Shown here in pieces: positions 1 to 64,000 of a stretch of 64,000 bases of DNA. This DNA is from Subtercola boreus (GTDB lineage: Bacteria; Actinomycetota; Actinomycetes; Actinomycetales; Microbacteriaceae), in assembly GCF_003399625.1 (NCBI RefSeq), contig NZ_NBXA01000022.1, forward strand, positions 62,001 through 126,000. Direction: 5' to 3'. Within the stretch, counting starts at the first letter, position 1; every line of letters starts with the position of its first letter. The notes under the pieces are model-generated. The model worked only from the letters and a program-made list of their open reading frames with translations, searched no databases and had not been told where the DNA came from. The translations under genes and the position numbers were made by a program.

Positions 1-2
1 TC

Positions 3-203
3 GAGAACACTCACCAATCGTGGGCCGAGACGAGGTTGCAGGCGTCGGACAGCGGCAAGACATGCACGATCCAGGTTGCTGGCCTGGCACCAGGAAGTTC
101 AGTGTATTTTCCGGCCAACGAGATTCGCCACCTCTACCTGAACCAGCCTTACATCTCGCTCTACGGTGACGTCGTCATCCACAGCCGCACCGGCGGCCTG
201 TGA
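3..203 (+). CDS. C-terminal fragment of an unidentified protein
   Basis: An open frame enters from the left edge and stops at TGA 201-203, giving 66 residues without a start. The readable end contains ...LAPGSSVYFPANEIRHLY and ...LYGDVVIHSRTGGL. It shows no membrane segment or motif I recognise. The frame has normal high-GC third positions and is followed at once by a strong hairpin, so it reads as the true end of a gene. The convergent neighbour is a cell-surface polysaccharide phosphotransferase, so a surface-glycan role is possible, but nothing in these 66 residues proves it. Confidence 0.6.
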   Translation, partial: ENTHQSWAETRLQASDSGKTCTIQVAGLAPGSSVYFPANEIRHLYLNQPYISLYGDVVIHSRTGGL

Positions 204-220
204 CCCAGAACCGACCCAAG

Positions 221-253
221 CCAGGCCCGTCTGCCACGCGCAGACGGGCCTGG
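221..253. terminator. Bidirectional hairpin terminator
   Basis: CCAGGCCCGTCTG (221-233) and CAGACGGGCCTGG (241-253) are perfect 13-bp inverted arms around a 7-nt loop. On the + strand they are followed by CGCGTTTCTC. The hairpin lies between two convergent genes, 17 nt after the + stop and 21 nt before the minus stop, so it probably ends both transcripts. Confidence 0.8.
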
Positions 254-274
254 CGCGTTTCTCTGCGCAGCCGC

Positions 275-1957
275 TCAGCTGGCGTCTTCGAACTCCGACG
301 CGGCGGCGACCTGGCGCTCCGACTCCCAGGGGGCCGGGAACGGGAAGTACTGCTCGAGGAACTCCTGCACCACGAGGGTGCGCTCCGCGGCATCCACTTC
401 GGGGTAGCTGCCGTCGTTCAGGCAGAAGAAGTCGAACGAACGCTTCCGCAGGATGTCCGGCAGGAGCCCGAGGCCGGAGCGCATTGTGGTGTCGACGTAC
501 GACACTCTCGCCGCCTCCTGCACCACTGCCTGCCCGGTCATCAGAGCGTAGTAGTGGTAGAACGAGTTGGTCACCGAGATGTCGGTGCTCGATCGGAAGC
601 GACTCGCGGCCGTGCGGCGGAAGTCCTCGGGGAACTCGTTCTCGAGCTCTTGCATCACGCTCTTCCGAAGCGGTGCGGCAGCGTGTTCGAGGTGGCGGGT
701 GATGATCCGCCCGAACTTCTCCCAGAGCAGCCGGCGGTTGACCCGCGCGGCGTTCTCGAAGCCGCTTCGGCCGAGGTCGTTCTCGCCGAGGCCGATGCGG
801 GTCTGGGCCTCGATGAACTTCGTGACGCCACCGGGTGAGAAGAACATGTTCGGCTGCACGGGGCGACCGAAGAACATGTCGTCGTTCGAGTAGAGGAAGT
901 ACTCGCTGATACCCGGGATGCGGTGCAGCTGGCTCTCGACGGCCTGCGAGTTGTGGGTCGGCAGCACACTGGTGTCTTCGAAGAACTCCTCGCTCGGCAC
1001 GAAGGTGACCCGGGGATGCTCGGCGAGCCACGCGGGCTTCGGGGAGTCCGTGGCGATGAAGATACGCCGAACCCAGGGCGCGAAGAGGTACACCGAGCGG
1101 AGGGCGTACTTCAGCTCGTCGATCTGGCGGAACCGGGCATCCGAATCGTCGCCGTCGCCCGCGATGTAACCGGTACCCTGCGCGCGCCTGCGGCGCTGGT
1201 AGTCGATGTCGTTGCCGTCGACCCAGGAGAAGACCATGTCGATGTCGAAGACCACGTCGGTCGCCTGCACGTCGAACATGCCGCGAAGGGTGCGCCACGT
1301 CTCGCCGTAGAGCTCCACTGTGGAGGGGATCGCCTCGGTGCGGGGCAGGATGCGCCTCGTCAGCGAGTTCTCGACGGGGCAGATGATGTTCTCGTCGTCG
1401 AAGCTCCAGAACTGCAGCTCGATGCCGATGGACGACCCGTAGGTGAGACCGCCGACGGGCTCGACGCGCGGCCGGTACAGGCGGAAGATGCGGGCCTTGC
1501 GGCTCTCCGACAGCGTTCCGGTGCTCACCAGCATCGGCGGCCGCTTCTTGCCCGTGACGGTCTTGGAGTACATCGGTTCGTTCTGGCAGGCGAGCGCGAG
1601 GGCGCGCTCGAGCTTCCGACGGGCGGCCGCGTCGATGACCACCACGGGTCGTTCGTCGTTGCCGCGGATGAGGAAGAACTCGATTCCCGAACCGAGCAGG
1701 ACGCTCCGCACGAACAGGAGATCCTCGACCATCGCCTCGTGCGGGGTCAGCGTGGTGTTGACCAGGGCGAGCATGCCCTTTCGCACGATGACATCCGGCC
1801 GGCCGTGGCTCTTCGGCCAGGAGCGCGGTGCGCCGAGGTGACCGGATGCCCGATTGAAGAGTTCCTCGGGCGCCTCGGGCTCGAGGCTGTTCTCGAGAGC
1901 GACGTTGTGGGTCGCCGCACTGCCCGTCGACATGCCGGCGGAGGTGCTGCCGATCAT
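275..1957 (-). CDS. Stealth-family capsular/exopolysaccharide phosphotransferase
   Basis: This 560-residue protein has the conserved regions of Stealth proteins, which transfer sugar-1-phosphate units in surface polysaccharide synthesis. About residue 250 is the hallmark FSWVDGND. It is followed by FRQIDELKYALRSVYLFAPW with RRIFIATDSPKPAWL, and then by the third region with FLYSNDDMFFG. These match the CR1-CR3 blocks and resemble GlcNAc-1-phosphotransferase catalytic cores. The start is the ATG at 1957, because its ATGA overlaps the stop of the upstream helicase and implies translational coupling. Longer minus-strand frames through this point read antisense into the helicase. No signal peptide or membrane helix is visible, so a cytoplasmic or membrane-peripheral enzyme is likely. 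The acceptor polymer is unknown. Confidence 0.85.
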   Translation of the reverse strand: MIGSTSAGMSTGSAATHNVALENSLEPEAPEELFNRASGHLGAPRSWPKSHGRPDVIVRKGMLALVNTTLTPHEAMVEDLLFVRSVLLGSGIEFFLIRGNDERPVVVIDAAARRKLERALALACQNEPMYSKTVTGKKRPPMLVSTGTLSESRKARIFRLYRPRVEPVGGLTYGSSIGIELQFWSFDDENIICPVENSLTRRILPRTEAIPSTVELYGETWRTLRGMFDVQATDVVFDIDMVFSWVDGNDIDYQRRRRAQGTGYIAGDGDDSDARFRQIDELKYALRSVYLFAPWVRRIFIATDSPKPAWLAEHPRVTFVPSEEFFEDTSVLPTHNSQAVESQLHRIPGISEYFLYSNDDMFFGRPVQPNMFFSPGGVTKFIEAQTRIGLGENDLGRSGFENAARVNRRLLWEKFGRIITRHLEHAAAPLRKSVMQELENEFPEDFRRTAASRFRSSTDISVTNSFYHYYALMTGQAVVQEAARVSYVDTTMRSGLGLLPDILRKRSFDFFCLNDGSYPEVDAAERTLVVQEFLEQYFPFPAPWESERQVAAASEFEDAS

Positions 1958-4092
1958 GAGAGGGCCGCCTCGAGCAGGCTCACCAGAGCTTCGAGCTGAA
2001 CGCTGTCGCCCGACGAGATCTCGACATCCGAGCCGTCGAGCGCCCGGGCCGCGAGGCCCTGTTTGCTGTCGATGAGTTCGGCGATCTTCGAGTCGATCGT
2101 CTGGGCGGCGATGATGCGCCACGCCGTGACAGGCTCGGCCTGGCCGATGCGGTGCACGCGGTCGATGGCCTGGGTCTGCTCGGCAGCGGTCCACGACAGT
2201 TCGGCGAGCACCACGTTCGACGCGGCCTGCAGGTTCAGCCCGACACCGGCGGCGGTGAGCGAGCAGACGGCGACCGACACGGCCGCATCGTTGTTGAACG
2301 CGTCGATCTGGGACTGCCGGAACGATGCGGTCTGGTCGCCCCGGATCGAGATCGTGCGGAGGCCTGCCTTCGCCAATGCCTCCTCGGCCTGGTCCATGAC
2401 GTCGATGTGCTTGGCGAAGAACACGACCTTGCCGACGGAACGCGCGAGCTGGGCTGCATAGTCTGCGGCGAGGCCGGCCTTGGCCTGGCCGATCTTCCGC
2501 ACCATCGTGAAGACGTTCTCGCCGGTCGAGGACGACTTCGACTCCTCGAGTTCGGCTTTCGCCACGAGCCGCATGAGCTCCTGGTTCGGGCCGTCGGACG
2601 TGTCGTATCCACTCCCCATCGCACCGGCGGCTGCCCGGCGGTACTTCGTGACGAGACGCTTCCCGAGTTCGGCTTCGGCCTGGCGGATGGATCGCCCGAG
2701 GTCGTCGTCGAGTTCGACCGGGAGGTCGACGACGCGCTTCGCCGGGAGGTCGGCTGCAACATCCACCTTCTTGCGGCGGACGATCCCCATGTCGATGACG
2801 GCCGAGCGGGCCTCGGCGAAGAAGCCGAAGTCTGCGGGGGTGAGGCCGGTCTCCTCCAGCTTGCCCATGAGTTCGGGCGTGGGTTTGTCGCCGTCGATCC
2901 AGCCGAGGAGCTGCCAGATGGCGCGGAAGTCATCGACGTCGTTGATGAGCGGGGTTCCGGTGAGCGCCATCATCAGCGGGTCGCCGCCGGGAGCGAATCT
3001 ACGGATGCGCTCCGCAAGGGCGAGCACGTTCTTCGAGCGCTGCGACTGCATGTTCTTGATGAAGTGCGCCTCGTCGACGACCATGCCCTTGAACCCGAGA
3101 GTGCCGAGCCAGGCGAGATGCCGGTCGAGCACGTCGTAGTTCACGATGACGACGTCGGCGAAGGCATCGAGGTTCGCTCCGTCGCCCTGGATGACCGTGG
3201 CGCGCCTGTGCGGCGTCCAGATCTCGACCTCGCGGGCCCAGTTCATCTTCACGACACTCGGTACGACGGCCAGCAGCGGGTAGGAGTCGGAGACCGAGGC
3301 CGCCAGCAACGACTGCGCCGTCTTGCCGAGTCCGGGCTCGTCGGCGAGCAGAAAGGAGCGGTGACCGGCGGCGACAGCGGCGATGAAACGCGCCTGGTGG
3401 TGCATCAGTTCGTGGCCGGGAGGCGAGATGCGGTCGATCTTCGGCGCTTCGGGGAGGTCCATGCTGGCGACGGTGCCGCCGGAGCCGTACTCGAACGCTC
3501 GGTAGAGCGGGCTGAGGAGCTCCCAGCTCGAGAGGCGCCCGCGCGAGACGGGGCGGTTGGCCGTGGCCGCGCTGAAGTCGGGGGCGAGGAACGGGTTGGC
3601 GAGCTGGCGTGCTTTGACCGACTGCGGCATGACCTGCTTCTCGGCGGCACCGGGCGAGAAGGTGAAGGCGGTGGCGAAGGGCGAGGCGGGCGGCGGTGCC
3701 GGAACCTCTTCTTCGGCTTCGACTTCGATGCCGGCATCCATCAGGTACTCGCGGCGCATGCGCTGCGCCACCGGCGAGACAGCGACATCGCTCTCGAGCA
3801 GGGTGATCAGCGAGGTATCACGAGCGGCCGTCTGGGCGAGGATGCCCGCAATGCCGTCGAGTCGCTTCAGCTGCTCTGCCCGTTCTCCGTCGCTCAGCTC
3901 GGAGTCACCCTTGATACGGGCGCGCTCCTCGCGCATGAGGAGGGCGACCACGAGGAACTTGGTGCGGTTCGAGGGAACGACCTTGCCCCTCTGCGCGGCA
4001 GCCTCGACCTCGCGCACCTTGCGCGCGAGGATGGGGATGAGGCCGGTGTTGTCGACCGTTCGGGTGGACCGGCGAACGCCTGATCGTGACAT
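1954..4092 (-). CDS. SNF2-type DEAD/DEAH helicase
   Basis: This is a 712-residue superfamily 2 ATPase of the SNF2/SMARCAL1-like group. The first 200 residues are charged and of low similarity to known domains. The helicase core follows: motif I DEPGLGKT, motif II DEAH, motif III ALTGTPLIN, and in the second RecA fold motif V GLNLQAASNV and motif VI QAIDRVHRIGQ. Such enzymes translocate on duplex DNA or remodel DNA-protein complexes. The ATG at 4092 has an AGGAGGAGC Shine-Dalgarno directly upstream, which fixes the start. The end overlaps the Stealth gene by ATGA, an unexpected pairing of a DNA translocase with a polysaccharide enzyme. No nuclease, methylase or other defence partner is adjacent, so a housekeeping repair role is as likely as any other. 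Confidence 0.85.
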   Translation of the reverse strand: MSRSGVRRSTRTVDNTGLIPILARKVREVEAAAQRGKVVPSNRTKFLVVALLMREERARIKGDSELSDGERAEQLKRLDGIAGILAQTAARDTSLITLLESDVAVSPVAQRMRREYLMDAGIEVEAEEEVPAPPPASPFATAFTFSPGAAEKQVMPQSVKARQLANPFLAPDFSAATANRPVSRGRLSSWELLSPLYRAFEYGSGGTVASMDLPEAPKIDRISPPGHELMHHQARFIAAVAAGHRSFLLADEPGLGKTAQSLLAASVSDSYPLLAVVPSVVKMNWAREVEIWTPHRRATVIQGDGANLDAFADVVIVNYDVLDRHLAWLGTLGFKGMVVDEAHFIKNMQSQRSKNVLALAERIRRFAPGGDPLMMALTGTPLINDVDDFRAIWQLLGWIDGDKPTPELMGKLEETGLTPADFGFFAEARSAVIDMGIVRRKKVDVAADLPAKRVVDLPVELDDDLGRSIRQAEAELGKRLVTKYRRAAAGAMGSGYDTSDGPNQELMRLVAKAELEESKSSSTGENVFTMVRKIGQAKAGLAADYAAQLARSVGKVVFFAKHIDVMDQAEEALAKAGLRTISIRGDQTASFRQSQIDAFNNDAAVSVAVCSLTAAGVGLNLQAASNVVLAELSWTAAEQTQAIDRVHRIGQAEPVTAWRIIAAQTIDSKIAELIDSKQGLAARALDGSDVEISSGDSVQLEALVSLLEAALS

Positions 4093-4181
4093 GCTCCTCC
4101 TGTGGAGTGGGGCGGCGCCGACATCCAGACCCAGCTGGAGCCGCCGAAACCGCGAACCTGCACCGGATCTTCGACCACGAC

Positions 4182-4205
4182 CAGTTGTGTTTTCAGAAAC
4201 AACTG
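4182..4205. repeat. Short inverted repeat between genes
   Basis: CAGTTGT (4182-4188) and ACAACTG (4199-4205) form a 7-bp inverted repeat around a T- and A-rich centre. It sits in the 164-bp gap downstream of the small membrane protein and upstream of the helicase. It could be a weak terminator or an operator; the sequence does not decide. Confidence 0.35.
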
Positions 4206-4256
4206 CGGGTTTCCCGGCGCTGCCACTATGCTACTGCATCGCGCGCGCTGATTCGG

Positions 4257-4715
4257 CTACTTGTCCTTCGACACCGGGATCTTGATCAGGAGTCCCGCTG
4301 CGACGAAGACAATCGCAGCAGCCAGGTGCAGCGCGTACCAGACCGGTGGGATGAAATCGAGCGGCAGGATCGGATTCCACACCACCGCGATCGGCACCAG
4401 CCCGGCGATCCACCACCACTGTTTCGCCTGGTATGCGAACACACACACGATCAGGGCGAGGATCGCGATCGCGTAGCGGAAGAGAGTGAACCAGCCCGAG
4501 TCGATCACAGCGACGGCGGCGAGCAGGATGACCGCGGCGAGCAGCCCCGGAGCGAGAGCCGTGCGCGTGAACGTCGGATAACGCGACTGCACATTCTTGC
4601 CCTTGACCTGCGGAGCGGGGCGCGCCGGCTGACTCCGCAGCTGCTCGTTGCGAAGCCGCTGCTCGCGCAGCTGGTCGTCGCGCTCTTTCTTCGTCACTGT
4701 TCGCCCTGCAGCCAT
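4257..4715 (-). CDS. Small four-helix membrane protein (DUF6804-like)
   Basis: The product has 152 residues. A highly charged N-terminus (MAAGRTVTKKERDDQLREQR) is followed from about residue 50 by four hydrophobic helices. The WWWIAGLVPIAVVWNPILPL stretch resembles the pattern of the DUF6804 family of uncharacterised membrane proteins. The start codon lies inside the end of the upstream UPF0303 gene (22-bp overlap), so the two are probably co-transcribed. There is no enzymatic motif and I cannot assign a function. Confidence 0.7.
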   Translation of the reverse strand: MAAGRTVTKKERDDQLREQRLRNEQLRSQPARPAPQVKGKNVQSRYPTFTRTALAPGLLAAVILLAAVAVIDSGWFTLFRYAIAILALIVCVFAYQAKQWWWIAGLVPIAVVWNPILPLDFIPPVWYALHLAAAIVFVAAGLLIKIPVSKDK

Positions 4716-5185
4716 TCCAGGGCGCCGAGCACCAGTTCGTGGTCGTCGACCTGGGCGAGACCGGAGACTCCCACGGCGCCGATGAGCGAGCCGCGCACGA
4801 AGATCGGCACGGCCCCGCCGTGGGCGGCGAAGAGTGCGGGGTCGAGCCTCGAAGACAGCTCGAAGGTGGTTCCGCTCGAGCGGAACAGGGTGCCGATGAC
4901 CAGCGACGACTCACCGTAGCGACGCACCACGCGGAACTTGCGCTCCAGCCAGTCGTCGTTGTCGCTCGACGCCCCGGGCAGCCCCGCGTGGAAGACACGC
5001 TGGTCGCCGAAGACGACGGCAATCGCGATCGGCAGATCACCCTCGAGCGCCCTGTCGCGCAGGTGCGAGCCCACCGAGAACGCGTCATCGTGGTCGAAGG
5101 AATCGAACTGCAGCGCGCGCTCACGGGCGCGGAGCCTCTCCAGACGTTCGGCTTCTTCGAGGATGGCAGAATCACTGGTAGGCAT
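4694..5185 (-). CDS. UPF0303 / heme-degrading-domain-like protein
   Basis: This 163-residue soluble protein matches the UPF0303 family (YBR137W/GlcG/HbpS-like fold). Recognisable parts are the central AIAVVFGDQRVFHAGLPG, a KFRVVRRYGESSL segment and the C-terminal GGAVPIFVRGSLIGAVGVSG with LAQVDDHELVL. Members of this fold have been linked to heme binding and to small-molecule metabolism, but no catalytic function is settled. The ATG at 5185 is chosen because the family start MPTSDS fits and a TAGGCT box lies 7 nt upstream, pointing to a leaderless transcript. It is divergent from psuG across 42 bp, so the two may share control. Confidence 0.75.
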   Translation of the reverse strand: MPTSDSAILEEAERLERLRARERALQFDSFDHDDAFSVGSHLRDRALEGDLPIAIAVVFGDQRVFHAGLPGASSDNDDWLERKFRVVRRYGESSLVIGTLFRSSGTTFELSSRLDPALFAAHGGAVPIFVRGSLIGAVGVSGLAQVDDHELVLGALEWLQGEQ

Positions 5186-5192
5186 AGCCCCC

Positions 5193-5202
5193 AGCCTAGA
5201 AC
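5193..5202. promoter_or_regulatory. Overlapping divergent -10 boxes (UPF0303 / psuG)
   Basis: The 42-bp gap between the divergent genes contains AGCCTAGAAC. Read on the minus strand it gives TAGGCT, 7 nt before the UPF0303 ATG. Read on the + strand it gives TAGAAC, 25 nt before the psuG ATG. Both fit the actinobacterial -10 pattern TANNNT/C. No convincing -35 is visible. Confidence 0.4.
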
Positions 5203-5227
5203 TTCGAGCGAACAGAAAGATCCACGG

Positions 5228-6145
5228 ATGCCCCAGCCCTTCCTTGTCTCCGACGCCGTTGCGGATGCCCTGCAGCACGGTCGCCCCGTCGTCGCCCTCG
5301 AGTCGACGATCATCTCGCACGGGCTCCCCCGCCCCCGGAACCTTGAGGCTGCGAAGGAGTTCGAGCAGATCCTGCTCGACACCGGCGTCACTCCGGCGAC
5401 CATCGCGGTGCTCGACGGCATCCCCCGCATCGGGCTCGATGCCGACGGAGTGGCCCGCATCGCCAACGAGGACATGGTCAAGGCGAGCGTGCGCGATCTG
5501 CCGATCCTTTCCGCCAAGGGCATCAGCGGGGCGACGACGGTTGCCGCAACCGCGTACCTCGCAGGCAAGGCTGGAGTGCGCGTCTTCGCCACCGGCGGAC
5601 TCGGTGGCGTGCACCGCGGCGCCAACGCGACCTTCGACGAGTCGGCCGACCTCAGTTCGCTCGCCCTCGCCGGCGTCACCGTGGTCGCGGCGGGCGTCAA
5701 GAGCGTGCTCGACATCGCAGGAACCCTCGAACGACTCGAGACCCTCAGCGTGCCGGTCGTCGGCTACCGCACCACGAACTTCCCGAGCTTCTGGCTCACC
5801 GAGTCCGGCGAACAGATCGACTGGTCCGTCGAGTCACCCGCGGAGATCGCCCGGGTCATGCGGAGCCAGGACGCTCTCGGCCACGGCCAGGGCATCATCG
5901 TGGCGAACCCCCTGCCGAGCGATCTGCAGTGGGAGCCGGAGGAGCACGACCGGGTGCTGCTCGAAGCGCTGGCCGAAGCCGACGCGCAGGGCATCCGGGG
6001 CAAGGCCGTGACACCGTTCCTGCTGTCGTACATCGTGGGAGCATCCGGTGGCCGGAGCCTCGAGGTCAACCTCGACATCGCGCGGAACAACGTTCGGCTC
6101 GCCGGCGAGATCGCGGGTGCGTGGAGCGCCCTCGCGCGTGAGTGA
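5228..6145 (+). CDS. psuG: Pseudouridine-5'-phosphate glycosidase
   Basis: PsuG reversibly cleaves the C-C glycosidic bond of pseudouridine 5'-phosphate to uracil and ribose 5-phosphate. The 305-residue product is of normal family length and carries the signatures VALESTIISHGLPRP near the N-terminus, SAKGISGATTVAAT, FATGGLGGVHRGA (metal and substrate site), VAAGVKSVLDI and VGYRTTNFPSFW. The ATG at 5228 gives the family start. The next gene, a PfkB-type kinase, overlaps its 3' end by 8 bp, the usual kinase-glycosidase pairing of pseudouridine catabolism. The pathway would salvage pseudouridine from RNA turnover. Confidence 0.95.
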   Translation: MPQPFLVSDAVADALQHGRPVVALESTIISHGLPRPRNLEAAKEFEQILLDTGVTPATIAVLDGIPRIGLDADGVARIANEDMVKASVRDLPILSAKGISGATTVAATAYLAGKAGVRVFATGGLGGVHRGANATFDESADLSSLALAGVTVVAAGVKSVLDIAGTLERLETLSVPVVGYRTTNFPSFWLTESGEQIDWSVESPAEIARVMRSQDALGHGQGIIVANPLPSDLQWEPEEHDRVLLEALAEADAQGIRGKAVTPFLLSYIVGASGGRSLEVNLDIARNNVRLAGEIAGAWSALARE

Positions 6146-7121
6146 TGTGAATCCGCACGTTCGGGTCGTGATCGTCGGTGACGTGTTCGACGACATCATC
6201 GTGCGGCCCACCTCGGGCATCCGCACCGACACCGACACCCTCGCCAGCATCGAGCGCCGGGCGGGCGGTTCAGCCGCCAACACCGCGGCATGGCTCGGCT
6301 CGCTCGGCACCCTCGTGGACTTCGTCGGTCGCACTAATGTCACCGACACCTCGCGCCACGAGAACCTGCTGCGGGATTCCGGGGTGACGCCTCACCTCGC
6401 GGGCGAGCTCGTTCTGCCGACCGGCACCATCGTGGTGATCGTCGAGGCGAACGACACCCGCACCATGCTCACGGAGAAGGGCGCGAACGTCGACACGTCG
6501 CCCGCGGACCTGACCGACAGCATGCTCTCCGCGGCAGCCCACCTGCACTTCACGGGCTACACGCTGTTCAGCGGCCAGCCGGTCGCCGGTTTCACCGACC
6601 TGGTGCGACGCGCGAAAGCGCACGGGGTCACCGTCTCGGTCGACCCGGGGTCGTCGGGATTCATCGTCGACCACGGCGTGCGGGGTTTCCTCGAGGCGGT
6701 TGAGGGTGTGGACATCCTGTTCCCGAACCTCGACGAGGGGCGCGAACTCTCCGGTCGAACGGATGCTGCGGGGATCGTGGATGCTCTGGCCGAACACTTT
6801 CCGGTGGTCGCTCTGACACTCGGGCGACGAGGCGCGCTGGTCGGTGCCGGAACCGGAGTCGACGCTCTGCGCATCCCGATCTCGTGCGTGCCCGCAGAAC
6901 CGCGGGACACCACGGGTGCCGGTGATGCCTTCGACGCGGGATTCCTGGCCGGGCTGTTCGACGGTCTCACTGCGTCGGACCGGCCGCTAGCTGCGCAGGG
7001 CGAGGGGCTGCGCCGGCGGCTCGAGCAGGCCGGTACGTCCGGTGTCGCTGCGGCTACGCGCGCCATCCAGATCGTGGGCGCGAGGCCCGGCGGAGTGGTG
7101 CCGCACGACGCTCTCGGCTGA
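6138..7121 (+). CDS. psuK: PfkB-family carbohydrate kinase, probable pseudouridine kinase
   Basis: This ribokinase-fold sugar kinase has 327 residues. PfkB signature 1 appears as GGSAANTAAWLGSLG and signature 2 as DTTGAGDAFDAGFL, with the catalytic Asp in GAGD. Fusion or adjacency to PsuG is typical of pseudouridine kinase, which makes the 5'-phosphate that PsuG cleaves; the substrate assignment rests on that context. The start is taken as GTG 6138, overlapping the psuG stop by 8 bp; GTG 6147 is the alternative. The upstream in-frame extension runs inside psuG and is not conserved-looking. The last 30 residues are Arg/Ala-rich and variable. Confidence 0.8.
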   Translation: MSDVNPHVRVVIVGDVFDDIIVRPTSGIRTDTDTLASIERRAGGSAANTAAWLGSLGTLVDFVGRTNVTDTSRHENLLRDSGVTPHLAGELVLPTGTIVVIVEANDTRTMLTEKGANVDTSPADLTDSMLSAAAHLHFTGYTLFSGQPVAGFTDLVRRAKAHGVTVSVDPGSSGFIVDHGVRGFLEAVEGVDILFPNLDEGRELSGRTDAAGIVDALAEHFPVVALTLGRRGALVGAGTGVDALRIPISCVPAEPRDTTGAGDAFDAGFLAGLFDGLTASDRPLAAQGEGLRRRLEQAGTSGVAAATRAIQIVGARPGGVVPHDALG

Positions 7122-7141
7122 AACGCCGGGCGACGGCTCCG

Positions 7142-7720
7142 TCAGAAACCGCGGCGGAGTTCCGGCAACCGGATGGGCCGACTCTTCGGCGGGAGCCCGT
7201 GCACCCGTTCGAGAGCCGGTTCGAGCTCTGACAGCCACGCCTCGTATCCGTCGGCGTTCAGATGCAAGCGGTCTGTCGTGTAGGCCGGGTTCAGTTCGCC
7301 ATCATCCAGCGCCAGCGCGGGCCAGAGGTCGAGATAGTGGGTGCGCACCGATGACGCGAACTGCCAGATGTGCCGGTTGATGTCGCGGATTTGGGCCGCG
7401 TATTCGTGGCCTCGCGGCATCACCGACTGCAACAGGATCTCGGCGTCGGGGAGCTCGTTCCGGAGCCTGACGAGGATCGTCTCGATGTTCTGCACCACAT
7501 GCTCCACGGAACGTCTCTTCGCCAGGTCGTTCGCTCCGATCAGCAGCACGACGGTGCCCGGATGCACTGCTACGACCTCTTCCAGCCTCTCCTTGACGCC
7601 ATCCGTCGTGTCGCCCGGAACACCCATGTTGTGCACGGTGTAGTCGCCGAAGTACTTCTGCCAGTCTGCGCCCGCGGTGAGACTGTCGCCCAGAAAGACG
7701 ATCGAGGGATTTTCGATCAT
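7142..7720 (-). CDS. SGNH/GDSL hydrolase
   Basis: This is a 192-residue lipase/esterase of the SGNH fold. All four blocks are visible: FLGDSLTAG (nucleophile Ser), MGVPGDTT (Gly of the oxyanion hole), LLIGANDL (Asn), and DRLHLNADGY (catalytic Asp and His). There is no signal peptide, so it acts inside the cell, perhaps on acyl or acetyl esters. ATG 7720 has a GGAGG Shine-Dalgarno six bases upstream. It converges with psuK with only 20 bp between the stops and no clear terminator. Confidence 0.9.
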   Translation of the reverse strand: MIENPSIVFLGDSLTAGADWQKYFGDYTVHNMGVPGDTTDGVKERLEEVVAVHPGTVVLLIGANDLAKRRSVEHVVQNIETILVRLRNELPDAEILLQSVMPRGHEYAAQIRDINRHIWQFASSVRTHYLDLWPALALDDGELNPAYTTDRLHLNADGYEAWLSELEPALERVHGLPPKSRPIRLPELRRGF

Positions 7721-7742
7721 GTCCGCCTCCGTTGCCCGTTCG

Positions 7743-9389
7743 TCATAGTGTGTCAGCTGAGTCGGCCCTGCCAGTGGAATCGGCGGAATCGGCGGGATAG
7801 GAGGAATCAGTCGAGCCCTCTGTCTCGGCCCCGGTTGCGCCCGCGGCGGGGGCCAGATCGGCCTTCTCCGCGGGGACCTTCTTCGTCGGCCCCGGGTGTT
7901 CGTTCCGGCGCTCGGCCTCCCTCACCGCTGTCTCGGTGATGTGGTTCGCCATTCCCGGAAAGATGAACCCGTGGAACGGCAGGATCGAGTACCAGTACAA
8001 CCGGCCGCCGAGCCCACGGGGGAAGAACACCGCGCGCTGTGTGTACCGCGAGCCACCGCCCGCGCGCGGGGAGACTGTCAGCTCCAACCAGGCCAGACCC
8101 GGCACCTTCATCTCGGCGCGCAGGCGGAGGAAGGTGCCCCGTTTGATCCGCTCGACCCGCCAGAAGTCGAGCGCGTCGCCGGTGTGCAGGTGATCGGGGT
8201 TACGGCGGCCACGGCGAAGCCCCACTCCCCCGACCAGCTTGTCCATCCAACCCCGCACCCCCCACGCAAGCGGGAACGAATACCAGCCGTTGTCGCCGCC
8301 GATACCCTCGATCACACGCCAGAGGTCGCCCGGGCGGGCATCCGTCTGCCGCACCTGCACGTCGGTGTAGACCGTGTGACCGGCCCAGTCCGGATCGCTC
8401 GGCAGGTTGTCGCTCGGGGCGCCCTGCACGACGGTGTCCTGCCAGCTCGTCTCCACCTGCCCGTCACGCATCTTGCCGAGGGCGAGTCGCACCGCGCGGC
8501 GATAGCCGGTGAGCCCACCTTCGGGGTCGGGAATGTATGCCTTGATGTCCTGTTCCTGGGCGACGCACTCGAACTGCAGCGACTCGATGATCGGCACGGC
8601 TAGATTGCGCGGGATCGGCGAGACCAGGTTCACCCACTGTGACGCGAGCCACGGCGTGAGCACCGGCAGCGGCGCGATCGGACGCTGGTTGAGCCCCGCC
8701 TCCACCGCGTATCCGTTCATCATCTGCCCATAGCGGAGCACATCCGGCCCACCTATGTCGAACGTGCGGTTGAGGCTGTCGGGAATCTCCGCAGCTCCCA
8801 GAAGGTAGTGCAGCACGTCCCGCACCGCGATCGGCTGGATGAAGTTGCGCACCCACTTCGGCGCCGGCATGTACGGAAGTACCTCGGTGAGGTGCCGGAT
8901 CATCTCGAAGCTCGTCGACCCGGATCCGATCACAACGCCGGCCTGCAGCGCGACCGTCGGAACGCCCGACTGCAGCAGGATGCTGCCCACCGCCGCGCGC
9001 GAACGGAGATGCCGCGACAGACTCTGGCCCTTCGGGTGCAGCCCGCCCAGATACACGATGCGCTTGACGTCGGCTTTCAGAGCGAGTTCCGCGACGTTGC
9101 GGGCCGAACTGAGCTCGGTTCCGTCGAAGCTACCCTTGCCACCCATCGAGTGCACTAGGTAGTAGAGCACATCGACACCATCGAACACGCCCTGACTCTC
9201 GAGCGACTCATGGTCGCTGAGGTCGCCCTGCACGATCTCGACCTTCGAGCCCCACGGCACGTCGGCCAGCTTCTGCGGTGAACGCACCAGAACGCGCACC
9301 TTCCAACCTGCTTCGAGCAGCCGCGGCACCAGTCGACCGCCGATGTAGCCCGTAGCGCCGGTCACGAGAGCGATTCTGTCAGTAGTCAC
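7743..9389 (-). CDS. SDR-family NAD(P)-binding protein with DUF2867 domain
   Basis: The 548-residue protein has an N-terminal Rossmann domain (VTGATGYIGGRLVP) of the atypical short-chain dehydrogenase type (NmrA/complex-I-like), up to about residue 300. A DUF2867 domain follows (...DARPGDLWRVIEGIGGDNGWY... and ...GDALDFWRVERI...). It ends in an acidic, low-complexity tail rich in Ala, Asp and Ser. The fusion is widespread in Actinobacteria and its substrate is unknown. The start is GTG 9389: a TACCCT -10 box lies 6 nt upstream and there is no Shine-Dalgarno, so the mRNA is probably leaderless. Confidence 0.85.
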   Translation of the reverse strand: MTTDRIALVTGATGYIGGRLVPRLLEAGWKVRVLVRSPQKLADVPWGSKVEIVQGDLSDHESLESQGVFDGVDVLYYLVHSMGGKGSFDGTELSSARNVAELALKADVKRIVYLGGLHPKGQSLSRHLRSRAAVGSILLQSGVPTVALQAGVVIGSGSTSFEMIRHLTEVLPYMPAPKWVRNFIQPIAVRDVLHYLLGAAEIPDSLNRTFDIGGPDVLRYGQMMNGYAVEAGLNQRPIAPLPVLTPWLASQWVNLVSPIPRNLAVPIIESLQFECVAQEQDIKAYIPDPEGGLTGYRRAVRLALGKMRDGQVETSWQDTVVQGAPSDNLPSDPDWAGHTVYTDVQVRQTDARPGDLWRVIEGIGGDNGWYSFPLAWGVRGWMDKLVGGVGLRRGRRNPDHLHTGDALDFWRVERIKRGTFLRLRAEMKVPGLAWLELTVSPRAGGGSRYTQRAVFFPRGLGGRLYWYSILPFHGFIFPGMANHITETAVREAERRNEHPGPTKKVPAEKADLAPAAGATGAETEGSTDSSYPADSADSTGRADSADTL

Positions 9390-9395
9390 CCGTTC

Positions 9396-9401
9396 AGGGT
9401 A
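9396..9401 (-). promoter_or_regulatory. -10 box TACCCT for a leaderless mRNA
   Basis: TACCCT on the minus strand ends 6 nt before the GTG of the SDR/DUF2867 gene. The spacing matches other leaderless candidates in this window. Confidence 0.5.
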
Positions 9402-9634
9402 CGCCGCTCGGCTGGGCGTTGGGAGAACCGGCGTGCCGATTCTGTGCGTAAGCGCTGGCGTGCACTCTGTTGCTGCCGCGCCCTTCGGGCTTGCCGTCGG
9501 ATGGATGGGTTCTGGATGCGCGTGGCTGGATTGATGGTGCGCGACGTTCGGCGACGATACGAAGCATGGGTGGTCGGCTGTGATGGCCGGCTGCAGGGCG
9601 CACTGTGATGACGTCGTGTGAGGGTTCGGGTGGT

Positions 9635-9746
9635 GGGCCCGGGTGAGGGCGTCGGTAGAGGGGCCAGTGGAGAGGGCCCGGGCGGAGGGCGCCGATAGAG
9701 GTCGTCGGTGGAGGGCCCAGGTGAGGGCTCGGGTGGTGGTGGCGTT
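9635..9746. repeat. Degenerate 39-bp G-rich repeats in a 345-bp gene-free stretch
   Basis: GGGCCC recurs at 9635, 9674 and 9713, spaced exactly 39 bp, each time followed by a similar (C/A)GGNGGAGGGC segment. Two full copies and one partial copy are visible; copy two carries a 1-bp insertion. The rest of the gene-free stretch (9402-9634) holds no gene I can support. Read on the minus strand the repeats would encode Pro/Gly/Ser-rich peptide just past the stop of the HNH gene. Confidence 0.55.
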
Positions 9747-11285
9747 TTACCCAGTGTCGCTGGAATGGTCGTTTCGCAATTGGTCGTCCACTTCACGGCC
9801 CGGTGAGTGATGGCCGGGCGGTAACTGCCTGGCCCTGTTCTGTTGGCAGGGTCTGGGTGTCTGATTCCAGTCGAGTGACGCGGGTGGGGTGACGTGGGGG
9901 GTGCCATTTCGGATGGTCAGTTTCCAGCGTGTTTTGTGCACGTTCGAGTGGTGGAAGTGGCAGAGCAGAGCCCCGTTGTCGAGATCCGTCAGCCCACCCG
10001 GATGCGATTTCGATAGCCACCCGTCGACATGATGCGATTCGCACCAGGAGGGGGGTGCGTTGCAGCCTGGCCAGACGCACCCGCCGTCGCGTGCCGCGAG
10101 GGCACGGTTCTGGGCGGTGGTGAACAGGCGCCGGGTCTTGCCGTGCTGGATCACCTGCCCGTGCTCACCGAACAAGGTCGTGATGACATCCCCGTGACAC
10201 AGGAGCGTTTCAACGGTGCTGTACGGGACGGGTTCGGTGAGCCCATCGATCCACCCCACACCCCGCCCCGAGGTCACATCCTCGAGGGTGGCGTGCAGGT
10301 TCACGGTCGGCGCCGCACCATTCAACCTCGGCACCGCCGGGTCCTTCACCCCCAACCCGATCAGCTGCACCAGGCCATCAGCACGCTTCTGACCCGCACT
10401 CCGCGTATCCGCCGTCACAGCATCACCCAGCACACCGTCACCGCCTTCGTCGCTGCCGTCATCGCCGTCGTCGCCACCGACGCTTGCCGGGTCGGGTTGG
10501 AAGGAGACAATCCGGGGGCTGGTGAACGGTTCCAGAGCGGCGCCGATGATCCCGGCCATCGAGCCTGTCAGCATCCCCGTGACACGGGTCATCCCCGAAC
10601 AGTGCGGCGTCAACGTCAGGAAGCGGCGTTCGAACAGGTCAGCGTCCCGGGGCTCGGCACCGTCGGGGTCGAGGTGCTCCCGGTACCTGATCGCGAGATC
10701 ATCGACCTCCCGAACGGAGTATCCGAACCCGCCAACCCGATCCTGCGCGCACGACACCAGGCCGCCCTCAGCTTCTTCGAGTTGTTCGGTGAATCCGGTA
10801 CGGGTCGCCACATCGGTGAGGCGGCGGGTGATGACCGCGGCGACATCCACCCCGATATCGCCCCGGGCGAGGGCTTCTGCGACGCGGGGGAACTGCGGCG
10901 GGTTCGGCAGACCGACCAGAGACATCGTCGTATGGGTTCGGGTGGCGAGCCGAAGGCGATCCTGAACCGCCTTCTTCGACGCCTGCGTCACCGTTTCGAG
11001 AAACAACTGAACAGACCGGAACCCCTGAGACTTCGACAACCCCTCGTCGCCGTACTCGGCAGCAGACAGAGCCGCCACCTGACCAGCCATCCGCACACGC
11101 AGGCCATCCACGATCCGGCCAAACGACTCGACCTCCGCAGTCGCCACCATCACGTCCTCGTCGGCAAGCCCGCAGGGCGCGGCAGCCCCAACCCCCGACG
11201 CCAGCAGCGCGTCGAACCGCTGCCGGGCATCCGAAACCCACCCCATCACCGAAGCAATGTCAAAGGAGGCGGCTGGCTGGTTCAT
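9747..11285 (-). CDS. DUF222 / HNH endonuclease domain protein (13E12-like)
   Basis: The product is 512 residues from ATG 11285. The N-terminal two-thirds is a DUF222 (13E12 repeat) domain with ...EVESFGRIVDGLRVRMAGQV... and ...RFLTLTPHCSGMTRVTGML.... An acidic, low-complexity insert follows (GGDDGDDGSDEGGDG). The C-terminal HNH nuclease motif begins RDGGCVWPGCNAPPSWCESHHVDGW in its first half and ends LCHFHHSNVH, with the two CxxC-type Cys and the catalytic His pair intact. Such genes occur in many paralogous copies in Microbacteriaceae, and their role (mobile, defence or other) is not established. TTG 11297 is an alternative start; neither has a clear Shine-Dalgarno. The C-terminus ends just before G-rich repeats. 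Confidence 0.85.
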   Translation of the reverse strand: MNQPAASFDIASVMGWVSDARQRFDALLASGVGAAAPCGLADEDVMVATAEVESFGRIVDGLRVRMAGQVAALSAAEYGDEGLSKSQGFRSVQLFLETVTQASKKAVQDRLRLATRTHTTMSLVGLPNPPQFPRVAEALARGDIGVDVAAVITRRLTDVATRTGFTEQLEEAEGGLVSCAQDRVGGFGYSVREVDDLAIRYREHLDPDGAEPRDADLFERRFLTLTPHCSGMTRVTGMLTGSMAGIIGAALEPFTSPRIVSFQPDPASVGGDDGDDGSDEGGDGVLGDAVTADTRSAGQKRADGLVQLIGLGVKDPAVPRLNGAAPTVNLHATLEDVTSGRGVGWIDGLTEPVPYSTVETLLCHGDVITTLFGEHGQVIQHGKTRRLFTTAQNRALAARDGGCVWPGCNAPPSWCESHHVDGWLSKSHPGGLTDLDNGALLCHFHHSNVHKTRWKLTIRNGTPHVTPPASLDWNQTPRPCQQNRARQLPPGHHSPGREVDDQLRNDHSSDTG

Positions 11286-11401
11286 ACCAACAGTCAAACA
11301 CCAACCACTGACATTCCCTCAGTAAATCAGGGTCCCCGCAGACCCAGATCCAAAACTCTCAGAAAGGAATTTCGCGCGCCGACGCACGAGAGGATTGAAG
11401 C

Positions 11402-11929
11402 ATGCTGCCCCATGATCTCGGCGATGGATTCGACCTCGTGCCGCGTGATCTGTCGACCGTCGACGAGATGCTCGCGCTGACCTCCGCCAACCTGGTGCGG
11501 CTGCGCGAATGGGAGCCGTGGGCTCAGGGCGAGCAGACCCGGGAGGGCCTCGTGCGCTACACCGAAGCGCTCATGGCCGACGCCGTGGCCGGCCGCCACA
11601 TCCCCACGGTTCTGAGATTCGACGGCATGCCCATCGGGTCTGTGACCTGCCGCATCGACCGGCAGCAGCGCGTTGCCGAACTGGGCTACTGGATCGACGC
11701 AGCGTTCGAAGGCCGTGGCATCGTGACCCGGGCCTGCCGGGCGATCCTGGAAGAGCTCGAAGCGCAGGACATCACCCGGGCGGAGGTCCACGCGGCGACC
11801 GGCAACGATCGCAGTCGGCGAGTCGCAGAGCGCCTCGGCTTCACCCTCGAGAGAGTGCGCCCGAAGTCATTCCCGGTCGCCGGGGTGAGGCACGACCTGG
11901 CGATCTACGTTCTGGAACTGCCCGCTTGA
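11402..11929 (+). CDS. GNAT-family N-acetyltransferase (RimJ/RimL-like)
   Basis: This 175-residue acetyltransferase is of the type acting on protein N-termini or small amines with acetyl-CoA. The acetyl-CoA loop region ELGYWIDAAFEGRGIVTRAC has the Q/RxxGxG/A-type signature. VHAATGNDRSRRVAERLGF is the usual motif B. N-terminal LVPRDLSTVDEML and REWEPWA follow the RimL pattern. ATG 11402 is preceded by GAGAGGA at a suitable distance. It converges with the half-length aldehyde dehydrogenase gene, with only 4 bp between the stops. The substrate cannot be read from sequence. Confidence 0.85.
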   Translation: MLPHDLGDGFDLVPRDLSTVDEMLALTSANLVRLREWEPWAQGEQTREGLVRYTEALMADAVAGRHIPTVLRFDGMPIGSVTCRIDRQQRVAELGYWIDAAFEGRGIVTRACRAILEELEAQDITRAEVHAATGNDRSRRVAERLGFTLERVRPKSFPVAGVRHDLAIYVLELPA

Positions 11930-11933
11930 CCGC

Positions 11934-12794
11934 TCAGATCAGCGACTTCGTGTGCCACACCGTCTTCGTCTCGGTGAACCCGACGATGCGGGCAAGCGAG
12001 GGTGCCGCGGCATCCGAACCCTGCTCGGGCGGGAACACGCGCTTGAGGGTCTCGGCTGCGTCGATCTGCAGTTGCACCCAGTCCAGCGCACCAGCGCCGA
12101 CGAGGTCGAGCGCGTTCACGTCGGCGTGCGACGCGAGCCACGGCGCGATCTCGGCGGGTGAGCCGGTCAGGATGTTGACCACTCCGCCGGGCACATCGCT
12201 CGTCGCCAGCACTTCAGCCAGGCTGATCGCGGAGAGCGGCAGGCGTTCTGCCGCGATGACGACGACGGTGTTTCCTGCGACGAGGGCCGGCGCGACGGCG
12301 CTGACGAAGCCGACCAGAGACGAATCCTGAGGGGCGACGATCGCCACGACACCGGTCGGTTCCGGCACCGAGATGTTGAAGTAGGGACCCGAAACCGCGT
12401 TGGCGTTGCCGGCGACCTGCACGTATTTGTCTGCCCATCCGGCATACCAGATCCAGCGATCGATGGCTTCGTCGACCTGAGCCATCGCAGCCGCTGCTGA
12501 CACGCCTTCGGCGTGCACGATCTCGTCGACGAACTGCGCCCGGCGGCCTTCGAGCAGCTCAGCGATGCGGTAGAGCACCTGCCCACGGTTGTAACCGGTT
12601 GCCTTCGACCAGCCGGAGACGGCAGCGCGCGCCGAGACCACCGCATCACGGGCATCCTTGCGGGATGCCTGCGCAGCATTCGCGAGGAACTCCCCCGAGG
12701 CGTCCAGGATCTCGTACACGCGCCCGGATTCGCTTCGCGGGAATTTGCCGCCGATGTAGAGCTTGTAGGTCTTCGGCACGGCGAGGTGGCTCAT
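11934..12794 (-). CDS. Half-length aldehyde dehydrogenase homologue lacking catalytic residues
   Basis: The 286 residues align with the N-terminal cofactor-binding part of the aldehyde dehydrogenase superfamily: YIGGKFPRSESGRVYEI, ...IWYAGWADKYVQVAG..., VPEPTGVVAIVAPQDSS (in place of the usual IxPWNFP) and LVAGNTVVVIAAERLP. The NAD-loop FTGSxxVG has become DLVGAGALD. The catalytic Cys and general-base Glu region is absent; a 50-residue unrelated tail replaces it. It is therefore probably not an active dehydrogenase alone and may be a structural or regulatory partner of the full-length enzyme. It is translationally coupled to that enzyme through an ATGA overlap (12791-12794), which also sets the start. 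No frameshift is seen that would restore the missing half. Confidence 0.8.
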   Translation of the reverse strand: MSHLAVPKTYKLYIGGKFPRSESGRVYEILDASGEFLANAAQASRKDARDAVVSARAAVSGWSKATGYNRGQVLYRIAELLEGRRAQFVDEIVHAEGVSAAAAMAQVDEAIDRWIWYAGWADKYVQVAGNANAVSGPYFNISVPEPTGVVAIVAPQDSSLVGFVSAVAPALVAGNTVVVIAAERLPLSAISLAEVLATSDVPGGVVNILTGSPAEIAPWLASHADVNALDLVGAGALDWVQLQIDAAETLKRVFPPEQGSDAAAPSLARIVGFTETKTVWHTKSLI

Positions 12795-14347
12795 TTGCTT
12801 GATCCTTCGGTCGTGATGGGAGAAGCAGGCGACTCGACGTTTCCGCTGTCGATCTGGGCGGCACCGGATGCCCGCTCCACCGTTCCCCGAGAAGAGACAC
12901 CCTGCGACGAACCGGCTGGCGCGAGGTACGCCGCCAGGCCCTGCTTGCCGCCCTCGCGGCCGTAGCCCGACTCCTTGTAGCCGCCGAACGGCGACGAGGG
13001 GTCGAACTGGTTGAAGGTGTTCGCCCAGACGACTCCGGCGCGCAGCTTGTCGGCAACCGCCAGCACGCGCGAGCCGTTGCTGCTCCAGATGCCAGCCGAA
13101 AGTCCGTAGGGCGTGTTGTTCGCCTTGGCGACCGCCTCGGCGGGTGTGCGGAACGACAGGATCGACAGCACCGGCCCGAAGATCTCGTCACGCGCAATGC
13201 GCGACGCGGTCGACACGTTGGTGAAGATCGTCGGTGCGAACCAGAAGCCGTCCGTGGGCAGATCGCACGCGGGGCTCCACCGCGAGGCGCCCTCCGCCTC
13301 GCCGATGTCGGACAGCTCGCGGATGCGCGCCAGCTGCTCCGCCGAGTTGATCGCCCCCACATCGGTGTTCTTGTCGAGCGGGTCGCCCACGCGGAGTGTC
13401 GACAGGCGGGCCTTCAGTCGGTCGACGACCTCGTCGTGGATGTTCTCCTGCACGAGCAGGCGCGATCCGGCGCAGCAGACATGACCCTGGTTGAAGAAGA
13501 TGCCGCGCACGATGCCCTCGACAGCTTCGTCGATGGGAGCATCGTCGAAGACGATGTTCGCGCCCTTGCCTCCGAGTTCGAGGGTGAGCTTCTTCGAGGT
13601 TCGGGCAAGCGACCGGGCGATCTCCCGGCCCACGGAGGTCGAGCCGGTGAAGGCGACCTTGTTGACGTCCGGATGATTCACCAGGTCACGACCGGTGGAG
13701 CCGGCCCCCGTGATGATGTTCACCACACCGTCGGGAAGCCCGGCCTGCTGCACGATCTCGGCGAACAGCAGCGCGGTGAGCGGAGTCGTCTCGGCGGGCT
13801 TCAGCACGACGGTGTTGCCGGCGGCCAGGGCCGGCGCGATCTTCCACGCGAGCATCAGCAGCGGGAAGTTCCACGGGATCACCTGGGCGGCGACACCGAG
13901 CGCACGCGGATCGGCGCCAAGGCCAGCGTGGTCGAGCTTGTCGGCCCACCCCGCGTAGTAGAAGAACCAGGCGGCGACGAGGGTGACGTCGACGTCGCGG
14001 CTCTCCTTGATGGGCTTGCCGTTGTCAAGGCTCTCGGCCACGGCGAGCTCACGGGCGCGTTCCTGCACGAGCCGGGCGATGCGGAACAGGTACTTTCCGC
14101 GATCACGGCCGGACAGGCGCGACCACGTCGAATCGTAGGCGCGGCGCGCGGCGGCGACCGCGGCATCCACATCGGCCGAGGAGGCCGATGCGATGGTGGC
14201 GATGTGCTTCTCGGTCGCCGGCGAGATGGTCGAGAACGTCGGGTTCGAACCGGCCCGGAACGAACCGTCGATGAAGAGCCCGTACTCGGACTGCAGGTTC
14301 AGCAGGGCAGTCGACTCGGGTGCGGGGGCATATTCCAGAAATGACAT
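12791..14347 (-). CDS. Aldehyde dehydrogenase (deoC-linked)
   Basis: This 518-residue NAD(P)-dependent aldehyde dehydrogenase has every core motif: VIPWNFPLLML, VLKPAETTPLTAL, FTGSTSVGREI (NAD loop), LTLELGGKGANIVF (general-base Glu) and FFNQGHVCCAGSRLL (catalytic Cys). It also has EIFGPVLSI and the C-terminal PFGGYKESGYGREGG. The last 40 residues are a low-complexity extension. It lies 11 nt downstream of deoC, so a likely role is oxidation of the acetaldehyde released by the aldolase. ATG 14347 follows a GAGGACCC Shine-Dalgarno formed by the deoC stop region. The downstream half-ALDH gene overlaps by 4 bp. Confidence 0.9.
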   Translation of the reverse strand: MSFLEYAPAPESTALLNLQSEYGLFIDGSFRAGSNPTFSTISPATEKHIATIASASSADVDAAVAAARRAYDSTWSRLSGRDRGKYLFRIARLVQERARELAVAESLDNGKPIKESRDVDVTLVAAWFFYYAGWADKLDHAGLGADPRALGVAAQVIPWNFPLLMLAWKIAPALAAGNTVVLKPAETTPLTALLFAEIVQQAGLPDGVVNIITGAGSTGRDLVNHPDVNKVAFTGSTSVGREIARSLARTSKKLTLELGGKGANIVFDDAPIDEAVEGIVRGIFFNQGHVCCAGSRLLVQENIHDEVVDRLKARLSTLRVGDPLDKNTDVGAINSAEQLARIRELSDIGEAEGASRWSPACDLPTDGFWFAPTIFTNVSTASRIARDEIFGPVLSILSFRTPAEAVAKANNTPYGLSAGIWSSNGSRVLAVADKLRAGVVWANTFNQFDPSSPFGGYKESGYGREGGKQGLAAYLAPAGSSQGVSSRGTVERASGAAQIDSGNVESPASPITTEGSSK

Positions 14348-14358
14348 GTAGTGGGTCC

Positions 14359-15369
14359 TCAGTCGATGGTGACGTAGTCGGCGCCGGAATAGTGACCCGA
14401 GGCGAGCTTCTGGCGCTGCAGCAGCACGTCGTTCAGGAGGCTCGACGCTCCGAAGCGGAAGAGGTGCGGCTGCAACCACTCCTCGCCCGCTGTCTCGGCC
14501 ACGGCCACCAGGTACTTGATTGCGTCTTTGGAGGTGCGGATGCCGCCTGCCGGCTTCACACCGATCTTCTCGCCGGTGAGGCGGTGCCAGTCCCGCACGA
14601 CCTCGAGCATCAGAAGCGTGACGGGAAGCGTGGCGGCCGGAGCCACCTTGCCGGTAGACGTCTTGATGAAGTCGCCGCCCGCGAGGATCGAGAGCCAGGA
14701 TGCGCGGCGCACGTTGTCGTAGGTGTTCAGTTCGCCGGTCTCGAGGATCACCTTGAGGTGCGCGAAGCTCCCGTCTGGCCGCCGGCAGGCCTCCTTCACG
14801 GCGACGATCTCGTCGAAAACCTGGCCGTAACGACCGGAGAGGAAGGCGCCGCGGTCGATGACCATGTCGATCTCGTCTGCGCCGGCAGCGACAGCGTCTG
14901 CCGTGTCGGCGAGCTTGACGGCCAGCGAGGCGCGCCCGCTCGGGAACGCCGTAGCGACGGCCGCCACATTGATTCCGCCCGGGCCCTTGTCGAGCCCGTG
15001 CGAGGCACCGAGCGCCTCGACGGCGGCCGGCACCATATCGCCGTACACGCAGATGGCGGCCACTCTCGGGCTGGTGGGGTCTGCCGCATCCGGATTCAGG
15101 CCCTTCGCAACGAGCGAGCGCACCTTGCCGGGAGTGTCTGCGCCTTCGAGCGTCGTGAGGTCGATCAGGGAGATGATGCGATCGAGCGCCCACGCTTTGG
15201 AGGTGGTCTTGATCGACCGGCTGCCGAGATCGGCCGCGCGTGCCTCGAGACCGACGGCGTCGACCCCGGAGATACCGTTCAGGTAGCGCTTCAGGCTCGA
15301 CTCGGTGAGCTCTCCCCCGAGCACCTCGGTGGCCCGGGAGGCGGGACTCACCAGTCTGTCAATCGTCAC
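14359..15369 (-). CDS. deoC: Deoxyribose-phosphate aldolase
   Basis: DeoC splits 2-deoxyribose 5-phosphate into glyceraldehyde 3-phosphate and acetaldehyde. The 336-residue product is of the longer DERA type. Visible active-site segments are ICVYGDMV, ADEIDMVIDRGAF (Asp), LKVILETGEL, DFIKTSTGK (Schiff-base Lys) and GVKPAGGIRT (proton-relay Lys). The start is GTG 15369 (MTIDRLVSPASR), with GTG 15375 as an alternative. A longer open frame upstream reads through the intergenic region and into the antisense of the MFS gene and is rejected. It leads a deoC - ald - half-ald unit for deoxynucleoside breakdown. No dedicated DeoR-type repressor is nearby. Confidence 0.92.
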   Translation of the reverse strand: MTIDRLVSPASRATEVLGGELTESSLKRYLNGISGVDAVGLEARAADLGSRSIKTTSKAWALDRIISLIDLTTLEGADTPGKVRSLVAKGLNPDAADPTSPRVAAICVYGDMVPAAVEALGASHGLDKGPGGINVAAVATAFPSGRASLAVKLADTADAVAAGADEIDMVIDRGAFLSGRYGQVFDEIVAVKEACRRPDGSFAHLKVILETGELNTYDNVRRASWLSILAGGDFIKTSTGKVAPAATLPVTLLMLEVVRDWHRLTGEKIGVKPAGGIRTSKDAIKYLVAVAETAGEEWLQPHLFRFGASSLLNDVLLQRQKLASGHYSGADYVTID

Positions 15370-15439
15370 AAGCACACCTGTCGTCGAAAGGAACTCCCCC
15401 TCGTCGAACGACCCGGAGGGATCGGAGGAAGCACCATCA

Positions 15440-15445
15440 AGTGTA
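15440..15445 (-). promoter_or_regulatory. -10 box TACACT upstream of deoC
   Basis: TACACT on the minus strand lies 70 nt before the deoC start and just after the stop of the MFS gene at 15450. It could give deoC its own promoter, with a leader of about 65 nt. No good -35 is visible. Confidence 0.4.
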
Positions 15446-15449
15446 GACG

Positions 15450-16694
15450 TCAGACGGTGCGGGCCGTTCTGTGCCAGTCGTCTTCGATGAACCGGGGGCG
15501 GGAGACGACCCGCACGACGAGCAGCACGGACGCCGTGCTGGCAAGCAGCAGGATGAGCGGAGCCGTCCATTCGCCTGTCACCTGGTGGAGCACACCGACC
15601 AGCAACGGCCCGAGGGCGCCGATCAGGTATCCGAGGCCCTGCACGAAGCCGCTGAGAGCCACAGCGCCGCGCTGGGTGCGGCTCCGCTTGTTGATCAGCA
15701 GCAGTGCGAGGGGGAAGAGGAGCGGGCCGACGCCGATCAGGGCGACCCACAGCCAGAGCGCCGTCGTGGGCAGCAGCAGCAGACCGAGGTACCCCAGGAT
15801 GAACGCCGAGACGCCGAAGACGATGATGCCGCCGACGTTCCTGAGCCGCACCGCGATGACCGGGATCAGGAGCGACGCGGGGATGCCCATACTCGTGTAG
15901 AGCGAGAGCAGAGCTCCGGCGCCGCCCTGGTCGAGCCCCGCGATGTCGCCGAGGATCTGCGGCAGCCAGGCGAAGCACGCGTAGGTGTTGAAGGCCGTGA
16001 CGCCGAACATGAGGCCGAGGGACCACGCGAGGGGCGAATGCCGGGCGTGCCCGAGCAGTGCGCCGTCGGCCTCTGGCAGCACGCCTTCGGCCGTGACCGG
16101 GTCGGGTGTGCTGCGGCGGTCGGCAGCGAGCAACCGGATCCACGGCACGATCGCCAGCACCGCGAGCACGCCCCACATTCCGACCGAGAACCGCCAGCCC
16201 GAATTCTCGCTCACCTGAACGGCAACCAGAGGCGGGAGGAGTGCGAACAGAGCCATCACGGTGGCATAGACCGCCGTCAACGGACCGATGCGCCCGGGGA
16301 AGTACTTCTTCACCAGCGGCGGCAGCAGCACATTGCCGATCCCCATGCCGGCGAAGGTCAGCGCGCTGGCCAGCACGAGCATCGGGTACGACAGAGAGAG
16401 CGCCCGGAGCGCATCCCCGGTGACCATGGCGGCGAGGGCGATCACCATCAGCGACTCGACGCGCAACCGTCGCTGGAAGAGGGGCGCCAGGAGCCCGAAC
16501 AGGGCGAAGCAGAGGGGCGGGAGGGTGCCGATGATGCCGACATCGAGGCTCGAGAGGGGGATGTCGGCACTGATGTCCCCGTAGATCGGCGACAGCGCCG
16601 CCACCGCGGTTCGGAGGTTCGCCGCAACCAGCACGATGCCGACGAGCGCCAGCACGCCCCCGGCTCGCCGGAGCGTCGGTCCGGCAGCGGTCAC
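15450..16694 (-). CDS. MFS transporter, CynX/NimT family
   Basis: This 414-residue transporter has 12 predicted membrane helices. The N-terminal VAANLRTAVAALSPIYGDI matches the CynX/NimT (cyanate / 2-nitroimidazole) subfamily of the major facilitator superfamily. GxGxGxxLLP-type MGIGNVLLPPLVKKYFP and LGYLIGALGPLLVGVLHQVTG support this. The substrate is unknown; subfamily members export toxic organic anions or heterocycles. The start is GTG 16694, whose GTGA overlaps the ribF stop, so it is the last gene of the truB - ribF run. Confidence 0.85.
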   Translation of the reverse strand: MTAAGPTLRRAGGVLALVGIVLVAANLRTAVAALSPIYGDISADIPLSSLDVGIIGTLPPLCFALFGLLAPLFQRRLRVESLMVIALAAMVTGDALRALSLSYPMLVLASALTFAGMGIGNVLLPPLVKKYFPGRIGPLTAVYATVMALFALLPPLVAVQVSENSGWRFSVGMWGVLAVLAIVPWIRLLAADRRSTPDPVTAEGVLPEADGALLGHARHSPLAWSLGLMFGVTAFNTYACFAWLPQILGDIAGLDQGGAGALLSLYTSMGIPASLLIPVIAVRLRNVGGIIVFGVSAFILGYLGLLLLPTTALWLWVALIGVGPLLFPLALLLINKRSRTQRGAVALSGFVQGLGYLIGALGPLLVGVLHQVTGEWTAPLILLLASTASVLLVVRVVSRPRFIEDDWHRTARTV

Positions 16695-17620
16695 GCCAGG
16701 CGCTCTCTGACCTTTTCGACGTCGTCGTTCATCTGCTCGATCAGCGGGCCGATGCCGGTGAACTTCACCATTCCCCGGATGCGGTCGGCGAAGGCGATCA
16801 GCACGACATGCCCGTAGAGGTCGATGGTCTCATCGAGCACGAACGCCTCGACCTGCTTCGGCGGCACCCCGTCGAACGTCGGGTTGCTGCCGACCGAGAT
16901 CGCGGCCGGGTAGCGCGAATCGCCGTCGGTGAGCCAGCCGGCATACACACCGTCGGCCGGGATGAGCCCCTCGGAGCTCGGCGACAGGTTCGCGGTCGGG
17001 AAACCGAGCTCACGCCCGCGCTTCGCTCCGTGCACGACTTCGCCCTGCACGGCGGGCGCGTGCCCGAGGAGGGCCGCGGCCGTCTTCACGTCTCCGACGG
17101 CCAGCAGTTCCCTGATCCACGTCGAAGAGACGCGGCGACCGCCGGAGGGCATGACGTCGTCGATGATGTGCACCGTGAAGCCGTGCTGGAGACCCAGCTC
17201 GGTGAGCATTGCCACGTCGCCCTCGCCACGGAAGCCGAACCGGAAGTCGCGCCCCACGAGCACGACCCTCGCGTGCAGGCCGTTCACGAGGATGCTCTGC
17301 ACGAAGTCGACCGGTGTGAGGAAGGCGAGGGCGGCGTCGAAGGTGAGGATGAGCGTCGCGTCGAGCCCGGCGCCCGCGAGGAGGCCGAGCTTCTGGTCGT
17401 TGCCCACCAGGGCCACCGGCGCCCTCTCGGGTGCGAGGAACGTCGAGGGGTGACGGTCGAATGTCACAGCCGTGGCGACGAGGTTCTCTTTCGCGGCAAC
17501 GGCGAGCAGCTCGCGGATGACCGCGCGATGGCCCTCGTGTACGCCGTCGAACTTGCCGACCGTGATGGCTGAGGGGCCGAAGTCCGCCGGGATCTCGTCG
17601 ACCGATCGGAAGACCTTCAC
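16691..17620 (-). CDS. ribF: Bifunctional riboflavin kinase / FAD synthetase
   Basis: RibF makes FMN and FAD from riboflavin. The 309-residue protein has the N-terminal adenylyltransferase module with AITVGKFDGVHEGHRAVI, FDRHPSTFL, LVGRDFRFGFRGEGD and RRVSSTWIRELLAVGDV. The C-terminal riboflavin-kinase module has GEVVHGAKRGRELGFPTANL, PADGVYAGWL and SVGSNPTFDG. The start is GTG 17620, overlapping the upstream gene by GTGA; the longer frame upstream runs antisense-like through that gene. No FMN riboswitch is seen. The truB-ribF association is common in bacteria. Confidence 0.95.
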   Translation of the reverse strand: MKVFRSVDEIPADFGPSAITVGKFDGVHEGHRAVIRELLAVAAKENLVATAVTFDRHPSTFLAPERAPVALVGNDQKLGLLAGAGLDATLILTFDAALAFLTPVDFVQSILVNGLHARVVLVGRDFRFGFRGEGDVAMLTELGLQHGFTVHIIDDVMPSGGRRVSSTWIRELLAVGDVKTAAALLGHAPAVQGEVVHGAKRGRELGFPTANLSPSSEGLIPADGVYAGWLTDGDSRYPAAISVGSNPTFDGVPPKQVEAFVLDETIDLYGHVVLIAFADRIRGMVKFTGIGPLIEQMNDDVEKVRERLA

Positions 17621-18069
17621 TGGGCGCTCTCCGGGTTGGTGGTGGGCCGCTTCCTCGACAGCCAGATCATGCCGAGCACCGGGAGCACCAGCGGGATGAA
17701 CAGGTAGCCGACCCCGTAGTACGACCAGACCGAGGCGTGGGCGAACAGCTCGGGTGCGACGACGCTCAGCGTGCCCACCACCAGCACGCCCACCATCTCG
17801 AACGAGATCGTGATCCAGGCGACGCGGTACCACACGGCGCCCCGTGCGACCAGGGCCACGGTGGCGACGATGTACACGAAGGCCGACACGGCCGAGAGGG
17901 TGTAGGCCAGGGGTGCCTGGTCGAACTGCTGGATGATCTGCACGAGCGATCGGCCGAAGGCACCGAGCGCGAGGATGGCGTAGATCACGACGAGCACCCG
18001 GCCGACACCGGCGATTCGAGGGCGTCGGGCCGGTGGGTTCACGGGCGCGGGCAGGGATTCTGTTGGCAT
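17617..18069 (-). CDS. Small membrane protein, truB-ribF operon
   Basis: A 150-residue protein with a Pro/Arg-rich cytoplasmic N-terminus and four hydrophobic helices (VLVVIYAILALGAFG, TLSAVSAFVYIVATVALVA, ISFEMVGVLVVGTLSVV, VGYLFIPLVLPVLGMIWL). It ends in RKRPTTNPESAQ. It shows no enzymatic motif. It overlaps ribF by 4 bp and follows a second small membrane protein by 13 bp, so it is surely co-transcribed. It resembles the conserved hypothetical membrane proteins often found ahead of ribF in Microbacteriaceae; the function is unknown. Confidence 0.75.
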   Translation of the reverse strand: MPTESLPAPVNPPARRPRIAGVGRVLVVIYAILALGAFGRSLVQIIQQFDQAPLAYTLSAVSAFVYIVATVALVARGAVWYRVAWITISFEMVGVLVVGTLSVVAPELFAHASVWSYYGVGYLFIPLVLPVLGMIWLSRKRPTTNPESAQ

Positions 18070-18082
18070 GTCGGTCTCAAGT

Positions 18083-18451
18083 TTAGACGTTCTGGATGAG
18101 CCAGATTTCGTTCATGCGGAACACCATCACCGCAATCGCGAGGCAGGCGACACCGAGGATGACCGTGCTCCACTTCGTGCGGTCGATCAGCGCCCAGAAC
18201 ACCGCTGCAGCGGGCAGCAGAAGGGCAGAGACGGCGTAGACGTAGAACTCCAGCACATCCCCGCGGGCGTCGTTGCCGAAGGCCGGTGCGAGCAGGGCGA
18301 CGATGAACTGGATGACCAGCAGCACTTCGACGAGCGCCGTCGCCCCGAGCGTGTAGTCGTTCGGGATCCGGCCGCTGAAGCCGACCACGAGGCAGAACAC
18401 GCCGGCCAGCACCGCCACCGCGATCTGCGCGTAGGAGAACCACTCGATCAT
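18083..18451 (-). CDS. Small membrane protein, truB-ribF operon
   Basis: A 122-residue protein with four helices and almost no soluble part: YAQIAVAVLAGVFCLVVGF, ALVEVLLVIQFIVALLA, VSALLLPAAAVFWALID and VILGVACLAIAVMVF. The layout recalls the integral membrane proteins of unknown function found next to the preceding type. Its ATG overlaps the truB stop (ATGA, 18448-18451), so it is translated by coupling with truB. I do not recognise a function. Confidence 0.75.
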   Translation of the reverse strand: MIEWFSYAQIAVAVLAGVFCLVVGFSGRIPNDYTLGATALVEVLLVIQFIVALLAPAFGNDARGDVLEFYVYAVSALLLPAAAVFWALIDRTKWSTVILGVACLAIAVMVFRMNEIWLIQNV

Positions 18452-19425
18452 GTTGCGGGCCCGTCTGTGGCTGTGGCTGTCTCTGTGGCTGTGGTTGCAT
18501 CAGTGGGGAAGTTCACGAGCACCCGGGCGGTGCCACCGCGGATCTCGAAGAGACCGATCAACAGCCCAGCGGGATCGATCGCTGCGAGCGGAGCCGGTCC
18601 GCTCCGCGCGGCGTCACTGAGGTCGACCCACTTGCCGTTCCGGAGGTCGGCCGCCTGAGCCGCGTCGAAGGGAACCGTCGGGAACAGCAGGGCGGCGACC
18701 GCTGCAGGGGCCAGGAGATCGCGGTCGGCGTCGATCGTCTCGAGGGTGTGGGCCTCCGCGACCCCGAACGGCCCGATCCGGGTTCGCCGGAGCTCCGTGA
18801 GGTGCCCGCCGACCCCCAGCGCGTCGCCGAGGTCACGCGCAATGGCGCGGATGTAGGTTCCCGACGAGCAGACGACCCGCACACTGACGTCCCAGAAGGC
18901 GGCGGCGCCAGACCCGTCGGCCGCGGACACCGGCCCGCCGCCCAGCACGTCGATCGACGAGATCGTCACGGCACGGGCATCCAGAACCACCGTTTCGCCG
19001 CCCCGCACCCGGGCGTACGCCCGCTTGCCGTCGACCTTGATCGCACTCACCGAACTCGGGCGCTGCAGCACGTCGCCGGTGAGCGCTGCGAGGCCGTCGG
19101 TGATGCGCTGGTCGGTGAGACCGCCGATCGCTCCGGCGGGTGCCACCTCGAGAACGTCCCCTTCGGAATCGTCGGTCGTCGTCGAGGCCCCCAGCCGGAT
19201 GACCGCTTCGTACTCCTTGTCGAGACCCACCACGTAGGTCAGGAGCCGGGTGGAGCTGTTGACGCCCAGCACCAGCAAGCCCGTCGCCAGTGGGTCGAGG
19301 GTGCCGGCGTGCCCCACCTTGCGGGTTCCCGCGAGTCGGCGGGTGCGGGCCACGACGTCGTGGCTGGTGTTCCCCGGCGGTTTGTCGACGAGGAGGATGC
19401 CGCTGCGGTTGCTTCCGGGATTCAC
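18448..19425 (-). CDS. truB: tRNA pseudouridine(55) synthase
   Basis: TruB converts U55 of tRNA T-loops to pseudouridine. The 325-residue product begins with SGILLVDKPPGNTSHDVV and contains GHAGTLDPLATGLLVLG with the catalytic Asp. KEYEAVIRLGASTTTDD, the PxxxSAxK segment QRPSSVSAIKVDGKRAY and CSSGTYIRAIARDLG follow. The tail is a short Ala/Thr repeat made of degenerate hexamers. The start is GTG 19425: a TACCCT box lies 7 nt upstream and the family N-terminus fits. It heads the truB - membrane - membrane - ribF - MFS run. Confidence 0.95.
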   Translation of the reverse strand: MNPGSNRSGILLVDKPPGNTSHDVVARTRRLAGTRKVGHAGTLDPLATGLLVLGVNSSTRLLTYVVGLDKEYEAVIRLGASTTTDDSEGDVLEVAPAGAIGGLTDQRITDGLAALTGDVLQRPSSVSAIKVDGKRAYARVRGGETVVLDARAVTISSIDVLGGGPVSAADGSGAAAFWDVSVRVVCSSGTYIRAIARDLGDALGVGGHLTELRRTRIGPFGVAEAHTLETIDADRDLLAPAAVAALLFPTVPFDAAQAADLRNGKWVDLSDAARSGPAPLAAIDPAGLLIGLFEIRGGTARVLVNFPTDATTATETATATDGPAT

Positions 19426-19432
19426 TCTGCCA

Positions 19433-19462
19433 AGGGTACAAGCTCCCGGCCGCACGGGAGCT
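19433..19462 (-). promoter_or_regulatory. truB leaderless promoter with overlapping hairpin
   Basis: TACCCT (minus strand, 19438-19433) ends 7 nt before the truB GTG. Immediately upstream is a perfect 8-bp inverted repeat, AGCTCCCG (19441-19448) and CGGGAGCT (19455-19462), loop 6 nt. The hairpin can serve as terminator for the upstream gene (stop 19483) or as an operator in the -35 zone. Confidence 0.5.
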
Positions 19463-19482
19463 CCACGCCCCGCAGAGCACCG

Positions 19483-20097
19483 TCAGCAGCGGTCGGCGAA
19501 CACTCTGCGCGGATCGTTCTCATCGATCGCCGACACGATCGCGTCGCTGGCGCTGCGGGGCTGCACGGCTCCGATGTAGAGCTCGTCTGCCCCGTCGATC
19601 CGCGGGTCGAGCTTCGAGGCGTCGGGCTCCAGGTAGACCACGAAGTTCCAGATGCCGCGGAGCTCGGGGCGCTGCAGGAAGGGCCCGTCGACCAGCAGGA
19701 TCGCGTCGGCCGGGGCGGTCAGCCACCGCGGCGCGAGCGGCACATCCCGCGAGGCGTCGAAGCTCGCCGCGACGAACCCCGCACTGCCGCCGAGCTTGAA
19801 CGGCTGCACCAGCACGCGGAGGAATGTCGAGTAGTCGTACCGGTCGTCGTAGTAGCCCGGAGCGGAATCCGCGCCCTGTTCCTCACGGGCCGCCCGCGGT
19901 CGCAGAAAGTCGTCGAGGGTTGCCCGCGCAACAGCGTGACCGGCCTCCCTGAGTGCCACGCCGAGAGCATCGGCGAACAGCTTCGTTCCCGCAGCCCCGT
20001 CGACCGCGACCAGGCGTCGCCCGCGAGCGTAGTTGTGCACGATCTCCGCCGCCAGGGCATCCGAGAGCACTTCACGAGGGGAGGGAGGAAAGGACAT
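19483..20097 (-). CDS. Uridine-kinase-like P-loop protein with a shortened P-loop
   Basis: The 204-residue protein has the layout of actinobacterial uridine kinase-like NTPases: an N-terminal beta strand and P-loop position (RLVAVDGAAGTKLFADAL), ATLDDFLRPRAAREEQG, the DSAPGYYDDRYDYSTF segment and LLVDGPFLQRPELRGIWNFVVYL. The usual GxxGxGKT/S loop is two residues short and ends TK-L instead of GKT/S. Phosphate binding is therefore doubtful, unless another arrangement compensates. The start ATG 20097 lies 6 nt after a TAGACT box. Divergent from mutY. Confidence 0.7.
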   Translation of the reverse strand: MSFPPSPREVLSDALAAEIVHNYARGRRLVAVDGAAGTKLFADALGVALREAGHAVARATLDDFLRPRAAREEQGADSAPGYYDDRYDYSTFLRVLVQPFKLGGSAGFVAASFDASRDVPLAPRWLTAPADAILLVDGPFLQRPELRGIWNFVVYLEPDASKLDPRIDGADELYIGAVQPRSASDAIVSAIDENDPRRVFADRC

Positions 20098-20103
20098 GGT
20101 GGC

Positions 20104-20122
20104 AGTCTACGTTCGGTAGATT
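20104..20122. promoter_or_regulatory. Divergent leaderless promoters
   Basis: TAGACT (minus strand, 20109-20104) ends 6 nt before the ATG of the uridine-kinase-like gene. TAGATT (+ strand, 20117-20122) ends 7 nt before the mutY ATG. With a 32-bp gap the two -10 boxes are almost back to back, so polymerase binding at one should exclude the other. Confidence 0.55.
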
Positions 20123-20129
20123 GAAGCGG

Positions 20130-21005
20130 ATGTCCCAGGCCACCGTGATCACAGAGACCCTGAACGCGTGGTTCGCGCTGAATGCCCGCGACCTGCCCTG
20201 GCGGAGGCCCGGCTTCAGTGCCTGGGGCACGTTGGTGAGCGAGTTCATGCTTCAGCAGACACCCGTGGTACGGGTCATCCCGAGGCTCGAGGAGTGGCTG
20301 GCGCGCTGGCCCACCCCCGCGGCGCTGGCGGCGGAACCCGCGGGCGAAGCCGTTCGTGCCTGGCAGTCGCTCGGCTACCCCCGCCGAGCGCTCTGGCTGC
20401 ACGCCTCGGCCGTCACGATTCTCGAGCGGCACGGCGGCGTCGTACCCCGGGCGGTGGATGACCTGCTCGCCCTGCCCGGAGTGGGCGACTACACCGCGCG
20501 GGCCGTCGCCGCCTTCGCCTACGGGGACAGGCATCCGGTGGTCGACACCAACATCCGCCGGGTCATCGCCCGCGCCGTGGACGGGCACGCGGAGCCGGGC
20601 CCGCCGAGCGCGCGGCTCGACCTGGTCGCCATGGAGGCGCTCCTCCCCCTCGACCCGCTCGCCGCGCGGGCGTTCAACGGAGCGATCATGGAGCTCGGCG
20701 CCGTCGTCTGCGCCGCCCGGTCACCGCGCTGCGATGCCTGCCCGATCGCGCACTCCTGCCTCTGGCGCACCGCGGGCTATCCGGGTTATGACGGCAAGCG
20801 CAAGGCCGTGCAGAAGAAGTACGAGGGATCGGACCGGCAGGTGCGAGGACTCGTGCTCGGCGCCCTCCGCGCGCACGACGGGGCGGTGCCCCCGGCCACG
20901 GTGACGGCGCTCTGGGCCGACGACGTGCAGCGCGAGCGCGCTGTGGCAGGCTTGGTGAAAGACGGCCTGCTGGTAGAGACGCCCGCGGGGTACACGCTTC
21001 CCTGA
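20130..21005 (+). CDS. mutY: A/G-specific adenine glycosylase
   Basis: MutY removes adenine mispaired with 8-oxoguanine. The 291-residue product has the catalytic Glu in SEFMLQQTPV. The helix-hairpin-helix LPGVGDYTARAVAAFA is followed by the catalytic Asp in PVVDTNIRRV. The four iron-sulfur Cys are spaced C-X6-C-X2-C-X5-C (CAARSPRCDACPIAHSC). The C-terminal NUDIX-like 8-oxoG reader is missing and a short winged-helix-like tail replaces it, as in many actinobacterial MutY. The transcript is probably leaderless. Confidence 0.93.
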   Translation: MSQATVITETLNAWFALNARDLPWRRPGFSAWGTLVSEFMLQQTPVVRVIPRLEEWLARWPTPAALAAEPAGEAVRAWQSLGYPRRALWLHASAVTILERHGGVVPRAVDDLLALPGVGDYTARAVAAFAYGDRHPVVDTNIRRVIARAVDGHAEPGPPSARLDLVAMEALLPLDPLAARAFNGAIMELGAVVCAARSPRCDACPIAHSCLWRTAGYPGYDGKRKAVQKKYEGSDRQVRGLVLGALRAHDGAVPPATVTALWADDVQRERAVAGLVKDGLLVETPAGYTLP

Positions 21006-21081
21006 GCCAGGTGCCTGTCACGGCGAGACCCTCGCCGGCCCCGGGCCCACACCGTCCCGTTCATGTGAAAGGTCGCCCAGG

Positions 21082-22074
21082 ATGCAGATCGCCGTTGTCG
21101 GAGGTGGCGCCATCGGCGGCACGATCGCCGCGCTCCTCGACCGGGCCGGGCACAGTGTCGAACTGACCGCGCGCGGCGAGCACCTGGCGGCCATCCGGGA
21201 GTCGGGCATCCGGCTCACCGGAGGCTGGGGCACACACGTCGCACCGGTGCAGGCGAACGAACGCCTCACAGTAGCGCCCGAGCTGGCCTTCGTCTGCACG
21301 AAGGCGCAGGATGCCCGGTCGGCCATCCTCTCGAACGCCGACGTCCTCCGCGGCCGGTCTGTGGTCATCGTGCAGAACGGTCTCGAAGCGCTCGACACCG
21401 CCCGCACGGCGCTGCCGGATGCGGAGTGGACAGGCGCCCTCGCGCTCTACGCAGCGAGCTACCTTGCGGCCGGCGAGATCTCTGTGACGACGACGGGCGT
21501 CACCTACCTCGGCTCGGGTGACGGCGAGCCCTCCCCAGCCGCGCTCGCGGCCACGGCCACGCTGTCGGCCGTCATGCCCGCCGAGGCGATCGCGAACTTC
21601 ACCGGCGCCCAGTGGTCGAAGCTGATCGTGAACCAGGTGAATGCGATGCCCGCGATCACAGGGCTCAGCGTGCAGGAGACCATCGAGCATCCGGAGCTCC
21701 GCCGCATCATCACACGCAGCATGCAGGAGGCGGTGCGCACCGGTTTCGCGCGCGGCACCCACTACGGCAGGGTGCAGGGACTCAGCCAGGCGCTGCTCCG
21801 GGCCTTCGCCCTCGCCCCGGTGCGGCTCGCCGAACAGCTGCCGCTCCGGATGCGGGCGCGCATGGGTTCGACGCCGAACCCCGGTTCGACGCTGCAGAGC
21901 ATCCGCCGCGGCCAGCCGACGGAGATCGACTACCTCAACGGTGCCGTCGTTGCCGAGGCGACCTCAGCCGGGCGCACCGCACCCGTCAACGCGGCCCTCG
22001 TCGACCTCGTGCACGAGGTCGAGCGAACCGGCGACTTCCTGACGCCCGCCGCGGTCACCCGCGCGGTACGCTGA
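21082..22074 (+). CDS. Ketopantoate reductase-family protein
   Basis: The 330 residues match the 2-dehydropantoate 2-reductase family. The N-terminal dinucleotide loop is VVGGGAIGGTIAALL. The AFVCTKAQD segment carries the catalytic Lys, and VIVQNGLEA and WSKLIVNQVNAMPAI follow. The C-terminal domain has PNPGSTLQSIRRGQPTEIDYLNG, with the Ser and Glu of the pantoate site. It could make pantoate for coenzyme A, but paralogues of this family act on other 2-oxo acids and no pan gene is adjacent, so I leave the symbol blank. It lies 77 bp after mutY. Confidence 0.85.
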   Translation: MQIAVVGGGAIGGTIAALLDRAGHSVELTARGEHLAAIRESGIRLTGGWGTHVAPVQANERLTVAPELAFVCTKAQDARSAILSNADVLRGRSVVIVQNGLEALDTARTALPDAEWTGALALYAASYLAAGEISVTTTGVTYLGSGDGEPSPAALAATATLSAVMPAEAIANFTGAQWSKLIVNQVNAMPAITGLSVQETIEHPELRRIITRSMQEAVRTGFARGTHYGRVQGLSQALLRAFALAPVRLAEQLPLRMRARMGSTPNPGSTLQSIRRGQPTEIDYLNGAVVAEATSAGRTAPVNAALVDLVHEVERTGDFLTPAAVTRAVR

Positions 22075-22100
22075 CCGGCCGGCGTCCGCCGTCTGCAGAT

Positions 22101-22157
22101 CGGCTGGGGAGTTCCGGTCGCTTCGCGGCGCGGATACCGACCGAAAGTCCCGAGTCG
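22101..22157. repeat. Palindromic element, copy 1 (imperfect)
   Basis: Arms 22101-22119 and 22139-22157 pair at 15 of 19 positions around a 19-nt loop that contains GGATACC. The element lies between the convergent panE-like gene and rbfA. It resembles, in reverse orientation, the elements at 51983-52042 and 56736-56799, sharing the GGGxAGTTxCGG arm pattern and the GGTATCC loop. Confidence 0.55.
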
Positions 22158-22192
22158 ATGGGTTCTTCGGTCGGGGTGGGCGGGGCGGTGAG

Positions 22193-22657
22193 TCAGGCGG
22201 CGGGCGGGGCGTCGTCGAAGTCGTCGTCGTCAGCGATGACGCGGGGCTTGACGTAGGGATCGGCGTCGCCGGCGTACTGGCCCTGGCGGGCCAGGGTCTC
22301 CACCTCGGCATCGCGGGTGCGCGCCTCGGTGAGCAGGCTGTCGATGAGCTTGGCGTTCTCGGGGATGCCGTCGGCGATGAACTCGAGCGACGGCGTGAGC
22401 CGCGACGTGATGTTCTTGCCGACCTCGGTGCGGAGCATCCCGGTCGCGGATTTCAGCGCGGCGGCGCTGTCCGCACGCTCCTCGTCCGTGCCGTACACCG
22501 TGTAGAAGATCGAGGCGTGCTGCAGGTCGCCCGTGACGCGGACGTCGGTGATGGTCACGAAACCCATTCGCGGGTCTTTGATTCCGCGTTCGAGCTTCTT
22601 GGCCACGATGACCTTGATGCGGTCGGCCAATTTGCGTGCTCTGGCTTCGTCAACCAT
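22193..22657 (-). CDS. rbfA: 30S ribosome-binding factor A
   Basis: RbfA assists late maturation of the 30S subunit and 16S rRNA 5' processing. The 154-residue protein shows the KH-like pattern ARKLADRIKVIVAKKLERGIKDPRMGF in its N-terminal part, VTITDVRVTGDLQHASIFYTVYG and SRLTPSLEFIADGIPENA. The C-terminal tail is acidic (DDDDFDD). ATG 22657 has AAAGGA at good spacing and gives the family start MVDEARARKLADRI. It is downstream of infB but separated from it by a strong hairpin. Confidence 0.95.
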   Translation of the reverse strand: MVDEARARKLADRIKVIVAKKLERGIKDPRMGFVTITDVRVTGDLQHASIFYTVYGTDEERADSAAALKSATGMLRTEVGKNITSRLTPSLEFIADGIPENAKLIDSLLTEARTRDAEVETLARQGQYAGDADPYVKPRVIADDDDFDDAPPAA

Positions 22658-22684
22658 GACGCGTCCTTTCGTCAAAAGAGTGAG

Positions 22685-22724
22685 GGCGGGGCATCCGGAA
22701 CCTGAAGGAACCGGATGCCCCGCC
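22685..22724 (-). terminator. Hairpin between infB and rbfA
   Basis: GGCGGGGCATCCGG (22685-22698) and CCGGATGCCCCGCC (22711-22724) are perfect 14-bp arms with a 12-nt loop. On the minus strand the hairpin starts 17 nt after the infB stop and is followed by CTCACTCTTTTG. It should terminate or attenuate transcription from infB into rbfA. Confidence 0.7.
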
Positions 22725-22741
22725 AAGGGTAGTGCTGACCG

Positions 22742-25720
22742 CTAGGTGCGCGGCTTCTCTTTCATCTCGATCGTCTCGATCTCGTCGCCGATCTGGATGT
22801 CGTTGAACTTGCCGAGACCGATACCGGCCTCAAAGTCCGTACGAACCTCGGTGACGTCGTCTTTGAACCGGCGGAGCGATTCGATGGCGAGGCTGTCGCC
22901 GACCACGACACCGTCGCGGATGACCCGCGCCTTGGCGTTTCTCGTGATCGTACCCGAGCGCACGATGACACCCGCGATGTTCCCGAACTTGGAGGAACGG
23001 AAGATCTCGCGGATCTCGGCCACACCCGACTGCACCTCTTCGAACTCGGGCTTGAGCATGCCCTTGAGCGAGTTCTCGATGTCTTCCAGTGCGTTGTAGA
23101 TGACCGAGTAGAACCGCACGTCGACACCCTCGCGGGCCGCACGTTCGCGGGCCTTCGGGTCGGGGCGCACGTTGAACCCGATGATGATCGCGTTGTCGAT
23201 CGTCGCCAGGTCGACGTCGGACGCCGTGACGGCACCGACACCGCGGTGGATGATGCGCAGCTGCACGCTGTCGTCGACCTCGATCTTGAGCAGCGACTCC
23301 TCGAGTGCTTCGACAGCACCGGAGACGTCACCCTTGATGATGAGGTTGAGCGACTCGACCTTGCCCTCTTCGAGAGCCTTGGTGAAGTCCTCGAGCGAGA
23401 TGCGCTTGCGGGCACGGGCCAGAAGGGCGTTACGCTCCACGGCTTCGCGCTTCTCGGCGATCTGGCGGGCGGTGCGGTCCTCCTCGATGACGAGGAAGGT
23501 GTCACCGGCGCGGGGAACGGAGGAGAGACCCTGCACCTGCACGGGACGGGAGGGGGTGGCCGCGAGGACCGCGACACCGTTCTCGTCGTGCATGGCACGC
23601 ACGCGGCCGTAGGCGGTACCGGCGACGATCGCGTCTCCGACCTCGAGCGTTCCCGACTGGATGAGCACGGTTGCAACCGCGCCGCGACCCTTGTCGAGCT
23701 TCGCCTCGATGGCAACCCCTCGGGCGTCCTTGTTCGGGTTGGCCCGCAGGTCGAGACCCGCATCTGCAGTGAGCAGGACAGCGTCGAGCAGCTTGTCGAT
23801 GTTGACGTTGTTACGCGCCGAGACATCGACGAACATGACGTCTCCGCCGTACTCCTCGGCGACCAGGCCGAACTCGGTGAGCTGCTGGCGCACCTTGGCC
23901 GGGTTGGCTCCGGGAACGTCGATCTTGTTCACCGCGACCACGATCGGCACGTTGGCCGCCTGGGCGTGGTTCAGTGCCTCGATGGTCTGGGGCATGATGC
24001 CGTCGTCTGCTGCCACCACGAGAACCGCGATGTCGGTGACCTGCGCACCACGGGCACGCATGGCGGTGAACGCCTCGTGACCGGGTGTGTCGATGAAGGT
24101 GATGGCGCGTTCGATGCCCTCGTGCTCGGCGACGACCTGGTAGGCACCGATGTGCTGGGTGATGCCACCCGCCTCACCGGCCACCACGTTGGCGTTCCGG
24201 ATCGCGTCGAGGAGGCGCGTCTTACCGTGGTCGACGTGACCCATGACGGTGACGACCGGCGGGCGGATCTCGAGTTCTTCGTCGGTCTCCTCGGCGAGTT
24301 CCTCGTCGAGGTCGATGTCGAAGCCGAGCAGGAGCTCGCGATCCTCGTCTTCGGGCGAGACCATCTGGATCTTGTAACCGAGCTCTTCGCCGAGCACACC
24401 GAAGGTGGCCTCGTCGAGGGACTCCGTCGCGGTCGCCATCTCACCGAGGTGGAACAGCACGGTCACGAGATTGCCCGGGCTCGCGTCGATCTTGTCGGCG
24501 AAGTCGGTGATGGATGCTCCACGGCGCAGGCGCACCACGGTCGATCCGTCGCCACGGGGAACACTCACGCCACCAAGCGAGGGTGCTTCCCTGAGCTCGA
24601 ACTCTGCTCTCTTCGTGCGCTTGGACTTGCGTGCCTTGGCACGACCGCCGCCACGACCGAAGGCACCAGCGGTACCACCGCCGGGGCCACGGCCGCGGCC
24701 ACCCGCACCCGCTGCGGGGCGGGGAGGGCCGAAGGTGTTGCCGGGAGCTCCACCGGGAGCGCCACCGGGACGGAACCCGCCGGCTCCGGCCGGACGGGCA
24801 CCACCGGCGCCGCCGGGACGGAAGCCGCCGGCACCGGCCGGGCGAGCACCGAAACCACCGGGGCGGTTGCCCTGGCCTGCTCCACCGGGGCGCGGGGCGC
24901 CGGGGCGGGGTGCACCGGGGCGCGGAGCGACGGGACGGGGGATGTTGTTGGGCGTGGCGCTGCCACCGGCGGGAGCCCCGGGACGGGCGCCGGCTGCGGG
25001 AGCCGCACCCATGCCCTGGGAGCTCGCGAACGGGTTGTTGCCGGGACGAGGTGCCCCGGGGCGCTGCATTCCCTGCGACGACGCGAACGGGTTGTTGCCC
25101 GGTCGCGGTCCGCCGGGGCGGGCGCTGCTGCCGGGGCGCGGAGCCGAGCCGTCGCCGGAAGCGCTGCCCGTGGCGGGAGCGTCAGCCGAGGCCGGGCTGG
25201 TCGATGAGGCTTCGGGCGCCGAGGCACTCGGAGCGGCGGCGGGGGCCTCCGCTGACGGAGCAGGGGCGGGCGACGGGATGGCCGTGCGGGACGACTGGCT
25301 CGTCGGAGGCACCATCGCACCTGACCGGCCCGGGCTGGCCGGGGTTCGCGGTGCGGTGGCACTGGATGCAGGGGCAGCCGGCGTGCTCGATGCAGGAGCT
25401 GACGGCGCGGACGGGCTTGCCGTCGGGGCCGAGGGTGCCGGGGCCTTGGGCGCGGCGGGACCGGGACGGCCTCCGCCCGGGCGTGCAGCAGTTGCCGTCG
25501 ACGTGGTCGACGATCCTGCGCTGGCCGTGGTGGTTGCGCCGCCGGCTGATGCCTTGGCGCTCTCGGCCTGCAGCGCCTCTTTCAGGCGCCGGGCGACCGG
25601 TGGTTCGATGCTGGATGACGGTCCCTTGACGAATTGGCCCATTTCCTTGAGCTTCGCCATGGCGACCTTGCTGTCGACGCCGAGTTCGCTTGCGATCTCG
25701 TGTACGCGTGGTTTTGCCAC
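22742..25720 (-). CDS. infB: Translation initiation factor IF-2
   Basis: IF-2 is the GTPase that places fMet-tRNA on the 30S subunit. The 992-residue protein begins with the IF2 N-domain ([15 protein letters not shown]). A linker of about 300 residues rich in Pro, Gly, Ala and Arg follows, with the unit [13 protein letters not shown] present twice. From about residue 490 the G domain shows [26 protein letters not shown] and NKID, followed by domains II-IV. The start is GTG 25720, with AAGGAG seven bases upstream. It is the third gene of nusA - ylxR - infB. The linker DNA is extremely GC-rich and generates several long antisense frames. Confidence 0.97.
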
Positions 25721-25808
25721 AATTCTCCTTGTTCGGGCCGTGACCCCGAACAGGGACGGCCTCAGTTACGTGCGCTACTCATTTCGAGGCGCTCATTAGT
25801 TGGCGTTG

Positions 25809-26084
25809 CTAATCATTAGCTAACTCAGTGTTGTTCACAGTGGCGTTCAGCCTTGTCTCTAGTTCGGAAATGTCGAGCTGCCTGTCAGTCCGCAGCGCCC
25901 GGCCGAAGGCCCGACGTTTCACGGCGTTCTGAAGACAGTGGATGGTTGCGTGGAGATACGCGCCTCGCCCGGGCAACACAGCGCCGCCATCGACGACAAG
26001 CTGGGAATTCTGGGCCACGACCCTGAGAAGGGAGGATTTCTCGGCACGCGCTCGGCAACCGACGCACGTTCTTACAGGTTTCAT
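25809..26084 (-). CDS. ylxR: YlxR (DUF448) RNA-binding protein
   Basis: This 91-residue basic protein is encoded between nusA and infB, its standard place. VRTCVGCRARAEKSSLLRVV and the GRGAYLHATIHCLQNAVKRRAF segment are the YlxR signatures. The second is the GRGAYLC-type motif with His in place of the usual Cys partner. YlxR homologues bind RNA and have been linked to regulation of RNase P activity in Firmicutes. ATG 26084 is the only sensible start; its Shine-Dalgarno is weak. Confidence 0.9.
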   Translation of the reverse strand: MKPVRTCVGCRARAEKSSLLRVVAQNSQLVVDGGAVLPGRGAYLHATIHCLQNAVKRRAFGRALRTDRQLDISELETRLNATVNNTELAND

Positions 26085-26150
26085 TCTAGCACCGCCCTGA
26101 TTCGCCCGGACGGTATCGACACCGCTCGGGCTGTCGAATGGATGCCCGGG

Positions 26151-27152
26151 CTAGTCGTCTTCGAGGATCGAGTCGGGCTGGATGTCGATCTTCGCGCCTG
26201 TCAGTTTTGCGGCGAGACGGGCGTTCTGCCCCTCCTTGCCGATCGCCAGGCTCAGCTGGTAGTCGGGAACGAGCGCGCGCACGGCCTTCAGCGACGCATC
26301 GATGACGAACGAGCTTGTCACCTTCGCCGGGGAGAGCGCGTTGGCGACGAAGGTGGGCAGGTCATCCGAGTAGTCGACGATGTCGATCTTCTCGTTGCCG
26401 AGCTCGTTCGTCACGGCGCGCACACGCTGGCCGAGCTCTCCGATGCAGGCACCCTTGGCGTTGATGCCGGGCTCCGTCGCGCGAACGGCGATCTTGGTGC
26501 GGTGGCCGGCCTCGCGGGCGAGCGACACGATCTCGACCACACCACTGGCGATCTCGGGGACCTCGAGCGCGAAGAGCTTGCGCACAAGCGAGGGGTGCGT
26601 GCGCGAGACGGTGATCTGCGGGCCCTTCAGCCCCCGCCCGACGGCAGTGACGTAGACACGGATCCGGTTGCCGTGGGTGTACGTCTCGCCGGCGACCTGC
26701 TCCTCGGGAGGCATGATCGCCTCGACCGTGCCGAGGTCGACGTGGATCATCCGCGGGTTCGGACCCTGCTGGATGACCCCGGCGACGATGTCACCCTCCC
26801 GGCCCTTGAACTCGCCGAGCACGGCGTCGTCGGCGATGTCGCGGAGGCGCTGGTTGATGACCTGTTTCGCCGCAAACGCGGCGATGCGGCCGAAGTCGCT
26901 CGGTTCGTCGATGCTCTCACCGACGACGATTCCCTCGTCGTCGAGCTCCGGCACGAAGATGCTGACGTGCCCGGTCTTCCGGTCGAGGTGCACGCGGGCC
27001 TTCGGCGCTTCGCCGGCCGGCGCATGGTCAGCCTGGTCGGTGTGCTTCAGGTAGGCGGTCAGAATCGCCTGCTCGATGATCTGCACAAGCTCGTCGAAGG
27101 GAATTTCGCGTTCGCGTTCCATGAGCTTGAGCACGCTGAGGTCGATGTCCAC
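26151..27152 (-). CDS. nusA: Transcription termination/antitermination factor NusA
   Basis: NusA binds RNA polymerase and nascent RNA and tunes pausing, termination and antitermination. The 333-residue product is the short actinobacterial form: an N-terminal polymerase-binding domain ([16 protein letters not shown]), an S1 domain ([29 protein letters not shown]) and two KH domains ([39 protein letters not shown]). It lacks acidic C-terminal repeats. The start is GTG 27152 with a very strong AAAGGAGG upstream. The rimP gene that usually precedes nusA is not present; oleD lies there instead. Confidence 0.96.
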
Positions 27153-27183
27153 GGCCGGCCTCCTTTTCTTACGTATTCAGTTT

Positions 27184-27228
27184 CGTCTGTCTCAGACGGG
27201 CGGTGGCCCGGTCCAGCTCTCTAGGATA
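27184..27228 (-). promoter_or_regulatory. nusA leader: -10 candidate and small hairpin
   Basis: Between the oleD stop (27221-27223) and the nusA GTG there is a TATCCT on the minus strand (27228-27223) overlapping the oleD stop. A perfect 6-bp hairpin, CGTCTG (27184-27189) and CAGACG (27193-27198), lies further along. The first may be the nusA promoter; the second may end oleD transcription or regulate the nusA leader. Confidence 0.35.
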
Positions 27229-28210
27229 GCCGATCCCCCGGCGCCATGGCGTACCACTCGGCCAACCGTTGCAGCCCCTCGTCGAGCGATACCGAGGGCC
27301 GCCAGTCGAGCGCCTGGCGCGTGCGGCGCTGGTCGTACCAGTGCGAGGTCGACAGCTGCTCGGCGAGGAACCGGGTCATCGGCGGCTCGTCCTGCCCGGG
27401 TCGCACGGCCCAGAAACGCTCGATCAGGCCCCCGGCCTCCCGGGCCACCGCGGCCGGTACGCTCCAGGCCGGTGCAGGCGCTCCAGCCGCTCTGCAGATT
27501 CCCGCGAGCAACTCGGCGACCGTTCGCGGCTCGCCGTTCGACACCACGAACGCCTCGCCGTGCACCCGGTCGGCGCGTTCGAGCGCTGCCAGAAGGGCGG
27601 AGGCCGCGTTGTCCACATAGGTCGTGTCGATCAGGGCGAGCCCGCCGCCCAGGATCGGCAGCCTCCGCCGTCTGGCCCGCTCGACCACCCGTTCGATGAG
27701 CTGGGTGTCGCCCGGTCCCCAGACGATGTGCGGGCGAACGGCGACGACGGCGAAACCCGGCTGGTCCGCATCCAGCGCCAGCAGCTCGGCTGCAGCCTTG
27801 GTGCGCGCATACTCCCCCCGCGCGCGAAGTGGATCGGCCGGCAGCGCATCGTCACCGACGATCGAGAGCCCGGCGTGCGCCACAGACGGCGAGGACACCA
27901 TCACGAACCGGCTCACCCCCGCCTCCCGGGCTGCCGAGAGGAGCGAGCGGGTGCCTTCGACGTTGACCGCGCGGAAGTCCTCCGGCGCCCCCGCGAACGA
28001 GACCTTCGCAGCGAGATGGACGACGGCGTCGACGCCATCGGTGGCCAGAGCGACGGCGCCGGCGTCGGTGATGCTGCCCCGGGCATCCGTCGCACCGGCC
28101 ACCCCCGATGCTCCGCGCTGGAACGTGCGCACGTCGTGGCCCGCTGCAAGCACCCCGCGCGCGACGGCCCTGCCGAGCATCCCACTCGCTCCGGTGACCA
28201 GCACCTTCAC
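27221..28210 (-). CDS. oleD: OleD-type 2-alkyl-3-oxoalkanoate reductase
   Basis: This 329-residue extended short-chain dehydrogenase of the 3-beta-HSD-like group has NAD(P)-binding VTGASGMLGRAVARG, a VVHLAAKVSF strand and the catalytic YxxxK in GEYARTKAAAELLAL. Position in the ole operon identifies it as OleD, which reduces the 2-alkyl-3-ketoacid made by OleA to the beta-hydroxy acid that OleC converts to a beta-lactone. Its ATG overlaps the oleBC stop by ATGA, so translation is coupled. Without that context it would only be called an NAD-dependent epimerase. Confidence 0.88.
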   Translation of the reverse strand: MKVLVTGASGMLGRAVARGVLAAGHDVRTFQRGASGVAGATDARGSITDAGAVALATDGVDAVVHLAAKVSFAGAPEDFRAVNVEGTRSLLSAAREAGVSRFVMVSSPSVAHAGLSIVGDDALPADPLRARGEYARTKAAAELLALDADQPGFAVVAVRPHIVWGPGDTQLIERVVERARRRRLPILGGGLALIDTTYVDNAASALLAALERADRVHGEAFVVSNGEPRTVAELLAGICRAAGAPAPAWSVPAAVAREAGGLIERFWAVRPGQDEPPMTRFLAEQLSTSHWYDQRRTRQALDWRPSVSLDEGLQRLAEWYAMAPGDRLS

Positions 28211-31107
28211 GGCTTCGACCGCCGCCCGCCACCCAGCACTCCGGCGGCCCAGGAAGCAAGGCCGAGGCGGTCGATCTTGGAGTTGTGGCGGATGTCCGTC
28301 GGCAGGTCGCCGACCACCAGCACGGCCGCGACGTCGACTCCGGATGCGCGCCTGACCGCCCCCGCCAGGGACGGTTCGGCGAGCGTGACCCGGCCTCGTC
28401 GGGAGCTCGCAGTTGAGGTCTCGATCACGGCGACGACCTGCTGGGTGCCCCGCGGGCCGATGCCGACAAAAGCAGCACGGCGCACCCCGGGCAACGCTTC
28501 GACCGTCTGCTCAGGGCCGACCGGGGTCAGGATGCCCGCCGCCGTGGTGATGACGTGCGGCAGGCGACCCTCGATCCAGAGCCGGCCCTCTGCATCGAGA
28601 TGCCCCACGTCGCCGGTGCGGTGCCAGCGGCCGGTGGCTGCCTCGGCGCCGGATCCGGAGCCCGCCAGCCAGGCGTCTTCCGAGGGTGTTCCCGCCGTGG
28701 CCGCACGATCGGTGAGCCAGAGCTGGTCGTAGTGGTCCTTCAGGTGGGGGGCCGAGACGACGATCTCGCCGGTCACCCCGGGTGCGGCGCTGAGGGGGCC
28801 GGTGGCAGCACCCCGCTCGTCCAGGGCGCTCAGCAGCACCTGCACTCCGGCGACGGGCAGGCCGACGCAGACACCCCCCGGCTGACGGGTGTCTGCCTGC
28901 CCGGGGTGCGCCTTCACCTGCTCCGCTCTGCGAACGATCTCGTCGAGGGTGATGTCGGTCATCAGCAGACCCTCGGTCATGCCGTAGGGAGTGTGGATGC
29001 TCGCGGCCGGCATCAGCAGCGCGACCTCCTCGAGCAGCGGAACGGGCAGCGGTGCGCCGGCGGAGAGCAGGGTCTTCACGCGGGCGAGGGCATTCCGTTC
29101 GACGACGGTCAGGGCATCCGCTTTCGCTGCTGCAGTCGCTGTGGCGCACACGTTCACCAGGGCCGCGGGCGAGGCGAAGACGACGATGGCGTCGACGGCC
29201 GCCGCGGCCTCGGCGATGGCGCGGGCGGTGAGGGTCCGGGGTGCGGTGACGTCCATGTCAGGGGTGACCGAGGTGGCGCCGAGCGCCGGGCCGAGCAGGG
29301 CGAACGGCGCGAATCCCGCCACAAGGCCTGTTCCGGCGGCGATTCCGAACCGGTCGCGGAGCAGGGTGACGAGGGCCGCGAGCTGCCGGTGGGTGTAGAC
29401 GACCCCCTTCGCCGGTCCGGTCGAGCCGGAGGTGAAGAGGATGGCGGCGGTGGCATCCGGGTCGACGGCGGGGTCGGCGGCGGCGGTGTCGACGGACGCG
29501 GCGACGCGAGGCCCTCCGCCGTCGGCGATCGCGGCGCGACCGAGCCGGGCGACCCCCGCGAGAGAGTGGCTCACACCGAGCGCAGCGGCAAGAGGTGCGG
29601 AGAACGTGCGCGTCGAGATGCGCTGTCCGGGCCAGCCCAGCACCCGGGCCGCGGCCAGGGCCGTCTCGATGCCGATGACATGGTCGGGGCGTGCGCCTCG
29701 CACAGCACGGCCGAGGCCCGTGATGCCGAGTCCTGCGTCGGCGACGACGACGATTGCGCCGATGCGGAGGCACGCGTAGAGCACCGCCGTGAGGTCGGCG
29801 CCGGGAGGCACGAGCAGCGACACCCGGTCGCCACGCTCTACGCCGGCAGCCGTGAGGCCGGCGGCGAGTTCATCCACCCGCCGCTTCAGCAGGCTCCAAC
29901 TGACTGAGCGGATGCCGCTCCCCCGCCGGGCGCCGCGCGGGGCCATCTCGACGACGACGGCCCCGCGGTCTGCCGCGTGCTCGTCGAGGGTGGCCCAGAG
30001 CGGCCGGAACTCGGGGGCCGGGGCGGGCTGCGATTCGTCCGGTATGCCCGCGGCTGGCGCGGGAGCTGCCTTCGCGTTCCCGAATCGGGCGGCCAGCCAG
30101 GCGAGGATCATCGGGGCGACCGCGACATCCTCACCGACCAGGTGCCCCGCGTCCTCGAAACGGGTGACGTCGGCGTGGGGCAGGCGCGCGATCAGGTCAC
30201 CGAGGTAACGGTCACTGAAGATGGGGTCGCGGGGACCCCAGAGCATCAGGGCGGGCACGTCGAGCCGGGCGACCGCAGACGAGACGCGCGTGAGTTCCGC
30301 GAAGCTCGGATGTGAGGCGTCGACGGGTATGTCCGCCACGAAGGCACCGATCCCCTCGCGACGCCGGGCCGATCGGTACGGCGCCCGGAAGGCCTGCCGC
30401 ACCCGTGGCTCGAGAGCCGGGTGCGCGATGGCGAGGGTCGTGTCGAGGAAGGCGGTCGTGCGGACGGTGCTGGCAACCAGGAGCGAGCGTTTGAGTACCA
30501 GCCGGAGCGCAGCCGGGAGCGGTTCGTGCTCGGGCTGATGCACCGCCGTGTTGAGCATCATGACCCCGGCGAGGAGCTCCGGATGATCGACTGCCCAGCC
30601 CAGCGAGACGACACCGCCCCAGTCGTGCCCGAGTGTGATGACCGGGCCGGCGAGGCCGAGCGCGTCGGTGAGCGCGCCCAGATCGGCGATGCGCGCCGGC
30701 AGGCCGCGATCGTGACCGGAGCGCTCCGAGAAACCCATCTCGAGCTGGTCGACGGCGATGACCCGCCAGACCGGTGCCGACGGGGGCTCTGCGGCATCTG
30801 CACGTGAGGCACCGGCCAGTGCGGCATCCGTCGCCGCAGCGACGACGCTCCGCCAGAGGTACGACCAGGTCGGGTTGCCGTGCACGCAGAGAATTGTGCC
30901 GGTGGGCTCCAGGCCCGCCTCCGTGAGAAGCGACAGGTTGTCGAGCAGATGCCAGGTGCGCGGAGTTCCGCTGTGGTCGGGGGCCGTGACGAGCCGGGAC
31001 CACCGGGCATCCAGACCCGGGAAGTCGTCGGTGGCAGAGCCAGTCGACCCGGCCGCCTGGTGCACCCCGGGCAGCGACGCCGGCTCGCGCCAGCGCTGAC
31101 GGCCCAT
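28207..31107 (-). CDS. oleBC: OleBC fusion: beta-lactone decarboxylase and beta-lactone synthetase
   Basis: The 966-residue protein joins two enzymes of long-chain olefin synthesis. Residues 40-330 are an alpha/beta hydrolase of the haloalkane-dehalogenase type (ILCVHGNPTWSYLW; nucleophile Asp in LGHDWGGVVSLGW; late His in DAGHLVGED): OleB, which releases CO2 from the beta-lactone. After a short linker, residues 370-960 are an AMP-dependent ligase-fold domain (FTSGSTGPAKGVVYTHRQ, TPYGMTEGLL, TGDVGHLDAEGRLWIEGR): OleC, which closes the lactone from the beta-hydroxy acid with ATP. Fused OleBC is characteristic of actinobacterial clusters. The start ATG shares one base with the oleA stop (TAATG). 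Confidence 0.9.
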   Translation of the reverse strand: MGRQRWREPASLPGVHQAAGSTGSATDDFPGLDARWSRLVTAPDHSGTPRTWHLLDNLSLLTEAGLEPTGTILCVHGNPTWSYLWRSVVAAATDAALAGASRADAAEPPSAPVWRVIAVDQLEMGFSERSGHDRGLPARIADLGALTDALGLAGPVITLGHDWGGVVSLGWAVDHPELLAGVMMLNTAVHQPEHEPLPAALRLVLKRSLLVASTVRTTAFLDTTLAIAHPALEPRVRQAFRAPYRSARRREGIGAFVADIPVDASHPSFAELTRVSSAVARLDVPALMLWGPRDPIFSDRYLGDLIARLPHADVTRFEDAGHLVGEDVAVAPMILAWLAARFGNAKAAPAPAAGIPDESQPAPAPEFRPLWATLDEHAADRGAVVVEMAPRGARRGSGIRSVSWSLLKRRVDELAAGLTAAGVERGDRVSLLVPPGADLTAVLYACLRIGAIVVVADAGLGITGLGRAVRGARPDHVIGIETALAAARVLGWPGQRISTRTFSAPLAAALGVSHSLAGVARLGRAAIADGGGPRVAASVDTAAADPAVDPDATAAILFTSGSTGPAKGVVYTHRQLAALVTLLRDRFGIAAGTGLVAGFAPFALLGPALGATSVTPDMDVTAPRTLTARAIAEAAAAVDAIVVFASPAALVNVCATATAAAKADALTVVERNALARVKTLLSAGAPLPVPLLEEVALLMPAASIHTPYGMTEGLLMTDITLDEIVRRAEQVKAHPGQADTRQPGGVCVGLPVAGVQVLLSALDERGAATGPLSAAPGVTGEIVVSAPHLKDHYDQLWLTDRAATAGTPSEDAWLAGSGSGAEAATGRWHRTGDVGHLDAEGRLWIEGRLPHVITTAAGILTPVGPEQTVEALPGVRRAAFVGIGPRGTQQVVAVIETSTASSRRGRVTLAEPSLAGAVRRASGVDVAAVLVVGDLPTDIRHNSKIDRLGLASWAAGVLGGGRRSKP

Positions 31108-32132
31108 TACCAGACGATCTCGGTCATGGCGGTGTTGATGCCCGAACCGACTCCCATACAGAGGACCCGGTTGCCCCTGACCAGCTTCGAGGATTCGAGA
31201 GCAAGCGTCATCGGAAGCGATGCGGGGCCCACATTGCCGAGTTCCGGGTAGGTCAGCGGGATCCTGTTGCGGTCGAGCTTCGCCGCCTTCACGATGGAGT
31301 CGGTGTGCACGTCACTCACCTGGTGCAGGATGTAGCGGTCCATCTTCTGCCAGTCCCAGGACCCCTTGGCCTCTTTCCACGCCTCGACGACCAGCGCCAT
31401 ACCGCCCGCGAGCAGCTCCTTGGTGTGCGTGAACATGCCGTCTTTGTCGCCGACGCAGAGCAGGTGGTGCTCGGTTCCGGCCCGGGAGATGCCGCCCATG
31501 ATGCGGTGGCCCTCCGGGTGGGCATCGGCCGGGCCGAGCACGGCGGCGGCGGCACCGGATCCGAGGGTGAGCGAGGCGAACTCGTTCACGAAATCCTTGC
31601 GGGAGATGCCCGGCTGCGAGAGGCGGTTGATCGTGTTCGCCTGGATCTCGTTCGAATCCTCACCGTCGACGATCACCGCGTACTTGATCTGGCCCGAGTC
31701 GATCATCTGCGAGGCCAGCGTCATGCCATTCACGAAGCCGAGGCACGCGTTCGTGATGTCGAAGTTCATCGCCGAGGAAGGCAGGCCGAGAGCGTGGTGG
31801 ATGCCCACAGCCACGCTCGGCTCGAGGTGCTTCCGCGTGACGGAGGTGTTGATCAGCAGGCCGACGTCTTTCGGGTCGACCTTCGCCTCGTCGAGCGCTT
31901 CGGCGGCGGCTCCCGCTGCGGCCTCATCGAACGTGCCGTTGTCGTCCCAGTTGCGGCGGGAGATCACGCCGGCGACCCGCTGGAGCAGACCCGTGGGCAG
32001 ACGGAGGCGGGTAAGCGCCTCGGCGAGCCGCACGTCGATCTCCTCCGAGGTCACCACGAGCGGCGCCAGACGCGCCTTCACCGCGAGCAGCGCTGAGTTC
32101 TGATGCCGGAAAGTGGCATTCAAATTAGTCAA
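31107..32132 (-). CDS. oleA: OleA thiolase: head-to-head acyl-CoA condensation
   Basis: OleA condenses two fatty acyl-CoAs to a 2-alkyl-3-keto acid, the first step of long-chain olefin synthesis. The 341-residue product is a KAS III-like thiolase with catalytic Cys130 in FDITNACLGFVNGM, His in RYILHQVSDVHT and Asn in GNVGPASLP. The start is TTG 32132 because AGAAGGA stands just upstream and no ATG or GTG is available before the conserved part. The longer open frame has no similarity. It lies first in oleA - oleBC - oleD. Its C-terminal GVGSGINTAMTEIVW is typical of OleA. Confidence 0.9.
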   Translation of the reverse strand: MTNLNATFRHQNSALLAVKARLAPLVVTSEEIDVRLAEALTRLRLPTGLLQRVAGVISRRNWDDNGTFDEAAAGAAAEALDEAKVDPKDVGLLINTSVTRKHLEPSVAVGIHHALGLPSSAMNFDITNACLGFVNGMTLASQMIDSGQIKYAVIVDGEDSNEIQANTINRLSQPGISRKDFVNEFASLTLGSGAAAAVLGPADAHPEGHRIMGGISRAGTEHHLLCVGDKDGMFTHTKELLAGGMALVVEAWKEAKGSWDWQKMDRYILHQVSDVHTDSIVKAAKLDRNRIPLTYPELGNVGPASLPMTLALESSKLVRGNRVLCMGVGSGINTAMTEIVW

Positions 32133-32212
32133 TGGAGTCCTTCTGCGCCTGATGCGGTTGCGCCTGTGCGATGACACGGTGATGCAGCCAATCCATGACT
32201 GCGCATCTGTCA

Positions 32213-32218
32213 AGTCTA
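32213..32218 (-). promoter_or_regulatory. Candidate -10 box TAGACT for the ole operon
   Basis: In the 202-bp gap between proS and oleA the minus strand carries TAGACTTGACAG. TAGACT matches -10 boxes elsewhere in the window and would give a leader of about 75 nt. The overlapping TTGACA looks like a -35, but no -10 follows at 16-18 nt. The gap also holds a weak 7-bp hairpin (32300-32323) after proS. Confidence 0.35.
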
Positions 32219-32334
32219 GGTTGAGCTTGGTGTGAGTTCGCCCACCGGCGCTACCGCCTCGATTCGGGCGGGCGGCAGTGCTATGGGACGGCTCGGAGCT
32301 CCCGGCTGGACAGTGCGCCGGGAACCCCTCGGAT

Positions 32335-34119
32335 TCAGAGGGCCGGAACGACCCCGTCGAGCCCGACCTCGGTGCGTTCGCCGGTGGCCCGGTTCCAGAG
32401 TTCGACCGTTCCGTCAGCCACGCCGCGGCCCACGATGACGATCGTCGGCACACCGATCAGCTCGGCATCACCGAACTTCACGCCGGGCGAGACCTTGGGC
32501 CGGTCGTCGAAGAGAACCTCACGACCAGACGCCTCGATGTCGGCGACGATGCGCTCGGCGGCCTCATAGACGGCCGCGTCACGACCGGTGGCGACCACAT
32601 AGACGTCGAACGGCGCCACCGCGGGGGGCCAGATCAGGCCCTTCTCGTCGTTGTTCAGTTCGGCGATGATCGCGAGGATGCGCGTCACACCGATACCGTA
32701 CGAGCCCATGGTGACCGTGACGAGCTTGCCGTTCTCGTCGAGCACCTTGAGGCCGAGGGCCTCGGCGTACTTGCGGCCGAGCTGGAAGACGTGCCCGATC
32801 TCCATGCCGCGGGCCGTCTCGATCGGGCCTGAGCCGTCGGGAGCCGGGTCACCGTCCCGAACATCTGCGACCTCGACGAAGCCGTCGCCCACGAAGTCGC
32901 GGCCGGCGACGAGGCCGAAGGCGTGCTTCTCGTGCTCGTTGGCGCCGGTGATCCACTCGGTGCCGGTGACCACGCGGGGGTCGAGCAGGTAGCGGATGCC
33001 GGTGCTCGACTTCTCGCCGAGCACGGCGTTGCCCGCGACATCTCCGCCGGGCTGCGCGGTTGCCCAAGGCCCGATGTAACCCTTGACCAGGCCCGGGTGC
33101 TTCGTGAAGTCGTCTTCGTTCGCGGCCTCGACCTCGGCCGGCTGGAAGGCGACCTCAGCGCGCTTCAGATCCGCATCGCGGTCCCCGGGGATGCCCACGA
33201 CGACGATCTCGCGGCTGCCGTCTAGCTGCGTGATGGCGAGCACGACGTTCTTCAGGGTGTCGGCCGCGGTCCATTCGCGACCGTCAGTGCGGGGTTGCTC
33301 TTCGTTCGCCAGGGCGACAAGGCTCTGGATGGTCGGGGTGTTCGGTGAGTCGAACACCGTCGGTGCGGGCAGGCCCTCGACCGGCAACGCCTCGGGCACG
33401 AGGGTCGTGAAGGCTTCGACGTTGGCGGCGTAGCCACCCGCGGAGCGCACGAAGGTGTCTTCGCCCACCGGGGTGGGGTGCAGGAACTCCTCGCTCTTCG
33501 AGCCGCCCATCGCACCGGCGTCAGCTTTGACGATCACGTATTCGAGGCCCAGTCGTGTGAAGATACGCTCGTACGCATCGCGCTGAGCCTGGTACGACAC
33601 GTCGAGACCGGCATCGGTGTAGTCGAAGGAGTAGGCATCCTTCATCGTGAACTCGCGACCCCGCAGCAGGCCTGCACGCGGCCGCGCCTCGTCGCGGTAC
33701 TTGTCCTGGATCTGGTAGATCGAGAGCGGGAGGTCTTTGTAGCTGCTGTACAGGTCTTTCACCAGCAGGGTGAACACTTCTTCGTGGGTCGGCGCGAGCA
33801 CGTAGCCCACACCGCGGCGGTCTTCGAGGCGGAACATGCCGTCGCCGTAGTCGACGTAGCGACCGGTCGCCTCGTAGGGCTCCTTCGGCAGCAGGGCCGG
33901 GAAGTGCACCTCGTGCGCTCCGGCGTTCGACATCTCCTCGCGGACGACCTTCTCGATCTTCGCCTTGACGCGGAGCCCGAGCGGAAGCCAGGCGAAGATT
34001 CCCGGCGCCTGGCGACGGATGTACCCGGCCCGCACGAGGAGCCGGTGGCTGGTCACCTCCGCGTCGGAGGGGTCTTCACGGAGGGTCTTCAGAAAGTAGT
34101 TTGTGAGGCGAGTAGGCAC
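32335..34119 (-). CDS. proS: Prolyl-tRNA synthetase
   Basis: This 594-residue class II aminoacyl-tRNA synthetase is of the bacterial type with an internal editing domain. Motif 1 lies in [12 protein letters not shown], motif 2 in [21 protein letters not shown] (read in two parts), motif 3 in [16 protein letters not shown]. The editing insertion is between [18 protein letters not shown] and the second part of the core. The C-terminal anticodon-binding domain has [15 protein letters not shown] and [11 protein letters not shown]. The start is GTG 34119, 6 nt after a TAGACT box and without a Shine-Dalgarno, so a leaderless mRNA is likely. No T-box is seen. Confidence 0.96.
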
Positions 34120-34125
34120 CGGAAC

Positions 34126-34131
34126 AGTCTA
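34126..34131 (-). promoter_or_regulatory. -10 box TAGACT, leaderless proS promoter
   Basis: TAGACT on the minus strand ends 6 nt before the proS GTG, inside the 22-bp gap after the upstream protease gene. There is no ribosome binding site, which fits leaderless initiation. Confidence 0.5.
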
Positions 34132-34141
34132 TTGCGGCGCG

Positions 34142-35656
34142 CTACGGAGCCTGGACGGGGTGCCCGCAGGCGGTGCAGAACCGCTGGCCGGCCGCGGTCT
34201 CCGTGCCGCACGAACCGCAGTGGGTGGCCGAGGGGGCTGGTGCGGGTGCCGGTGCCGGCGGTACGGTCGGTGCGGGCTGCACGGCGGGTATCGACGGTGA
34301 GGCCACGGACGCAGCGGCCACCGGCGCCGCGAAGACGGCCGCGGCGGGCTCCCCCGGCGCTGCCCCACCGGCAGGCAGTGTCGAGAAGGGAACGTCGGTG
34401 CGGGGCAGAGCGGCGCGGCGCTTTCGCCGTCCGCGGAGCACGAGGAGGAGCACGAGGCCGATCACGAGCAGAAGGAAGACGGCTCCCCCAATGGCGACCC
34501 AGAGGAGCCAGCCGGTGGTGTTCTCGCGGGGGAAGGCCTCTGTCGCCTTGGCCTGGTACTGCTGGGCGATGGCGTTCTGCGGGTTGGCGGCAACCGCCTT
34601 GCCGAGGTCGTCTGCCGCGGCATGATATTTTCCATCGAAGTACTCGGCGAGGCCGGCGCGGAAGTGCGAGTCGGCAGCGCCGAGTACGTTCTTCACCCCG
34701 TTTCGGGAGAGGAGCGCCGAGATCGTCTCGGGTGCGGCAGCGAAGTTCAGCTGCTGGGTGTCACCGGAGGGGCCGAAGCTGATGGTTCCGATGACGTCGC
34801 CCGAGGTGTCGATGACGGGACCGCCGCTCATGCCGGGGCTCATCGTGACGCCGATCTGCGTGAACGGCCCGCCATCGGTCTGCTGCCGGCCGCTCACCTG
34901 GCCCTGCGCGAAGGTGGGCTGGGGGTTGCCGCTCACGAGGCCGGTCACGTTACCGGGGTAACCGATGGCGTCGACCTTCTGGCCCGTGGCCGGCTGCTCG
35001 CCGGAGACGACGAGCACGGGAAGTGGCGAAGGCGCATCGATCTTGAACAGGGCGACGTCGCCCTGGCCGATCGGCCGGTCATCCTGCAGCACCGCAGTGA
35101 AGCCCGACGCGCTGTCGGCGGAGATCGAGATGGCCGGGTAGACCTTCATGGCCAGCACCGGCGCCTCCCCCGTCTTCTGCCCTTCCACCGGCCAGGCACC
35201 CTCGGCCCCCGCCGCGATGTAGGCCTGCGCCTCAGCCTCGGTGATGTCGCCATTGTCGACCTCATTCGAGAGGAACTGGTCGACCAGCGCGGTCTTGCCC
35301 TCGGCCACGTCGGCGCAGTGGCCGGCCGTCACCACGAAGCCGTCGGAGCTCGCGACGAAACCGCTGCAGCTGAATGAGGCGTCGATCTGGTCGGACCAGG
35401 CCGTCGTGCCGTCGGGGAGCGGGAAGTTCACGAAACCCGACCAGGTGCCGCTGAGGTAGACCGTACCGGCCTCGCCGATCGCGGCGAGGTGCTCCTGCGA
35501 GAGTTCGTTCAGCGGCTCAGCCATCGCGACGGCAGCAGATGCGGGCAGCGCCGACCCCGTCAACGCCAACCCGGCTGACAGGGCACCGCAGACGAGCAGA
35601 GCGCCCAACGCACCCTGCTTCAGGCTCTCGTGGGTGGTTCTCTTGACGACATTCAC
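34142..35656 (-). CDS. Membrane-anchored trypsin-like serine protease with C-terminal zinc ribbon
   Basis: The 504-residue protein starts with a signal peptide (about residues 15-42). A trypsin-like domain follows with His in VVTAGHC, Asp in GQGDVALFKID and Ser in SPGMSGGPV. A TPR-like helix pair (FRAGLAEYFDGKYHAAADDLGKA, read in parts) precedes one membrane helix (LLWVAIGGAVFLLLVIGLVL). A Pro/Ala-rich linker then leads to a CxxC...CxxC zinc ribbon (HCGSCG, FCTACGHP). The protease would face outside and the ribbon the cytoplasm. A sensing or quality-control role is possible; the substrate is unknown. The start is GTG 35656. It is upstream of proS but proS has its own promoter. Confidence 0.85.
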   Translation of the reverse strand: MNVVKRTTHESLKQGALGALLVCGALSAGLALTGSALPASAAVAMAEPLNELSQEHLAAIGEAGTVYLSGTWSGFVNFPLPDGTTAWSDQIDASFSCSGFVASSDGFVVTAGHCADVAEGKTALVDQFLSNEVDNGDITEAEAQAYIAAGAEGAWPVEGQKTGEAPVLAMKVYPAISISADSASGFTAVLQDDRPIGQGDVALFKIDAPSPLPVLVVSGEQPATGQKVDAIGYPGNVTGLVSGNPQPTFAQGQVSGRQQTDGGPFTQIGVTMSPGMSGGPVIDTSGDVIGTISFGPSGDTQQLNFAAAPETISALLSRNGVKNVLGAADSHFRAGLAEYFDGKYHAAADDLGKAVAANPQNAIAQQYQAKATEAFPRENTTGWLLWVAIGGAVFLLLVIGLVLLLVLRGRRKRRAALPRTDVPFSTLPAGGAAPGEPAAAVFAAPVAAASVASPSIPAVQPAPTVPPAPAPAPAPSATHCGSCGTETAAGQRFCTACGHPVQAP

Positions 35657-35696
35657 TCGGCATCGGCCTCTCGTTCGGATTTCTCTCCGAAAGACA

Positions 35697-35735
35697 CGTT
35701 ATCAAGAAAAGCTCACTAATGAGTAATCATCATGG
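35697..35735 (-). promoter_or_regulatory. AT-rich promoter zone of the membrane protease
   Basis: The 87-bp gap (35657-35743) contains an unusually AT-rich patch. On the minus strand it reads TTACTC - 17 nt - GATAAC, a plausible -35/-10 pair, overlapping the near-palindrome CTCATTAGTGAG. No other feature is seen in the gap. Confidence 0.35.
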
Positions 35736-35743
35736 CGGTCGGC

Positions 35744-37018
35744 TCACCGCTTGTCGGCGACCGCGTTCTGCAGCCCGATGAAGTGAGGCGAGCCGTGCAC
35801 GTGCACGGTGAGACGGAGGTGCTGGTGCCTGATCATCCAGAGCAGACCGATGATCGCGGCGGCGAACCCGGCGACCGCCGCCACGCCGATCGCCCACCGC
35901 GGCCCGAGGGTGTTGGCGACCAGTCCGACGATCGGCGCTCCGATCGGCGTGCCGCCCATGAAGATCGCCATGTAGAGCGCCATCACGCGCCCCCGGAACT
36001 CGGGCGCGGTCGTCATCTGCACGACGCCGTTCGCCGTGGTCATCAGGGTCTGGGCCGCGAACCCGAGAAGCACCAGGCAGAGCGCGAAAGTGAGGTAGGT
36101 GGGCGAGAGCGCCGCCAGCAGACAGCTCACCCCGAACAGGGCGGATGAGGCGAAGACGAGCCGGAGACGCGGGCTCTCCCGTCGCGCCGAGAGGAGGGCA
36201 CCGGCCACCGAGCCCACTGCCAGTACAGACGACAGCAGCCCGAAGGCGGTCGAATCCAGATGGAAGGTCCCGGTCGTCATGGTCGATGTGAAGATCTGGA
36301 AGTTCAGCCCGAAGGCTCCGATGATCGCGATGACGACCAACACGATGATGATGTCCGGGCGTTTCGACACGTACCGGAATCCGTCGAGCAGCTGGCCCGG
36401 CCCGCCCTTCGAACGTTTCGGAACCCGGAGATTCTCCTGGCGCATGCGAGTGAGCGAGACGAGGACAGCCGCGAAACTGACGGCGTTGATCAGGAACACC
36501 CAGCCGGATCCGACGACCGCGATCAGCACCCCGGCGAGGGCAGGGCCGATCATCCGGGCCGCGTTGAACGACGCCGAGTTGAGGGCGACCGCGTTCGAGA
36601 GATTGCTGTCAGAGACGAGATTCGACACGAACGACTGCCGGGCCGGCGCATCGAACGCGCTGGTGATGCCGAGCAGCAGGGCGAACACATACACCTGCCA
36701 GAGTTGGGCGCCTCCCGACAGCACAATCAACCCGAGCGCGAGACCGAGGAGGCCCATCACGCCCTGTGTCGCCATCAGGAGCTTGCGGCGGTCGACCCGG
36801 TCGGCGACCAGGCCCGTCCACGGAACGAGGAGCAGCTGCGGGCCCAGCTGCAGCGCCATCACGACTCCCACCGCCACGGCGTCGTTGTGGGTCAGCTGGG
36901 TGAGAACGATCCAGTCCTGCGCCGTGCGCTGCATCCAGGTTCCGACGTTCGAGACGATGGCCCCGCCGAACCAGACGCGGTAGTTGTAGTCGCTGAGCGA
37001 CCGGAACATCGCGCTCAA
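35744..37018 (-). CDS. MFS exporter (EntS/MFS_3-like), MarR-linked
   Basis: This 424-residue transporter has 12 predicted helices. The N-terminal MFRSLSDYNYRVWFGGAIVS with WMQRTAQDWIVLTQL is the signature of the MFS_3 (enterobactin exporter-like) group. TGLVADRVDRRKLLM is the MFS motif A, and GVVQMTTAPEFRGRVMALY the second-half equivalent. The start is TTG 37018, overlapping the stop of the marR gene (TTGA); ATG 37009 is an alternative. The coupling to a MarR regulator suggests a drug- or toxin-inducible efflux unit. Confidence 0.85.
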   Translation of the reverse strand: MSAMFRSLSDYNYRVWFGGAIVSNVGTWMQRTAQDWIVLTQLTHNDAVAVGVVMALQLGPQLLLVPWTGLVADRVDRRKLLMATQGVMGLLGLALGLIVLSGGAQLWQVYVFALLLGITSAFDAPARQSFVSNLVSDSNLSNAVALNSASFNAARMIGPALAGVLIAVVGSGWVFLINAVSFAAVLVSLTRMRQENLRVPKRSKGGPGQLLDGFRYVSKRPDIIIVLVVIAIIGAFGLNFQIFTSTMTTGTFHLDSTAFGLLSSVLAVGSVAGALLSARRESPRLRLVFASSALFGVSCLLAALSPTYLTFALCLVLLGFAAQTLMTTANGVVQMTTAPEFRGRVMALYMAIFMGGTPIGAPIVGLVANTLGPRWAIGVAAVAGFAAAIIGLLWMIRHQHLRLTVHVHGSPHFIGLQNAVADKR

Positions 37019-37470
37019 CTGTCAGCGAGCTCTCGGAGCACCGTCGCCGCCCGCGCGAGAGTGGAACGATCATCCGGAGACAACTCGGCAAGCCGGAGGT
37101 TCAACCAGGCATCGCGGCGGCGGCGGGTCTCCCGAACGAGCGCCCCTCCCTGTTCGGTGAGCGAGACCATGACCTTGCGTCCGTCGTGGGCCGATGGCGT
37201 GCGCTCGGCATAACCGGCGTCGACGACGGCGTTGATGGTGCGGTTCATGGATGGCGGCGTCACCCGCTCGAAGGCGGCGAGGGCGCCGGGCGTGCTCGGT
37301 CCGTTCTTCCACAGGTAGCCGAGGATGGCGGACTGGGAATCGCTCAGTTCGTTGTCGGCCTTCTCGGCCCGGAGCCGGCGCGAGACCCTCAGCAGGGCAG
37401 GCCGAAGCAGCGCGGCGAGGTCGTCGGCTGCCGTGACCGAATCGACGGCGGGAGAATTTGTTGCTGACAC
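37015..37470 (-). CDS. MarR-family transcriptional regulator
   Basis: This 151-residue winged-helix regulator shows ELSDSQSAILGYLWKNGPST, the recognition helix region ALAAFERVTPPSMNRTINAV and the wing DAGYAERTPSAHDGRKVMVSLT, all typical of MarR. It is coupled to the MFS exporter downstream and probably represses both. The start is GTG 37470, 6 nt after a TATGCT -10 box flanked by repeated ATTAGC sites, so autorepression of a leaderless transcript is likely. Confidence 0.9.
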   Translation of the reverse strand: MSATNSPAVDSVTAADDLAALLRPALLRVSRRLRAEKADNELSDSQSAILGYLWKNGPSTPGALAAFERVTPPSMNRTINAVVDAGYAERTPSAHDGRKVMVSLTEQGGALVRETRRRRDAWLNLRLAELSPDDRSTLARAATVLRELADS

Positions 37471-37496
37471 CTAATTAGCATAGGTCATTAGCGAGA
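37471..37496 (-). promoter_or_regulatory. marR promoter/operator
   Basis: TATGCT (minus strand, 37482-37477) ends 6 nt before the marR GTG. Two direct ATTAGC copies (37474-37479 and 37487-37492, + strand) and the palindrome CTAATTAG overlap the box. The patch is far more AT-rich than its surroundings, as expected for a MarR operator. Confidence 0.5.
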
Positions 37497-37547
37497 CTAA
37501 ACGACCCGTGGCCGGCAGTCATAAATGTGTTCGTAGGGCTGCGGTGC

Positions 37548-37985
37548 TCACACCTCGGCCCGCGAAGGGAATCCGAACACCGCGACGCGCGCACCCGAGA
37601 GAGCATCCACCTCGTCGAGAGCCACCATGCCGAGCTTCTGGGCGACGGCGACGGACGCCCGGTTCTGCACATCGATCATCGCAATCGGGTCGTGGATGCC
37701 CGAGGCAGCCGCCCGCGCCAGGCACTCCCGAGCGGCGGCAGTCGCCAGCCCCGCTCCCTGGTGCGCGAGGCCGAGACGCCAGCCCATCTCGATCCGTCCC
37801 GTCGGACCCCACGGTTGTGTCCACGGTTGGAGGCCCACGAAACCGGCCACCGTGTCGCGGTTCGGCCGGCGCCGCACCAGCGCGAAGAGGCAGAGGCCCG
37901 ACTTCGCCTCGAGTACCCGTTGGCGCAGAGCGAAGTCCTGGTACCACTCATGCGACTGGATTCGGCCGTCCCCGATGTAGCGCAT
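37548..37985 (-). CDS. GNAT-family N-acetyltransferase, start uncertain
   Basis: From ATG 37985 the product has 145 residues, with the acetyl-CoA site RIEMGWRLGLAHQGAGLATA and NRASVAVAQKLGM, a RimJ/RimL-like pattern. However, the open frame continues upstream in the same reading frame to the ispG stop and encodes a typical GNAT N-terminus (RFELRIPSPADADAW, FQLFDDPEVMRYIG). This stretch has no ATG, GTG or TTG; the only near-start codon is CTG at 38099, with AGGTC upstream. The true protein probably begins there and is about 183 residues long. The order ispG - GNAT is conserved in Actinobacteria. Confidence 0.75.
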   Translation of the reverse strand: MRYIGDGRIQSHEWYQDFALRQRVLEAKSGLCLFALVRRRPNRDTVAGFVGLQPWTQPWGPTGRIEMGWRLGLAHQGAGLATAAARECLARAAASGIHDPIAMIDVQNRASVAVAQKLGMVALDEVDALSGARVAVFGFPSRAEV

Positions 37986-38093
37986 GACCTCGGGATCGTC
38001 GAAGAGCTGGAACCAGGCGTCGGCATCGGCCGGAGACGGGATCCGAAGCTCGAACCGCGGAGAGCCCTCGAGGGCGCTCGGCGCGTCCGAGGC

Positions 38094-38123
38094 GCTCAGA
38101 CCGTGACCTGCTCAGACCGTGAC
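38094..38123. repeat. 16-bp tandem duplication across the ispG stop
   Basis: GCTCAGACCGTGAC occurs at 38094-38107 and again at 38110-38123, spaced 16 bp. The ispG stop lies in one copy and the CTG candidate start of the GNAT gene in the other. A recent tandem duplication is the simplest reading; it shifts the relative frame of the two genes by one. Confidence 0.7.
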
Positions 38124-39260
38124 GACCAGCGGCGGACCGGTCTCGCCGGCCGGCATCTCCGCAGCGAGGCGGTTGGCCTCCTGGATGAGCGTGGCGACGA
38201 TCTCGGACTCCGGGACGGTCTTGATGACCTCTCCGCGCACGAAGATCTGGCCCTTGCCGTTGCCCGAAGCGACTCCGAGGTCGGCCTCGCGGGCCTCGCC
38301 GGGACCATTCACGACACAGCCCATGACGGCCACGCGGAGGGGAACGGTCATCCCTTCGAGCCCGTCGGTGACATCGTTGGCGAGCTTGTACACGTCGACC
38401 TGGGCGCGACCGCACGACGGGCACGACACGATCTCGAGCTTCCGTTCGCGGAGGTTCAGCGACTGCAGGATCTGCAGGCCCACCTTGACCTCCTGCGCGG
38501 GCGGGGCAGACAGGGAGACGCGGATGGTGTCGCCGATGCCCTCCCCGAGAAGGATTCCGAAGGCCGTGGCGGACTTGATCGTGCCCTGGAACTCGGGGCC
38601 CGCCTCGGTCACACCGAGGTGGAGGGGCCAGTCGCCGCGCTCGGCGAGCAGCCGGTAGGCCTTCACCATGATGACCGGGTCGTTGTGCTTGACCGAGATC
38701 TTGAAGTCGTGGAAGTCGTGCTCCTCGAAGAGGCTCGCCTCCCATACGGCGCTCTCGACGAGGGCCTCCGGCGTGGCCTTGCCGTACTTCTGCATGATGC
38801 TCGGTTCGAGCGATCCGGCGTTGACACCGATGCGGATGCTCACCCCGGCCGCCTTGGCAGCAGCCGCGATCTTGCCGACCTGGTCGTCGAACTTGCGGAT
38901 GTTGCCCGGGTTCACCCGAACCGCCGCACACCCCGCATCGATCGCCTGGAACACGTAGTTCGGCTGGAAGTGGATGTCGGCGATCACCGGGATCTGGCTC
39001 TTCTTCGCGATGATCGGAAGAGCCTCGGCGTCGTCACGGCTCGGCACGGCGACGCGCACGATGTCGCACCCGCTGGCGGTGAGTTCGGCGATCTGCTGGA
39101 GGGTCGCGTTGATGTTCGTCGTCGGCGTCGTGCACATCGACTGCACGCTCACGGGGGCGTCGCCACCGACGAGAACCTTGCCGACCTTGATTTGACGGGA
39201 CTTGCGACGGGGGGCCAGAGTCTCGACGACTTTGGGCATACCCAAGTTGATTGCTGCCAC
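38112..39260 (-). CDS. ispG: 4-hydroxy-3-methylbut-2-enyl diphosphate synthase
   Basis: IspG (GcpE) reduces 2-C-methylerythritol 2,4-cyclodiphosphate in the non-mevalonate isoprenoid pathway, using a 4Fe-4S cluster. The 382-residue protein has [39 protein letters not shown] and [17 protein letters not shown]. The cluster Cys are in [12 protein letters not shown] and [11 protein letters not shown], with the conserved Glu nearby. The start is GTG 39260. With dxr 5 kb away it supplies isoprenoids for quinones, carotenoids and polyprenyl carriers. Its last codons lie inside the 16-bp duplication. Confidence 0.96.
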
Positions 39261-39391
39261 GCCTTCAGCTTACCCCCGGCCGCCGGTGGAGGCCCCGCAC
39301 GCCCCGAACGGTCGGCTGGCGTTCAGCGTTCGCACCCGCGCGGGCCGCCCCGCCGCGCCACGCGATCGCCGGTGAGAGCGGCTGTTGCCGC

Positions 39392-39440
39392 TGAGCGCGA
39401 CTGTCCTGCGCGTCGCACTCAACCGCCCGAGTCGCGCTCA
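39392..39440. repeat. Inverted repeat downstream of the SHOCT gene
   Basis: TGAGCGCGACT (39392-39402) and AGTCGCGCTCA (39430-39440) are perfect 11-bp arms with a 27-nt loop, in the 216-bp gap between the SHOCT gene and ispG. It starts 37 nt after the SHOCT stop. It may end that transcript, though no T-tract follows. Confidence 0.45.
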
Positions 39441-39476
39441 CGCGCGTCCCGGGCAGACCGGGGCGGCTCTGGATGA

Positions 39477-39917
39477 TCAGGCCTTCGTGGGCGGAACGGG
39501 GCCTGCGGGGCGGCCCGACTGCAGCACCTCGAGCCGGGCGCGGTACTCGACCTCGTCGATGTCCCCCCGGGCGAAGCGTTCGGCGAGCGTCTTCTCGGCG
39601 TCGGACGTGGTGCCCGCGCCTGCCGCGCCCGCCCAACCCGGTCCCCAGGCGTGTCCGCCCCAGCCGGCGCCGCCAGCTCCGCCCCAGCCCGGAGCGCCGC
39701 CGTTCGCTGCCCAGAAGCGCCGGCGGCGCCGGGCCGCGAGAGCGAAGATCAGAGCGAAGAGCCCGATCCACAACATCGGAATCAGCAGAAACAGCCAACC
39801 GAATGCTCCGCCGGGGCCGGGGCCGCCCCACGGCCCCCAATGGGTGAGCGGGGTGCCGGCCGGGCCGGTGAGGGCGGCCGAGACGATCGGCGACGAGAGA
39901 AGAACGGAGGTGAGCAC
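39477..39917 (-). CDS. Small membrane protein with SHOCT domain
   Basis: This 146-residue protein begins with a hydrophobic N-terminus, then a Gly/Pro/Trp-rich loop (LTHWGPWGGPGPGG) and one strong helix (WLFLLIPMLWIGLFALIFALA). It ends in a short C-terminal SHOCT motif, EKTLAERFARGDIDEVEYRARLEVL (in two parts). SHOCT is a short oligomerisation module found at protein ends. The start is GTG 39917, seven bases after AAAGGA; the longer frame upstream lacks any ribosome site. It follows a two-component pair, but a 208-bp gap separates them. Confidence 0.8.
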   Translation of the reverse strand: MLTSVLLSSPIVSAALTGPAGTPLTHWGPWGGPGPGGAFGWLFLLIPMLWIGLFALIFALAARRRRRFWAANGGAPGWGGAGGAGWGGHAWGPGWAGAAGAGTTSDAEKTLAERFARGDIDEVEYRARLEVLQSGRPAGPVPPTKA

Positions 39918-39936
39918 GGTGTGTCCTTTCGGTGGC

Positions 39937-39952
39937 GGCCCCGAGTGGGGCC
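39937..39952. promoter_or_regulatory. Hairpin in the SHOCT gene leader
   Basis: GGCCCC (39937-39942) and GGGGCC (39947-39952) flank a GAGT loop, about 20 nt upstream of the SHOCT start and just ahead of its AAAGGA. The rest of the gap to the response regulator (39953-40125) is GC-rich with only short inverted repeats. Confidence 0.35.
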
Positions 39953-40125
39953 CTGTTTCCACCCTCCTCGCAGCCGTGCCGTCGCACATCGGCCGCCGGG
40001 AGTCATCGGGGTACTCCCCCGGTTGCGTCCCCGGCACCTGTGGCACCGGCGGGCGGTACCCCGGTACGGGCCACCGGGGGCGGGACCGCCGGTGGGAGGG
40101 GGCGGAGTACGGGTGCGGGTGCGGC

Positions 40126-40923
40126 TCAGCGCCAGCCGGGCCGCACGAGCCCGGCCTCGTAGGCGACCACCACGAGCTGGGCCCGGTCGCGGGCCGCGAG
40201 CTTCGTCATGGTGCGCGACACGTGCGTCTTGACGGTGAGCGGGCTGAGGAACAGCTGCAGCGCGATCTCGCCATTCGTGAGCCCGGCGCCGACGAGAGCC
40301 AGCACTTGCCGCTCCCGATCCGTCAGGGCGGCGAGTTCCGGCGCGCGCGACCCGTCGGCCAACCCCTCCGCCACCCGTTCGAGCAGCCGCTTCGTCACGC
40401 GGGGCGACAGCAGGGCCTCCCCGGCCGCGACGACTCGCACCGCGCGGATCAGTTCGACGGGCTCGGTGTCCTTCACGAGGAATCCGCTCGCTCCGGCCCG
40501 GATCGCACGCCCCACGTACTCGTCGAGCTCGAACGTCGTCACAATGACGATGTGCACCCCGGCGAGTGAGGGGTCGGCCACGATCTGCTCCGTAGCCCAG
40601 AGGCCGTCGCCGTCGGGCATCCGGATGTCCATCAGCACCACATCGGGGCGAAGCCGGCGCACGACCTCCACAGCCTCCGCACCCGTGCCCGCCTCGCCCA
40701 CGACCTCGATGTCGGGCTCGTTGGCGAGCAGGGCGCTGAATCCCGCGCGGATCAGGTTCTGGTCGTCGGCGACCACCACCGTGATGCGTGCCCGGTCGAC
40801 GCTCGCGCCGGGCAGAGCCGGGGTGGGCGTAGCGCTGCCCGGCGGAAGCGGCCGGGCGTGGCCGGGCGCAGCCGGTGCGGCCGCATCGCTCGGCTGCGGG
40901 ACCGGCCGGCCCGCCTCACTCAC
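40126..40923 (-). CDS. NarL/LuxR-type response regulator
   Basis: The 265-residue protein has a 40-residue Pro/Ala-rich N-terminal extension. The receiver domain follows (VVVADDQNLIRAGFSALL; phosphoacceptor Asp in VVLMDIRMPDGDG; Thr in IVTTF; Lys in GFLVKDT) and then a LuxR helix-turn-helix (LTDRERQVLALVGAGLTNGE, LSPLTVKTHVSR). The GTG at 40923 overlaps the kinase stop (GTGA), so the two are coupled. In-frame starts nearer the receiver domain are possible. It pairs with the histidine kinase upstream. Confidence 0.9.
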   Translation of the reverse strand: MSEAGRPVPQPSDAAAPAAPGHARPLPPGSATPTPALPGASVDRARITVVVADDQNLIRAGFSALLANEPDIEVVGEAGTGAEAVEVVRRLRPDVVLMDIRMPDGDGLWATEQIVADPSLAGVHIVIVTTFELDEYVGRAIRAGASGFLVKDTEPVELIRAVRVVAAGEALLSPRVTKRLLERVAEGLADGSRAPELAALTDRERQVLALVGAGLTNGEIALQLFLSPLTVKTHVSRTMTKLAARDRAQLVVVAYEAGLVRPGWR

Positions 40924-42485
40924 GACCCGGACCGGCGCGGCACCCGGGGAACCCGGGCCACCACCGCGAACCCGCCCGAACCCAGAGGGCCCGCCTCGAG
41001 GCTGCCGCCCAGCAGTTCGGCCCGTTCCTTCATTCCGAGAAGGCCCCGGCCGCCGGCCTTCCGCGAAGAGGGCTGGCGACCGGCAACAGCTGAACGCCCG
41101 TTGTCGCTGACACGGAGCAGATAGTCGTCACCCTGCTGTTCGAGCACGACGCGGGCCTCACTCGCTCCGGCATGCCGGGTAACGTTCGCGAGGCTCTCCT
41201 GCGCGATGCGGAACAACGCGAGCTGCACGCCCGGCGGCGGAGTGTCACGCAGCCGGTTGTCGAGCTCCACGCGGAAGTCGGACGTGGACATGGAGGAGAC
41301 CAGGGCCGGCAGACGGGACAGGTCGGCCTGGGGAGCGAGCGGCGCTCCGGATCTCACGCCGGGGAACAGCGCGCGGGATTCCCGTAACGGCGGCGCTTCC
41401 GAGACCCCGCCGACCGCTGAAAACCAGGCGCCGCCTCCCGCAACGGCCCGGGCCCCACCCTCGGCCCCGGCGGATTCCCCGGCGTACCCCGCCTCGCCCG
41501 GGATGGTCGAGTAGTCGAAAAGGGTGGGAGCGTCATCCAGAACCGTTGCGCCGGCCGCCGCACCCTCCGAACGGAGGAAACCGAGCACCCCGCGCACCTC
41601 GTCGAGCGCCGTCTTGCTCGTCGTCTTGATGTTGCCGAGCGCCTCGCGGGCCTTCTCGGGATGCGCGTCGATGAGGTGGAGGCCCATCGCGGCCTGCACG
41701 TTGATCTGCGAGAGCGAGTGGGCCAGCACGTCGTGCAGTTCCCGGGCGATGCGCTCCCGCTCGGCCTGTGCGGCCTCCTCACGCCGGCGCCGCACGGCCG
41801 CTTGGAACTGGGCGACCCGGTGCGTGCGGGTGCGGATGGCCTCACCGACCAGCACCACGATGAGGATGCCGAGCGAGGTCGCGATGATGCGGAACGGATG
41901 CCAGTCGATGCCGAGCAGGATCGCCCCGGCGAGCGTCAGGATCCAGCCCGTGGTGACCGAGGCGAGGGCCCACGTGCGGGCGCTCCGCACCATCGCGGAC
42001 ACGATCGCGAACGCCAGCGCGAGGTACGGCGCCCCCGAACCCGGGGTGAACAGCAGGTCGGCTGCAGCGGCTGCCGTGGCGATCGCCACGACGGGGCCGG
42101 GGAACCTCCTCGCACCGATGAGGGCGAGGGGCCCGACGAGGGCGAGAAACACGACGAGCAGGCCGGTGCCGGGGCGTCCCGCGCGACCGAACGCCATCAG
42201 TGCCGGCACACCCTGCACCAGCAGCGAGACCACGACAGGCACCCACAGCGTCACGGCCCGGGGTGGGCCCCAGCGCCTCGGCACCTCGACCTCGGAGGGA
42301 CGGATGCTGCGCACCCACGGCGCCGAACCGGGCTGCCAGGCGGGGCCGCCCCCGACGCTGCGTTCGGGCTCGGGCGGAGGGGAGAACGGCCAGCGGTGCT
42401 CGCTCCGGATGCGGCGGACACCGCGTCGCCTGCTCCACTCGGCCGCCGTGAACCGCCGGCGTTCTGGGCGGTCAGCGGAGGGCAT
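40920..42485 (-). CDS. HisKA_3-type sensor histidine kinase with a long insert
   Basis: This 521-residue kinase has a charged N-terminus, five or six membrane helices (about residues 80-220) and the HisKA_3 dimerisation domain ERERIARELHDVLAHSLSQIN with the phospho-His. The HATPase region has VSDNGRSAVAG and RGLLGMKERAELLGGSLEAG. Between them lies an unusual Gly/Ala-rich insert of about 100 residues. No extracellular sensor domain is visible, so it may sense through the membrane. ATG 42485 is preferred over ATG 42521 because TACGAT, inside a 17-bp palindrome, ends 7 nt upstream. Confidence 0.88.
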   Translation of the reverse strand: MPSADRPERRRFTAAEWSRRRGVRRIRSEHRWPFSPPPEPERSVGGGPAWQPGSAPWVRSIRPSEVEVPRRWGPPRAVTLWVPVVVSLLVQGVPALMAFGRAGRPGTGLLVVFLALVGPLALIGARRFPGPVVAIATAAAAADLLFTPGSGAPYLALAFAIVSAMVRSARTWALASVTTGWILTLAGAILLGIDWHPFRIIATSLGILIVVLVGEAIRTRTHRVAQFQAAVRRRREEAAQAERERIARELHDVLAHSLSQINVQAAMGLHLIDAHPEKAREALGNIKTTSKTALDEVRGVLGFLRSEGAAAGATVLDDAPTLFDYSTIPGEAGYAGESAGAEGGARAVAGGGAWFSAVGGVSEAPPLRESRALFPGVRSGAPLAPQADLSRLPALVSSMSTSDFRVELDNRLRDTPPPGVQLALFRIAQESLANVTRHAGASEARVVLEQQGDDYLLRVSDNGRSAVAGRQPSSRKAGGRGLLGMKERAELLGGSLEAGPLGSGGFAVVARVPRVPRRSGS

Positions 42486-42489
42486 GACA

Positions 42490-42506
42490 CTGATCGTAGC
42501 GATCAG
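42490..42506 (-). promoter_or_regulatory. Palindromic operator over the kinase -10 box
   Basis: CTGATCG-TAG-CGATCAG is a perfect 7-bp inverted repeat with a 3-nt centre. On the minus strand it contains TACGAT, a good -10, 7 nt before ATG 42485. A regulator bound here would block the two-component operon. The gap 42507-42667 shows nothing else firm. Confidence 0.5.
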
Positions 42507-42667
42507 AGAGGCCCCGGGCATCCTGCAGCCGGAGGCCTCCGGCTCCTCCCGTGGGAGTACGCGGAGCTGAGCCGCAGGCCACCGGCACCCGGGGCGTCGG
42601 GCGCAGGAGCAGCACCCCGTGCGCCGGGCGCACCCCGGCAGCCACCGGCCGAGCCGCCCGCCGCACG

Positions 42668-44002
42668 CTAACCAAAGAGGTTGACCGGGTTCACGATGTC
42701 GGCGTACACCAGCAGCGCCGACAGCGCACCGAAGAAGATGACGACCACGAAGGTCAGCGGCATCAGCTTCGCCGTGTCGACCGGCCCGGGGTTCGGCCGC
42801 TTGAACAGTTTCGCGAGCTGCCGGCGGAGACCTTCCCAGAGCGCACCGATGATGTGCCCGCCATCCAGCGGCAGCAGTGGTACGAGGTTGATCACGAAGA
42901 GGCCGATGTTCACCGAGCCGAGCAGCCCGACGAGTGTCGCGACCTTGCTCGCGAGCGGGATGTCGATGGTGGCGATCTCGCCGGCCACGCGCCCGACGCC
43001 GACCACGCTGATGGGCCCGTTCACGTCGCGGGTGCCGCCGCCGAACGCCGCATTCGCGACCCCGACGATGCGGGCGGGCAGGTTGATGATCGTGTTCGCA
43101 ACGCCGGCCACGTTCTCACCGACGAACGGGAGAACCGCGGTGACGGGCTGCGGCTGGAGCTGGGTGGCATAGCCGATGCCGACGAAACCGACATCCTCCG
43201 TGACGGTCGCCCCGCTCGCGTCGGTCTTCACGACCGTCTGGCCGTTGACGACCTCGGTCACCGCGCGTTCGGTCAGCAGCGGCGTCACGCTGAGCGTCTG
43301 GTCGGATCCGTTCCTCGAGACCACGATCGAGAGCGCGGTTCCGGGCGACTGGCGGATGATCGCCGTGGCCTGGTCCCACGTGTCGATCGTGGTGCCGTCG
43401 ACCGACACGATCCGGTCCCCGGGCAGGATGCCCGCGGCGCTGCCGGGCGAGACGGGGTCGTCTGCCGCGCAGGTCGTGCTCGTGCTGCCGGCCGGTTGCA
43501 CGCAGGAGCTGACGCTGCCGATGGTGGTGGAGGGCGCGGCGATGCCGAAGCCGCAGAGCACGATGCCGAAGAACAGGATGCCGAGCACGAGGTTCATGGC
43601 GGGGCCGGAGATCATGATGATGACCCGCTTGTAGACCGGCAGGCGGTAGAAGGAGCGCTCGTCGTCGTCGCCGACGGTCTCGGCACTGGCCTTCCGGGCA
43701 TCCTGGATCAGCGTCTGGAAGAACCCGGTCGTCGCGCGACGGGCCTTGCCACCCTCCTGCTGCGGCGGGAACATGCCGATCATCGAGATGTAGCCGCCGA
43801 ACGGGATCAGCTTGACGCCGTACTCCGTCTCACCTCGCCGCCGGGAGAACACAGTGGGGCCGAAACCGACCATGTACTGGGTGACCTTGACGCCGAACAG
43901 CTTCGCGGGGACGAGGTGCCCGACTTCGTGCAGGGCGATGGAGATCGCGAGGCCGAGCGCGACGATGACCACACCGATGACATAGAGGAGCACTGTATCC
44001 AC
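42668..44002 (-). CDS. rseP: Site-2 intramembrane metalloprotease (RseP/Rip1-like)
   Basis: Site-2 proteases cut membrane-bound anti-sigma factors inside the bilayer. The 444-residue protein has the zinc motif in ISIALHEVGHLVPAKLFGVK and the second ligand motif in NLVPLLPLDGGHI. A PDZ domain (GSAAGILPGDRIVSVDG) lies between the two membrane halves. The start is GTG 44002 (GTG 44008 also possible); there is no Shine-Dalgarno but a TATCGT box stands a few bases upstream. In M. tuberculosis the homologue Rip1 lies between dxr and ispG, as here apart from the inserted two-component and SHOCT genes. Confidence 0.92.
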   Translation of the reverse strand: MDTVLLYVIGVVIVALGLAISIALHEVGHLVPAKLFGVKVTQYMVGFGPTVFSRRRGETEYGVKLIPFGGYISMIGMFPPQQEGGKARRATTGFFQTLIQDARKASAETVGDDDERSFYRLPVYKRVIIMISGPAMNLVLGILFFGIVLCGFGIAAPSTTIGSVSSCVQPAGSTSTTCAADDPVSPGSAAGILPGDRIVSVDGTTIDTWDQATAIIRQSPGTALSIVVSRNGSDQTLSVTPLLTERAVTEVVNGQTVVKTDASGATVTEDVGFVGIGYATQLQPQPVTAVLPFVGENVAGVANTIINLPARIVGVANAAFGGGTRDVNGPISVVGVGRVAGEIATIDIPLASKVATLVGLLGSVNIGLFVINLVPLLPLDGGHIIGALWEGLRRQLAKLFKRPNPGPVDTAKLMPLTFVVVIFFGALSALLVYADIVNPVNLFG

Positions 44003-44196
44003 CAGCACACGATAGCCGCCCGGGTGGGTTCGGCGCTGGGCGGCGGCTGAACGCCACTTGTGAATCGACCCGCAGCCCGGTGACCTCCCTGATCCCCCGG
44101 GCGTAGAAGAGGCTGGCAGCGCCGCAGAGTCGCCCCGGGACCCAGCGGCCTCGTCATCCTCTTTTGCGCGAGGTGCGCAAGAGAGGATGCCCGAGG

Positions 44197-44260
44197 CGCC
44201 CAATACCCGGGGTGCCGGATGCCCGGGGCGCCCAATACCCGGGGTGCCGGATGCCCGGGG
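44197..44260. repeat. Perfect 32-bp tandem repeat after dxr
   Basis: Two identical 32-bp units occupy 44197-44228 and 44229-44260, each containing CCAATACCCGGGGTGCCGG and a CCCGGG self-complementary core. A partial third unit (GGATGCCCGAGG) precedes them. The array ends one base before the dxr stop codon triplet at 44262-44264. The rest of the gap (44009-44196) has no supported gene. Confidence 0.85.
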
Positions 44261-44261
44261 C

Positions 44262-45359
44262 TCAGCCCCTGGCGATCAGCCGGTCGGCCTCGCGCCGGGC
44301 CCAGAGCTCCGCGTCGAAGAGCGCCTCGCGGGTGAGGGTACCCTCGGCGGGCTCGTGCTGCTGCAGCACCTGCTCGATCGTCTGGACGATACGGAGGAAC
44401 CCGATCCGTCCGGCGTGGAATGCCGCCACGGCCTGCTCGTTCGCCGCATTGAACACCGCGGGGGCCGTGCCGCCCGCGCGCCCGACCTGCTTCGCGAGCT
44501 CGACGGCGGGGAAGGCATCGGTGTCGAGCGGCTCGAACGTCCAGGAGTGGGCGGTCGACCAGTCCAGCGGCGCTCCGACCCCGGCGACACGGTGCGGCCA
44601 GTCGAGCCCGAGCGAGATCGGAAGGCGCATGTCGGGCGGGGAGGCCTGGGCGAGGGTCGATCCGTCGATGAACTCGACCATCGAGTGGATGACGGACTGC
44701 GGATGCACGGTCACGTCGATCTTCGAGTACGGAACGTCGAACAGCAGGTGCGCCTCGATCACCTCGAGGCCCTTATTCACGAGGGTCGCCGAGTTGGTCG
44801 TGACGACGAGGCCCATGTCCCAGGTCGGATGCGCGAGGGCCTCGCGCGGGGTGACATTCTGAAGCGACGCCCGTGACCGCCCGCGGAACGGCCCACCCGA
44901 CGCGGTGAGCACCAGCCGGTCGACCTCGTCGGCCGTGCCCGAGCGGAGCGCCTGCGCGATGGCCGAGTGCTCGGAGTCGACGGGCACCAGCTGGCCGGGC
45001 CGGGCGACGCCCTTCACGAGTTCGCCGCCGACGATCAGGCTCTCCTTGTTCGCCAGGGCCAGGGTGCGGCCCTCTTCGAGCGCGGCCAGGGTGGGCCCGA
45101 GCCCCACAGAACCGGTGATGCCGTTCAGCACCACGTCGGCGTCGACGTCCCGCACGAGCTGCTCGGCTTCGCCTGCCCCGAGGGCGGTGTCGCCGACGCC
45201 GAATTCGGTGGCCTGGGCATCCATCGCCGCCCTGTTCGTGCCGGCGGCGAGACCGACCACCTCGAACCGCTCCGGATTGGCCCGGATGACGTCGAGGGCC
45301 TGGATGCCGATGGAACCGGTGGAACCGAGAAGGATGACGCGTCGCATGCCTGCCATCAT
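44262..45359 (-). CDS. dxr: 1-deoxy-D-xylulose 5-phosphate reductoisomerase
   Basis: DXR makes 2-C-methylerythritol 4-phosphate, the committed step of the non-mevalonate isoprenoid pathway, using NADPH. The product is 365 residues from ATG 45359; ATG 45347 ([14 protein letters not shown]) fits the family start better, and no ribosome site separates them. Motifs are LLGSTGSIG (NADPH), [22 protein letters not shown] (metal and substrate), [30 protein letters not shown] and FNAANEQAV. It precedes rseP, as in other Actinobacteria. Confidence 0.95.
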
Positions 45360-45381
45360 CGCAGGTGCGCTGCCGAACCCG

Positions 45382-46017
45382 TCAGTCCGCGGGCGTCGGC
45401 GCCACAGTCGGGTCGGGCGTCGCAGTCGGGTCGGGTGCCACAGTCGGGTCGGGTGCCGCAGTCGGGTCGGGCACCTGCCCCACCTCGGTCACGTCGACGA
45501 CGAACACGAGAACATCGGCCGGGGCCACGCCGAGCGCCGGGTTCCCGTCGGAGCCGTAGGCGTCGCCCGGGGGCACGACCGCGACCACGCGCGAGCCGAC
45601 CGCCGCACAGGCTACGGCCTTCACGAGGCCGGGAAGGAACTGGGACTCGTCCACGATGATCGGCAGCGGCTGGCCGCCCGCGTCGAGGGTGCTGAACAGC
45701 TGGGCGCCCGTGTTCGCGTTGTAGAGGGTGAAGTCGACGGTCGCCTGGGAGCCGGATGTCGCGACCGCGCCTGTTCCGCTGATGACGACCGACCGCTCGG
45801 TGATGTCACTGGTCACCGGGGGGATGAACGTCGTCGTCGGGGCCTTGTCGAAGTCGCCACTCACCGAGACGGCGTCGGACGCGGTTCCCGGGGCCGTGAA
45901 CATGCAGTCCGGGCTCGCACTCGGGGCCGGACCAGGCGTACCGGTGCATCCGGCGAGCGCAAGCACCAGCGCGAGGGCGGCCGCGGTGGCGGCGGTCAGA
46001 ACGGCAGGAGTGCGCAT
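45382..46017 (-). CDS. FKBP-type peptidyl-prolyl isomerase lipoprotein
   Basis: This 211-residue secreted lipoprotein has a signal peptide ending in the lipobox LALAGC. The FKBP-like region includes [39 protein letters not shown] and VVPPGDAYG, which is the family's conserved I/VPxxxAYG segment. A tail of four PDPTxA units follows. It probably folds proteins outside the membrane. ATG 46017 follows a TAAAAC box by 6 nt. It lies directly upstream of dxr on the same strand with a 22-bp gap. Confidence 0.85.
45401..45472. repeat. 18-bp tandem repeat coding for PDPT units
   Basis: Four 18-bp units (45401, 45419, 45437, 45455), each ending CAGTCGGGTCGGG plus one base, encode the C-terminal PDPT(A/V)(A/T) repeats of the lipoprotein. 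The array can change length without a frameshift. Confidence 0.85.
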
Positions 46018-46208
46018 CCCACAGTTTTACATGATCGGGCCCGCCGCACCTGACAGGCCGGTGGGCGCAGCCAGGGGCGTCACGTCCCTGCGCCGCGGCG
46101 GTTCACCTCCAGTTAACCCGTGGCCCCTAAACTGGGCTCCCTACCCGGCCCCCACGGGGGATCGCCAGAGTGCGTCAGACCAGACAGCGACAGAGCAGGA
46201 TGCCCGGC
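46018..46208. promoter_or_regulatory. Divergent promoter region of the FKBP lipoprotein and the NRPS
   Basis: On the minus strand TAAAAC (46029-46024) ends 6 nt before the lipoprotein ATG. On the + strand TAAACT (46128-46133) is the best -10 for the NRPS gene, giving a leader of about 70 nt. GTTAAC lies just upstream of it. No operator is obvious. Confidence 0.4.
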
Positions 46209-49200
46209 ATGACCTCCGCTTCGAACACCCCTGCCCCGTCGGACATCGCGAGCGGGGGCGGCGGCACGACGAGCGCCGGCACGGGCACCGCCAGCCCCGC
46301 GACCCCGAGCGAGAGCGCCGGCATCCTCAGCGCCGGGCCGACACCCGAGCCGCGCACGCTGGTCGACATCCTGCGGGAGAGTGCCGCCTCGAACCCGCAG
46401 GCCTCCGCCCTCGCAGACGCGGCGGGCACCCTGAGCTACCGCGAGCTGCTCGGCGAGGTGAACCGCACCGCGGCCCGGCTCGCGGAGGCCGGTGTGCGAC
46501 GCGGCGACCGGGTGGGGATCCGCATCCCGTCGGGCACCCGCACGCTCTACATCTCGATCCTCGGGGTTCTCGTCGCCGGAGCGGCGTACGTTCCGGTCGA
46601 CGCTGACGACCCCGAGGAGCGCGCAACGCTCGTCTTCGGCGAGGCCGGAGTGGTCGGCGTCATCGGTGCCGACGGCGAGCTGGTGCTGAGCGGGCATCCG
46701 GATGGCGCGGGAGCGTCCAGCGACGACAACGACCTTCCCGGGCATCCGGCCACCGCGAGCATCCCCGCCGCCGGCTCGCCCACCGGCACTCTCCCCGTGG
46801 TCGGCGGTCCGACCCCCGACCTCGACGCGTGGATCATCTTCACCTCCGGCTCGACCGGCACCCCCAAGGGTGTCGCTGTGAGCCACCGCTCGGCCGCGGC
46901 GTTCGTCGACGCGGAGGCGCGGATGTTCCTGCAGAACGAGCCGATCGGTCCCGGCGACCGCGTGCTCGCGGGCCTCTCCGTCGCCTTCGATGCCTCGTGC
47001 GAGGAGATGTGGCTCGCGTGGCGACACGGCGCCTGCCTCGTTCCCGCCCCCCGTTCGCTGGTGCGTTCCGGGGTGGATCTCGGCCCGTGGCTGATCTCGC
47101 ACAGCATCACCATCGTCTCGACCGTGCCGACGCTCGCGGCGCTCTGGCCCCTCGAGTCGCTGGAGCTGGTGCGGCTGCTCATCTTCGGCGGCGAGGCCTG
47201 CCCACCCGAGCTCGTCGCACGCCTCGCCGTCGACGGCCGCGAGGTCTGGAACACCTACGGACCCACCGAGGCCACAGTGGTCGCCTGCGGATCCCTGCTC
47301 GACGGAGTCGGCCCTGTGCGCATCGGGCTGCCGCTCGACGGCTGGCTGCTGGCCGTGGTCGATGGTGACGGCCATCCGGTCGCCGAGGGCGAGACGGGCG
47401 AACTCATCATCGGCGGGGTCGGGCTGGCGCGCTACCTCGACCCGGCCAAGGACGCCGAGAAGTACGCGCCGATGCCGACCCTCGGCTGGGATCGCGCCTA
47501 CCGCAGCGGCGACCTCGTGGTGTTCGACCGTGCCGGGCTGCTGTTCCAGGGCCGCGCCGACGACCAGGTGAAACTCGGCGGACGGCGAATCGAGCTGGGC
47601 GAGGTCGAGGCGGCGATCCAGGCCCTGCCCGGGGTCGCGGGTGCGGCCGCCGTGGTGCAGCGCACCGCCGCAGGAAACCAGGTGCTCGTGGGATACCTGG
47701 TCTCAGGCGACACTAGCGCCCCGTTCGACACGGTCGCCGCTACGGCGGCGCTTCGCGAATCGCTCCCGGCCGCCCTCATCCCCCTGCTCGCAGTCGTCGA
47801 CGGCCTGCCGACCCGCACCTCGGGAAAGGTCGACAAGGCGGCGCTGCCGTGGCCGCTGCCGAGTGGGCGGAGTGGAGGAACCCGGAACGGTGCCGGGGCA
47901 GGTGGCAGCGCAGCATCCGGAGCGTCGGGGGGCAGCAACAACGGCAACAGCAACGGCAACGTCGGCAACGGTGCACGCCCCCGTAAGGGCGAAAGCCCGG
48001 ACTCCCCCCTCACCGACACAGCCCTCTGGATCGCCGAACACTTCACCGCCATCCTCGGCGCCCCGGTCACCGGCCCCGACGACGACTTCTTCGCGTTCGG
48101 CGGCGGGAGTCTGTCTGCCGCCCAACTGGTGTCGGTCATCCGCACCCGGTTCCCGGAGACCACGGTCGCCGACATCTACGACCACCCGCGCATCGGCGCA
48201 CTGGCCGCGGAACTGGATGCCCGCTCCCCCGTCGTCGCGGTGAGACGCGTGCCCGTACGACCGACCCCGCCGGGCACCCAGCTCGCCCAGACCCTGCTCG
48301 GCATCCCGCTCTACGTACTCGTCGGGCTGCGCTGGCTCACCTACGTGCTCGCCGTGAACAACGTGCTCCAGCTGTTCGGCGTCTTCACCTGGGCGCCCAC
48401 CATCTCGTGGTGGTACATCCTTGCCGGGTTCGTTCTGCTGATCACCCCGTTCGGGCGCATGGCGATCTCGGTGCTCGCGGCCCGCACGCTCCTGGCCGGC
48501 GTCGAAGCCGGGGATCACCCGCGGGGCGGGAACGTGCACGTGCGCCTCTGGCTCGCCGAGCAGATCGCCCAGCTGGTCGGTGCGACGAACCTCGCGGGCG
48601 CACCGTGGATCATCACCTACGCCCGGGCACTGGGCGCGAAGATCGCCCCCGGCGTCGACCTGCACACCCTCCCGCCCATCACCGGCATGCTGAAGATCGG
48701 CGCCCGGGCCTCCGTCGAACCCGAGGTCGACCTGTCGGGCTACTGGATCGACGGTGACATCCTGCGGCTCGGCGCCATCCAGATCGGGGCGGATGCGGCC
48801 ATCGGTGCGCGGAGCACCCTCCTGCCGGGAACACGGATCGGGCGACGAGCCGAGATCGCCCCGGGTTCCGCCGTCTCGGGCCGGGTTCCCGCGGGACAGC
48901 TCTGGGCCGGATCCCCCGCCGAACGACGCGGCAAGGCCCACCCCGACTGGCCGAGCGGCAGGCCGCCCCGGAACGCCCGCTGGCTGGTCGCGTTCGCTGC
49001 CGGCTCGGTGGCGCTCTCGCTCCTGCCCGTGCTGGCTGTGCTCGCCGGGGCGGCCGTCGCAGGCTGGTTCCTCGGGCTGAGCCTTGACCCCGGCGCCCTC
49101 GGCGGTTTCGGGAGCACCGGCGGCGGTTCGGCCCAGACGCCCCTGTTCGAGTCGGTCACGACATCGGTCGCGAGCACCGCGGGCACGGCGACCGGATCCG

Positions 49201-50588
49201 GCTTCACGCCCCTGCCGACCCTCGGCGACGCCGCCCTGCGCCTGCTGGCGGCCATCCCGCTCGCCACGGTCGCGGCCGGCATCGTCTACGCGGGGCTCAC
49301 CGTGATCGCGGCGCGCCTGCTCGGCATCGGCCTCCGCCCCGGCAGCTACCCCGTGCGGAGCCGAATCGGATGGCAGGTCTGGGCGACCGAACGCCTGCTG
49401 GATGCCGCTCGTACCGTCCTTTTCCCCTTCTACGCGAGCCTCTTCACGCCCGTCTGGCTCCGGATGCTCGGGGCCACCGTCGGCCGGAACGTCGAAGCCT
49501 CGACAGTGCTCCTCCTGCCGAAGATGACCACGATCGCCGACCAGGCCTTCCTCGCCGACGACACCATGGTCGCCTCCTACGAGCTCGGAGGGGGCTGGCT
49601 CCGCATCGACGAGGCGAAGGTCGGCAAGCGCGCCTTCCTCGGCAACAGCGGGATGACCGGCCCCGGCCGCACCGTTCCACGGAACGGTCTCGTGGCTGTT
49701 CTCAGCGCGACCCCCCGCAAGGCCAAGAACGGATCCTCATGGCTCGGCAACCCGCCCGTGCGCCTGCGCCGACAGGTCACCGAGTTCGACGAGGGCCGCA
49801 CCTTCCACCCCTCGGGCCGGCTGAAAGTCGCCCGCGCGCTCTGGGAACTGGGCCGCCTCGTACCCGTGATGGTCACCGTCGCGATCGGCCTCGGAATCGC
49901 CGTTCTGCTGGAATTCCTCCTCGGCACGCTCGGACTCGGCTGGGCGATCCTGCTCTCGGGCGCGGTGATGCTCGCGGGTGGTGCGGTCGCGGCGATCGTC
50001 ACGACGGCGGCGAAATGGGCACTCGTCGGGCGCATCCGTCAAGGGGAGCATCCACTCTGGTCGTCGTTCGTCTGGCGGAACGAAGTGTCGGATACCTTTG
50101 TGGAGATGGTTGCCGCTCCCTGGTTCGCGAACGCCGCCTCTGGTACGCCCGCTCTGGCGTGGTGGCTGCGGTCCATCGGCGCGCGCATCGGGCGGGGCGC
50201 CTGGATCGAGACGTACTGGCTGCCCGAGGCCGACCTGATCTCCCTCGGGGCGGGCTCCACGGTCAACCGGGGTGTGGTCGTTCAGACGCACCTCTTCCAC
50301 GACCGCGTGATGAGCCTCGACTGTGTTGCACTCGACGACGGAGCGACGATCGGGCCGCACGGAGTCATCCTTCCTGCCGCGTCGATCGGCAGCGACGCGG
50401 CCGTCGGGCCGGCCTCGCTGGTGATGCGGGGCGAGCACGTTCCCTCGGGGTCGCGCTGGGCGGGCAATCCGATCGCGCCCTGGGCCGAGCAGACGCCTGC
50501 TCCGGATGTCGCGGGCCGGGGTTCCTCCGCGCTCCGTGTCGAGACCGCGGCCGAAGCCGGCCTGCACTCGCCGTCGGTGGGTGGCTGA
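46209..50588 (+). CDS. Pls/PosA-type membrane NRPS (homo-poly(amino acid) synthetase candidate)
   Basis: This 1,459-residue protein has the architecture of epsilon-poly-L-lysine synthase (Pls). An adenylation domain contains IIFTSGSTGTPKGVAVSHR (A3, about residue 210), VAFDASCEEMWLAW (A4), NTYGPTEATV (A5), YRSGDLVVF (A7) and RTSGKVDKAALP (A10). A Gly/Asn linker leads to a carrier domain with Ser634 in DDDFFAFGGGSLSA. Six membrane helices alternate with three tandem acyltransferase-like C-terminal domains rich in left-handed-helix repeats. There is no condensation or thioesterase domain. In Pls the C-terminal domains join free and bound lysines without a template. The start is ATG 46209, with AGGA upstream; GTG 46170 and ATG 46200 are alternatives. 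The M1 peptidase gene overlaps its stop. Confidence 0.88.
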   Translation: MTSASNTPAPSDIASGGGGTTSAGTGTASPATPSESAGILSAGPTPEPRTLVDILRESAASNPQASALADAAGTLSYRELLGEVNRTAARLAEAGVRRGDRVGIRIPSGTRTLYISILGVLVAGAAYVPVDADDPEERATLVFGEAGVVGVIGADGELVLSGHPDGAGASSDDNDLPGHPATASIPAAGSPTGTLPVVGGPTPDLDAWIIFTSGSTGTPKGVAVSHRSAAAFVDAEARMFLQNEPIGPGDRVLAGLSVAFDASCEEMWLAWRHGACLVPAPRSLVRSGVDLGPWLISHSITIVSTVPTLAALWPLESLELVRLLIFGGEACPPELVARLAVDGREVWNTYGPTEATVVACGSLLDGVGPVRIGLPLDGWLLAVVDGDGHPVAEGETGELIIGGVGLARYLDPAKDAEKYAPMPTLGWDRAYRSGDLVVFDRAGLLFQGRADDQVKLGGRRIELGEVEAAIQALPGVAGAAAVVQRTAAGNQVLVGYLVSGDTSAPFDTVAATAALRESLPAALIPLLAVVDGLPTRTSGKVDKAALPWPLPSGRSGGTRNGAGAGGSAASGASGGSNNGNSNGNVGNGARPRKGESPDSPLTDTALWIAEHFTAILGAPVTGPDDDFFAFGGGSLSAAQLVSVIRTRFPETTVADIYDHPRIGALAAELDARSPVVAVRRVPVRPTPPGTQLAQTLLGIPLYVLVGLRWLTYVLAVNNVLQLFGVFTWAPTISWWYILAGFVLLITPFGRMAISVLAARTLLAGVEAGDHPRGGNVHVRLWLAEQIAQLVGATNLAGAPWIITYARALGAKIAPGVDLHTLPPITGMLKIGARASVEPEVDLSGYWIDGDILRLGAIQIGADAAIGARSTLLPGTRIGRRAEIAPGSAVSGRVPAGQLWAGSPAERRGKAHPDWPSGRPPRNARWLVAFAAGSVALSLLPVLAVLAGAAVAGWFLGLSLDPGALGGFGSTGGGSAQTPLFESVTTSVASTAGTATGSGFTPLPTLGDAALRLLAAIPLATVAAGIVYAGLTVIAARLLGIGLRPGSYPVRSRIGWQVWATERLLDAARTVLFPFYASLFTPVWLRMLGATVGRNVEASTVLLLPKMTTIADQAFLADDTMVASYELGGGWLRIDEAKVGKRAFLGNSGMTGPGRTVPRNGLVAVLSATPRKAKNGSSWLGNPPVRLRRQVTEFDEGRTFHPSGRLKVARALWELGRLVPVMVTVAIGLGIAVLLEFLLGTLGLGWAILLSGAVMLAGGAVAAIVTTAAKWALVGRIRQGEHPLWSSFVWRNEVSDTFVEMVAAPWFANAASGTPALAWWLRSIGARIGRGAWIETYWLPEADLISLGAGSTVNRGVVVQTHLFHDRVMSLDCVALDDGATIGPHGVILPAASIGSDAAVGPASLVMRGEHVPSGSRWAGNPIAPWAEQTPAPDVAGRGSSALRVETAAEAGLHSPSVGG

Positions 50589-51940
50589 TGGCGCGCCCCA
50601 CCTCCACGGCACTGGCGGCGGCGGGAGCCCGCTCCCTCGGCGACCCCTACCTGCCGACCAGCGGCAACGGCGGCTACACCGTGCTGCACTACGACATCGA
50701 CTGCGACTACCGCGTCTCCTCCAACCGGCTGAGCGCCACGGCCACCATCACCGCCGTGGCCACGCAGCGCCTCTCGAGCTTCAGCCTCGACTTCGCCGGG
50801 CTCGTCGCGAGCAAGGTGAGCGTCGACGGGCACCGCTCGGCGCACCTCACGCAGACCGCCCGGAAGCTCGTCGTCACACCCCTCACGCCCCTGAACAAGG
50901 GCGTGGAGTTCACGGTCGTTGTCAAGTACAGCGGCCAGCCGAAGCCGGTGCGGAGCCAGTGGGGCGAAGTCGGCTGGGAGGAACTCACCGACGGCGTGAT
51001 CGTGGCGGGGCAGCCGAGCGGGGCGCCGTCGTGGTTCCCCTGCAACGATCATCCGTCGAACAAGGCGACCTACACGATCGCCTTCACCGCCGAATCGGCC
51101 TACCGCGTGCTCTGCAACGGTGAACTCCTGAAGAAGACGCAGCGCGCCTCCCGCACGCGCTGGGAGTTCCGATCTTCCGAGCCCCTGGCGACCTACTTGG
51201 CGACCGTGCAGATCGGGCTCTACGAGACCATGCACGTGTCCCAGGATGGCGTTCCGCAGTTCGTGTTGCTGCCCGACGACCTGCGGCCCAACGCTCTCGC
51301 CGACTTCGAGGCGCAGGGGCGCATGATGGCCCTGTTCGAGCGACTGTTCGGGGAGTATCCGTTCGACGACTACACGGTCGTGGTGACCGACGACGAGCTG
51401 GAGATCCCGCTCGAAGCCCAGGGCCTCGCGATCTTCGGCCGCAACCACATCGACGGGGTGGGCGGCTCCGAGCGACTCATCGCCCACGAACTCTCCCACC
51501 AGTGGTTCGGCAACTCGCTGACCGCCGCCCACTGGAAGGACATCTGGCTGCACGAGGGCTTCGCCTGCTACGCCGAATGGCTCTGGTCGGAGGAGTCCGG
51601 ATCGCTCACGGCCGACGACTGCGCGACGGCCGCGTGGACGCGCCTCAACCGCCTGCCGAAAGACCTGATGATCGGCGACCCGGGCGCCGCTCGGATGTTC
51701 GACGACCGGCTCTACAAGCGCGGGGCACTCACGCTGCACGCGCTCCGCCGCACGCTCGGCGACGACATCTTCTTCCGGGTGCTGCGGGAGTGGGTGGCGG
51801 CGCACCGCCACGGCTCGGTCTCGACCCCCGAGTTCGTCGCCCTCGTGCAGTCGCACTCCCCCGCACCCGTCGGCGCCCTCTTCGCCGCCTGGCTCGACCA
51901 GCACGCCCTCCCCAAGCTCCCGCGCCGCGCCCCCCGCTGA
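50588..51940 (+). CDS. M1-family zinc aminopeptidase
   Basis: This 450-residue metallopeptidase has the zinc site H300-E-L-S-H304 in IAHELSHQWFGNSL, with Glu323 in WLHEGFACYAEWLW, giving HExxH-X18-E. The GxMEN exopeptidase motif is replaced by LEAQGLAIFG, as in short bacterial M1 members. It lacks a signal peptide and the large C-terminal helical domain, so it is a cytoplasmic compact form. Its ATG shares a base with the NRPS stop (TGATG), so the two proteins are made together. M1 enzymes are the known epsilon-poly-lysine degraders in Streptomyces; here it may trim or recycle the product, or protect the cell from it. Confidence 0.9.
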   Translation: MARPTSTALAAAGARSLGDPYLPTSGNGGYTVLHYDIDCDYRVSSNRLSATATITAVATQRLSSFSLDFAGLVASKVSVDGHRSAHLTQTARKLVVTPLTPLNKGVEFTVVVKYSGQPKPVRSQWGEVGWEELTDGVIVAGQPSGAPSWFPCNDHPSNKATYTIAFTAESAYRVLCNGELLKKTQRASRTRWEFRSSEPLATYLATVQIGLYETMHVSQDGVPQFVLLPDDLRPNALADFEAQGRMMALFERLFGEYPFDDYTVVVTDDELEIPLEAQGLAIFGRNHIDGVGGSERLIAHELSHQWFGNSLTAAHWKDIWLHEGFACYAEWLWSEESGSLTADDCATAAWTRLNRLPKDLMIGDPGAARMFDDRLYKRGALTLHALRRTLGDDIFFRVLREWVAAHRHGSVSTPEFVALVQSHSPAPVGALFAAWLDQHALPKLPRRAPR

Positions 51941-51982
51941 CCGCGCCCCGCCCCTGCCCTCCGACCTCCACCCCGCCATCCA

Positions 51983-52042
51983 ATCGAGTGGGCAGTTCGG
52001 GCCCGGTATCCGCCGTCTCAGGGCCCGAACTGCCCCTTCGAT
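51983..52042. repeat. Palindromic element, copy 2
   Basis: GGGCAGTTCGGGCCC (51990-52004) and GGGCCCGAACTGCCC (52021-52035) form a perfect 15-bp stem with a 16-nt loop. ATCGA/TCGAT extend it outward. It lies between the convergent M1 peptidase and DHA2 transporter genes and closely matches copy 3 at 56736-56799. Confidence 0.75.
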
Positions 52043-52098
52043 CGGGTGGGAGCGCGCGGGGGGCGGGGCGCGGCGCGGGGGGCGGCGCGGGGCGCGGG

Positions 52099-53457
52099 TC
52101 AGGCCTTCGCGGGGCGGCGGGCGTTCTGGATGCCGATGGCCGACACGATGCCGCCCACCACGAGGAGCGCCGCCGTCGTGAGCACGCCGCGCGAGAACCC
52201 GTCGACCGTGAGCGCCTCCCCCACGATCAGCGCAGCCGCCGCCGTCGCGATCAGCCCCGCGACGCGAGACACCGCGTTGTTGACGGCCGAAGCGATGCCG
52301 GCACGCTCGGGATCGATCGCCCCGAGAATGGCGGCGGTGAGCGGTGCGACGGTCACGGTCATCCCGAGCGCGAAGACCACCGTGCCCGGGAACACCTGCG
52401 TCAGGTAGTCGGCCGACGCCGTGACCTGCGAGAGCAGCACCCAGCCCACAGCAGCGATCAGCGGCCCGACCGCCATGAACAGCCGCGACCCGTACTTGCC
52501 GGCCAGCGTGCCGAACAGCGACGACAGGGCGATGCTGATGATCGTCGACGGCAGCGAAGCGAGCCCCGCCTCGGTGGCGGTGTACCCCGCGACCTGCTGC
52601 AGGAACAGCGTCAGCAGGAACGACCCGAGCGAGATCGCCGCATAGACGAATGTCGTCGCCAGGTTGCCGACCCAGAAGTTCCGCACCCGGAACAGACTGA
52701 GCGGCAGCATCGGCTGCGGCACCCGCCGCTCGTTCACGATGAACAGCACGAATGCCGCAACACCCACCACCAGAGCGCCCCAGACGATCGGATTCGACCA
52801 GCCGAGTCGTCCCTGCTCGATCAGGGCGAACACCGGGAGCCCGATCCCGAGAATTCCGAGCACCGCACCGCGGTAGTCGATCACCGGCTTGACGGCGCGC
52901 GGCGGTTCGACGGCGATCTTCCGGAGCATCACAAGCGTGATCGCGATCGGGATCACGTTGATCGCGAACACCAGCCGCCACGACAGCAGGTCGACGAGCA
53001 CACCGCCGAGCAGCGGACCGGCGAGGAAGGCCGTGCTCGTCCACGCCGTCCACTGCCCGATCGCCTTCGCCCGCTTCGGTCCGTCGAAGTTCGCGATGAT
53101 GATCGCCAGCGAGCTCGGCACCAGCAACGCTCCCGCGATGCCCTGGATGCCGCGGCTCACGATCAGGAACTCATCCGTCGGCGAGACCGCGCAGAGAACG
53201 GATGCCGCCCCGAACCCGAGGAGCCCCCAGAAGATGACCCGGCGGCGCCCGAACGCGTCGCTCAGCGAACCGGCGAGCAGGATGACAGCTGTGAGCGAGA
53301 TGAGGTAGGCGTCGACGACCCACTGCTGCCCCGCGAGCCCGCCGCCGAGCTCCCGGGTGATGGCAGGCAGGGCCACGTTGATGACCGTGCCGTCGAGGAA
53401 GGAGATGAACGACGAGAGGATCGCCACCACGAGCACGGTGCGCTGGTACTTCGTCAT
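52099..53457 (-). CDS. DHA2-family multidrug transporter (EmrB/QacA-like)
   Basis: This 452-residue exporter has 14 predicted helices. FLDGTVINVALPAI in helix 1 (motif D1) and SLSDAFGRRRVIFWG (motif A) identify the 14-helix drug:proton antiporter group. RGIQGIAGALLVPSSLAII (motif B) and WRLVFAINVIPIAI (motif C region) agree. It likely expels hydrophobic or cationic compounds. Its proximity to the NRPS pair (convergent, 158 bp) suggests possible product export, but it is not in their operon. ATG 53457; the OsmC gene stops 58 nt upstream. Confidence 0.9.
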   Translation of the reverse strand: MTKYQRTVLVVAILSSFISFLDGTVINVALPAITRELGGGLAGQQWVVDAYLISLTAVILLAGSLSDAFGRRRVIFWGLLGFGAASVLCAVSPTDEFLIVSRGIQGIAGALLVPSSLAIIIANFDGPKRAKAIGQWTAWTSTAFLAGPLLGGVLVDLLSWRLVFAINVIPIAITLVMLRKIAVEPPRAVKPVIDYRGAVLGILGIGLPVFALIEQGRLGWSNPIVWGALVVGVAAFVLFIVNERRVPQPMLPLSLFRVRNFWVGNLATTFVYAAISLGSFLLTLFLQQVAGYTATEAGLASLPSTIISIALSSLFGTLAGKYGSRLFMAVGPLIAAVGWVLLSQVTASADYLTQVFPGTVVFALGMTVTVAPLTAAILGAIDPERAGIASAVNNAVSRVAGLIATAAAALIVGEALTVDGFSRGVLTTAALLVVGGIVSAIGIQNARRPAKA

Positions 53458-53515
53458 GAGTTGTCTCCGCGAGCCGGTCGGGCGGGCATCCGGATGCCGC
53501 GACCAGCCTCGCGCG

Positions 53516-53974
53516 TCACAGGGCCCTCGGCTCGTGCAACACCGGGAAGTTCACCGATTGGGCGATGAAACAGAGCCCGCTGGCCTCGCCGTGCAGGCTG
53601 TTCGCAAGCTCCGCCTGCGCGGGGTCGGCGAGGGTGACCACCGGATGAAGCGTTGCCGACGTGAAGTGGCCGCCCTGTCCTTCCTGCACCATCGTCCCCG
53701 TCGCGGCGTCTTCGTAGCCGGTCACGACCACTCCGTGCGTCACCGCCACGTGCAGGTACGACAGCATGTGGCACTCGGCCAGGGCCGCGAGCAGCAGTTC
53801 CTCGGGGTTCCAGCGGTCGCGGTCGCCGTGGAACGTGCGGTCGGCCGACGACGGCAACTCCACCTTCCCGGCTGCGCGGATCACGCCCGCCCGGGAGTAG
53901 TCGCGGTAGCCGCTCGTACCGGTTCCGCGATTGCCCAGCCATTCGACATTCACTGTGTAGCGATGCTCAGTCAC
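53516..53974 (-). CDS. OsmC-family peroxidase-like protein
   Basis: This 152-residue protein is of the OsmC/Ohr fold, which reduces organic hydroperoxides with a Cys pair. The first Cys is in LLLAALAECHMLSYLHVAV, the second in ASGLCFIAQSVNFPV. The N-terminal RYTVNVEWLGNRGTGTSGYRDYSR matches the actinobacterial OsmC subgroup. The start is GTG 53974, 6 nt after a TAGGGT box, so a leaderless transcript is likely. Divergent from gabT across a perfect palindrome; upstream of the DHA2 gene, with which it may be co-transcribed. Confidence 0.88.
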   Translation of the reverse strand: MTEHRYTVNVEWLGNRGTGTSGYRDYSRAGVIRAAGKVELPSSADRTFHGDRDRWNPEELLLAALAECHMLSYLHVAVTHGVVVTGYEDAATGTMVQEGQGGHFTSATLHPVVTLADPAQAELANSLHGEASGLCFIAQSVNFPVLHEPRAL

Positions 53975-53980
53975 TGCTCA

Positions 53981-54019
53981 ACCCTATGCCTGCGCCGAAC
54001 GCGTTCGGCCCGGTATTCT
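53981..54019. promoter_or_regulatory. Divergent osmC/gabT promoters with a 16-bp palindrome
   Basis: On the minus strand TAGGGT (53986-53981) ends 6 nt before the OsmC GTG. On the + strand TATTCT (54014-54019) ends 8 nt before the gabT ATG. Between them is the perfect palindrome GCCGAACGCGTTCGGC (53994-54009), in the spacer of the gabT promoter and behind the OsmC one. It is well placed to be an operator for both. Confidence 0.6.
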
Positions 54020-54027
54020 TGACGACT

Positions 54028-55401
54028 ATGACTGACACTCTCGGCACCTCTGCGTTCACCATCCCCCAGGAGCGGAAGATCGTCACCGCGATCCCCGGCC
54101 CCGCCTCGAACGCCCTGCACGAGCGACGCCTCGCTGTGGTGCCGGTGGGTGTGTCATCCGTGCTCCCCGTGTACATCGCCCGCGCGAACGGCGCGATCCT
54201 GGTGGATGTCGACGGCAACCAGTTCATCGACCTCGGCGCCGGCATCGGCGTCACCACGGTCGGCCACACGCAGGGCGGCGTCGTCGCGGCAGCGACGGAA
54301 CAGCTGAACGATGTCACCCACACGCTCTTCACCGTCACGCCCTACGAGGAGTACGTGCGGGTCGCCGAGCTCCTGGCCGAGCACACACCCGGCGACTTCC
54401 CGAAGAAGACCATGCTCGCGAACTCGGGCGCCGAAGCCGTCGAGAACGCGGTCAAGATCGCCCGCAAGTACACCCGTCGTGTCGGCGTCGCCGTGCTCGA
54501 GCACGCCTACCACGGCCGCACCAACCTCACCATGGCGATGAACTTCAAGGCCGCGCCCTACTCCACCGGATTCGGACCCTTCGCCGGCGACGTCTACCGC
54601 GCCCCGAACTCCTACCCCTACCACGACGGCCTCACCGGCGCCGAGGCCGCGGCCCGCACGATCTCCTACCTCGAGAAGACGGTCGGCGCCTACGATCTCG
54701 CCTGCCTCGTCGTCGAACCGATCCAGGGCGAGGGCGGCTTCGTGCTGCCCGCCGAGGGGTTCCTGCCGGCGCTCCAGCAGTGGTGCACCGACAACGGCAT
54801 CGTATTCGTCGCGGACGAGATCCAGAGCGGCATGGCCCGCACCGGCAAGTACTTCGCGAGCGAGCACTTCGGCCTCACCCCCGACCTCATCACCTCGGCC
54901 AAGGGCATCGCGGGCGGGCTCCCGCTCGCTGCCGTCACCGGTCGAGCCGAGATCATGGATGCCGCCCTGCCGGGCGGTCTCGGCGGAACCTTCGGCGGCA
55001 ACCCCGTCGCCGCCGCCGCGGCGGTCGCGGTCTTCGGCGAGATCGAGCGCCTCGGCCTGCTCGCGGAGGCTACCCGCGTCGAGCAGACCCTCTCTCACGG
55101 GCTGTTGGAGCTGCAAAAGAAGTACGACATCATCGGTGACGTGCGAGGCGTCGGCGCGATGATCGCGATCGAGCTCGTGCAGCCCGGCACCGGTGCCACC
55201 ACGAAGGAGCCGAACGGCGCTGCGATCACGGCCCTCGCTGCCTACGCCGCCGCGCACGGCGTGCTCATCCTCACCGCCGGCACCTACGGCAACGTGCTCC
55301 GCTTCCTCCCCAGCCTGACGATCAGCGACGCCCTGCTCGAAGACGCCCTCAGCGTGCTCGACGACGGCTTCGCCGCGCTGGCCGCCGGAGAGCTGGCGTG
55401 A
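54028..55401 (+). CDS. gabT: 4-aminobutyrate aminotransferase
   Basis: GabT moves the amino group of 4-aminobutyrate to 2-oxoglutarate, giving succinate semialdehyde. The 457-residue class III PLP enzyme has TMLANSGAEAVENAVKIAR, AYHGRTNLTMAMNFKA, VEPIQGEGGFVLP, FVADEIQSGMARTGKYFA and the PLP Lys in LITSAKGIAGGLPLAAVTG. The ATG at 54028 is chosen by the family start and the TATTCT box 8 nt before it; a longer frame from 53986 crosses the promoter. It may use the 4-aminobutyrate formed from putrescine taken up by the potDABC system nearby. The asparaginase gene overlaps its stop. Confidence 0.92.
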   Translation: MTDTLGTSAFTIPQERKIVTAIPGPASNALHERRLAVVPVGVSSVLPVYIARANGAILVDVDGNQFIDLGAGIGVTTVGHTQGGVVAAATEQLNDVTHTLFTVTPYEEYVRVAELLAEHTPGDFPKKTMLANSGAEAVENAVKIARKYTRRVGVAVLEHAYHGRTNLTMAMNFKAAPYSTGFGPFAGDVYRAPNSYPYHDGLTGAEAAARTISYLEKTVGAYDLACLVVEPIQGEGGFVLPAEGFLPALQQWCTDNGIVFVADEIQSGMARTGKYFASEHFGLTPDLITSAKGIAGGLPLAAVTGRAEIMDAALPGGLGGTFGGNPVAAAAAVAVFGEIERLGLLAEATRVEQTLSHGLLELQKKYDIIGDVRGVGAMIAIELVQPGTGATTKEPNGAAITALAAYAAAHGVLILTAGTYGNVLRFLPSLTISDALLEDALSVLDDGFAALAAGELA

Positions 55402-56726
55402 GCGGAGCCGCGGGCGTCCCCGCAGCCAGCAGCTCGTCCGCTGCGGGGACGTTCGCGGCATCCGACGCCGTCGAGCTCGCGGTCGTCGAGCGGAGCGGCT
55501 TCGTCGAGTCGCGCCACGTCGGTTCGGCCGTCGTGCTGTCGCCCGGCGGTGACGTGCTCAGCACTCTCGGAGATCCGTCGGCCCCGATCATCCCGCGCTC
55601 CTGCCTGAAGCCGTTCCAGGCGCTGGCGGTGCTCCGCGCGCTGCACGGATCGGGTGTCTCACTGGATGCCGTGCAGACCGTGCTCGCGACAGCCAGCCAC
55701 GCAGGCACCCCTGAACATGTGGCGGTCGTGCAGAGCATCCTCGACCTCGCCGGTCTGGCTCCGGATGCCCTCCAGTGCCCGCACGACTGGCCCGGTTCCT
55801 CGGCCGCGCGTGATGGTCTCGTGCGCTCCGGTCTCGACCGGTCGCCGCTCTACATGAACTGCTCGGGCAAGCACGCTGCCATGCTGCTGGCCTGCGTGGT
55901 GAACGACTGGCCCCTCGACACGTATCTCGAGCCCTCGCACCCGCTGCAGCAGCGCATCCTCTCGACCATCGAGGAGCTGACGGGCGAGGCAGTTGCGGCC
56001 TCCGCCGTCGACGGCTGTGGCGCCCCCGTCTACGCCGTGTCGCTCGTGGGGCTGGCACGCGGCATCGGGCGCATCACCTCCGCGCTCCCCCTGGCGCCGC
56101 TGCTCAGCCCGGTCGATGCGGCCGACACTCCGGTCGACGTCTTCGTGTCGGCTGCGTCGGGGCGCGCTCCATCCGGCGACGGCGACGGCGTCGATGTCGA
56201 TGTCGATGTCGCGAGCGACATCACACCCGCCCTCGGGCTCGATCGTCTCGTCTCGGCAGAAGCGGCCACGCTCAGCGCCTCCGTGCTCGCGAACGGCTGG
56301 GCGATCGATGGCCCCGGCCGCGCGAACACCCTGTGCATCGACGAGCTCGCGGTCTTCTCGAAGCTCGGCGCCGAGGGTGTGATGGTGATGTCGACCACCG
56401 CAGCCTCGCCCGCCCCCCGCGCTGCCGCGGCGTCAGGCCGTTCCGAGCCACACGCCACCGGCGACGCTGGCGCACCCACCCCTGCCCACGGCACCGCTGG
56501 TGCACCTGCCGCTGCCCCCGGCACCGCGGGCACCGCCGTTGCGCTCAAGATGCTCGACGGAAACCTCCGCGCCGCCACTCTCGTCGGCCTCACCCTCCTC
56601 GTGCGCGCCGGCGCTCTCACCGAGGCCTCCGTCGACGCTCTCCTCCCCCGCCTCGACCTCACCGTCTACGGCGGCACCGCCCCCGTCGGCGCCATCCGCC
56701 TCGCCCCCGCCCTCAGCACCCCCTGA
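55398..56726 (+). CDS. Asparaginase II-family protein
   Basis: The 442-residue protein matches the PF06089 (L-asparaginase II, Rhizobium-type) family: PIIPRSCLKPFQALAVL, LATASHAGTPEHV, YMNCSGKHAAMLLACV and VDGCGAPVYAVSLVGLARG. It would release ammonia from asparagine in the cytoplasm. Two low-complexity inserts interrupt the C-terminal half: GDGDGVDVDVDVAS and a 50-residue Ala/Pro/Gly stretch, so it is longer than the family's usual 330-350 residues. The start is GTG 55398, overlapping the gabT stop (GTGA); the two form a nitrogen-scavenging operon. It is followed by palindromic copy 3. Confidence 0.85.
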   Translation: MSGAAGVPAASSSSAAGTFAASDAVELAVVERSGFVESRHVGSAVVLSPGGDVLSTLGDPSAPIIPRSCLKPFQALAVLRALHGSGVSLDAVQTVLATASHAGTPEHVAVVQSILDLAGLAPDALQCPHDWPGSSAARDGLVRSGLDRSPLYMNCSGKHAAMLLACVVNDWPLDTYLEPSHPLQQRILSTIEELTGEAVAASAVDGCGAPVYAVSLVGLARGIGRITSALPLAPLLSPVDAADTPVDVFVSAASGRAPSGDGDGVDVDVDVASDITPALGLDRLVSAEAATLSASVLANGWAIDGPGRANTLCIDELAVFSKLGAEGVMVMSTTAASPAPRAAAASGRSEPHATGDAGAPTPAHGTAGAPAAAPGTAGTAVALKMLDGNLRAATLVGLTLLVRAGALTEASVDALLPRLDLTVYGGTAPVGAIRLAPALSTP

Positions 56727-56735
56727 CCACCGATC

Positions 56736-56799
56736 CATTCGAGTGGGCAGTTTCGGCCCCACATCGGTGCGTTGAGGGCCCAAACTGCCCACTCGAATG
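56736..56799. repeat. Palindromic element, copy 3
   Basis: CATTCGAGTGGGCAGTTT (56736-56753) and AAACTGCCCACTCGAATG (56782-56799) are perfect 18-bp arms. They continue inward, after one mismatch, by GGCCC/GGGCC. The loop is 16 nt. It lies between the convergent asparaginase and potC genes and shares arm sequence, loop length and context with copy 2. Confidence 0.8.
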
Positions 56800-56837
56800 T
56801 GGTGGCTGCGTGGAGAGGGCGGCGGGGCGGCGCGCGG

Positions 56838-57854
56838 TCAGCCGCGGAGGCGGGCGAGGCGCGCAGCGCGCGCGGCGCGCGTGACCTGCGCGACCACCAC
56901 GATCACGATCGCCAGGATGAACACGGCCGACGCCACCACGTTCGCCTCCGCCGGGATGCCTCGCGCAGCGGCGATGTAGATGAACTTCGGGAACGTGTCG
57001 ACGGCGCCGGAGTTGAAGTTCGTGATGATGAAGTCGTCGAAACTCAGCGCGAACGACAGCAGCGCGGCCGCCGCGATCCCGGGCAGCAGCAGCGGGAAGG
57101 TGATCCGCCAGAACACGGCCACGGCCGATCCGTAGAGGTCGCGCCCGGCCTCCTCGAGCGCCGGGTCGAGCGACGCCACCCGTGCCTTCACCGTCACCAC
57201 CACGAAGCTGATGCAGAACATCGTGTGCGCGATGATGATCGTCACGAGCCCTTTGTTGACCCCGAGCGACAGGAACTGCGCCGCAAGCCCCGCCCCGAGC
57301 ACCACTTCGGGCGTCGCCATCGGCAGGAACAGCAGCAGTGAGATCGCCGACCGCGCCCGGAACCGGTAACGCACCAGCGCGATCGCGATCGCGGTACCGA
57401 GGGCAGTCGCCAACACCGTCGCGACCACGCCGACCAGGATGCTGTTGGCGAATGCCTCGCAGACGCCCTGCGCCGCGCAGACATTCGTCCACTTGTCGAG
57501 GGTGAAGCCCTGCCACGCGATGTTCAGCTTTCCCGAATTGTTGAACGAGAACACGAAGGTGTACGCGATCGGGATCAGCAGGAAGAGAAGCGCGAGCGCC
57601 GTGTAGACCGGCAGCCCGAGCCCGCGGAACCGGATGCCGCGGCGGCGCCCCGGCGCACCCGCACCGCCCACGGGCGCTTCGAGTTCCCGCGCACTACCAC
57701 CGGGCGTCGCGGTCGCCTTCGCCAACGTCGATGCCCCCGCCGCTGCATCCGCCGACAGCGACCAGATTCGCGGCGCGCCGCTGTCCGCTCCAGCCACCCC
57801 CCGCGCCCGAGGCTTCGTCCACGACGGCCCGCCCGACACCGATTCCGCACTCAT
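56838..57854 (-). CDS. potC: Spermidine/putrescine ABC permease PotC
   Basis: This 338-residue permease has a variable, Ala/Gly-rich 80-residue N-terminal extension. Six helices follow, beginning PVYTALALLFLLIPIAYTFVFSF. The EAA loop is EEAGRDLYGSAVAVFWRITFP and SFDDFIITNFNSG is typical of PotC. It pairs with PotB to form the channel. Its ATG overlaps the potB stop (ATGA). It is the last gene of potD - potA - potB - potC and ends near palindromic copy 3, which may terminate it. Confidence 0.9.
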   Translation of the reverse strand: MSAESVSGGPSWTKPRARGVAGADSGAPRIWSLSADAAAGASTLAKATATPGGSARELEAPVGGAGAPGRRRGIRFRGLGLPVYTALALLFLLIPIAYTFVFSFNNSGKLNIAWQGFTLDKWTNVCAAQGVCEAFANSILVGVVATVLATALGTAIAIALVRYRFRARSAISLLLFLPMATPEVVLGAGLAAQFLSLGVNKGLVTIIIAHTMFCISFVVVTVKARVASLDPALEEAGRDLYGSAVAVFWRITFPLLLPGIAAAALLSFALSFDDFIITNFNSGAVDTFPKFIYIAAARGIPAEANVVASAVFILAIVIVVVAQVTRAARAARLARLRG

Positions 57855-58765
57855 ATCAGGTCCTCCGTTCCGGCCCGCCGCACATAGAAGCCCACGATGA
57901 TGAGAATGACCGCCATCAGCACGATCGACAGCGCCGCGGCCACCGGATAGTTCTGCGTCACGAGAAAGTTCGACTCGATCGCATTTCCCACCATCGACGT
58001 CTGCGCCGACCCGAGGAAGTCTCCTGACGCATTGATGTAGTCGCCGGCGGCCGGGATGAACGTCAGCAGTGTTCCCGACACGATCCCGGGCAGCGACAGC
58101 GGCACCGTGATCTTCCGGAAGGTGGTGAACGGCGAGGCGTAGAGATCGTTCCCCGCCTCGATGTAGCGCACATCCAACCGTTCGAGCGTCGCATAGAGCG
58201 GCAGCGTCATGAACGGGATGAAGTTGTACGTCAACCCGAAGATCACAGCGAACGGCGTGCCCGTGATGTGCCCGTCCGACGGGAAGATCGAGAGCGCCTT
58301 CAGCCCCACGACGATCGGCCCCTCGTCGCTCATGATCTGCTTCCAGGCGAGCGTCCGCAGCAGGAAACTGATGAAGAACGGCGCGATCACGAGCGTCAGC
58401 AGCAGGCTCTGCACGAGTGGGAACCCCCGCACCTTCACCCCGATGAAGTACGCGAGAGGGTAGCTGATCACCAGCGCGAGCAGCGTCGCCAGCAGCGCGT
58501 ACCCGAACGCCCGAAGGATGAGCGGCAGGTACTGCACCACACTGTCGGTGTAGTTCGACCACTGGAATCCGGCACTGTACTGCCCGATGTCCCCGTTGAT
58601 CACCGGTTGCTGGAACGACGTGAACACCAGCGAGATCAGCGGCGTGATGAAGAACAGGAGCAGGTACAGGATGCCCGGCAGCAGCAGAACGAGGGCGATC
58701 CAGCTTCGGCGGCGAACGGCCGGTTCTGCCGCAGCCGGTGCAGACGCGAACGCCGAGAACGCCAT
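57851..58765 (-). CDS. potB: Spermidine/putrescine ABC permease PotB
   Basis: This 304-residue permease has six membrane helices and the EAA loop IEAGNDLYASPFTTFRKITVP. The segments FFISFLLRTLAWKQIM and IPAAGDYINASGDFLGS are conserved in polyamine permeases of the PotB type. It lies 3 nt after the potA stop and overlaps potC by 4 bp, so all are translated together in the inner membrane complex. Confidence 0.92.
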   Translation of the reverse strand: MAFSAFASAPAAAEPAVRRRSWIALVLLLPGILYLLLFFITPLISLVFTSFQQPVINGDIGQYSAGFQWSNYTDSVVQYLPLILRAFGYALLATLLALVISYPLAYFIGVKVRGFPLVQSLLLTLVIAPFFISFLLRTLAWKQIMSDEGPIVVGLKALSIFPSDGHITGTPFAVIFGLTYNFIPFMTLPLYATLERLDVRYIEAGNDLYASPFTTFRKITVPLSLPGIVSGTLLTFIPAAGDYINASGDFLGSAQTSMVGNAIESNFLVTQNYPVAAALSIVLMAVILIIVGFYVRRAGTEDLI

Positions 58766-58768
58766 GCC

Positions 58769-59971
58769 TCAGGCCTTCACCGTCGTCAGAGCGGAGGTGG
58801 CGACGTCGCCATCGGCACCCGCGGCCGACGCGGCATCCGCTACACCCGCAGCCGCTTCGGCGGGCGAGTCCTCGAGCCCGAAGCCGTGCTCGACGTTCCA
58901 GCTCACCCACACCTCCGCGCCGACGTGCACCACAGGCCCGAACACCATGTTCTGGGCGAAGACGATCACGTCGCCGATCCCCGGCACGGCGATCGTGTAC
59001 TGCGTGCTCACTCCGCTGAACGACACGTCGATGACGCGCCCCGGCCCGAGCACGTTGACGCCGGATGACGGTGCAGCAGGAGGAGCCGTCAGCAGCAGAA
59101 GCTTCTCCGGCCGAACACCCACGGTGACCGTCCCCGAGCGGCGCGGGGCGCGGGCGGAAGGGATGACCAGCTGCTGCCCGGCGATGGCGACAGTGAGAGC
59201 ATTCGGAGTCGACGAGACGACCTCGCCGGTGAACAGGTTCGACTGCCCGAGGAAGTTCGCGACGAACGCCGTGCGCGGCAGCTCGTAGAGCTCCTCGGGC
59301 GCGCCCATCTGCTCGATCTCGCCCCGGTTCATCACCGCGATCGTGTCGGCCATGGTCATGGCCTCTTCCTGGTCGTGGGTGACGTGCAGGAACGTCAACC
59401 CCACCTCGGTCTGGATGTCCTTCAGCTCGAGCTGCATCTGCCGGCGGAGCTTCAGGTCGAGCGCACCGAGCGGCTCATCGAGCAGCAGCAGGGCCGGACG
59501 GTTGACCACGGCACGGGCGAGAGCCACACGCTGCTGCTGCCCACCCGAGAGCTGCGCCGGCCGGCGCGCGGCGAGGTGATCGAGTTCGACCAGTCGGAGC
59601 GCCTCGTGCGCCTTCTCGAGCGGGGAGGCGATCCCCCGCCGACGGAGCCCGAACGCGACATTCTCGAGCACACTCATGTGCGGGAACAGCGCGTACGACT
59701 GGAACACCGTGTTCACCGGCCGCTGGAACGGCTTCGTCGACGTCACATCCTTGCCGCCGATGACGATGCGCCCGGCCGTGGGCTCCTCGAGCCCCGCCAC
59801 CAGCCGGAGCGTGGTCGTCTTGCCGCAGCCCGAGGGGCCGAGCAGGGCGAAGAACGACCCCGCGGGGATGAACAGATCCAGTGACCGGATCGCGGTGAAG
59901 CCCGGAAACGTCTTGGTGATGCCGACGAGTTCGAGGTCGGCGCCCTTCTCGGCGAAAGTCCCGGCGGCCAT
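58769..59971 (-). CDS. potA: Spermidine/putrescine ABC ATPase PotA
   Basis: The 400-residue ATPase has Walker A GPSGCGKTT, Q-loop VFQSYALFPHMSV, signature LSGGQQQRVALARA, Walker B LLLLDEPLGALD and the switch His in LHVTHDQEEAM. A TOBE-type regulatory domain follows (VTVGVRPEKLLLL, WVSWNVEHGFGL), then a short Ala-rich tail. It drives import through PotBC. Its ATG shares one base with the potD stop (TGATG). Confidence 0.94.
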   Translation of the reverse strand: MAAGTFAEKGADLELVGITKTFPGFTAIRSLDLFIPAGSFFALLGPSGCGKTTTLRLVAGLEEPTAGRIVIGGKDVTSTKPFQRPVNTVFQSYALFPHMSVLENVAFGLRRRGIASPLEKAHEALRLVELDHLAARRPAQLSGGQQQRVALARAVVNRPALLLLDEPLGALDLKLRRQMQLELKDIQTEVGLTFLHVTHDQEEAMTMADTIAVMNRGEIEQMGAPEELYELPRTAFVANFLGQSNLFTGEVVSSTPNALTVAIAGQQLVIPSARAPRRSGTVTVGVRPEKLLLLTAPPAAPSSGVNVLGPGRVIDVSFSGVSTQYTIAVPGIGDVIVFAQNMVFGPVVHVGAEVWVSWNVEHGFGLEDSPAEAAAGVADAASAAGADGDVATSALTTVKA

Positions 59972-61203
59972 CAGCTGCCCAACAGCACTTTCTGGAACTG
60001 CGCACCGAAGTCGTTCTCCTCCTGCGCGGAAAGCGTGCGGAAGACGTGCACGCTCGACAGGGTGTCGGCGTCCGGGAAGATCAACTGGTTCGTCGCGAGC
60101 TCGGGGTCGATGGCATCCATCGCCTCCTTCGCTCCGTCGACCGGGCTGATGTAGTTCACCCAGGCGGCCAGCGTCGCCGCGACCTCGGGCTCGTAGTAGT
60201 AGTTCATGATCGACTCGGCATTCGCCTTGTGGGCCGACCCCATCGGAACCACGAAGGTGTCGTTCCAGAGCGTTCCGCCCGAATCCGGGATAGCGAACTG
60301 CCACTTGTCGCCGGCCGTCGCGTTCAGCGAGGTGATGTCGCCCGACCAGCAGATCGCGGCGTAGGTGTCTTCGCTCTGCAGGTCGTTCAGGTACTGGTTG
60401 CCCTTGATGTTGCGGATCTGGCCCTCGGAGACCTGCTTGGTGAAGACGTCCATAGCGTTCGTGAACTTGTCGTCGGCCCAATCGCCCGTGATGTCGGTGC
60501 CCTGGTTGAGCATGATCAGGCCGATCGTGTCGCGCATCTCGCTGAGCACACCCACGCGACCCTTGAGATCGGCGCTCCACAGGTCGTCGATCGACTTCAG
60601 GCCGTTCGGCACCTTCTCCTTGTTCCAGCAGATCCCGGCGAAGCCGCCCTGCCACGGCACGCTCTTCGCTCGCCCCGGGTCGAAGTCGGGGTTCGCGAAC
60701 GACGCGTTCATGTTCGCGAGGTTCGGCATGTTGGCATGGTCGAGATCCTGGATGTAGCCCAGGCGCACGAGGCGAGAGACCATCCAGTCGGTGAGGCACA
60801 CTGTGTCGGCGCCGATGTCCTGGCCGAGGGCGAGCTGGTCCTTGACCTTCGCGTAGTACGTGTTGTTGTCGTCGACCGCGACGTTGTAGGTCACGTCGAG
60901 GCCGCTCTGGCTGCGGAAGGCGTCGAGCGTGGGGTTGGCCCCTGCGTCGTCTTCGTCCATGTAGCCGGGCCAGTTGTCCCAGATCAGCGTCTTCTGCGTG
61001 GCAGAGAGATCGGCGGCCGGCGTCAGGGCCTTCTGGGTGGCTGTGACGGGTGCGCACGCTGCGAGGGCGAGCGCGCCTGCGCCGAGCCCCATCGCGCCGA
61101 GGAAGCCCCGGCGGGTGAGGTTCAGCTGGCGCGCACGCTGCATCGCCTGCGAGTGGCGGATGGCCTGGATGAGCATCGGGTCCTGCGGGCGTTCAAGCGG
61201 CAT
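59971..61203 (-). CDS. potD: Polyamine-binding lipoprotein PotD
   Basis: This 410-residue extracytoplasmic binding protein has a long N-terminus with a twin-arginine-like LTRRGFLGAMGLGAGALALAA in front of a lipobox Cys, so it may be exported folded and lipid-anchored. The mature part shows LIWDNWPGYMDEDD, DTVCLTDWMVSRLVRLG, VPWQGGFAGICWN and TYAAICWSGD, the usual PotD/PotF pattern. ATG 61203 has GAGGGAG upstream. It is the first gene of potDABC. Direct TCACGAAA repeats lie about 90-110 bp before the start. The ligand (putrescine or spermidine) cannot be told from sequence. Confidence 0.92.
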   Translation of the reverse strand: MPLERPQDPMLIQAIRHSQAMQRARQLNLTRRGFLGAMGLGAGALALAACAPVTATQKALTPAADLSATQKTLIWDNWPGYMDEDDAGANPTLDAFRSQSGLDVTYNVAVDDNNTYYAKVKDQLALGQDIGADTVCLTDWMVSRLVRLGYIQDLDHANMPNLANMNASFANPDFDPGRAKSVPWQGGFAGICWNKEKVPNGLKSIDDLWSADLKGRVGVLSEMRDTIGLIMLNQGTDITGDWADDKFTNAMDVFTKQVSEGQIRNIKGNQYLNDLQSEDTYAAICWSGDITSLNATAGDKWQFAIPDSGGTLWNDTFVVPMGSAHKANAESIMNYYYEPEVAATLAAWVNYISPVDGAKEAMDAIDPELATNQLIFPDADTLSSVHVFRTLSAQEENDFGAQFQKVLLGS

Positions 61204-61287
61204 CGGTTCTGCACTCCCTCAAAATCGGTGATCCCGATACTGGCACAGCACCGTCATGCCATGGGGGAAAAGTGACGGAAACCGCCA

Positions 61288-61311
61288 TCACGAAACACAA
61301 TCTTCACGAAA
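61288..61311. repeat. Direct repeats upstream of potD
   Basis: TCACGAAA occurs at 61288-61295 and 61304-61311, spaced 16 bp, in the 152-bp gap between potD and the PP2C gene. The position suits an activator or repressor site for the pot operon. Confidence 0.4.
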
Positions 61312-61355
61312 TCCGTTCCGGAATCGCGAGATCACACGCGGGAAGTTCTGTGCGC

Positions 61356-62135
61356 TCAGCGGCTCACGTCGATGACCAGCACGGTCACGTTGTCGCGTCC
61401 GCCGTTCGCGAGTGCGGCATCCACCAGCCCGGCCGCCGCCACGTCGGGCGTCGACGACTGCTCGAGGAAGTGCGCGATACCGTGGTCGGTCAGCTCCTTC
61501 GTGAGCCCGTCGCTGCAGACCAGGATGCGCTGTCCGTCCAGCACGTCGAGCAGCGAATAGTCGGGCACCGGCTTCTCGTGGAACCCGACCGCCCTGGTGA
61601 TGATGTTGCTGTCGGGGTGGGTCTCGGCCTGTTCGGCAGTGATGAGCCCGGCATCCACCAGCTCCTGCACGACGGAGTGGTCGACGGTCACGCGCTCGAG
61701 CGCACCCTCCAGGTACTGGTAGACACGGGAGTCGCCGATGTTGAACACGGCCCAGCGGGGCAGGTCGTCGACGAGGGTGAGGGCGACCCCGGTGACGGTG
61801 GTTCCCGTACCGAGCACGTTCGCATCGCCCACAACGTCGATGTCGGCAAGCGCGAGGCTCAGCGCCCCGTCGATGATGTCTGCGCTCGTGAAACTCTCCC
61901 CCTGCACCTCGCTCAGCCTCGTGACGACGGCCGCGCTGGCGATGTCGCCCGCCTCGTGCCCGCCCATGCCATCCGCGACTGCGAAGATGGGCGGCACCGC
62001 AGCAACGCTGTCCTCGTTGACTTTCCGCTTCTTGCCGACGTCGGTCAGCGCGCACCACGAGACGGTGAAGTCGGTGTCGCCTGCCAGGGGCCCGGTGACG
62101 CGGATGCGCCCTGTACTGTCGCCGATCTGCGTCAC
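61356..62135 (-). CDS. PP2C-type serine/threonine protein phosphatase
   Basis: This 259-residue metal-dependent phosphatase has KKRKVNEDSVAAV (first metal Asp/Glu), PIFAVADGMGGHEAGDIAS, VFNIGDSRVYQYLEG, ILVCSDGLTKELTD and RDNVTVLVIDV, the complete PP2C set. It has no membrane segment and would dephosphorylate targets of Ser/Thr kinases in the cytoplasm. No kinase gene is in the window. The start is GTG 62135; several longer antisense-like frames upstream are rejected. It lies between pot and the lrp gene but shares no obvious function with them. Confidence 0.92.
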   Translation of the reverse strand: MTQIGDSTGRIRVTGPLAGDTDFTVSWCALTDVGKKRKVNEDSVAAVPPIFAVADGMGGHEAGDIASAAVVTRLSEVQGESFTSADIIDGALSLALADIDVVGDANVLGTGTTVTGVALTLVDDLPRWAVFNIGDSRVYQYLEGALERVTVDHSVVQELVDAGLITAEQAETHPDSNIITRAVGFHEKPVPDYSLLDVLDGQRILVCSDGLTKELTDHGIAHFLEQSSTPDVAAAGLVDAALANGGRDNVTVLVIDVSR

Positions 62136-62329
62136 GCCGGAGGTCTTTCTCTACGGGCTGCGTTTCGGGGCAACAGCCATACCGATCAAGACTAGACGAT
62201 GCGTCTGGCGGGGCCCGAACCGTGCCGAACCCGCTCAATGGTGACGGATTCAGACGGTTCCGGATGTCTCAACCCTACTTTCCTTCGGATCCGCTTGCAG
62301 ATCAATCCTCCGACTGACACAATCGGGCC

Positions 62330-62797
62330 ATGAGCCCCAAGCCGCGCCCCGCGCCTCTCGATGCGACCGCAAAAGCGATCATCGAACAGTTGCAGAGCGA
62401 CGGACGCCGCTCGTACGCCGAGATCGGCAAGGCGGTGGGGCTCAGCGAGGCTGCTGTGCGCCAACGCGTGCAGAAGCTGACGGATGCCGGGGTGATGCAG
62501 ATCGTCGCGGTGACCGACCCTCTGCAGCTCGGCTTCTTCCGCCAGGCGATGATCGGCGTGAAGGTCAGCGGCGACACCCGGGTGATCGCGGACGCCCTGG
62601 CTGCCCTCCCGGCCGTCGACTACGTCGTGCTCACCGCCGGCACGTTCGACCTCCTCATCGAGGTCGTCTGTGAGAACGACGACGACCTGATCGACCTGCT
62701 GAACTCCGAGATCCGCACCCTGCCCGGGGTCATCTCAACCGAGACATTCGTCTATCTCAAGCTGCACAAGCAGCTCTACAACTGGGGAACACGGTAA
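62330..62797 (+). CDS. Lrp/AsnC-family transcriptional regulator
   Basis: This 155-residue regulator has an N-terminal helix-turn-helix (AKAIIEQLQSDGRRSYAEIG, GLSEAAVRQRVQKLTDAGV) and a C-terminal RAM ligand-binding domain (VDYVVLTAGTFDLLIEVVCEN, IRTLPGVISTETFVYLKL). It directly precedes, by 4 bp, a class III aminotransferase and probably controls it, and perhaps the pot operon, in response to an amino acid or amine. It reads divergently from the PP2C gene across 194 bp with no strong promoter. Confidence 0.9.
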   Translation: MSPKPRPAPLDATAKAIIEQLQSDGRRSYAEIGKAVGLSEAAVRQRVQKLTDAGVMQIVAVTDPLQLGFFRQAMIGVKVSGDTRVIADALAALPAVDYVVLTAGTFDLLIEVVCENDDDLIDLLNSEIRTLPGVISTETFVYLKLHKQLYNWGTR

Positions 62798-62801
62798 AAC
62801 C

Positions 62802-64000
62802 ATGACGCTCACACCCACACCCGTCACGCCCAACACCTCCTCGTCGGCGGTCGCCGACCCCGGGCTGTCGTCGAAGTTCGACGAGGCCGACCTGCAGCAG
62901 AAGGCCAAGGACCACCTCTGGATGCACTTCTCCCGCCAGTCCGTCATGGAGGACGGCGCCGGCGTACCCATCATCGTCAAGGGCGAGGGTCACCACATCT
63001 GGGACTCCACCGGCAAGAAGTACATCGACGGGCTCTCCGGGCTCTTCGTCGTGAACGCCGGCCACGGGCGGCAGCGCCTGGCCGAGGTGGCGGCGAAGCA
63101 GGCCGCTGAACTGTCGTTCTTCCCCCTCTGGTCGTATGCGCATCCATCCGCCATCGAACTCGCAGACCGGCTCGCCGGCTACGCGCCCGGCGATCTCAAC
63201 CGCGTCTTCTTCTCCACCGGCGGCGGCGAGGCGGTGGAGACCGCCTTCAAACTCGCCAAGTACTACTGGAAACTGCAGGGCCGCCCCACCAAGCACAAGG
63301 TCATCTCCCGCGCGGTGGCGTACCACGGCACGTCGCAGGGGGCGCTGGCGATCACCGGCATCCCCGCGATGAAGGAGATGTTCGAGCCGGTGACCCCCGG
63401 GGGCTTCCGCGTGCCCAACACGAACTTCTACCGAGCACCCGAGCACGCCGACGATCTGACGGCCTTCGGGCAGTGGTCGGCGAACCGCATCGAGGAGATG
63501 ATCCTGTTCGAGGGTCCGGAGACGGTGGCCGCGGTCTTCCTCGAGCCGGTGCAGAACTCAGGCGGATGTTTCCCCCCTCCTCCCGGCTACTTCAAGCGCG
63601 TGCGCGAGATCTGCGACCAGTACGACGTGCTGCTGGTCAGCGACGAGGTGATCTGCGCCTTCGGCCGCATCGGCCACATGTTCGCCTGCCACGAGTACGG
63701 CTATGTGCCCGACATGATCACCTGTGCGAAGGGCATGACGAGCGGGTACTCGCCCATCGGTGCCACGATCGTCTCGGATCGTATTTACGAGCCGTTCAAG
63801 CACGGTCACGCCTCGTTCTCGCACGGCTACACGTTCGGTGGGCATCCGGTGTCTGCCGCGGTGGCGCTCGAGAACCTCGACATCTTCGAGGAGGAGAAGC
63901 TGAACGAACGCGTGCGAACGCTGTCACCGGCCTTCCGTTCGACACTCGAGCGCCTGAACGACCTGCCGATCGTCGGCGATGTGCGCGGCGACGGGTACTT
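62802..64000 (+). CDS. Class III aminotransferase, 3' end outside the window
   Basis: From ATG 62802 the frame is open to the right edge (399 codons, no stop). The PLP-dependent omega-aminotransferase signatures are GLSGLFVVNAGHG, FFSTGGGEAVETAFKLAKYY, AYHGTSQGALAITG, LEPVQNSGGCFPPPPGYF, LLVSDEVICAFGRIG and the PLP Lys in DMITCAKGMTSGYSPIGA. The family includes putrescine-pyruvate, beta-alanine-pyruvate and taurine aminotransferases. With an Lrp regulator and potDABC nearby, putrescine or a similar amine is the best substrate guess. Confidence 0.9.
   Translation, partial: MTLTPTPVTPNTSSSAVADPGLSSKFDEADLQQKAKDHLWMHFSRQSVMEDGAGVPIIVKGEGHHIWDSTGKKYIDGLSGLFVVNAGHGRQRLAEVAAKQAAELSFFPLWSYAHPSAIELADRLAGYAPGDLNRVFFSTGGGEAVETAFKLAKYYWKLQGRPTKHKVISRAVAYHGTSQGALAITGIPAMKEMFEPVTPGGFRVPNTNFYRAPEHADDLTAFGQWSANRIEEMILFEGPETVAAVFLEPVQNSGGCFPPPPGYFKRVREICDQYDVLLVSDEVICAFGRIGHMFACHEYGYVPDMITCAKGMTSGYSPIGATIVSDRIYEPFKHGHASFSHGYTFGGHPVSAAVALENLDIFEEEKLNERVRTLSPAFRSTLERLNDLPIVGDVRGDGY

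Follow-up and report, generated by a model that had tools for sequence, protein, structure and literature searches.

A gene pair joining a polymer synthetase to a peptidase has already been described in Streptomyces albulus: the part of that report on which we draw (PMC9223678) covers the coupling of pls and pldII, degradation and self-protection, places PldII outside the membrane, and records that epsilon-poly-L-lysine (epsilon-PL) is secreted and that cells are lost upon repression of pldII. A pls-peptidase operon has also been noted in the non-streptomycete genus Corynebacterium, one Pls of which makes epsilon-PL and shares 51% identity with its Streptomyces counterpart (PMC8117764); the C. 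variabile synthetase did so in S. coelicolor, and in C. variabile no epsilon-PL could be detected (PMC8117764). PosA, the delta-poly-L-ornithine synthetase of Acinetobacter baumannii, has the same architecture as the synthetase reported here and the conserved pocket D and E, and differs from it in the Met at pocket position 2 and, as far as the consulted sections of PMC10522769 go, in a single-gene operon without a peptidase. The poly-DAP and poly-DAB synthetases belong to the same family; they carry Phe at pocket position 2 (same sections of PMC10522769) and differ in gene context (PMC8117764).

The window, i.e. the whole stretch of 64,000 nucleotides of Subtercola boreus DNA analysed here, contains a probable maker-breaker gene pair of this kind, which would tie a genus of the Microbacteriaceae to a known antimicrobial-polymer pathway. 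The pair, picked out in an earlier note, is confirmed, and the interpretation given there is partly supported; the description of such pairs as poorly studied does not survive the publication of pls-pldII (PMC9223678, in the part used) and of the Corynebacterium operon (PMC8117764). The kind of pair is already known, and the present one seems to differ, judging from its N-terminus, in an M1 peptidase kept inside the cell. Synthetase layout, the pocket of structure 7wew and an overlapping M1 as the next gene are all common to the window and Streptomyces pls-pldII. C. variabile belongs to another family than the window host, and the likeness considered there is that of the operon. The features of the locus are:

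46209..50588, + strand: pls, an epsilon-poly-L-lysine synthetase-type NRPS, 1,459 aa
46371..47828, + strand: adenylation domain of pls, residues 55-540
48027..48212, + strand: carrier (T) domain of pls, residues 607-668, PP-binding match
48282..50030, + strand: membrane segments of pls with soluble C1 and C2 between the pairs
50031..50585, + strand: third C-terminal domain (C3) of pls, containing QTHLFHDR
50586..50590, + strand: TGATG, in which the pls stop codon shares one base with the M1 start codon
50588..51940, + strand: pls-linked M1 metallopeptidase, 450 aa

Architecture and pocket of the synthetase

Three candidate start codons of pls lie in one frame (GTG 46170, ATG 46200 and ATG 46209). 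A Pfam scan recovered AMP-binding (residues 55-408), PP-binding (607-668), a hexapeptide repeat (857-890) and, weakly, AMP-binding_C (465-540; 21.2 bits, short of the 24.5 cut-off); with an E limit of 0.001 it detected neither a condensation nor a thioesterase family. The single adenylation and single carrier domain read by the earlier note are thereby borne out, and this is the composition by which Pls enzymes are recognized. Its proposal of a Pls-type layout was likewise sound, as residues 693-1422 match TIGR02353 with 713.2 bits against a curated cut-off of 423.1, which assigns the protein to the Pls/PosA family. Family-averaged hydropathy places hydrophobic stretches at about 692-717, 725-762, 924-967, 1003-1046 and 1207-1274; with the last (68 residues) read from its length as two helices and a short stretch at 1069-1088 left uncounted, these give six membrane segments in three pairs, each pair followed by a soluble domain (about 160, 160 and 185 aa in turn), in agreement with the six helices and three C-terminal domains previously proposed. 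Histidines kept in at least 30 rows of a 32-sequence alignment are H777 and H819 in the first of these domains and H1361 and H1364 in the third (C3), the latter two in 32/32; no histidine of the second domain reaches 30/32. This distribution over the first and third domains is what our alignment may add, since the packing of the three domains as a pseudo-threefold left-handed beta-helix is a published model (PMC10522769, sections consulted).

The best PDB match of the synthetase is the epsilon-poly-L-lysine synthase 7wew (E 5.6e-187), with 60.6% identity between the adenylation domains over the aligned region. Pocket positions assigned by motif in this alignment read DAESIGTVVK (D261, A262, E265, S304, I325, G327, T349, V357, V358 and K540), and all 10 residues are the same as in 7wew. 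Eight of the nine letters of the earlier reading, D-A-E-T-I-G-T-V-V, hold; the fourth does not, having been taken from T305, and is S304 because the D261-S304 spacing of +43 equals that between D217 and H260 of PosA in the numbering of PMC10522769 (partial text). According to the same sections, position 2 is Met in the ornithine enzyme and Phe in the DAP/DAB enzymes. The window enzyme has Ala262 there, which among the basic substrates suggested before (lysine, ornithine or diaminobutyrate) points to lysine and disfavors the other two. The same pocket is common to 102/102 loci read by alignment, and 8 further loci were read by five pocket motifs, 7 fitting all and one (L036) fitting four. Extra family copies with a Phe-type pocket (D-F...E) in one genus (g71) are only about 30% identical, and in the three genomes of that genus no M1 was found beside them.

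Linkage, phylogeny and probable location of the M1 peptidase

The TGA of pls occupies 50586-50588 and the ATG of the M1 gene begins at 50588, exactly the TGATG overlap noticed at the outset. Among 299 Microbacteriaceae genomes searched, 118 from 41 of 85 genera bear a TIGR02353 gene, a patchy distribution, and in 116 of the 118 an M1 gene lies directly downstream, in a count that uses the best 118 M1 rows among the matches listed and leaves out lower-scoring rows of the stand-alone type; the remaining two TIGR02353 matches run into contig ends. Lack of such adjacency in relatives had been named in advance as refuting the claim, and this outcome does not refute it. At all 110 loci compared, the window's own excluded, an M1 gene with the orientation of pls lies no more than 4 kb away, and by a narrower criterion it is at most 600 bases away at 111/112 loci (the window locus counted twice), the sole exception being L070 with a spacing of 2.1 kb. 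At 80/110 loci (79/108 without two duplicate loci) there is a start codon at offset -4 or -1 relative to the end of pls; counted per offset, these two positions account for 54 and 30 start codons, and each of the remaining ones between -40 and +40 for no more than 6. Chance cannot explain the pairing, and the start-stop overlap suggests translational coupling of the two genes.

Several departures from this arrangement were observed. In Tsukamurella and Williamsia ORFs intervene between pls and M1 (L070, L073, L075, L086 and L092); by eye we take those of L073 and L075 to be GNAT-like and those of L086 and L092, on the opposite strand, to be DoxX-like. No M1 was found at 3 of 8 plasmid loci inspected (L143, L145 and L149), the first two of which carry all five lysine-pocket motifs and the third three of five; nor, by eye, was one seen beside four additional matches to the family, spread over three of the genomes sampled across the phylum. 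The pair is retained in two Microbacteriaceae genomes of 1.6-1.7 Mb (G181 and G270), and in four same-genus genomes compared it occupies one fixed place.

The downstream protein matches both Peptidase_M1_N and Peptidase_M1, as expected of the compact M1 peptidase first read there, and has an intact HEXXH-X18-E, the signature of M1 zinc peptidases; its closest solved structure is 6a8z, a putative zinc metalloprotease. The linked M1s group together in both a 33-row and a 43-row tree, apart from the stand-alone M1s; a 100/100 branch separates three stand-alone M1s from all other rows, and an orphan M1 (G293) falls among the linked ones. As stand-ins for pls-pldII the 33-row tree includes Streptomyces sp. 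BHT-5-2 and NBC_01454, whose Pls adenylation domains are 92% and 81% identical to 7wew and whose M1 ORFs of 1,404 bp have the length given for pldII. The window M1 shares a clade with these two, whose branch is long (1.31), and like PldII it lies directly downstream of pls.

The stand-ins differ from the window enzyme in three respects. Identity is about 49-54% for Pls and about 42% for M1; their M1s begin with an extension of 33 residues that contains a hydrophobic stretch and an S-R-R motif and looks signal-like by eye, where the window M1 has a non-hydrophobic one of 20 residues; and at the GAMEN site they read V-E-N-Q (Glu-Asn), where the window M1 reads I-P-L-E-A, with L-E-A-Q (Glu-Ala) aligned to their motif. 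In view of these differences the published PldII results transfer less firmly. Glu-Ala recurs in 40 of the 41 window-type linked M1s in the alignment (window plus 40 relatives), and all 41 have 4-29 residues, none hydrophobic, before a conserved Tyr. A hydropathy threshold of 1.8 over 15 residues was too strict, given that the signal-like N-terminus of L150 reaches 1.36, and the lack of an export signal is accordingly judged from the N-terminal alignment of the 41, with S. albulus-type M1s set apart. By N-terminal hydropathy and length no export signal was seen in the window M1; lacking a signal-like extension such as would go with PldII's place outside the membrane, it is classed as a variant rather than PldII proper, and it probably works inside the cell.

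Function of the pair and alternative readings

Architecture, pocket identity, overlap, conservation and the common clade of linked M1s were obtained directly here; from them we infer, for this organism, the substrate and product of the synthetase as well as the activity and location of the peptidase. The Pls layout, lysine pocket and conserved overlapping M1 operon make a functional reading well supported at the level of sequence, and we propose that very probably a lysine polymer is made by Pls and cut back by M1. The adenylation domain would activate L-lysine and pass it to the carrier domain. The C-terminal part, bound in the membrane, would form epsilon-PL by joining each lysine through its alpha-carboxyl to the epsilon-amine of its neighbor, and the overlapping zinc peptidase would trim the polymer, in this lineage probably within the cell, protecting the producer, setting chain length or both. 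Each epsilon-PL residue should present a free alpha-amine beside the scissile carbonyl, so that an open-pocket aminopeptidase fold could cut in mid-chain as well as at the end. The operon may also be silent, given that epsilon-PL was not detected in C. variabile.

That the synthetase makes another cationic polymer trimmed by M1 (poly-ornithine, poly-diaminobutyrate or poly-beta-lysine) is very unlikely: such polymers are products of the family (PMC10522769, in part) and a pocket code can mislead as to substrate, but all ten residues coincide with those of the solved lysine enzyme, Ala in the second position is associated with lysine (same partial source), and the Phe-type copies are divergent and lack the M1. 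Chance placement of a general aminopeptidase behind pls is most improbable in the face of near-complete co-occurrence with start-stop overlap in Microbacteriaceae and the shared clade of linked M1s, even though compact M1 enzymes are common, 6a8z as the closest solved structure is a putative zinc metalloprotease, and an M1 is missing beside some lysine-type Pls. A mainly internal role, in which newly made polymer would stay in or at the cell, to be recycled by a cytosolic M1, and not be secreted as an antimicrobial, we regard as unlikely to a lesser degree; the short non-hydrophobic N-termini, the two genomes of 1.6-1.7 Mb and the fixed position in one genus speak for it, while secretion and cell loss upon pldII repression in Streptomyces (PMC9223678, part used) and the patchy distribution speak against it, and a cytosolic M1 equally fits plain self-protection of a secreting cell.

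Beyond the trimming of a lysine polymer, we tentatively raise the rather doubtful possibility that two kinds of breaker exist. S. albulus-type Streptomyces would export theirs; in the window lineage and the majority of the other linked loci examined, the breaker, lacking an export signal and having Ala for the GAMEN Asn, would be cytosolic and belong to an intracellular make-and-recycle module. If so, M1 made beside the synthase by translational coupling would clear polymer inside the cell, cutting internally thanks to the free alpha-amine at every scissile epsilon-bond, and G293, which keeps M1 and has lost pls, would be a resistant non-producer. This directs attention to the membrane side of the breaker in each lineage and to whether an aminopeptidase fold suffices for internal isopeptide cutting. 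Since breaker follows maker so tightly across Microbacteriaceae, M1 could serve there as a marker for lysine-type Pls.

The synthetase and its substrate pocket

The sequence bears out the coordinates of both ORFs of the maker/breaker pair proposed in the earlier note:

46209-50588, forward strand: pls, a Pls-type NRPS (the maker)
50588-51940, forward strand: M1 peptidase gene (the breaker), starting at the last base of the pls stop codon

The Pls-type layout ascribed to the NRPS also held: it scores 713 bits for TIGR02353, the Pls/PosA family of NCBIfam, where the cut-off is 423, a Pfam scan recovers an AMP-binding domain, a carrier domain and a hexapeptide repeat, and family-averaged hydropathy displays three hydrophobic blocks, with about 160-185 residues behind each helix pair. 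We read these blocks as six paired helices, which agrees with the published C1-C3, TM1-TM6 layout of Pls (PMC8117764; this paper, PMC9223678 and PMC10522769 are cited from excerpts). The closest solved relative is the adenylation (A) domain of epsilon-poly-L-lysine (epsilon-PL) synthase, 7wew, and in an alignment with it 10 of 10 pocket positions are identical, DAESIGTVVK. We take 7wew to be the S. albulus enzyme. Eight letters of the pocket previously read as D-A-E-T-I-G-T-V-V stand; the fourth is not T but S304, because of the spacing published for the delta-poly-L-ornithine synthetase PosA, with pocket positions D217, M218, E221 and H260 (PMC10522769). According to the same excerpts, lysine enzymes have Ala at position 2, ornithine enzymes Met and DAP/DAB enzymes Phe.

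For comparison we used 110 related loci, excluding the window's own (30 from the Microbacteriaceae sample and 80 on named genome contigs), which were picked for closeness and are hence biased; 108 are distinct, the duplicate pairs being from Compostimonas suwonensis and Lacisediminihabitans profunda. The DAESIGTVVK code is identical in all 102 loci aligned, and the remaining eight were scored by five motifs rather than by full alignment, seven fitting all five and L036 four.

Conservation of the pairing

TIGR02353 is present in 118 of 299 sampled Microbacteriaceae genomes, in 116 of which an M1 gene lies directly downstream on the same strand; in the two exceptions (G219 and G264) the contig edge falls just past the match. 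The NRPS-M1 adjacency, for which the earlier note had called for a survey of this family, is thus upheld. Three loci of one genus (L118, L119 and L120) hold further family copies, about 30% identical, with a D-F...E pocket predicted to be of the DAP/DAB type, and no M1 neighbor was found at them. An M1 gene lies within 4 kb of pls in all 110 related loci, with a start codon at -4 or -1 from the pls end in 80 (79 of the 108 distinct). By offset, -4 and -1 hold 54 and 30 start codons, and any other position from -40 to +40 at most six. In five Tsukamurella/Williamsia loci (L070, L073, L075, L086 and L092) extra ORFs separate the two genes, with gaps of about 0.6-2.1 kb. The deposited pls is split across frames in L128 (genome G076) and L147 (StoSoilB13 plasmid), reflecting a frameshift or sequencing error.

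In a phylum-wide sample, 14 of 296 genomes score above the TIGR02353 cut-off; in one more, G311, two partial matches fall short of it. Positions compared by eye place an M1 gene behind one pls copy in each of the 14 (about 370 bases away in G583), and none behind four further matches (G459, G426 and two in G306). Four of the 14 belong to one genus, which we call Streptomyces-like (8.9-9.9 Mb, GC 72-74% at the locus); they share the window's pocket motifs, are 54-55% (Pls) and 50-52% (M1) identical to it, and three have a start codon at -13. A plasmid survey gave 19 records with a match, and among the eight loci examined M1 follows pls in five and is absent in R. opacus, M. intracellulare and S. 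viridifaciens. Seven of the eight carry all five lysine-pocket motifs, and L149 three. Plasmid-borne lysine-type Pls lacking M1 is counter-evidence to constant pairing. At the R. opacus locus (L143, NZ_CP095404.2), which has the five motifs and no M1, MarR-family, response-regulator and phoU genes lie nearby.

The linked M1 peptidases and their descent

The window M1 (450 aa) contains both M1 domains in a Pfam scan, and its HEXXH-X18-E motif is present in every one of the 111 linked M1s read, a total that includes the window M1 twice; its nearest solved relative is 6a8z, a compact putative zinc metalloprotease. Where GAMEN is expected it reads I-P-L-E-A (site placed by eye), with Glu276 kept in all 41 aligned M1s and Ala277 in 40. 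These 41 have 4-29 residues (median 15) ahead of a conserved Tyr; in a search of them for a signal-like N-terminus, hydropathy over 15 residues peaked at 0.5, and twin-arginine-like motifs were absent. A coarser test, with script-picked start codons and too coarse a cut-off, agrees: none of the 111 reaches 1.8 in the first 50 residues, and in five a 19-residue window of at least 1.6 lies beyond them. The window's genome encodes another M1, a stand-alone one (L121, G000:C25, about 1627-3459), whose N-terminal region is hydrophobic and whose Glu-Asn is intact; it is probably an exported paralogue.

The A domains of two Streptomyces plasmid loci, BHT-5-2 (L150) and NBC_01454 (L144), are 92% and 81% identical to 7wew. 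Their M1 genes overlap pls by 4 bases and measure 1,404 bp, the length given for pldII, the epsilon-PL-degrading M1 gene of S. albulus (PMC9223678). Both M1s retain Glu-Asn and bear a 33-residue N-terminal extension that contains S-R-R and a run of hydrophobic residues (hydropathy 1.94 in L144, 1.36 in L150), which fits the placement of PldII outside the membrane in PMC9223678. Such a signal-like N-terminus is unlike those of the remaining linked M1s aligned. The window M1, in contrast to these S. albulus-type enzymes, lacks both the extension and Glu-Asn.

In a tree of 43 M1s (38 linked and five stand-alone, one of the latter very long-branched; every third named locus was taken) the linked M1s group together, with an orphan, L127 of G293, inside (98/96). 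Another tree, of 33 M1s (four stand-alone and 29 linked, five of the linked ones from plasmid loci), recovers the same split at 100/100; its inner order is mostly unsettled, and L144 and L150 sit on a long branch. The orphan (G293:C16, about 12656-13921, reverse strand) adjoins L137 and L138 of its genus, which have the pls-M1 pair, and no pls match was found in 20 kb around it; G293 has likely lost pls and kept the breaker. The linked M1 of a third genome of that genus (L136) falls elsewhere within the linked group of the 43-M1 tree.

The pair's neighbors are identical in four of six same-genus genomes with the pair: histidine kinase, RseP, DXR, FKBP, MFS, GABA transaminase and asparaginase II. 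Within flanks of at most 7 kb at the 80 named loci, these occur in 2, 3, 3, 1, 10, 10 and 1 loci, respectively.

Relation to known pairs

Such pairs, regarded earlier as poorly studied, are in print: pldII, next to pls and coupled to it in translation, encodes the major epsilon-PL-degrading enzyme, and its repression lowers tolerance and lengthens chains (PMC9223678); Corynebacterium has a pls-peptidase operon whose product was proven in S. coelicolor, and further coryneforms, Microbacterium among them, have Pls homologues (PMC8117764). On these excerpts the maker and the pairing are therefore already known, and the non-exported breaker would, judged from sequence, be a variant of the known pair. 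A limited search of open-licence literature found no count of the pairing across Microbacteriaceae and no discussion of exported versus non-exported linked M1s.

Adenylation, polymer formation by the full-length enzyme and degradation by PldII are established in relatives. In epsilon-PL the alpha-amine of every linked lysine stays free and adjoins the scissile carbonyl, so that any point of the chain could be cleaved by an M1 aminopeptidase if its site is open. PldII is termed endo-type, yet one-by-one cutting from the N-terminus is also described in the excerpts of PMC9223678, so that the mode is undecided for PldII too. In the Corynebacterium host itself no epsilon-PL was detected under the conditions tested (PMC8117764).

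One further region of the window was noted:

28207-32453, reverse strand: protein in which an alpha/beta-hydrolase is joined to an AMP-ligase domain; a KAS-III-like protein lies next to it

These look like an OleBC fusion and OleA, presumably of long-chain olefin synthesis.
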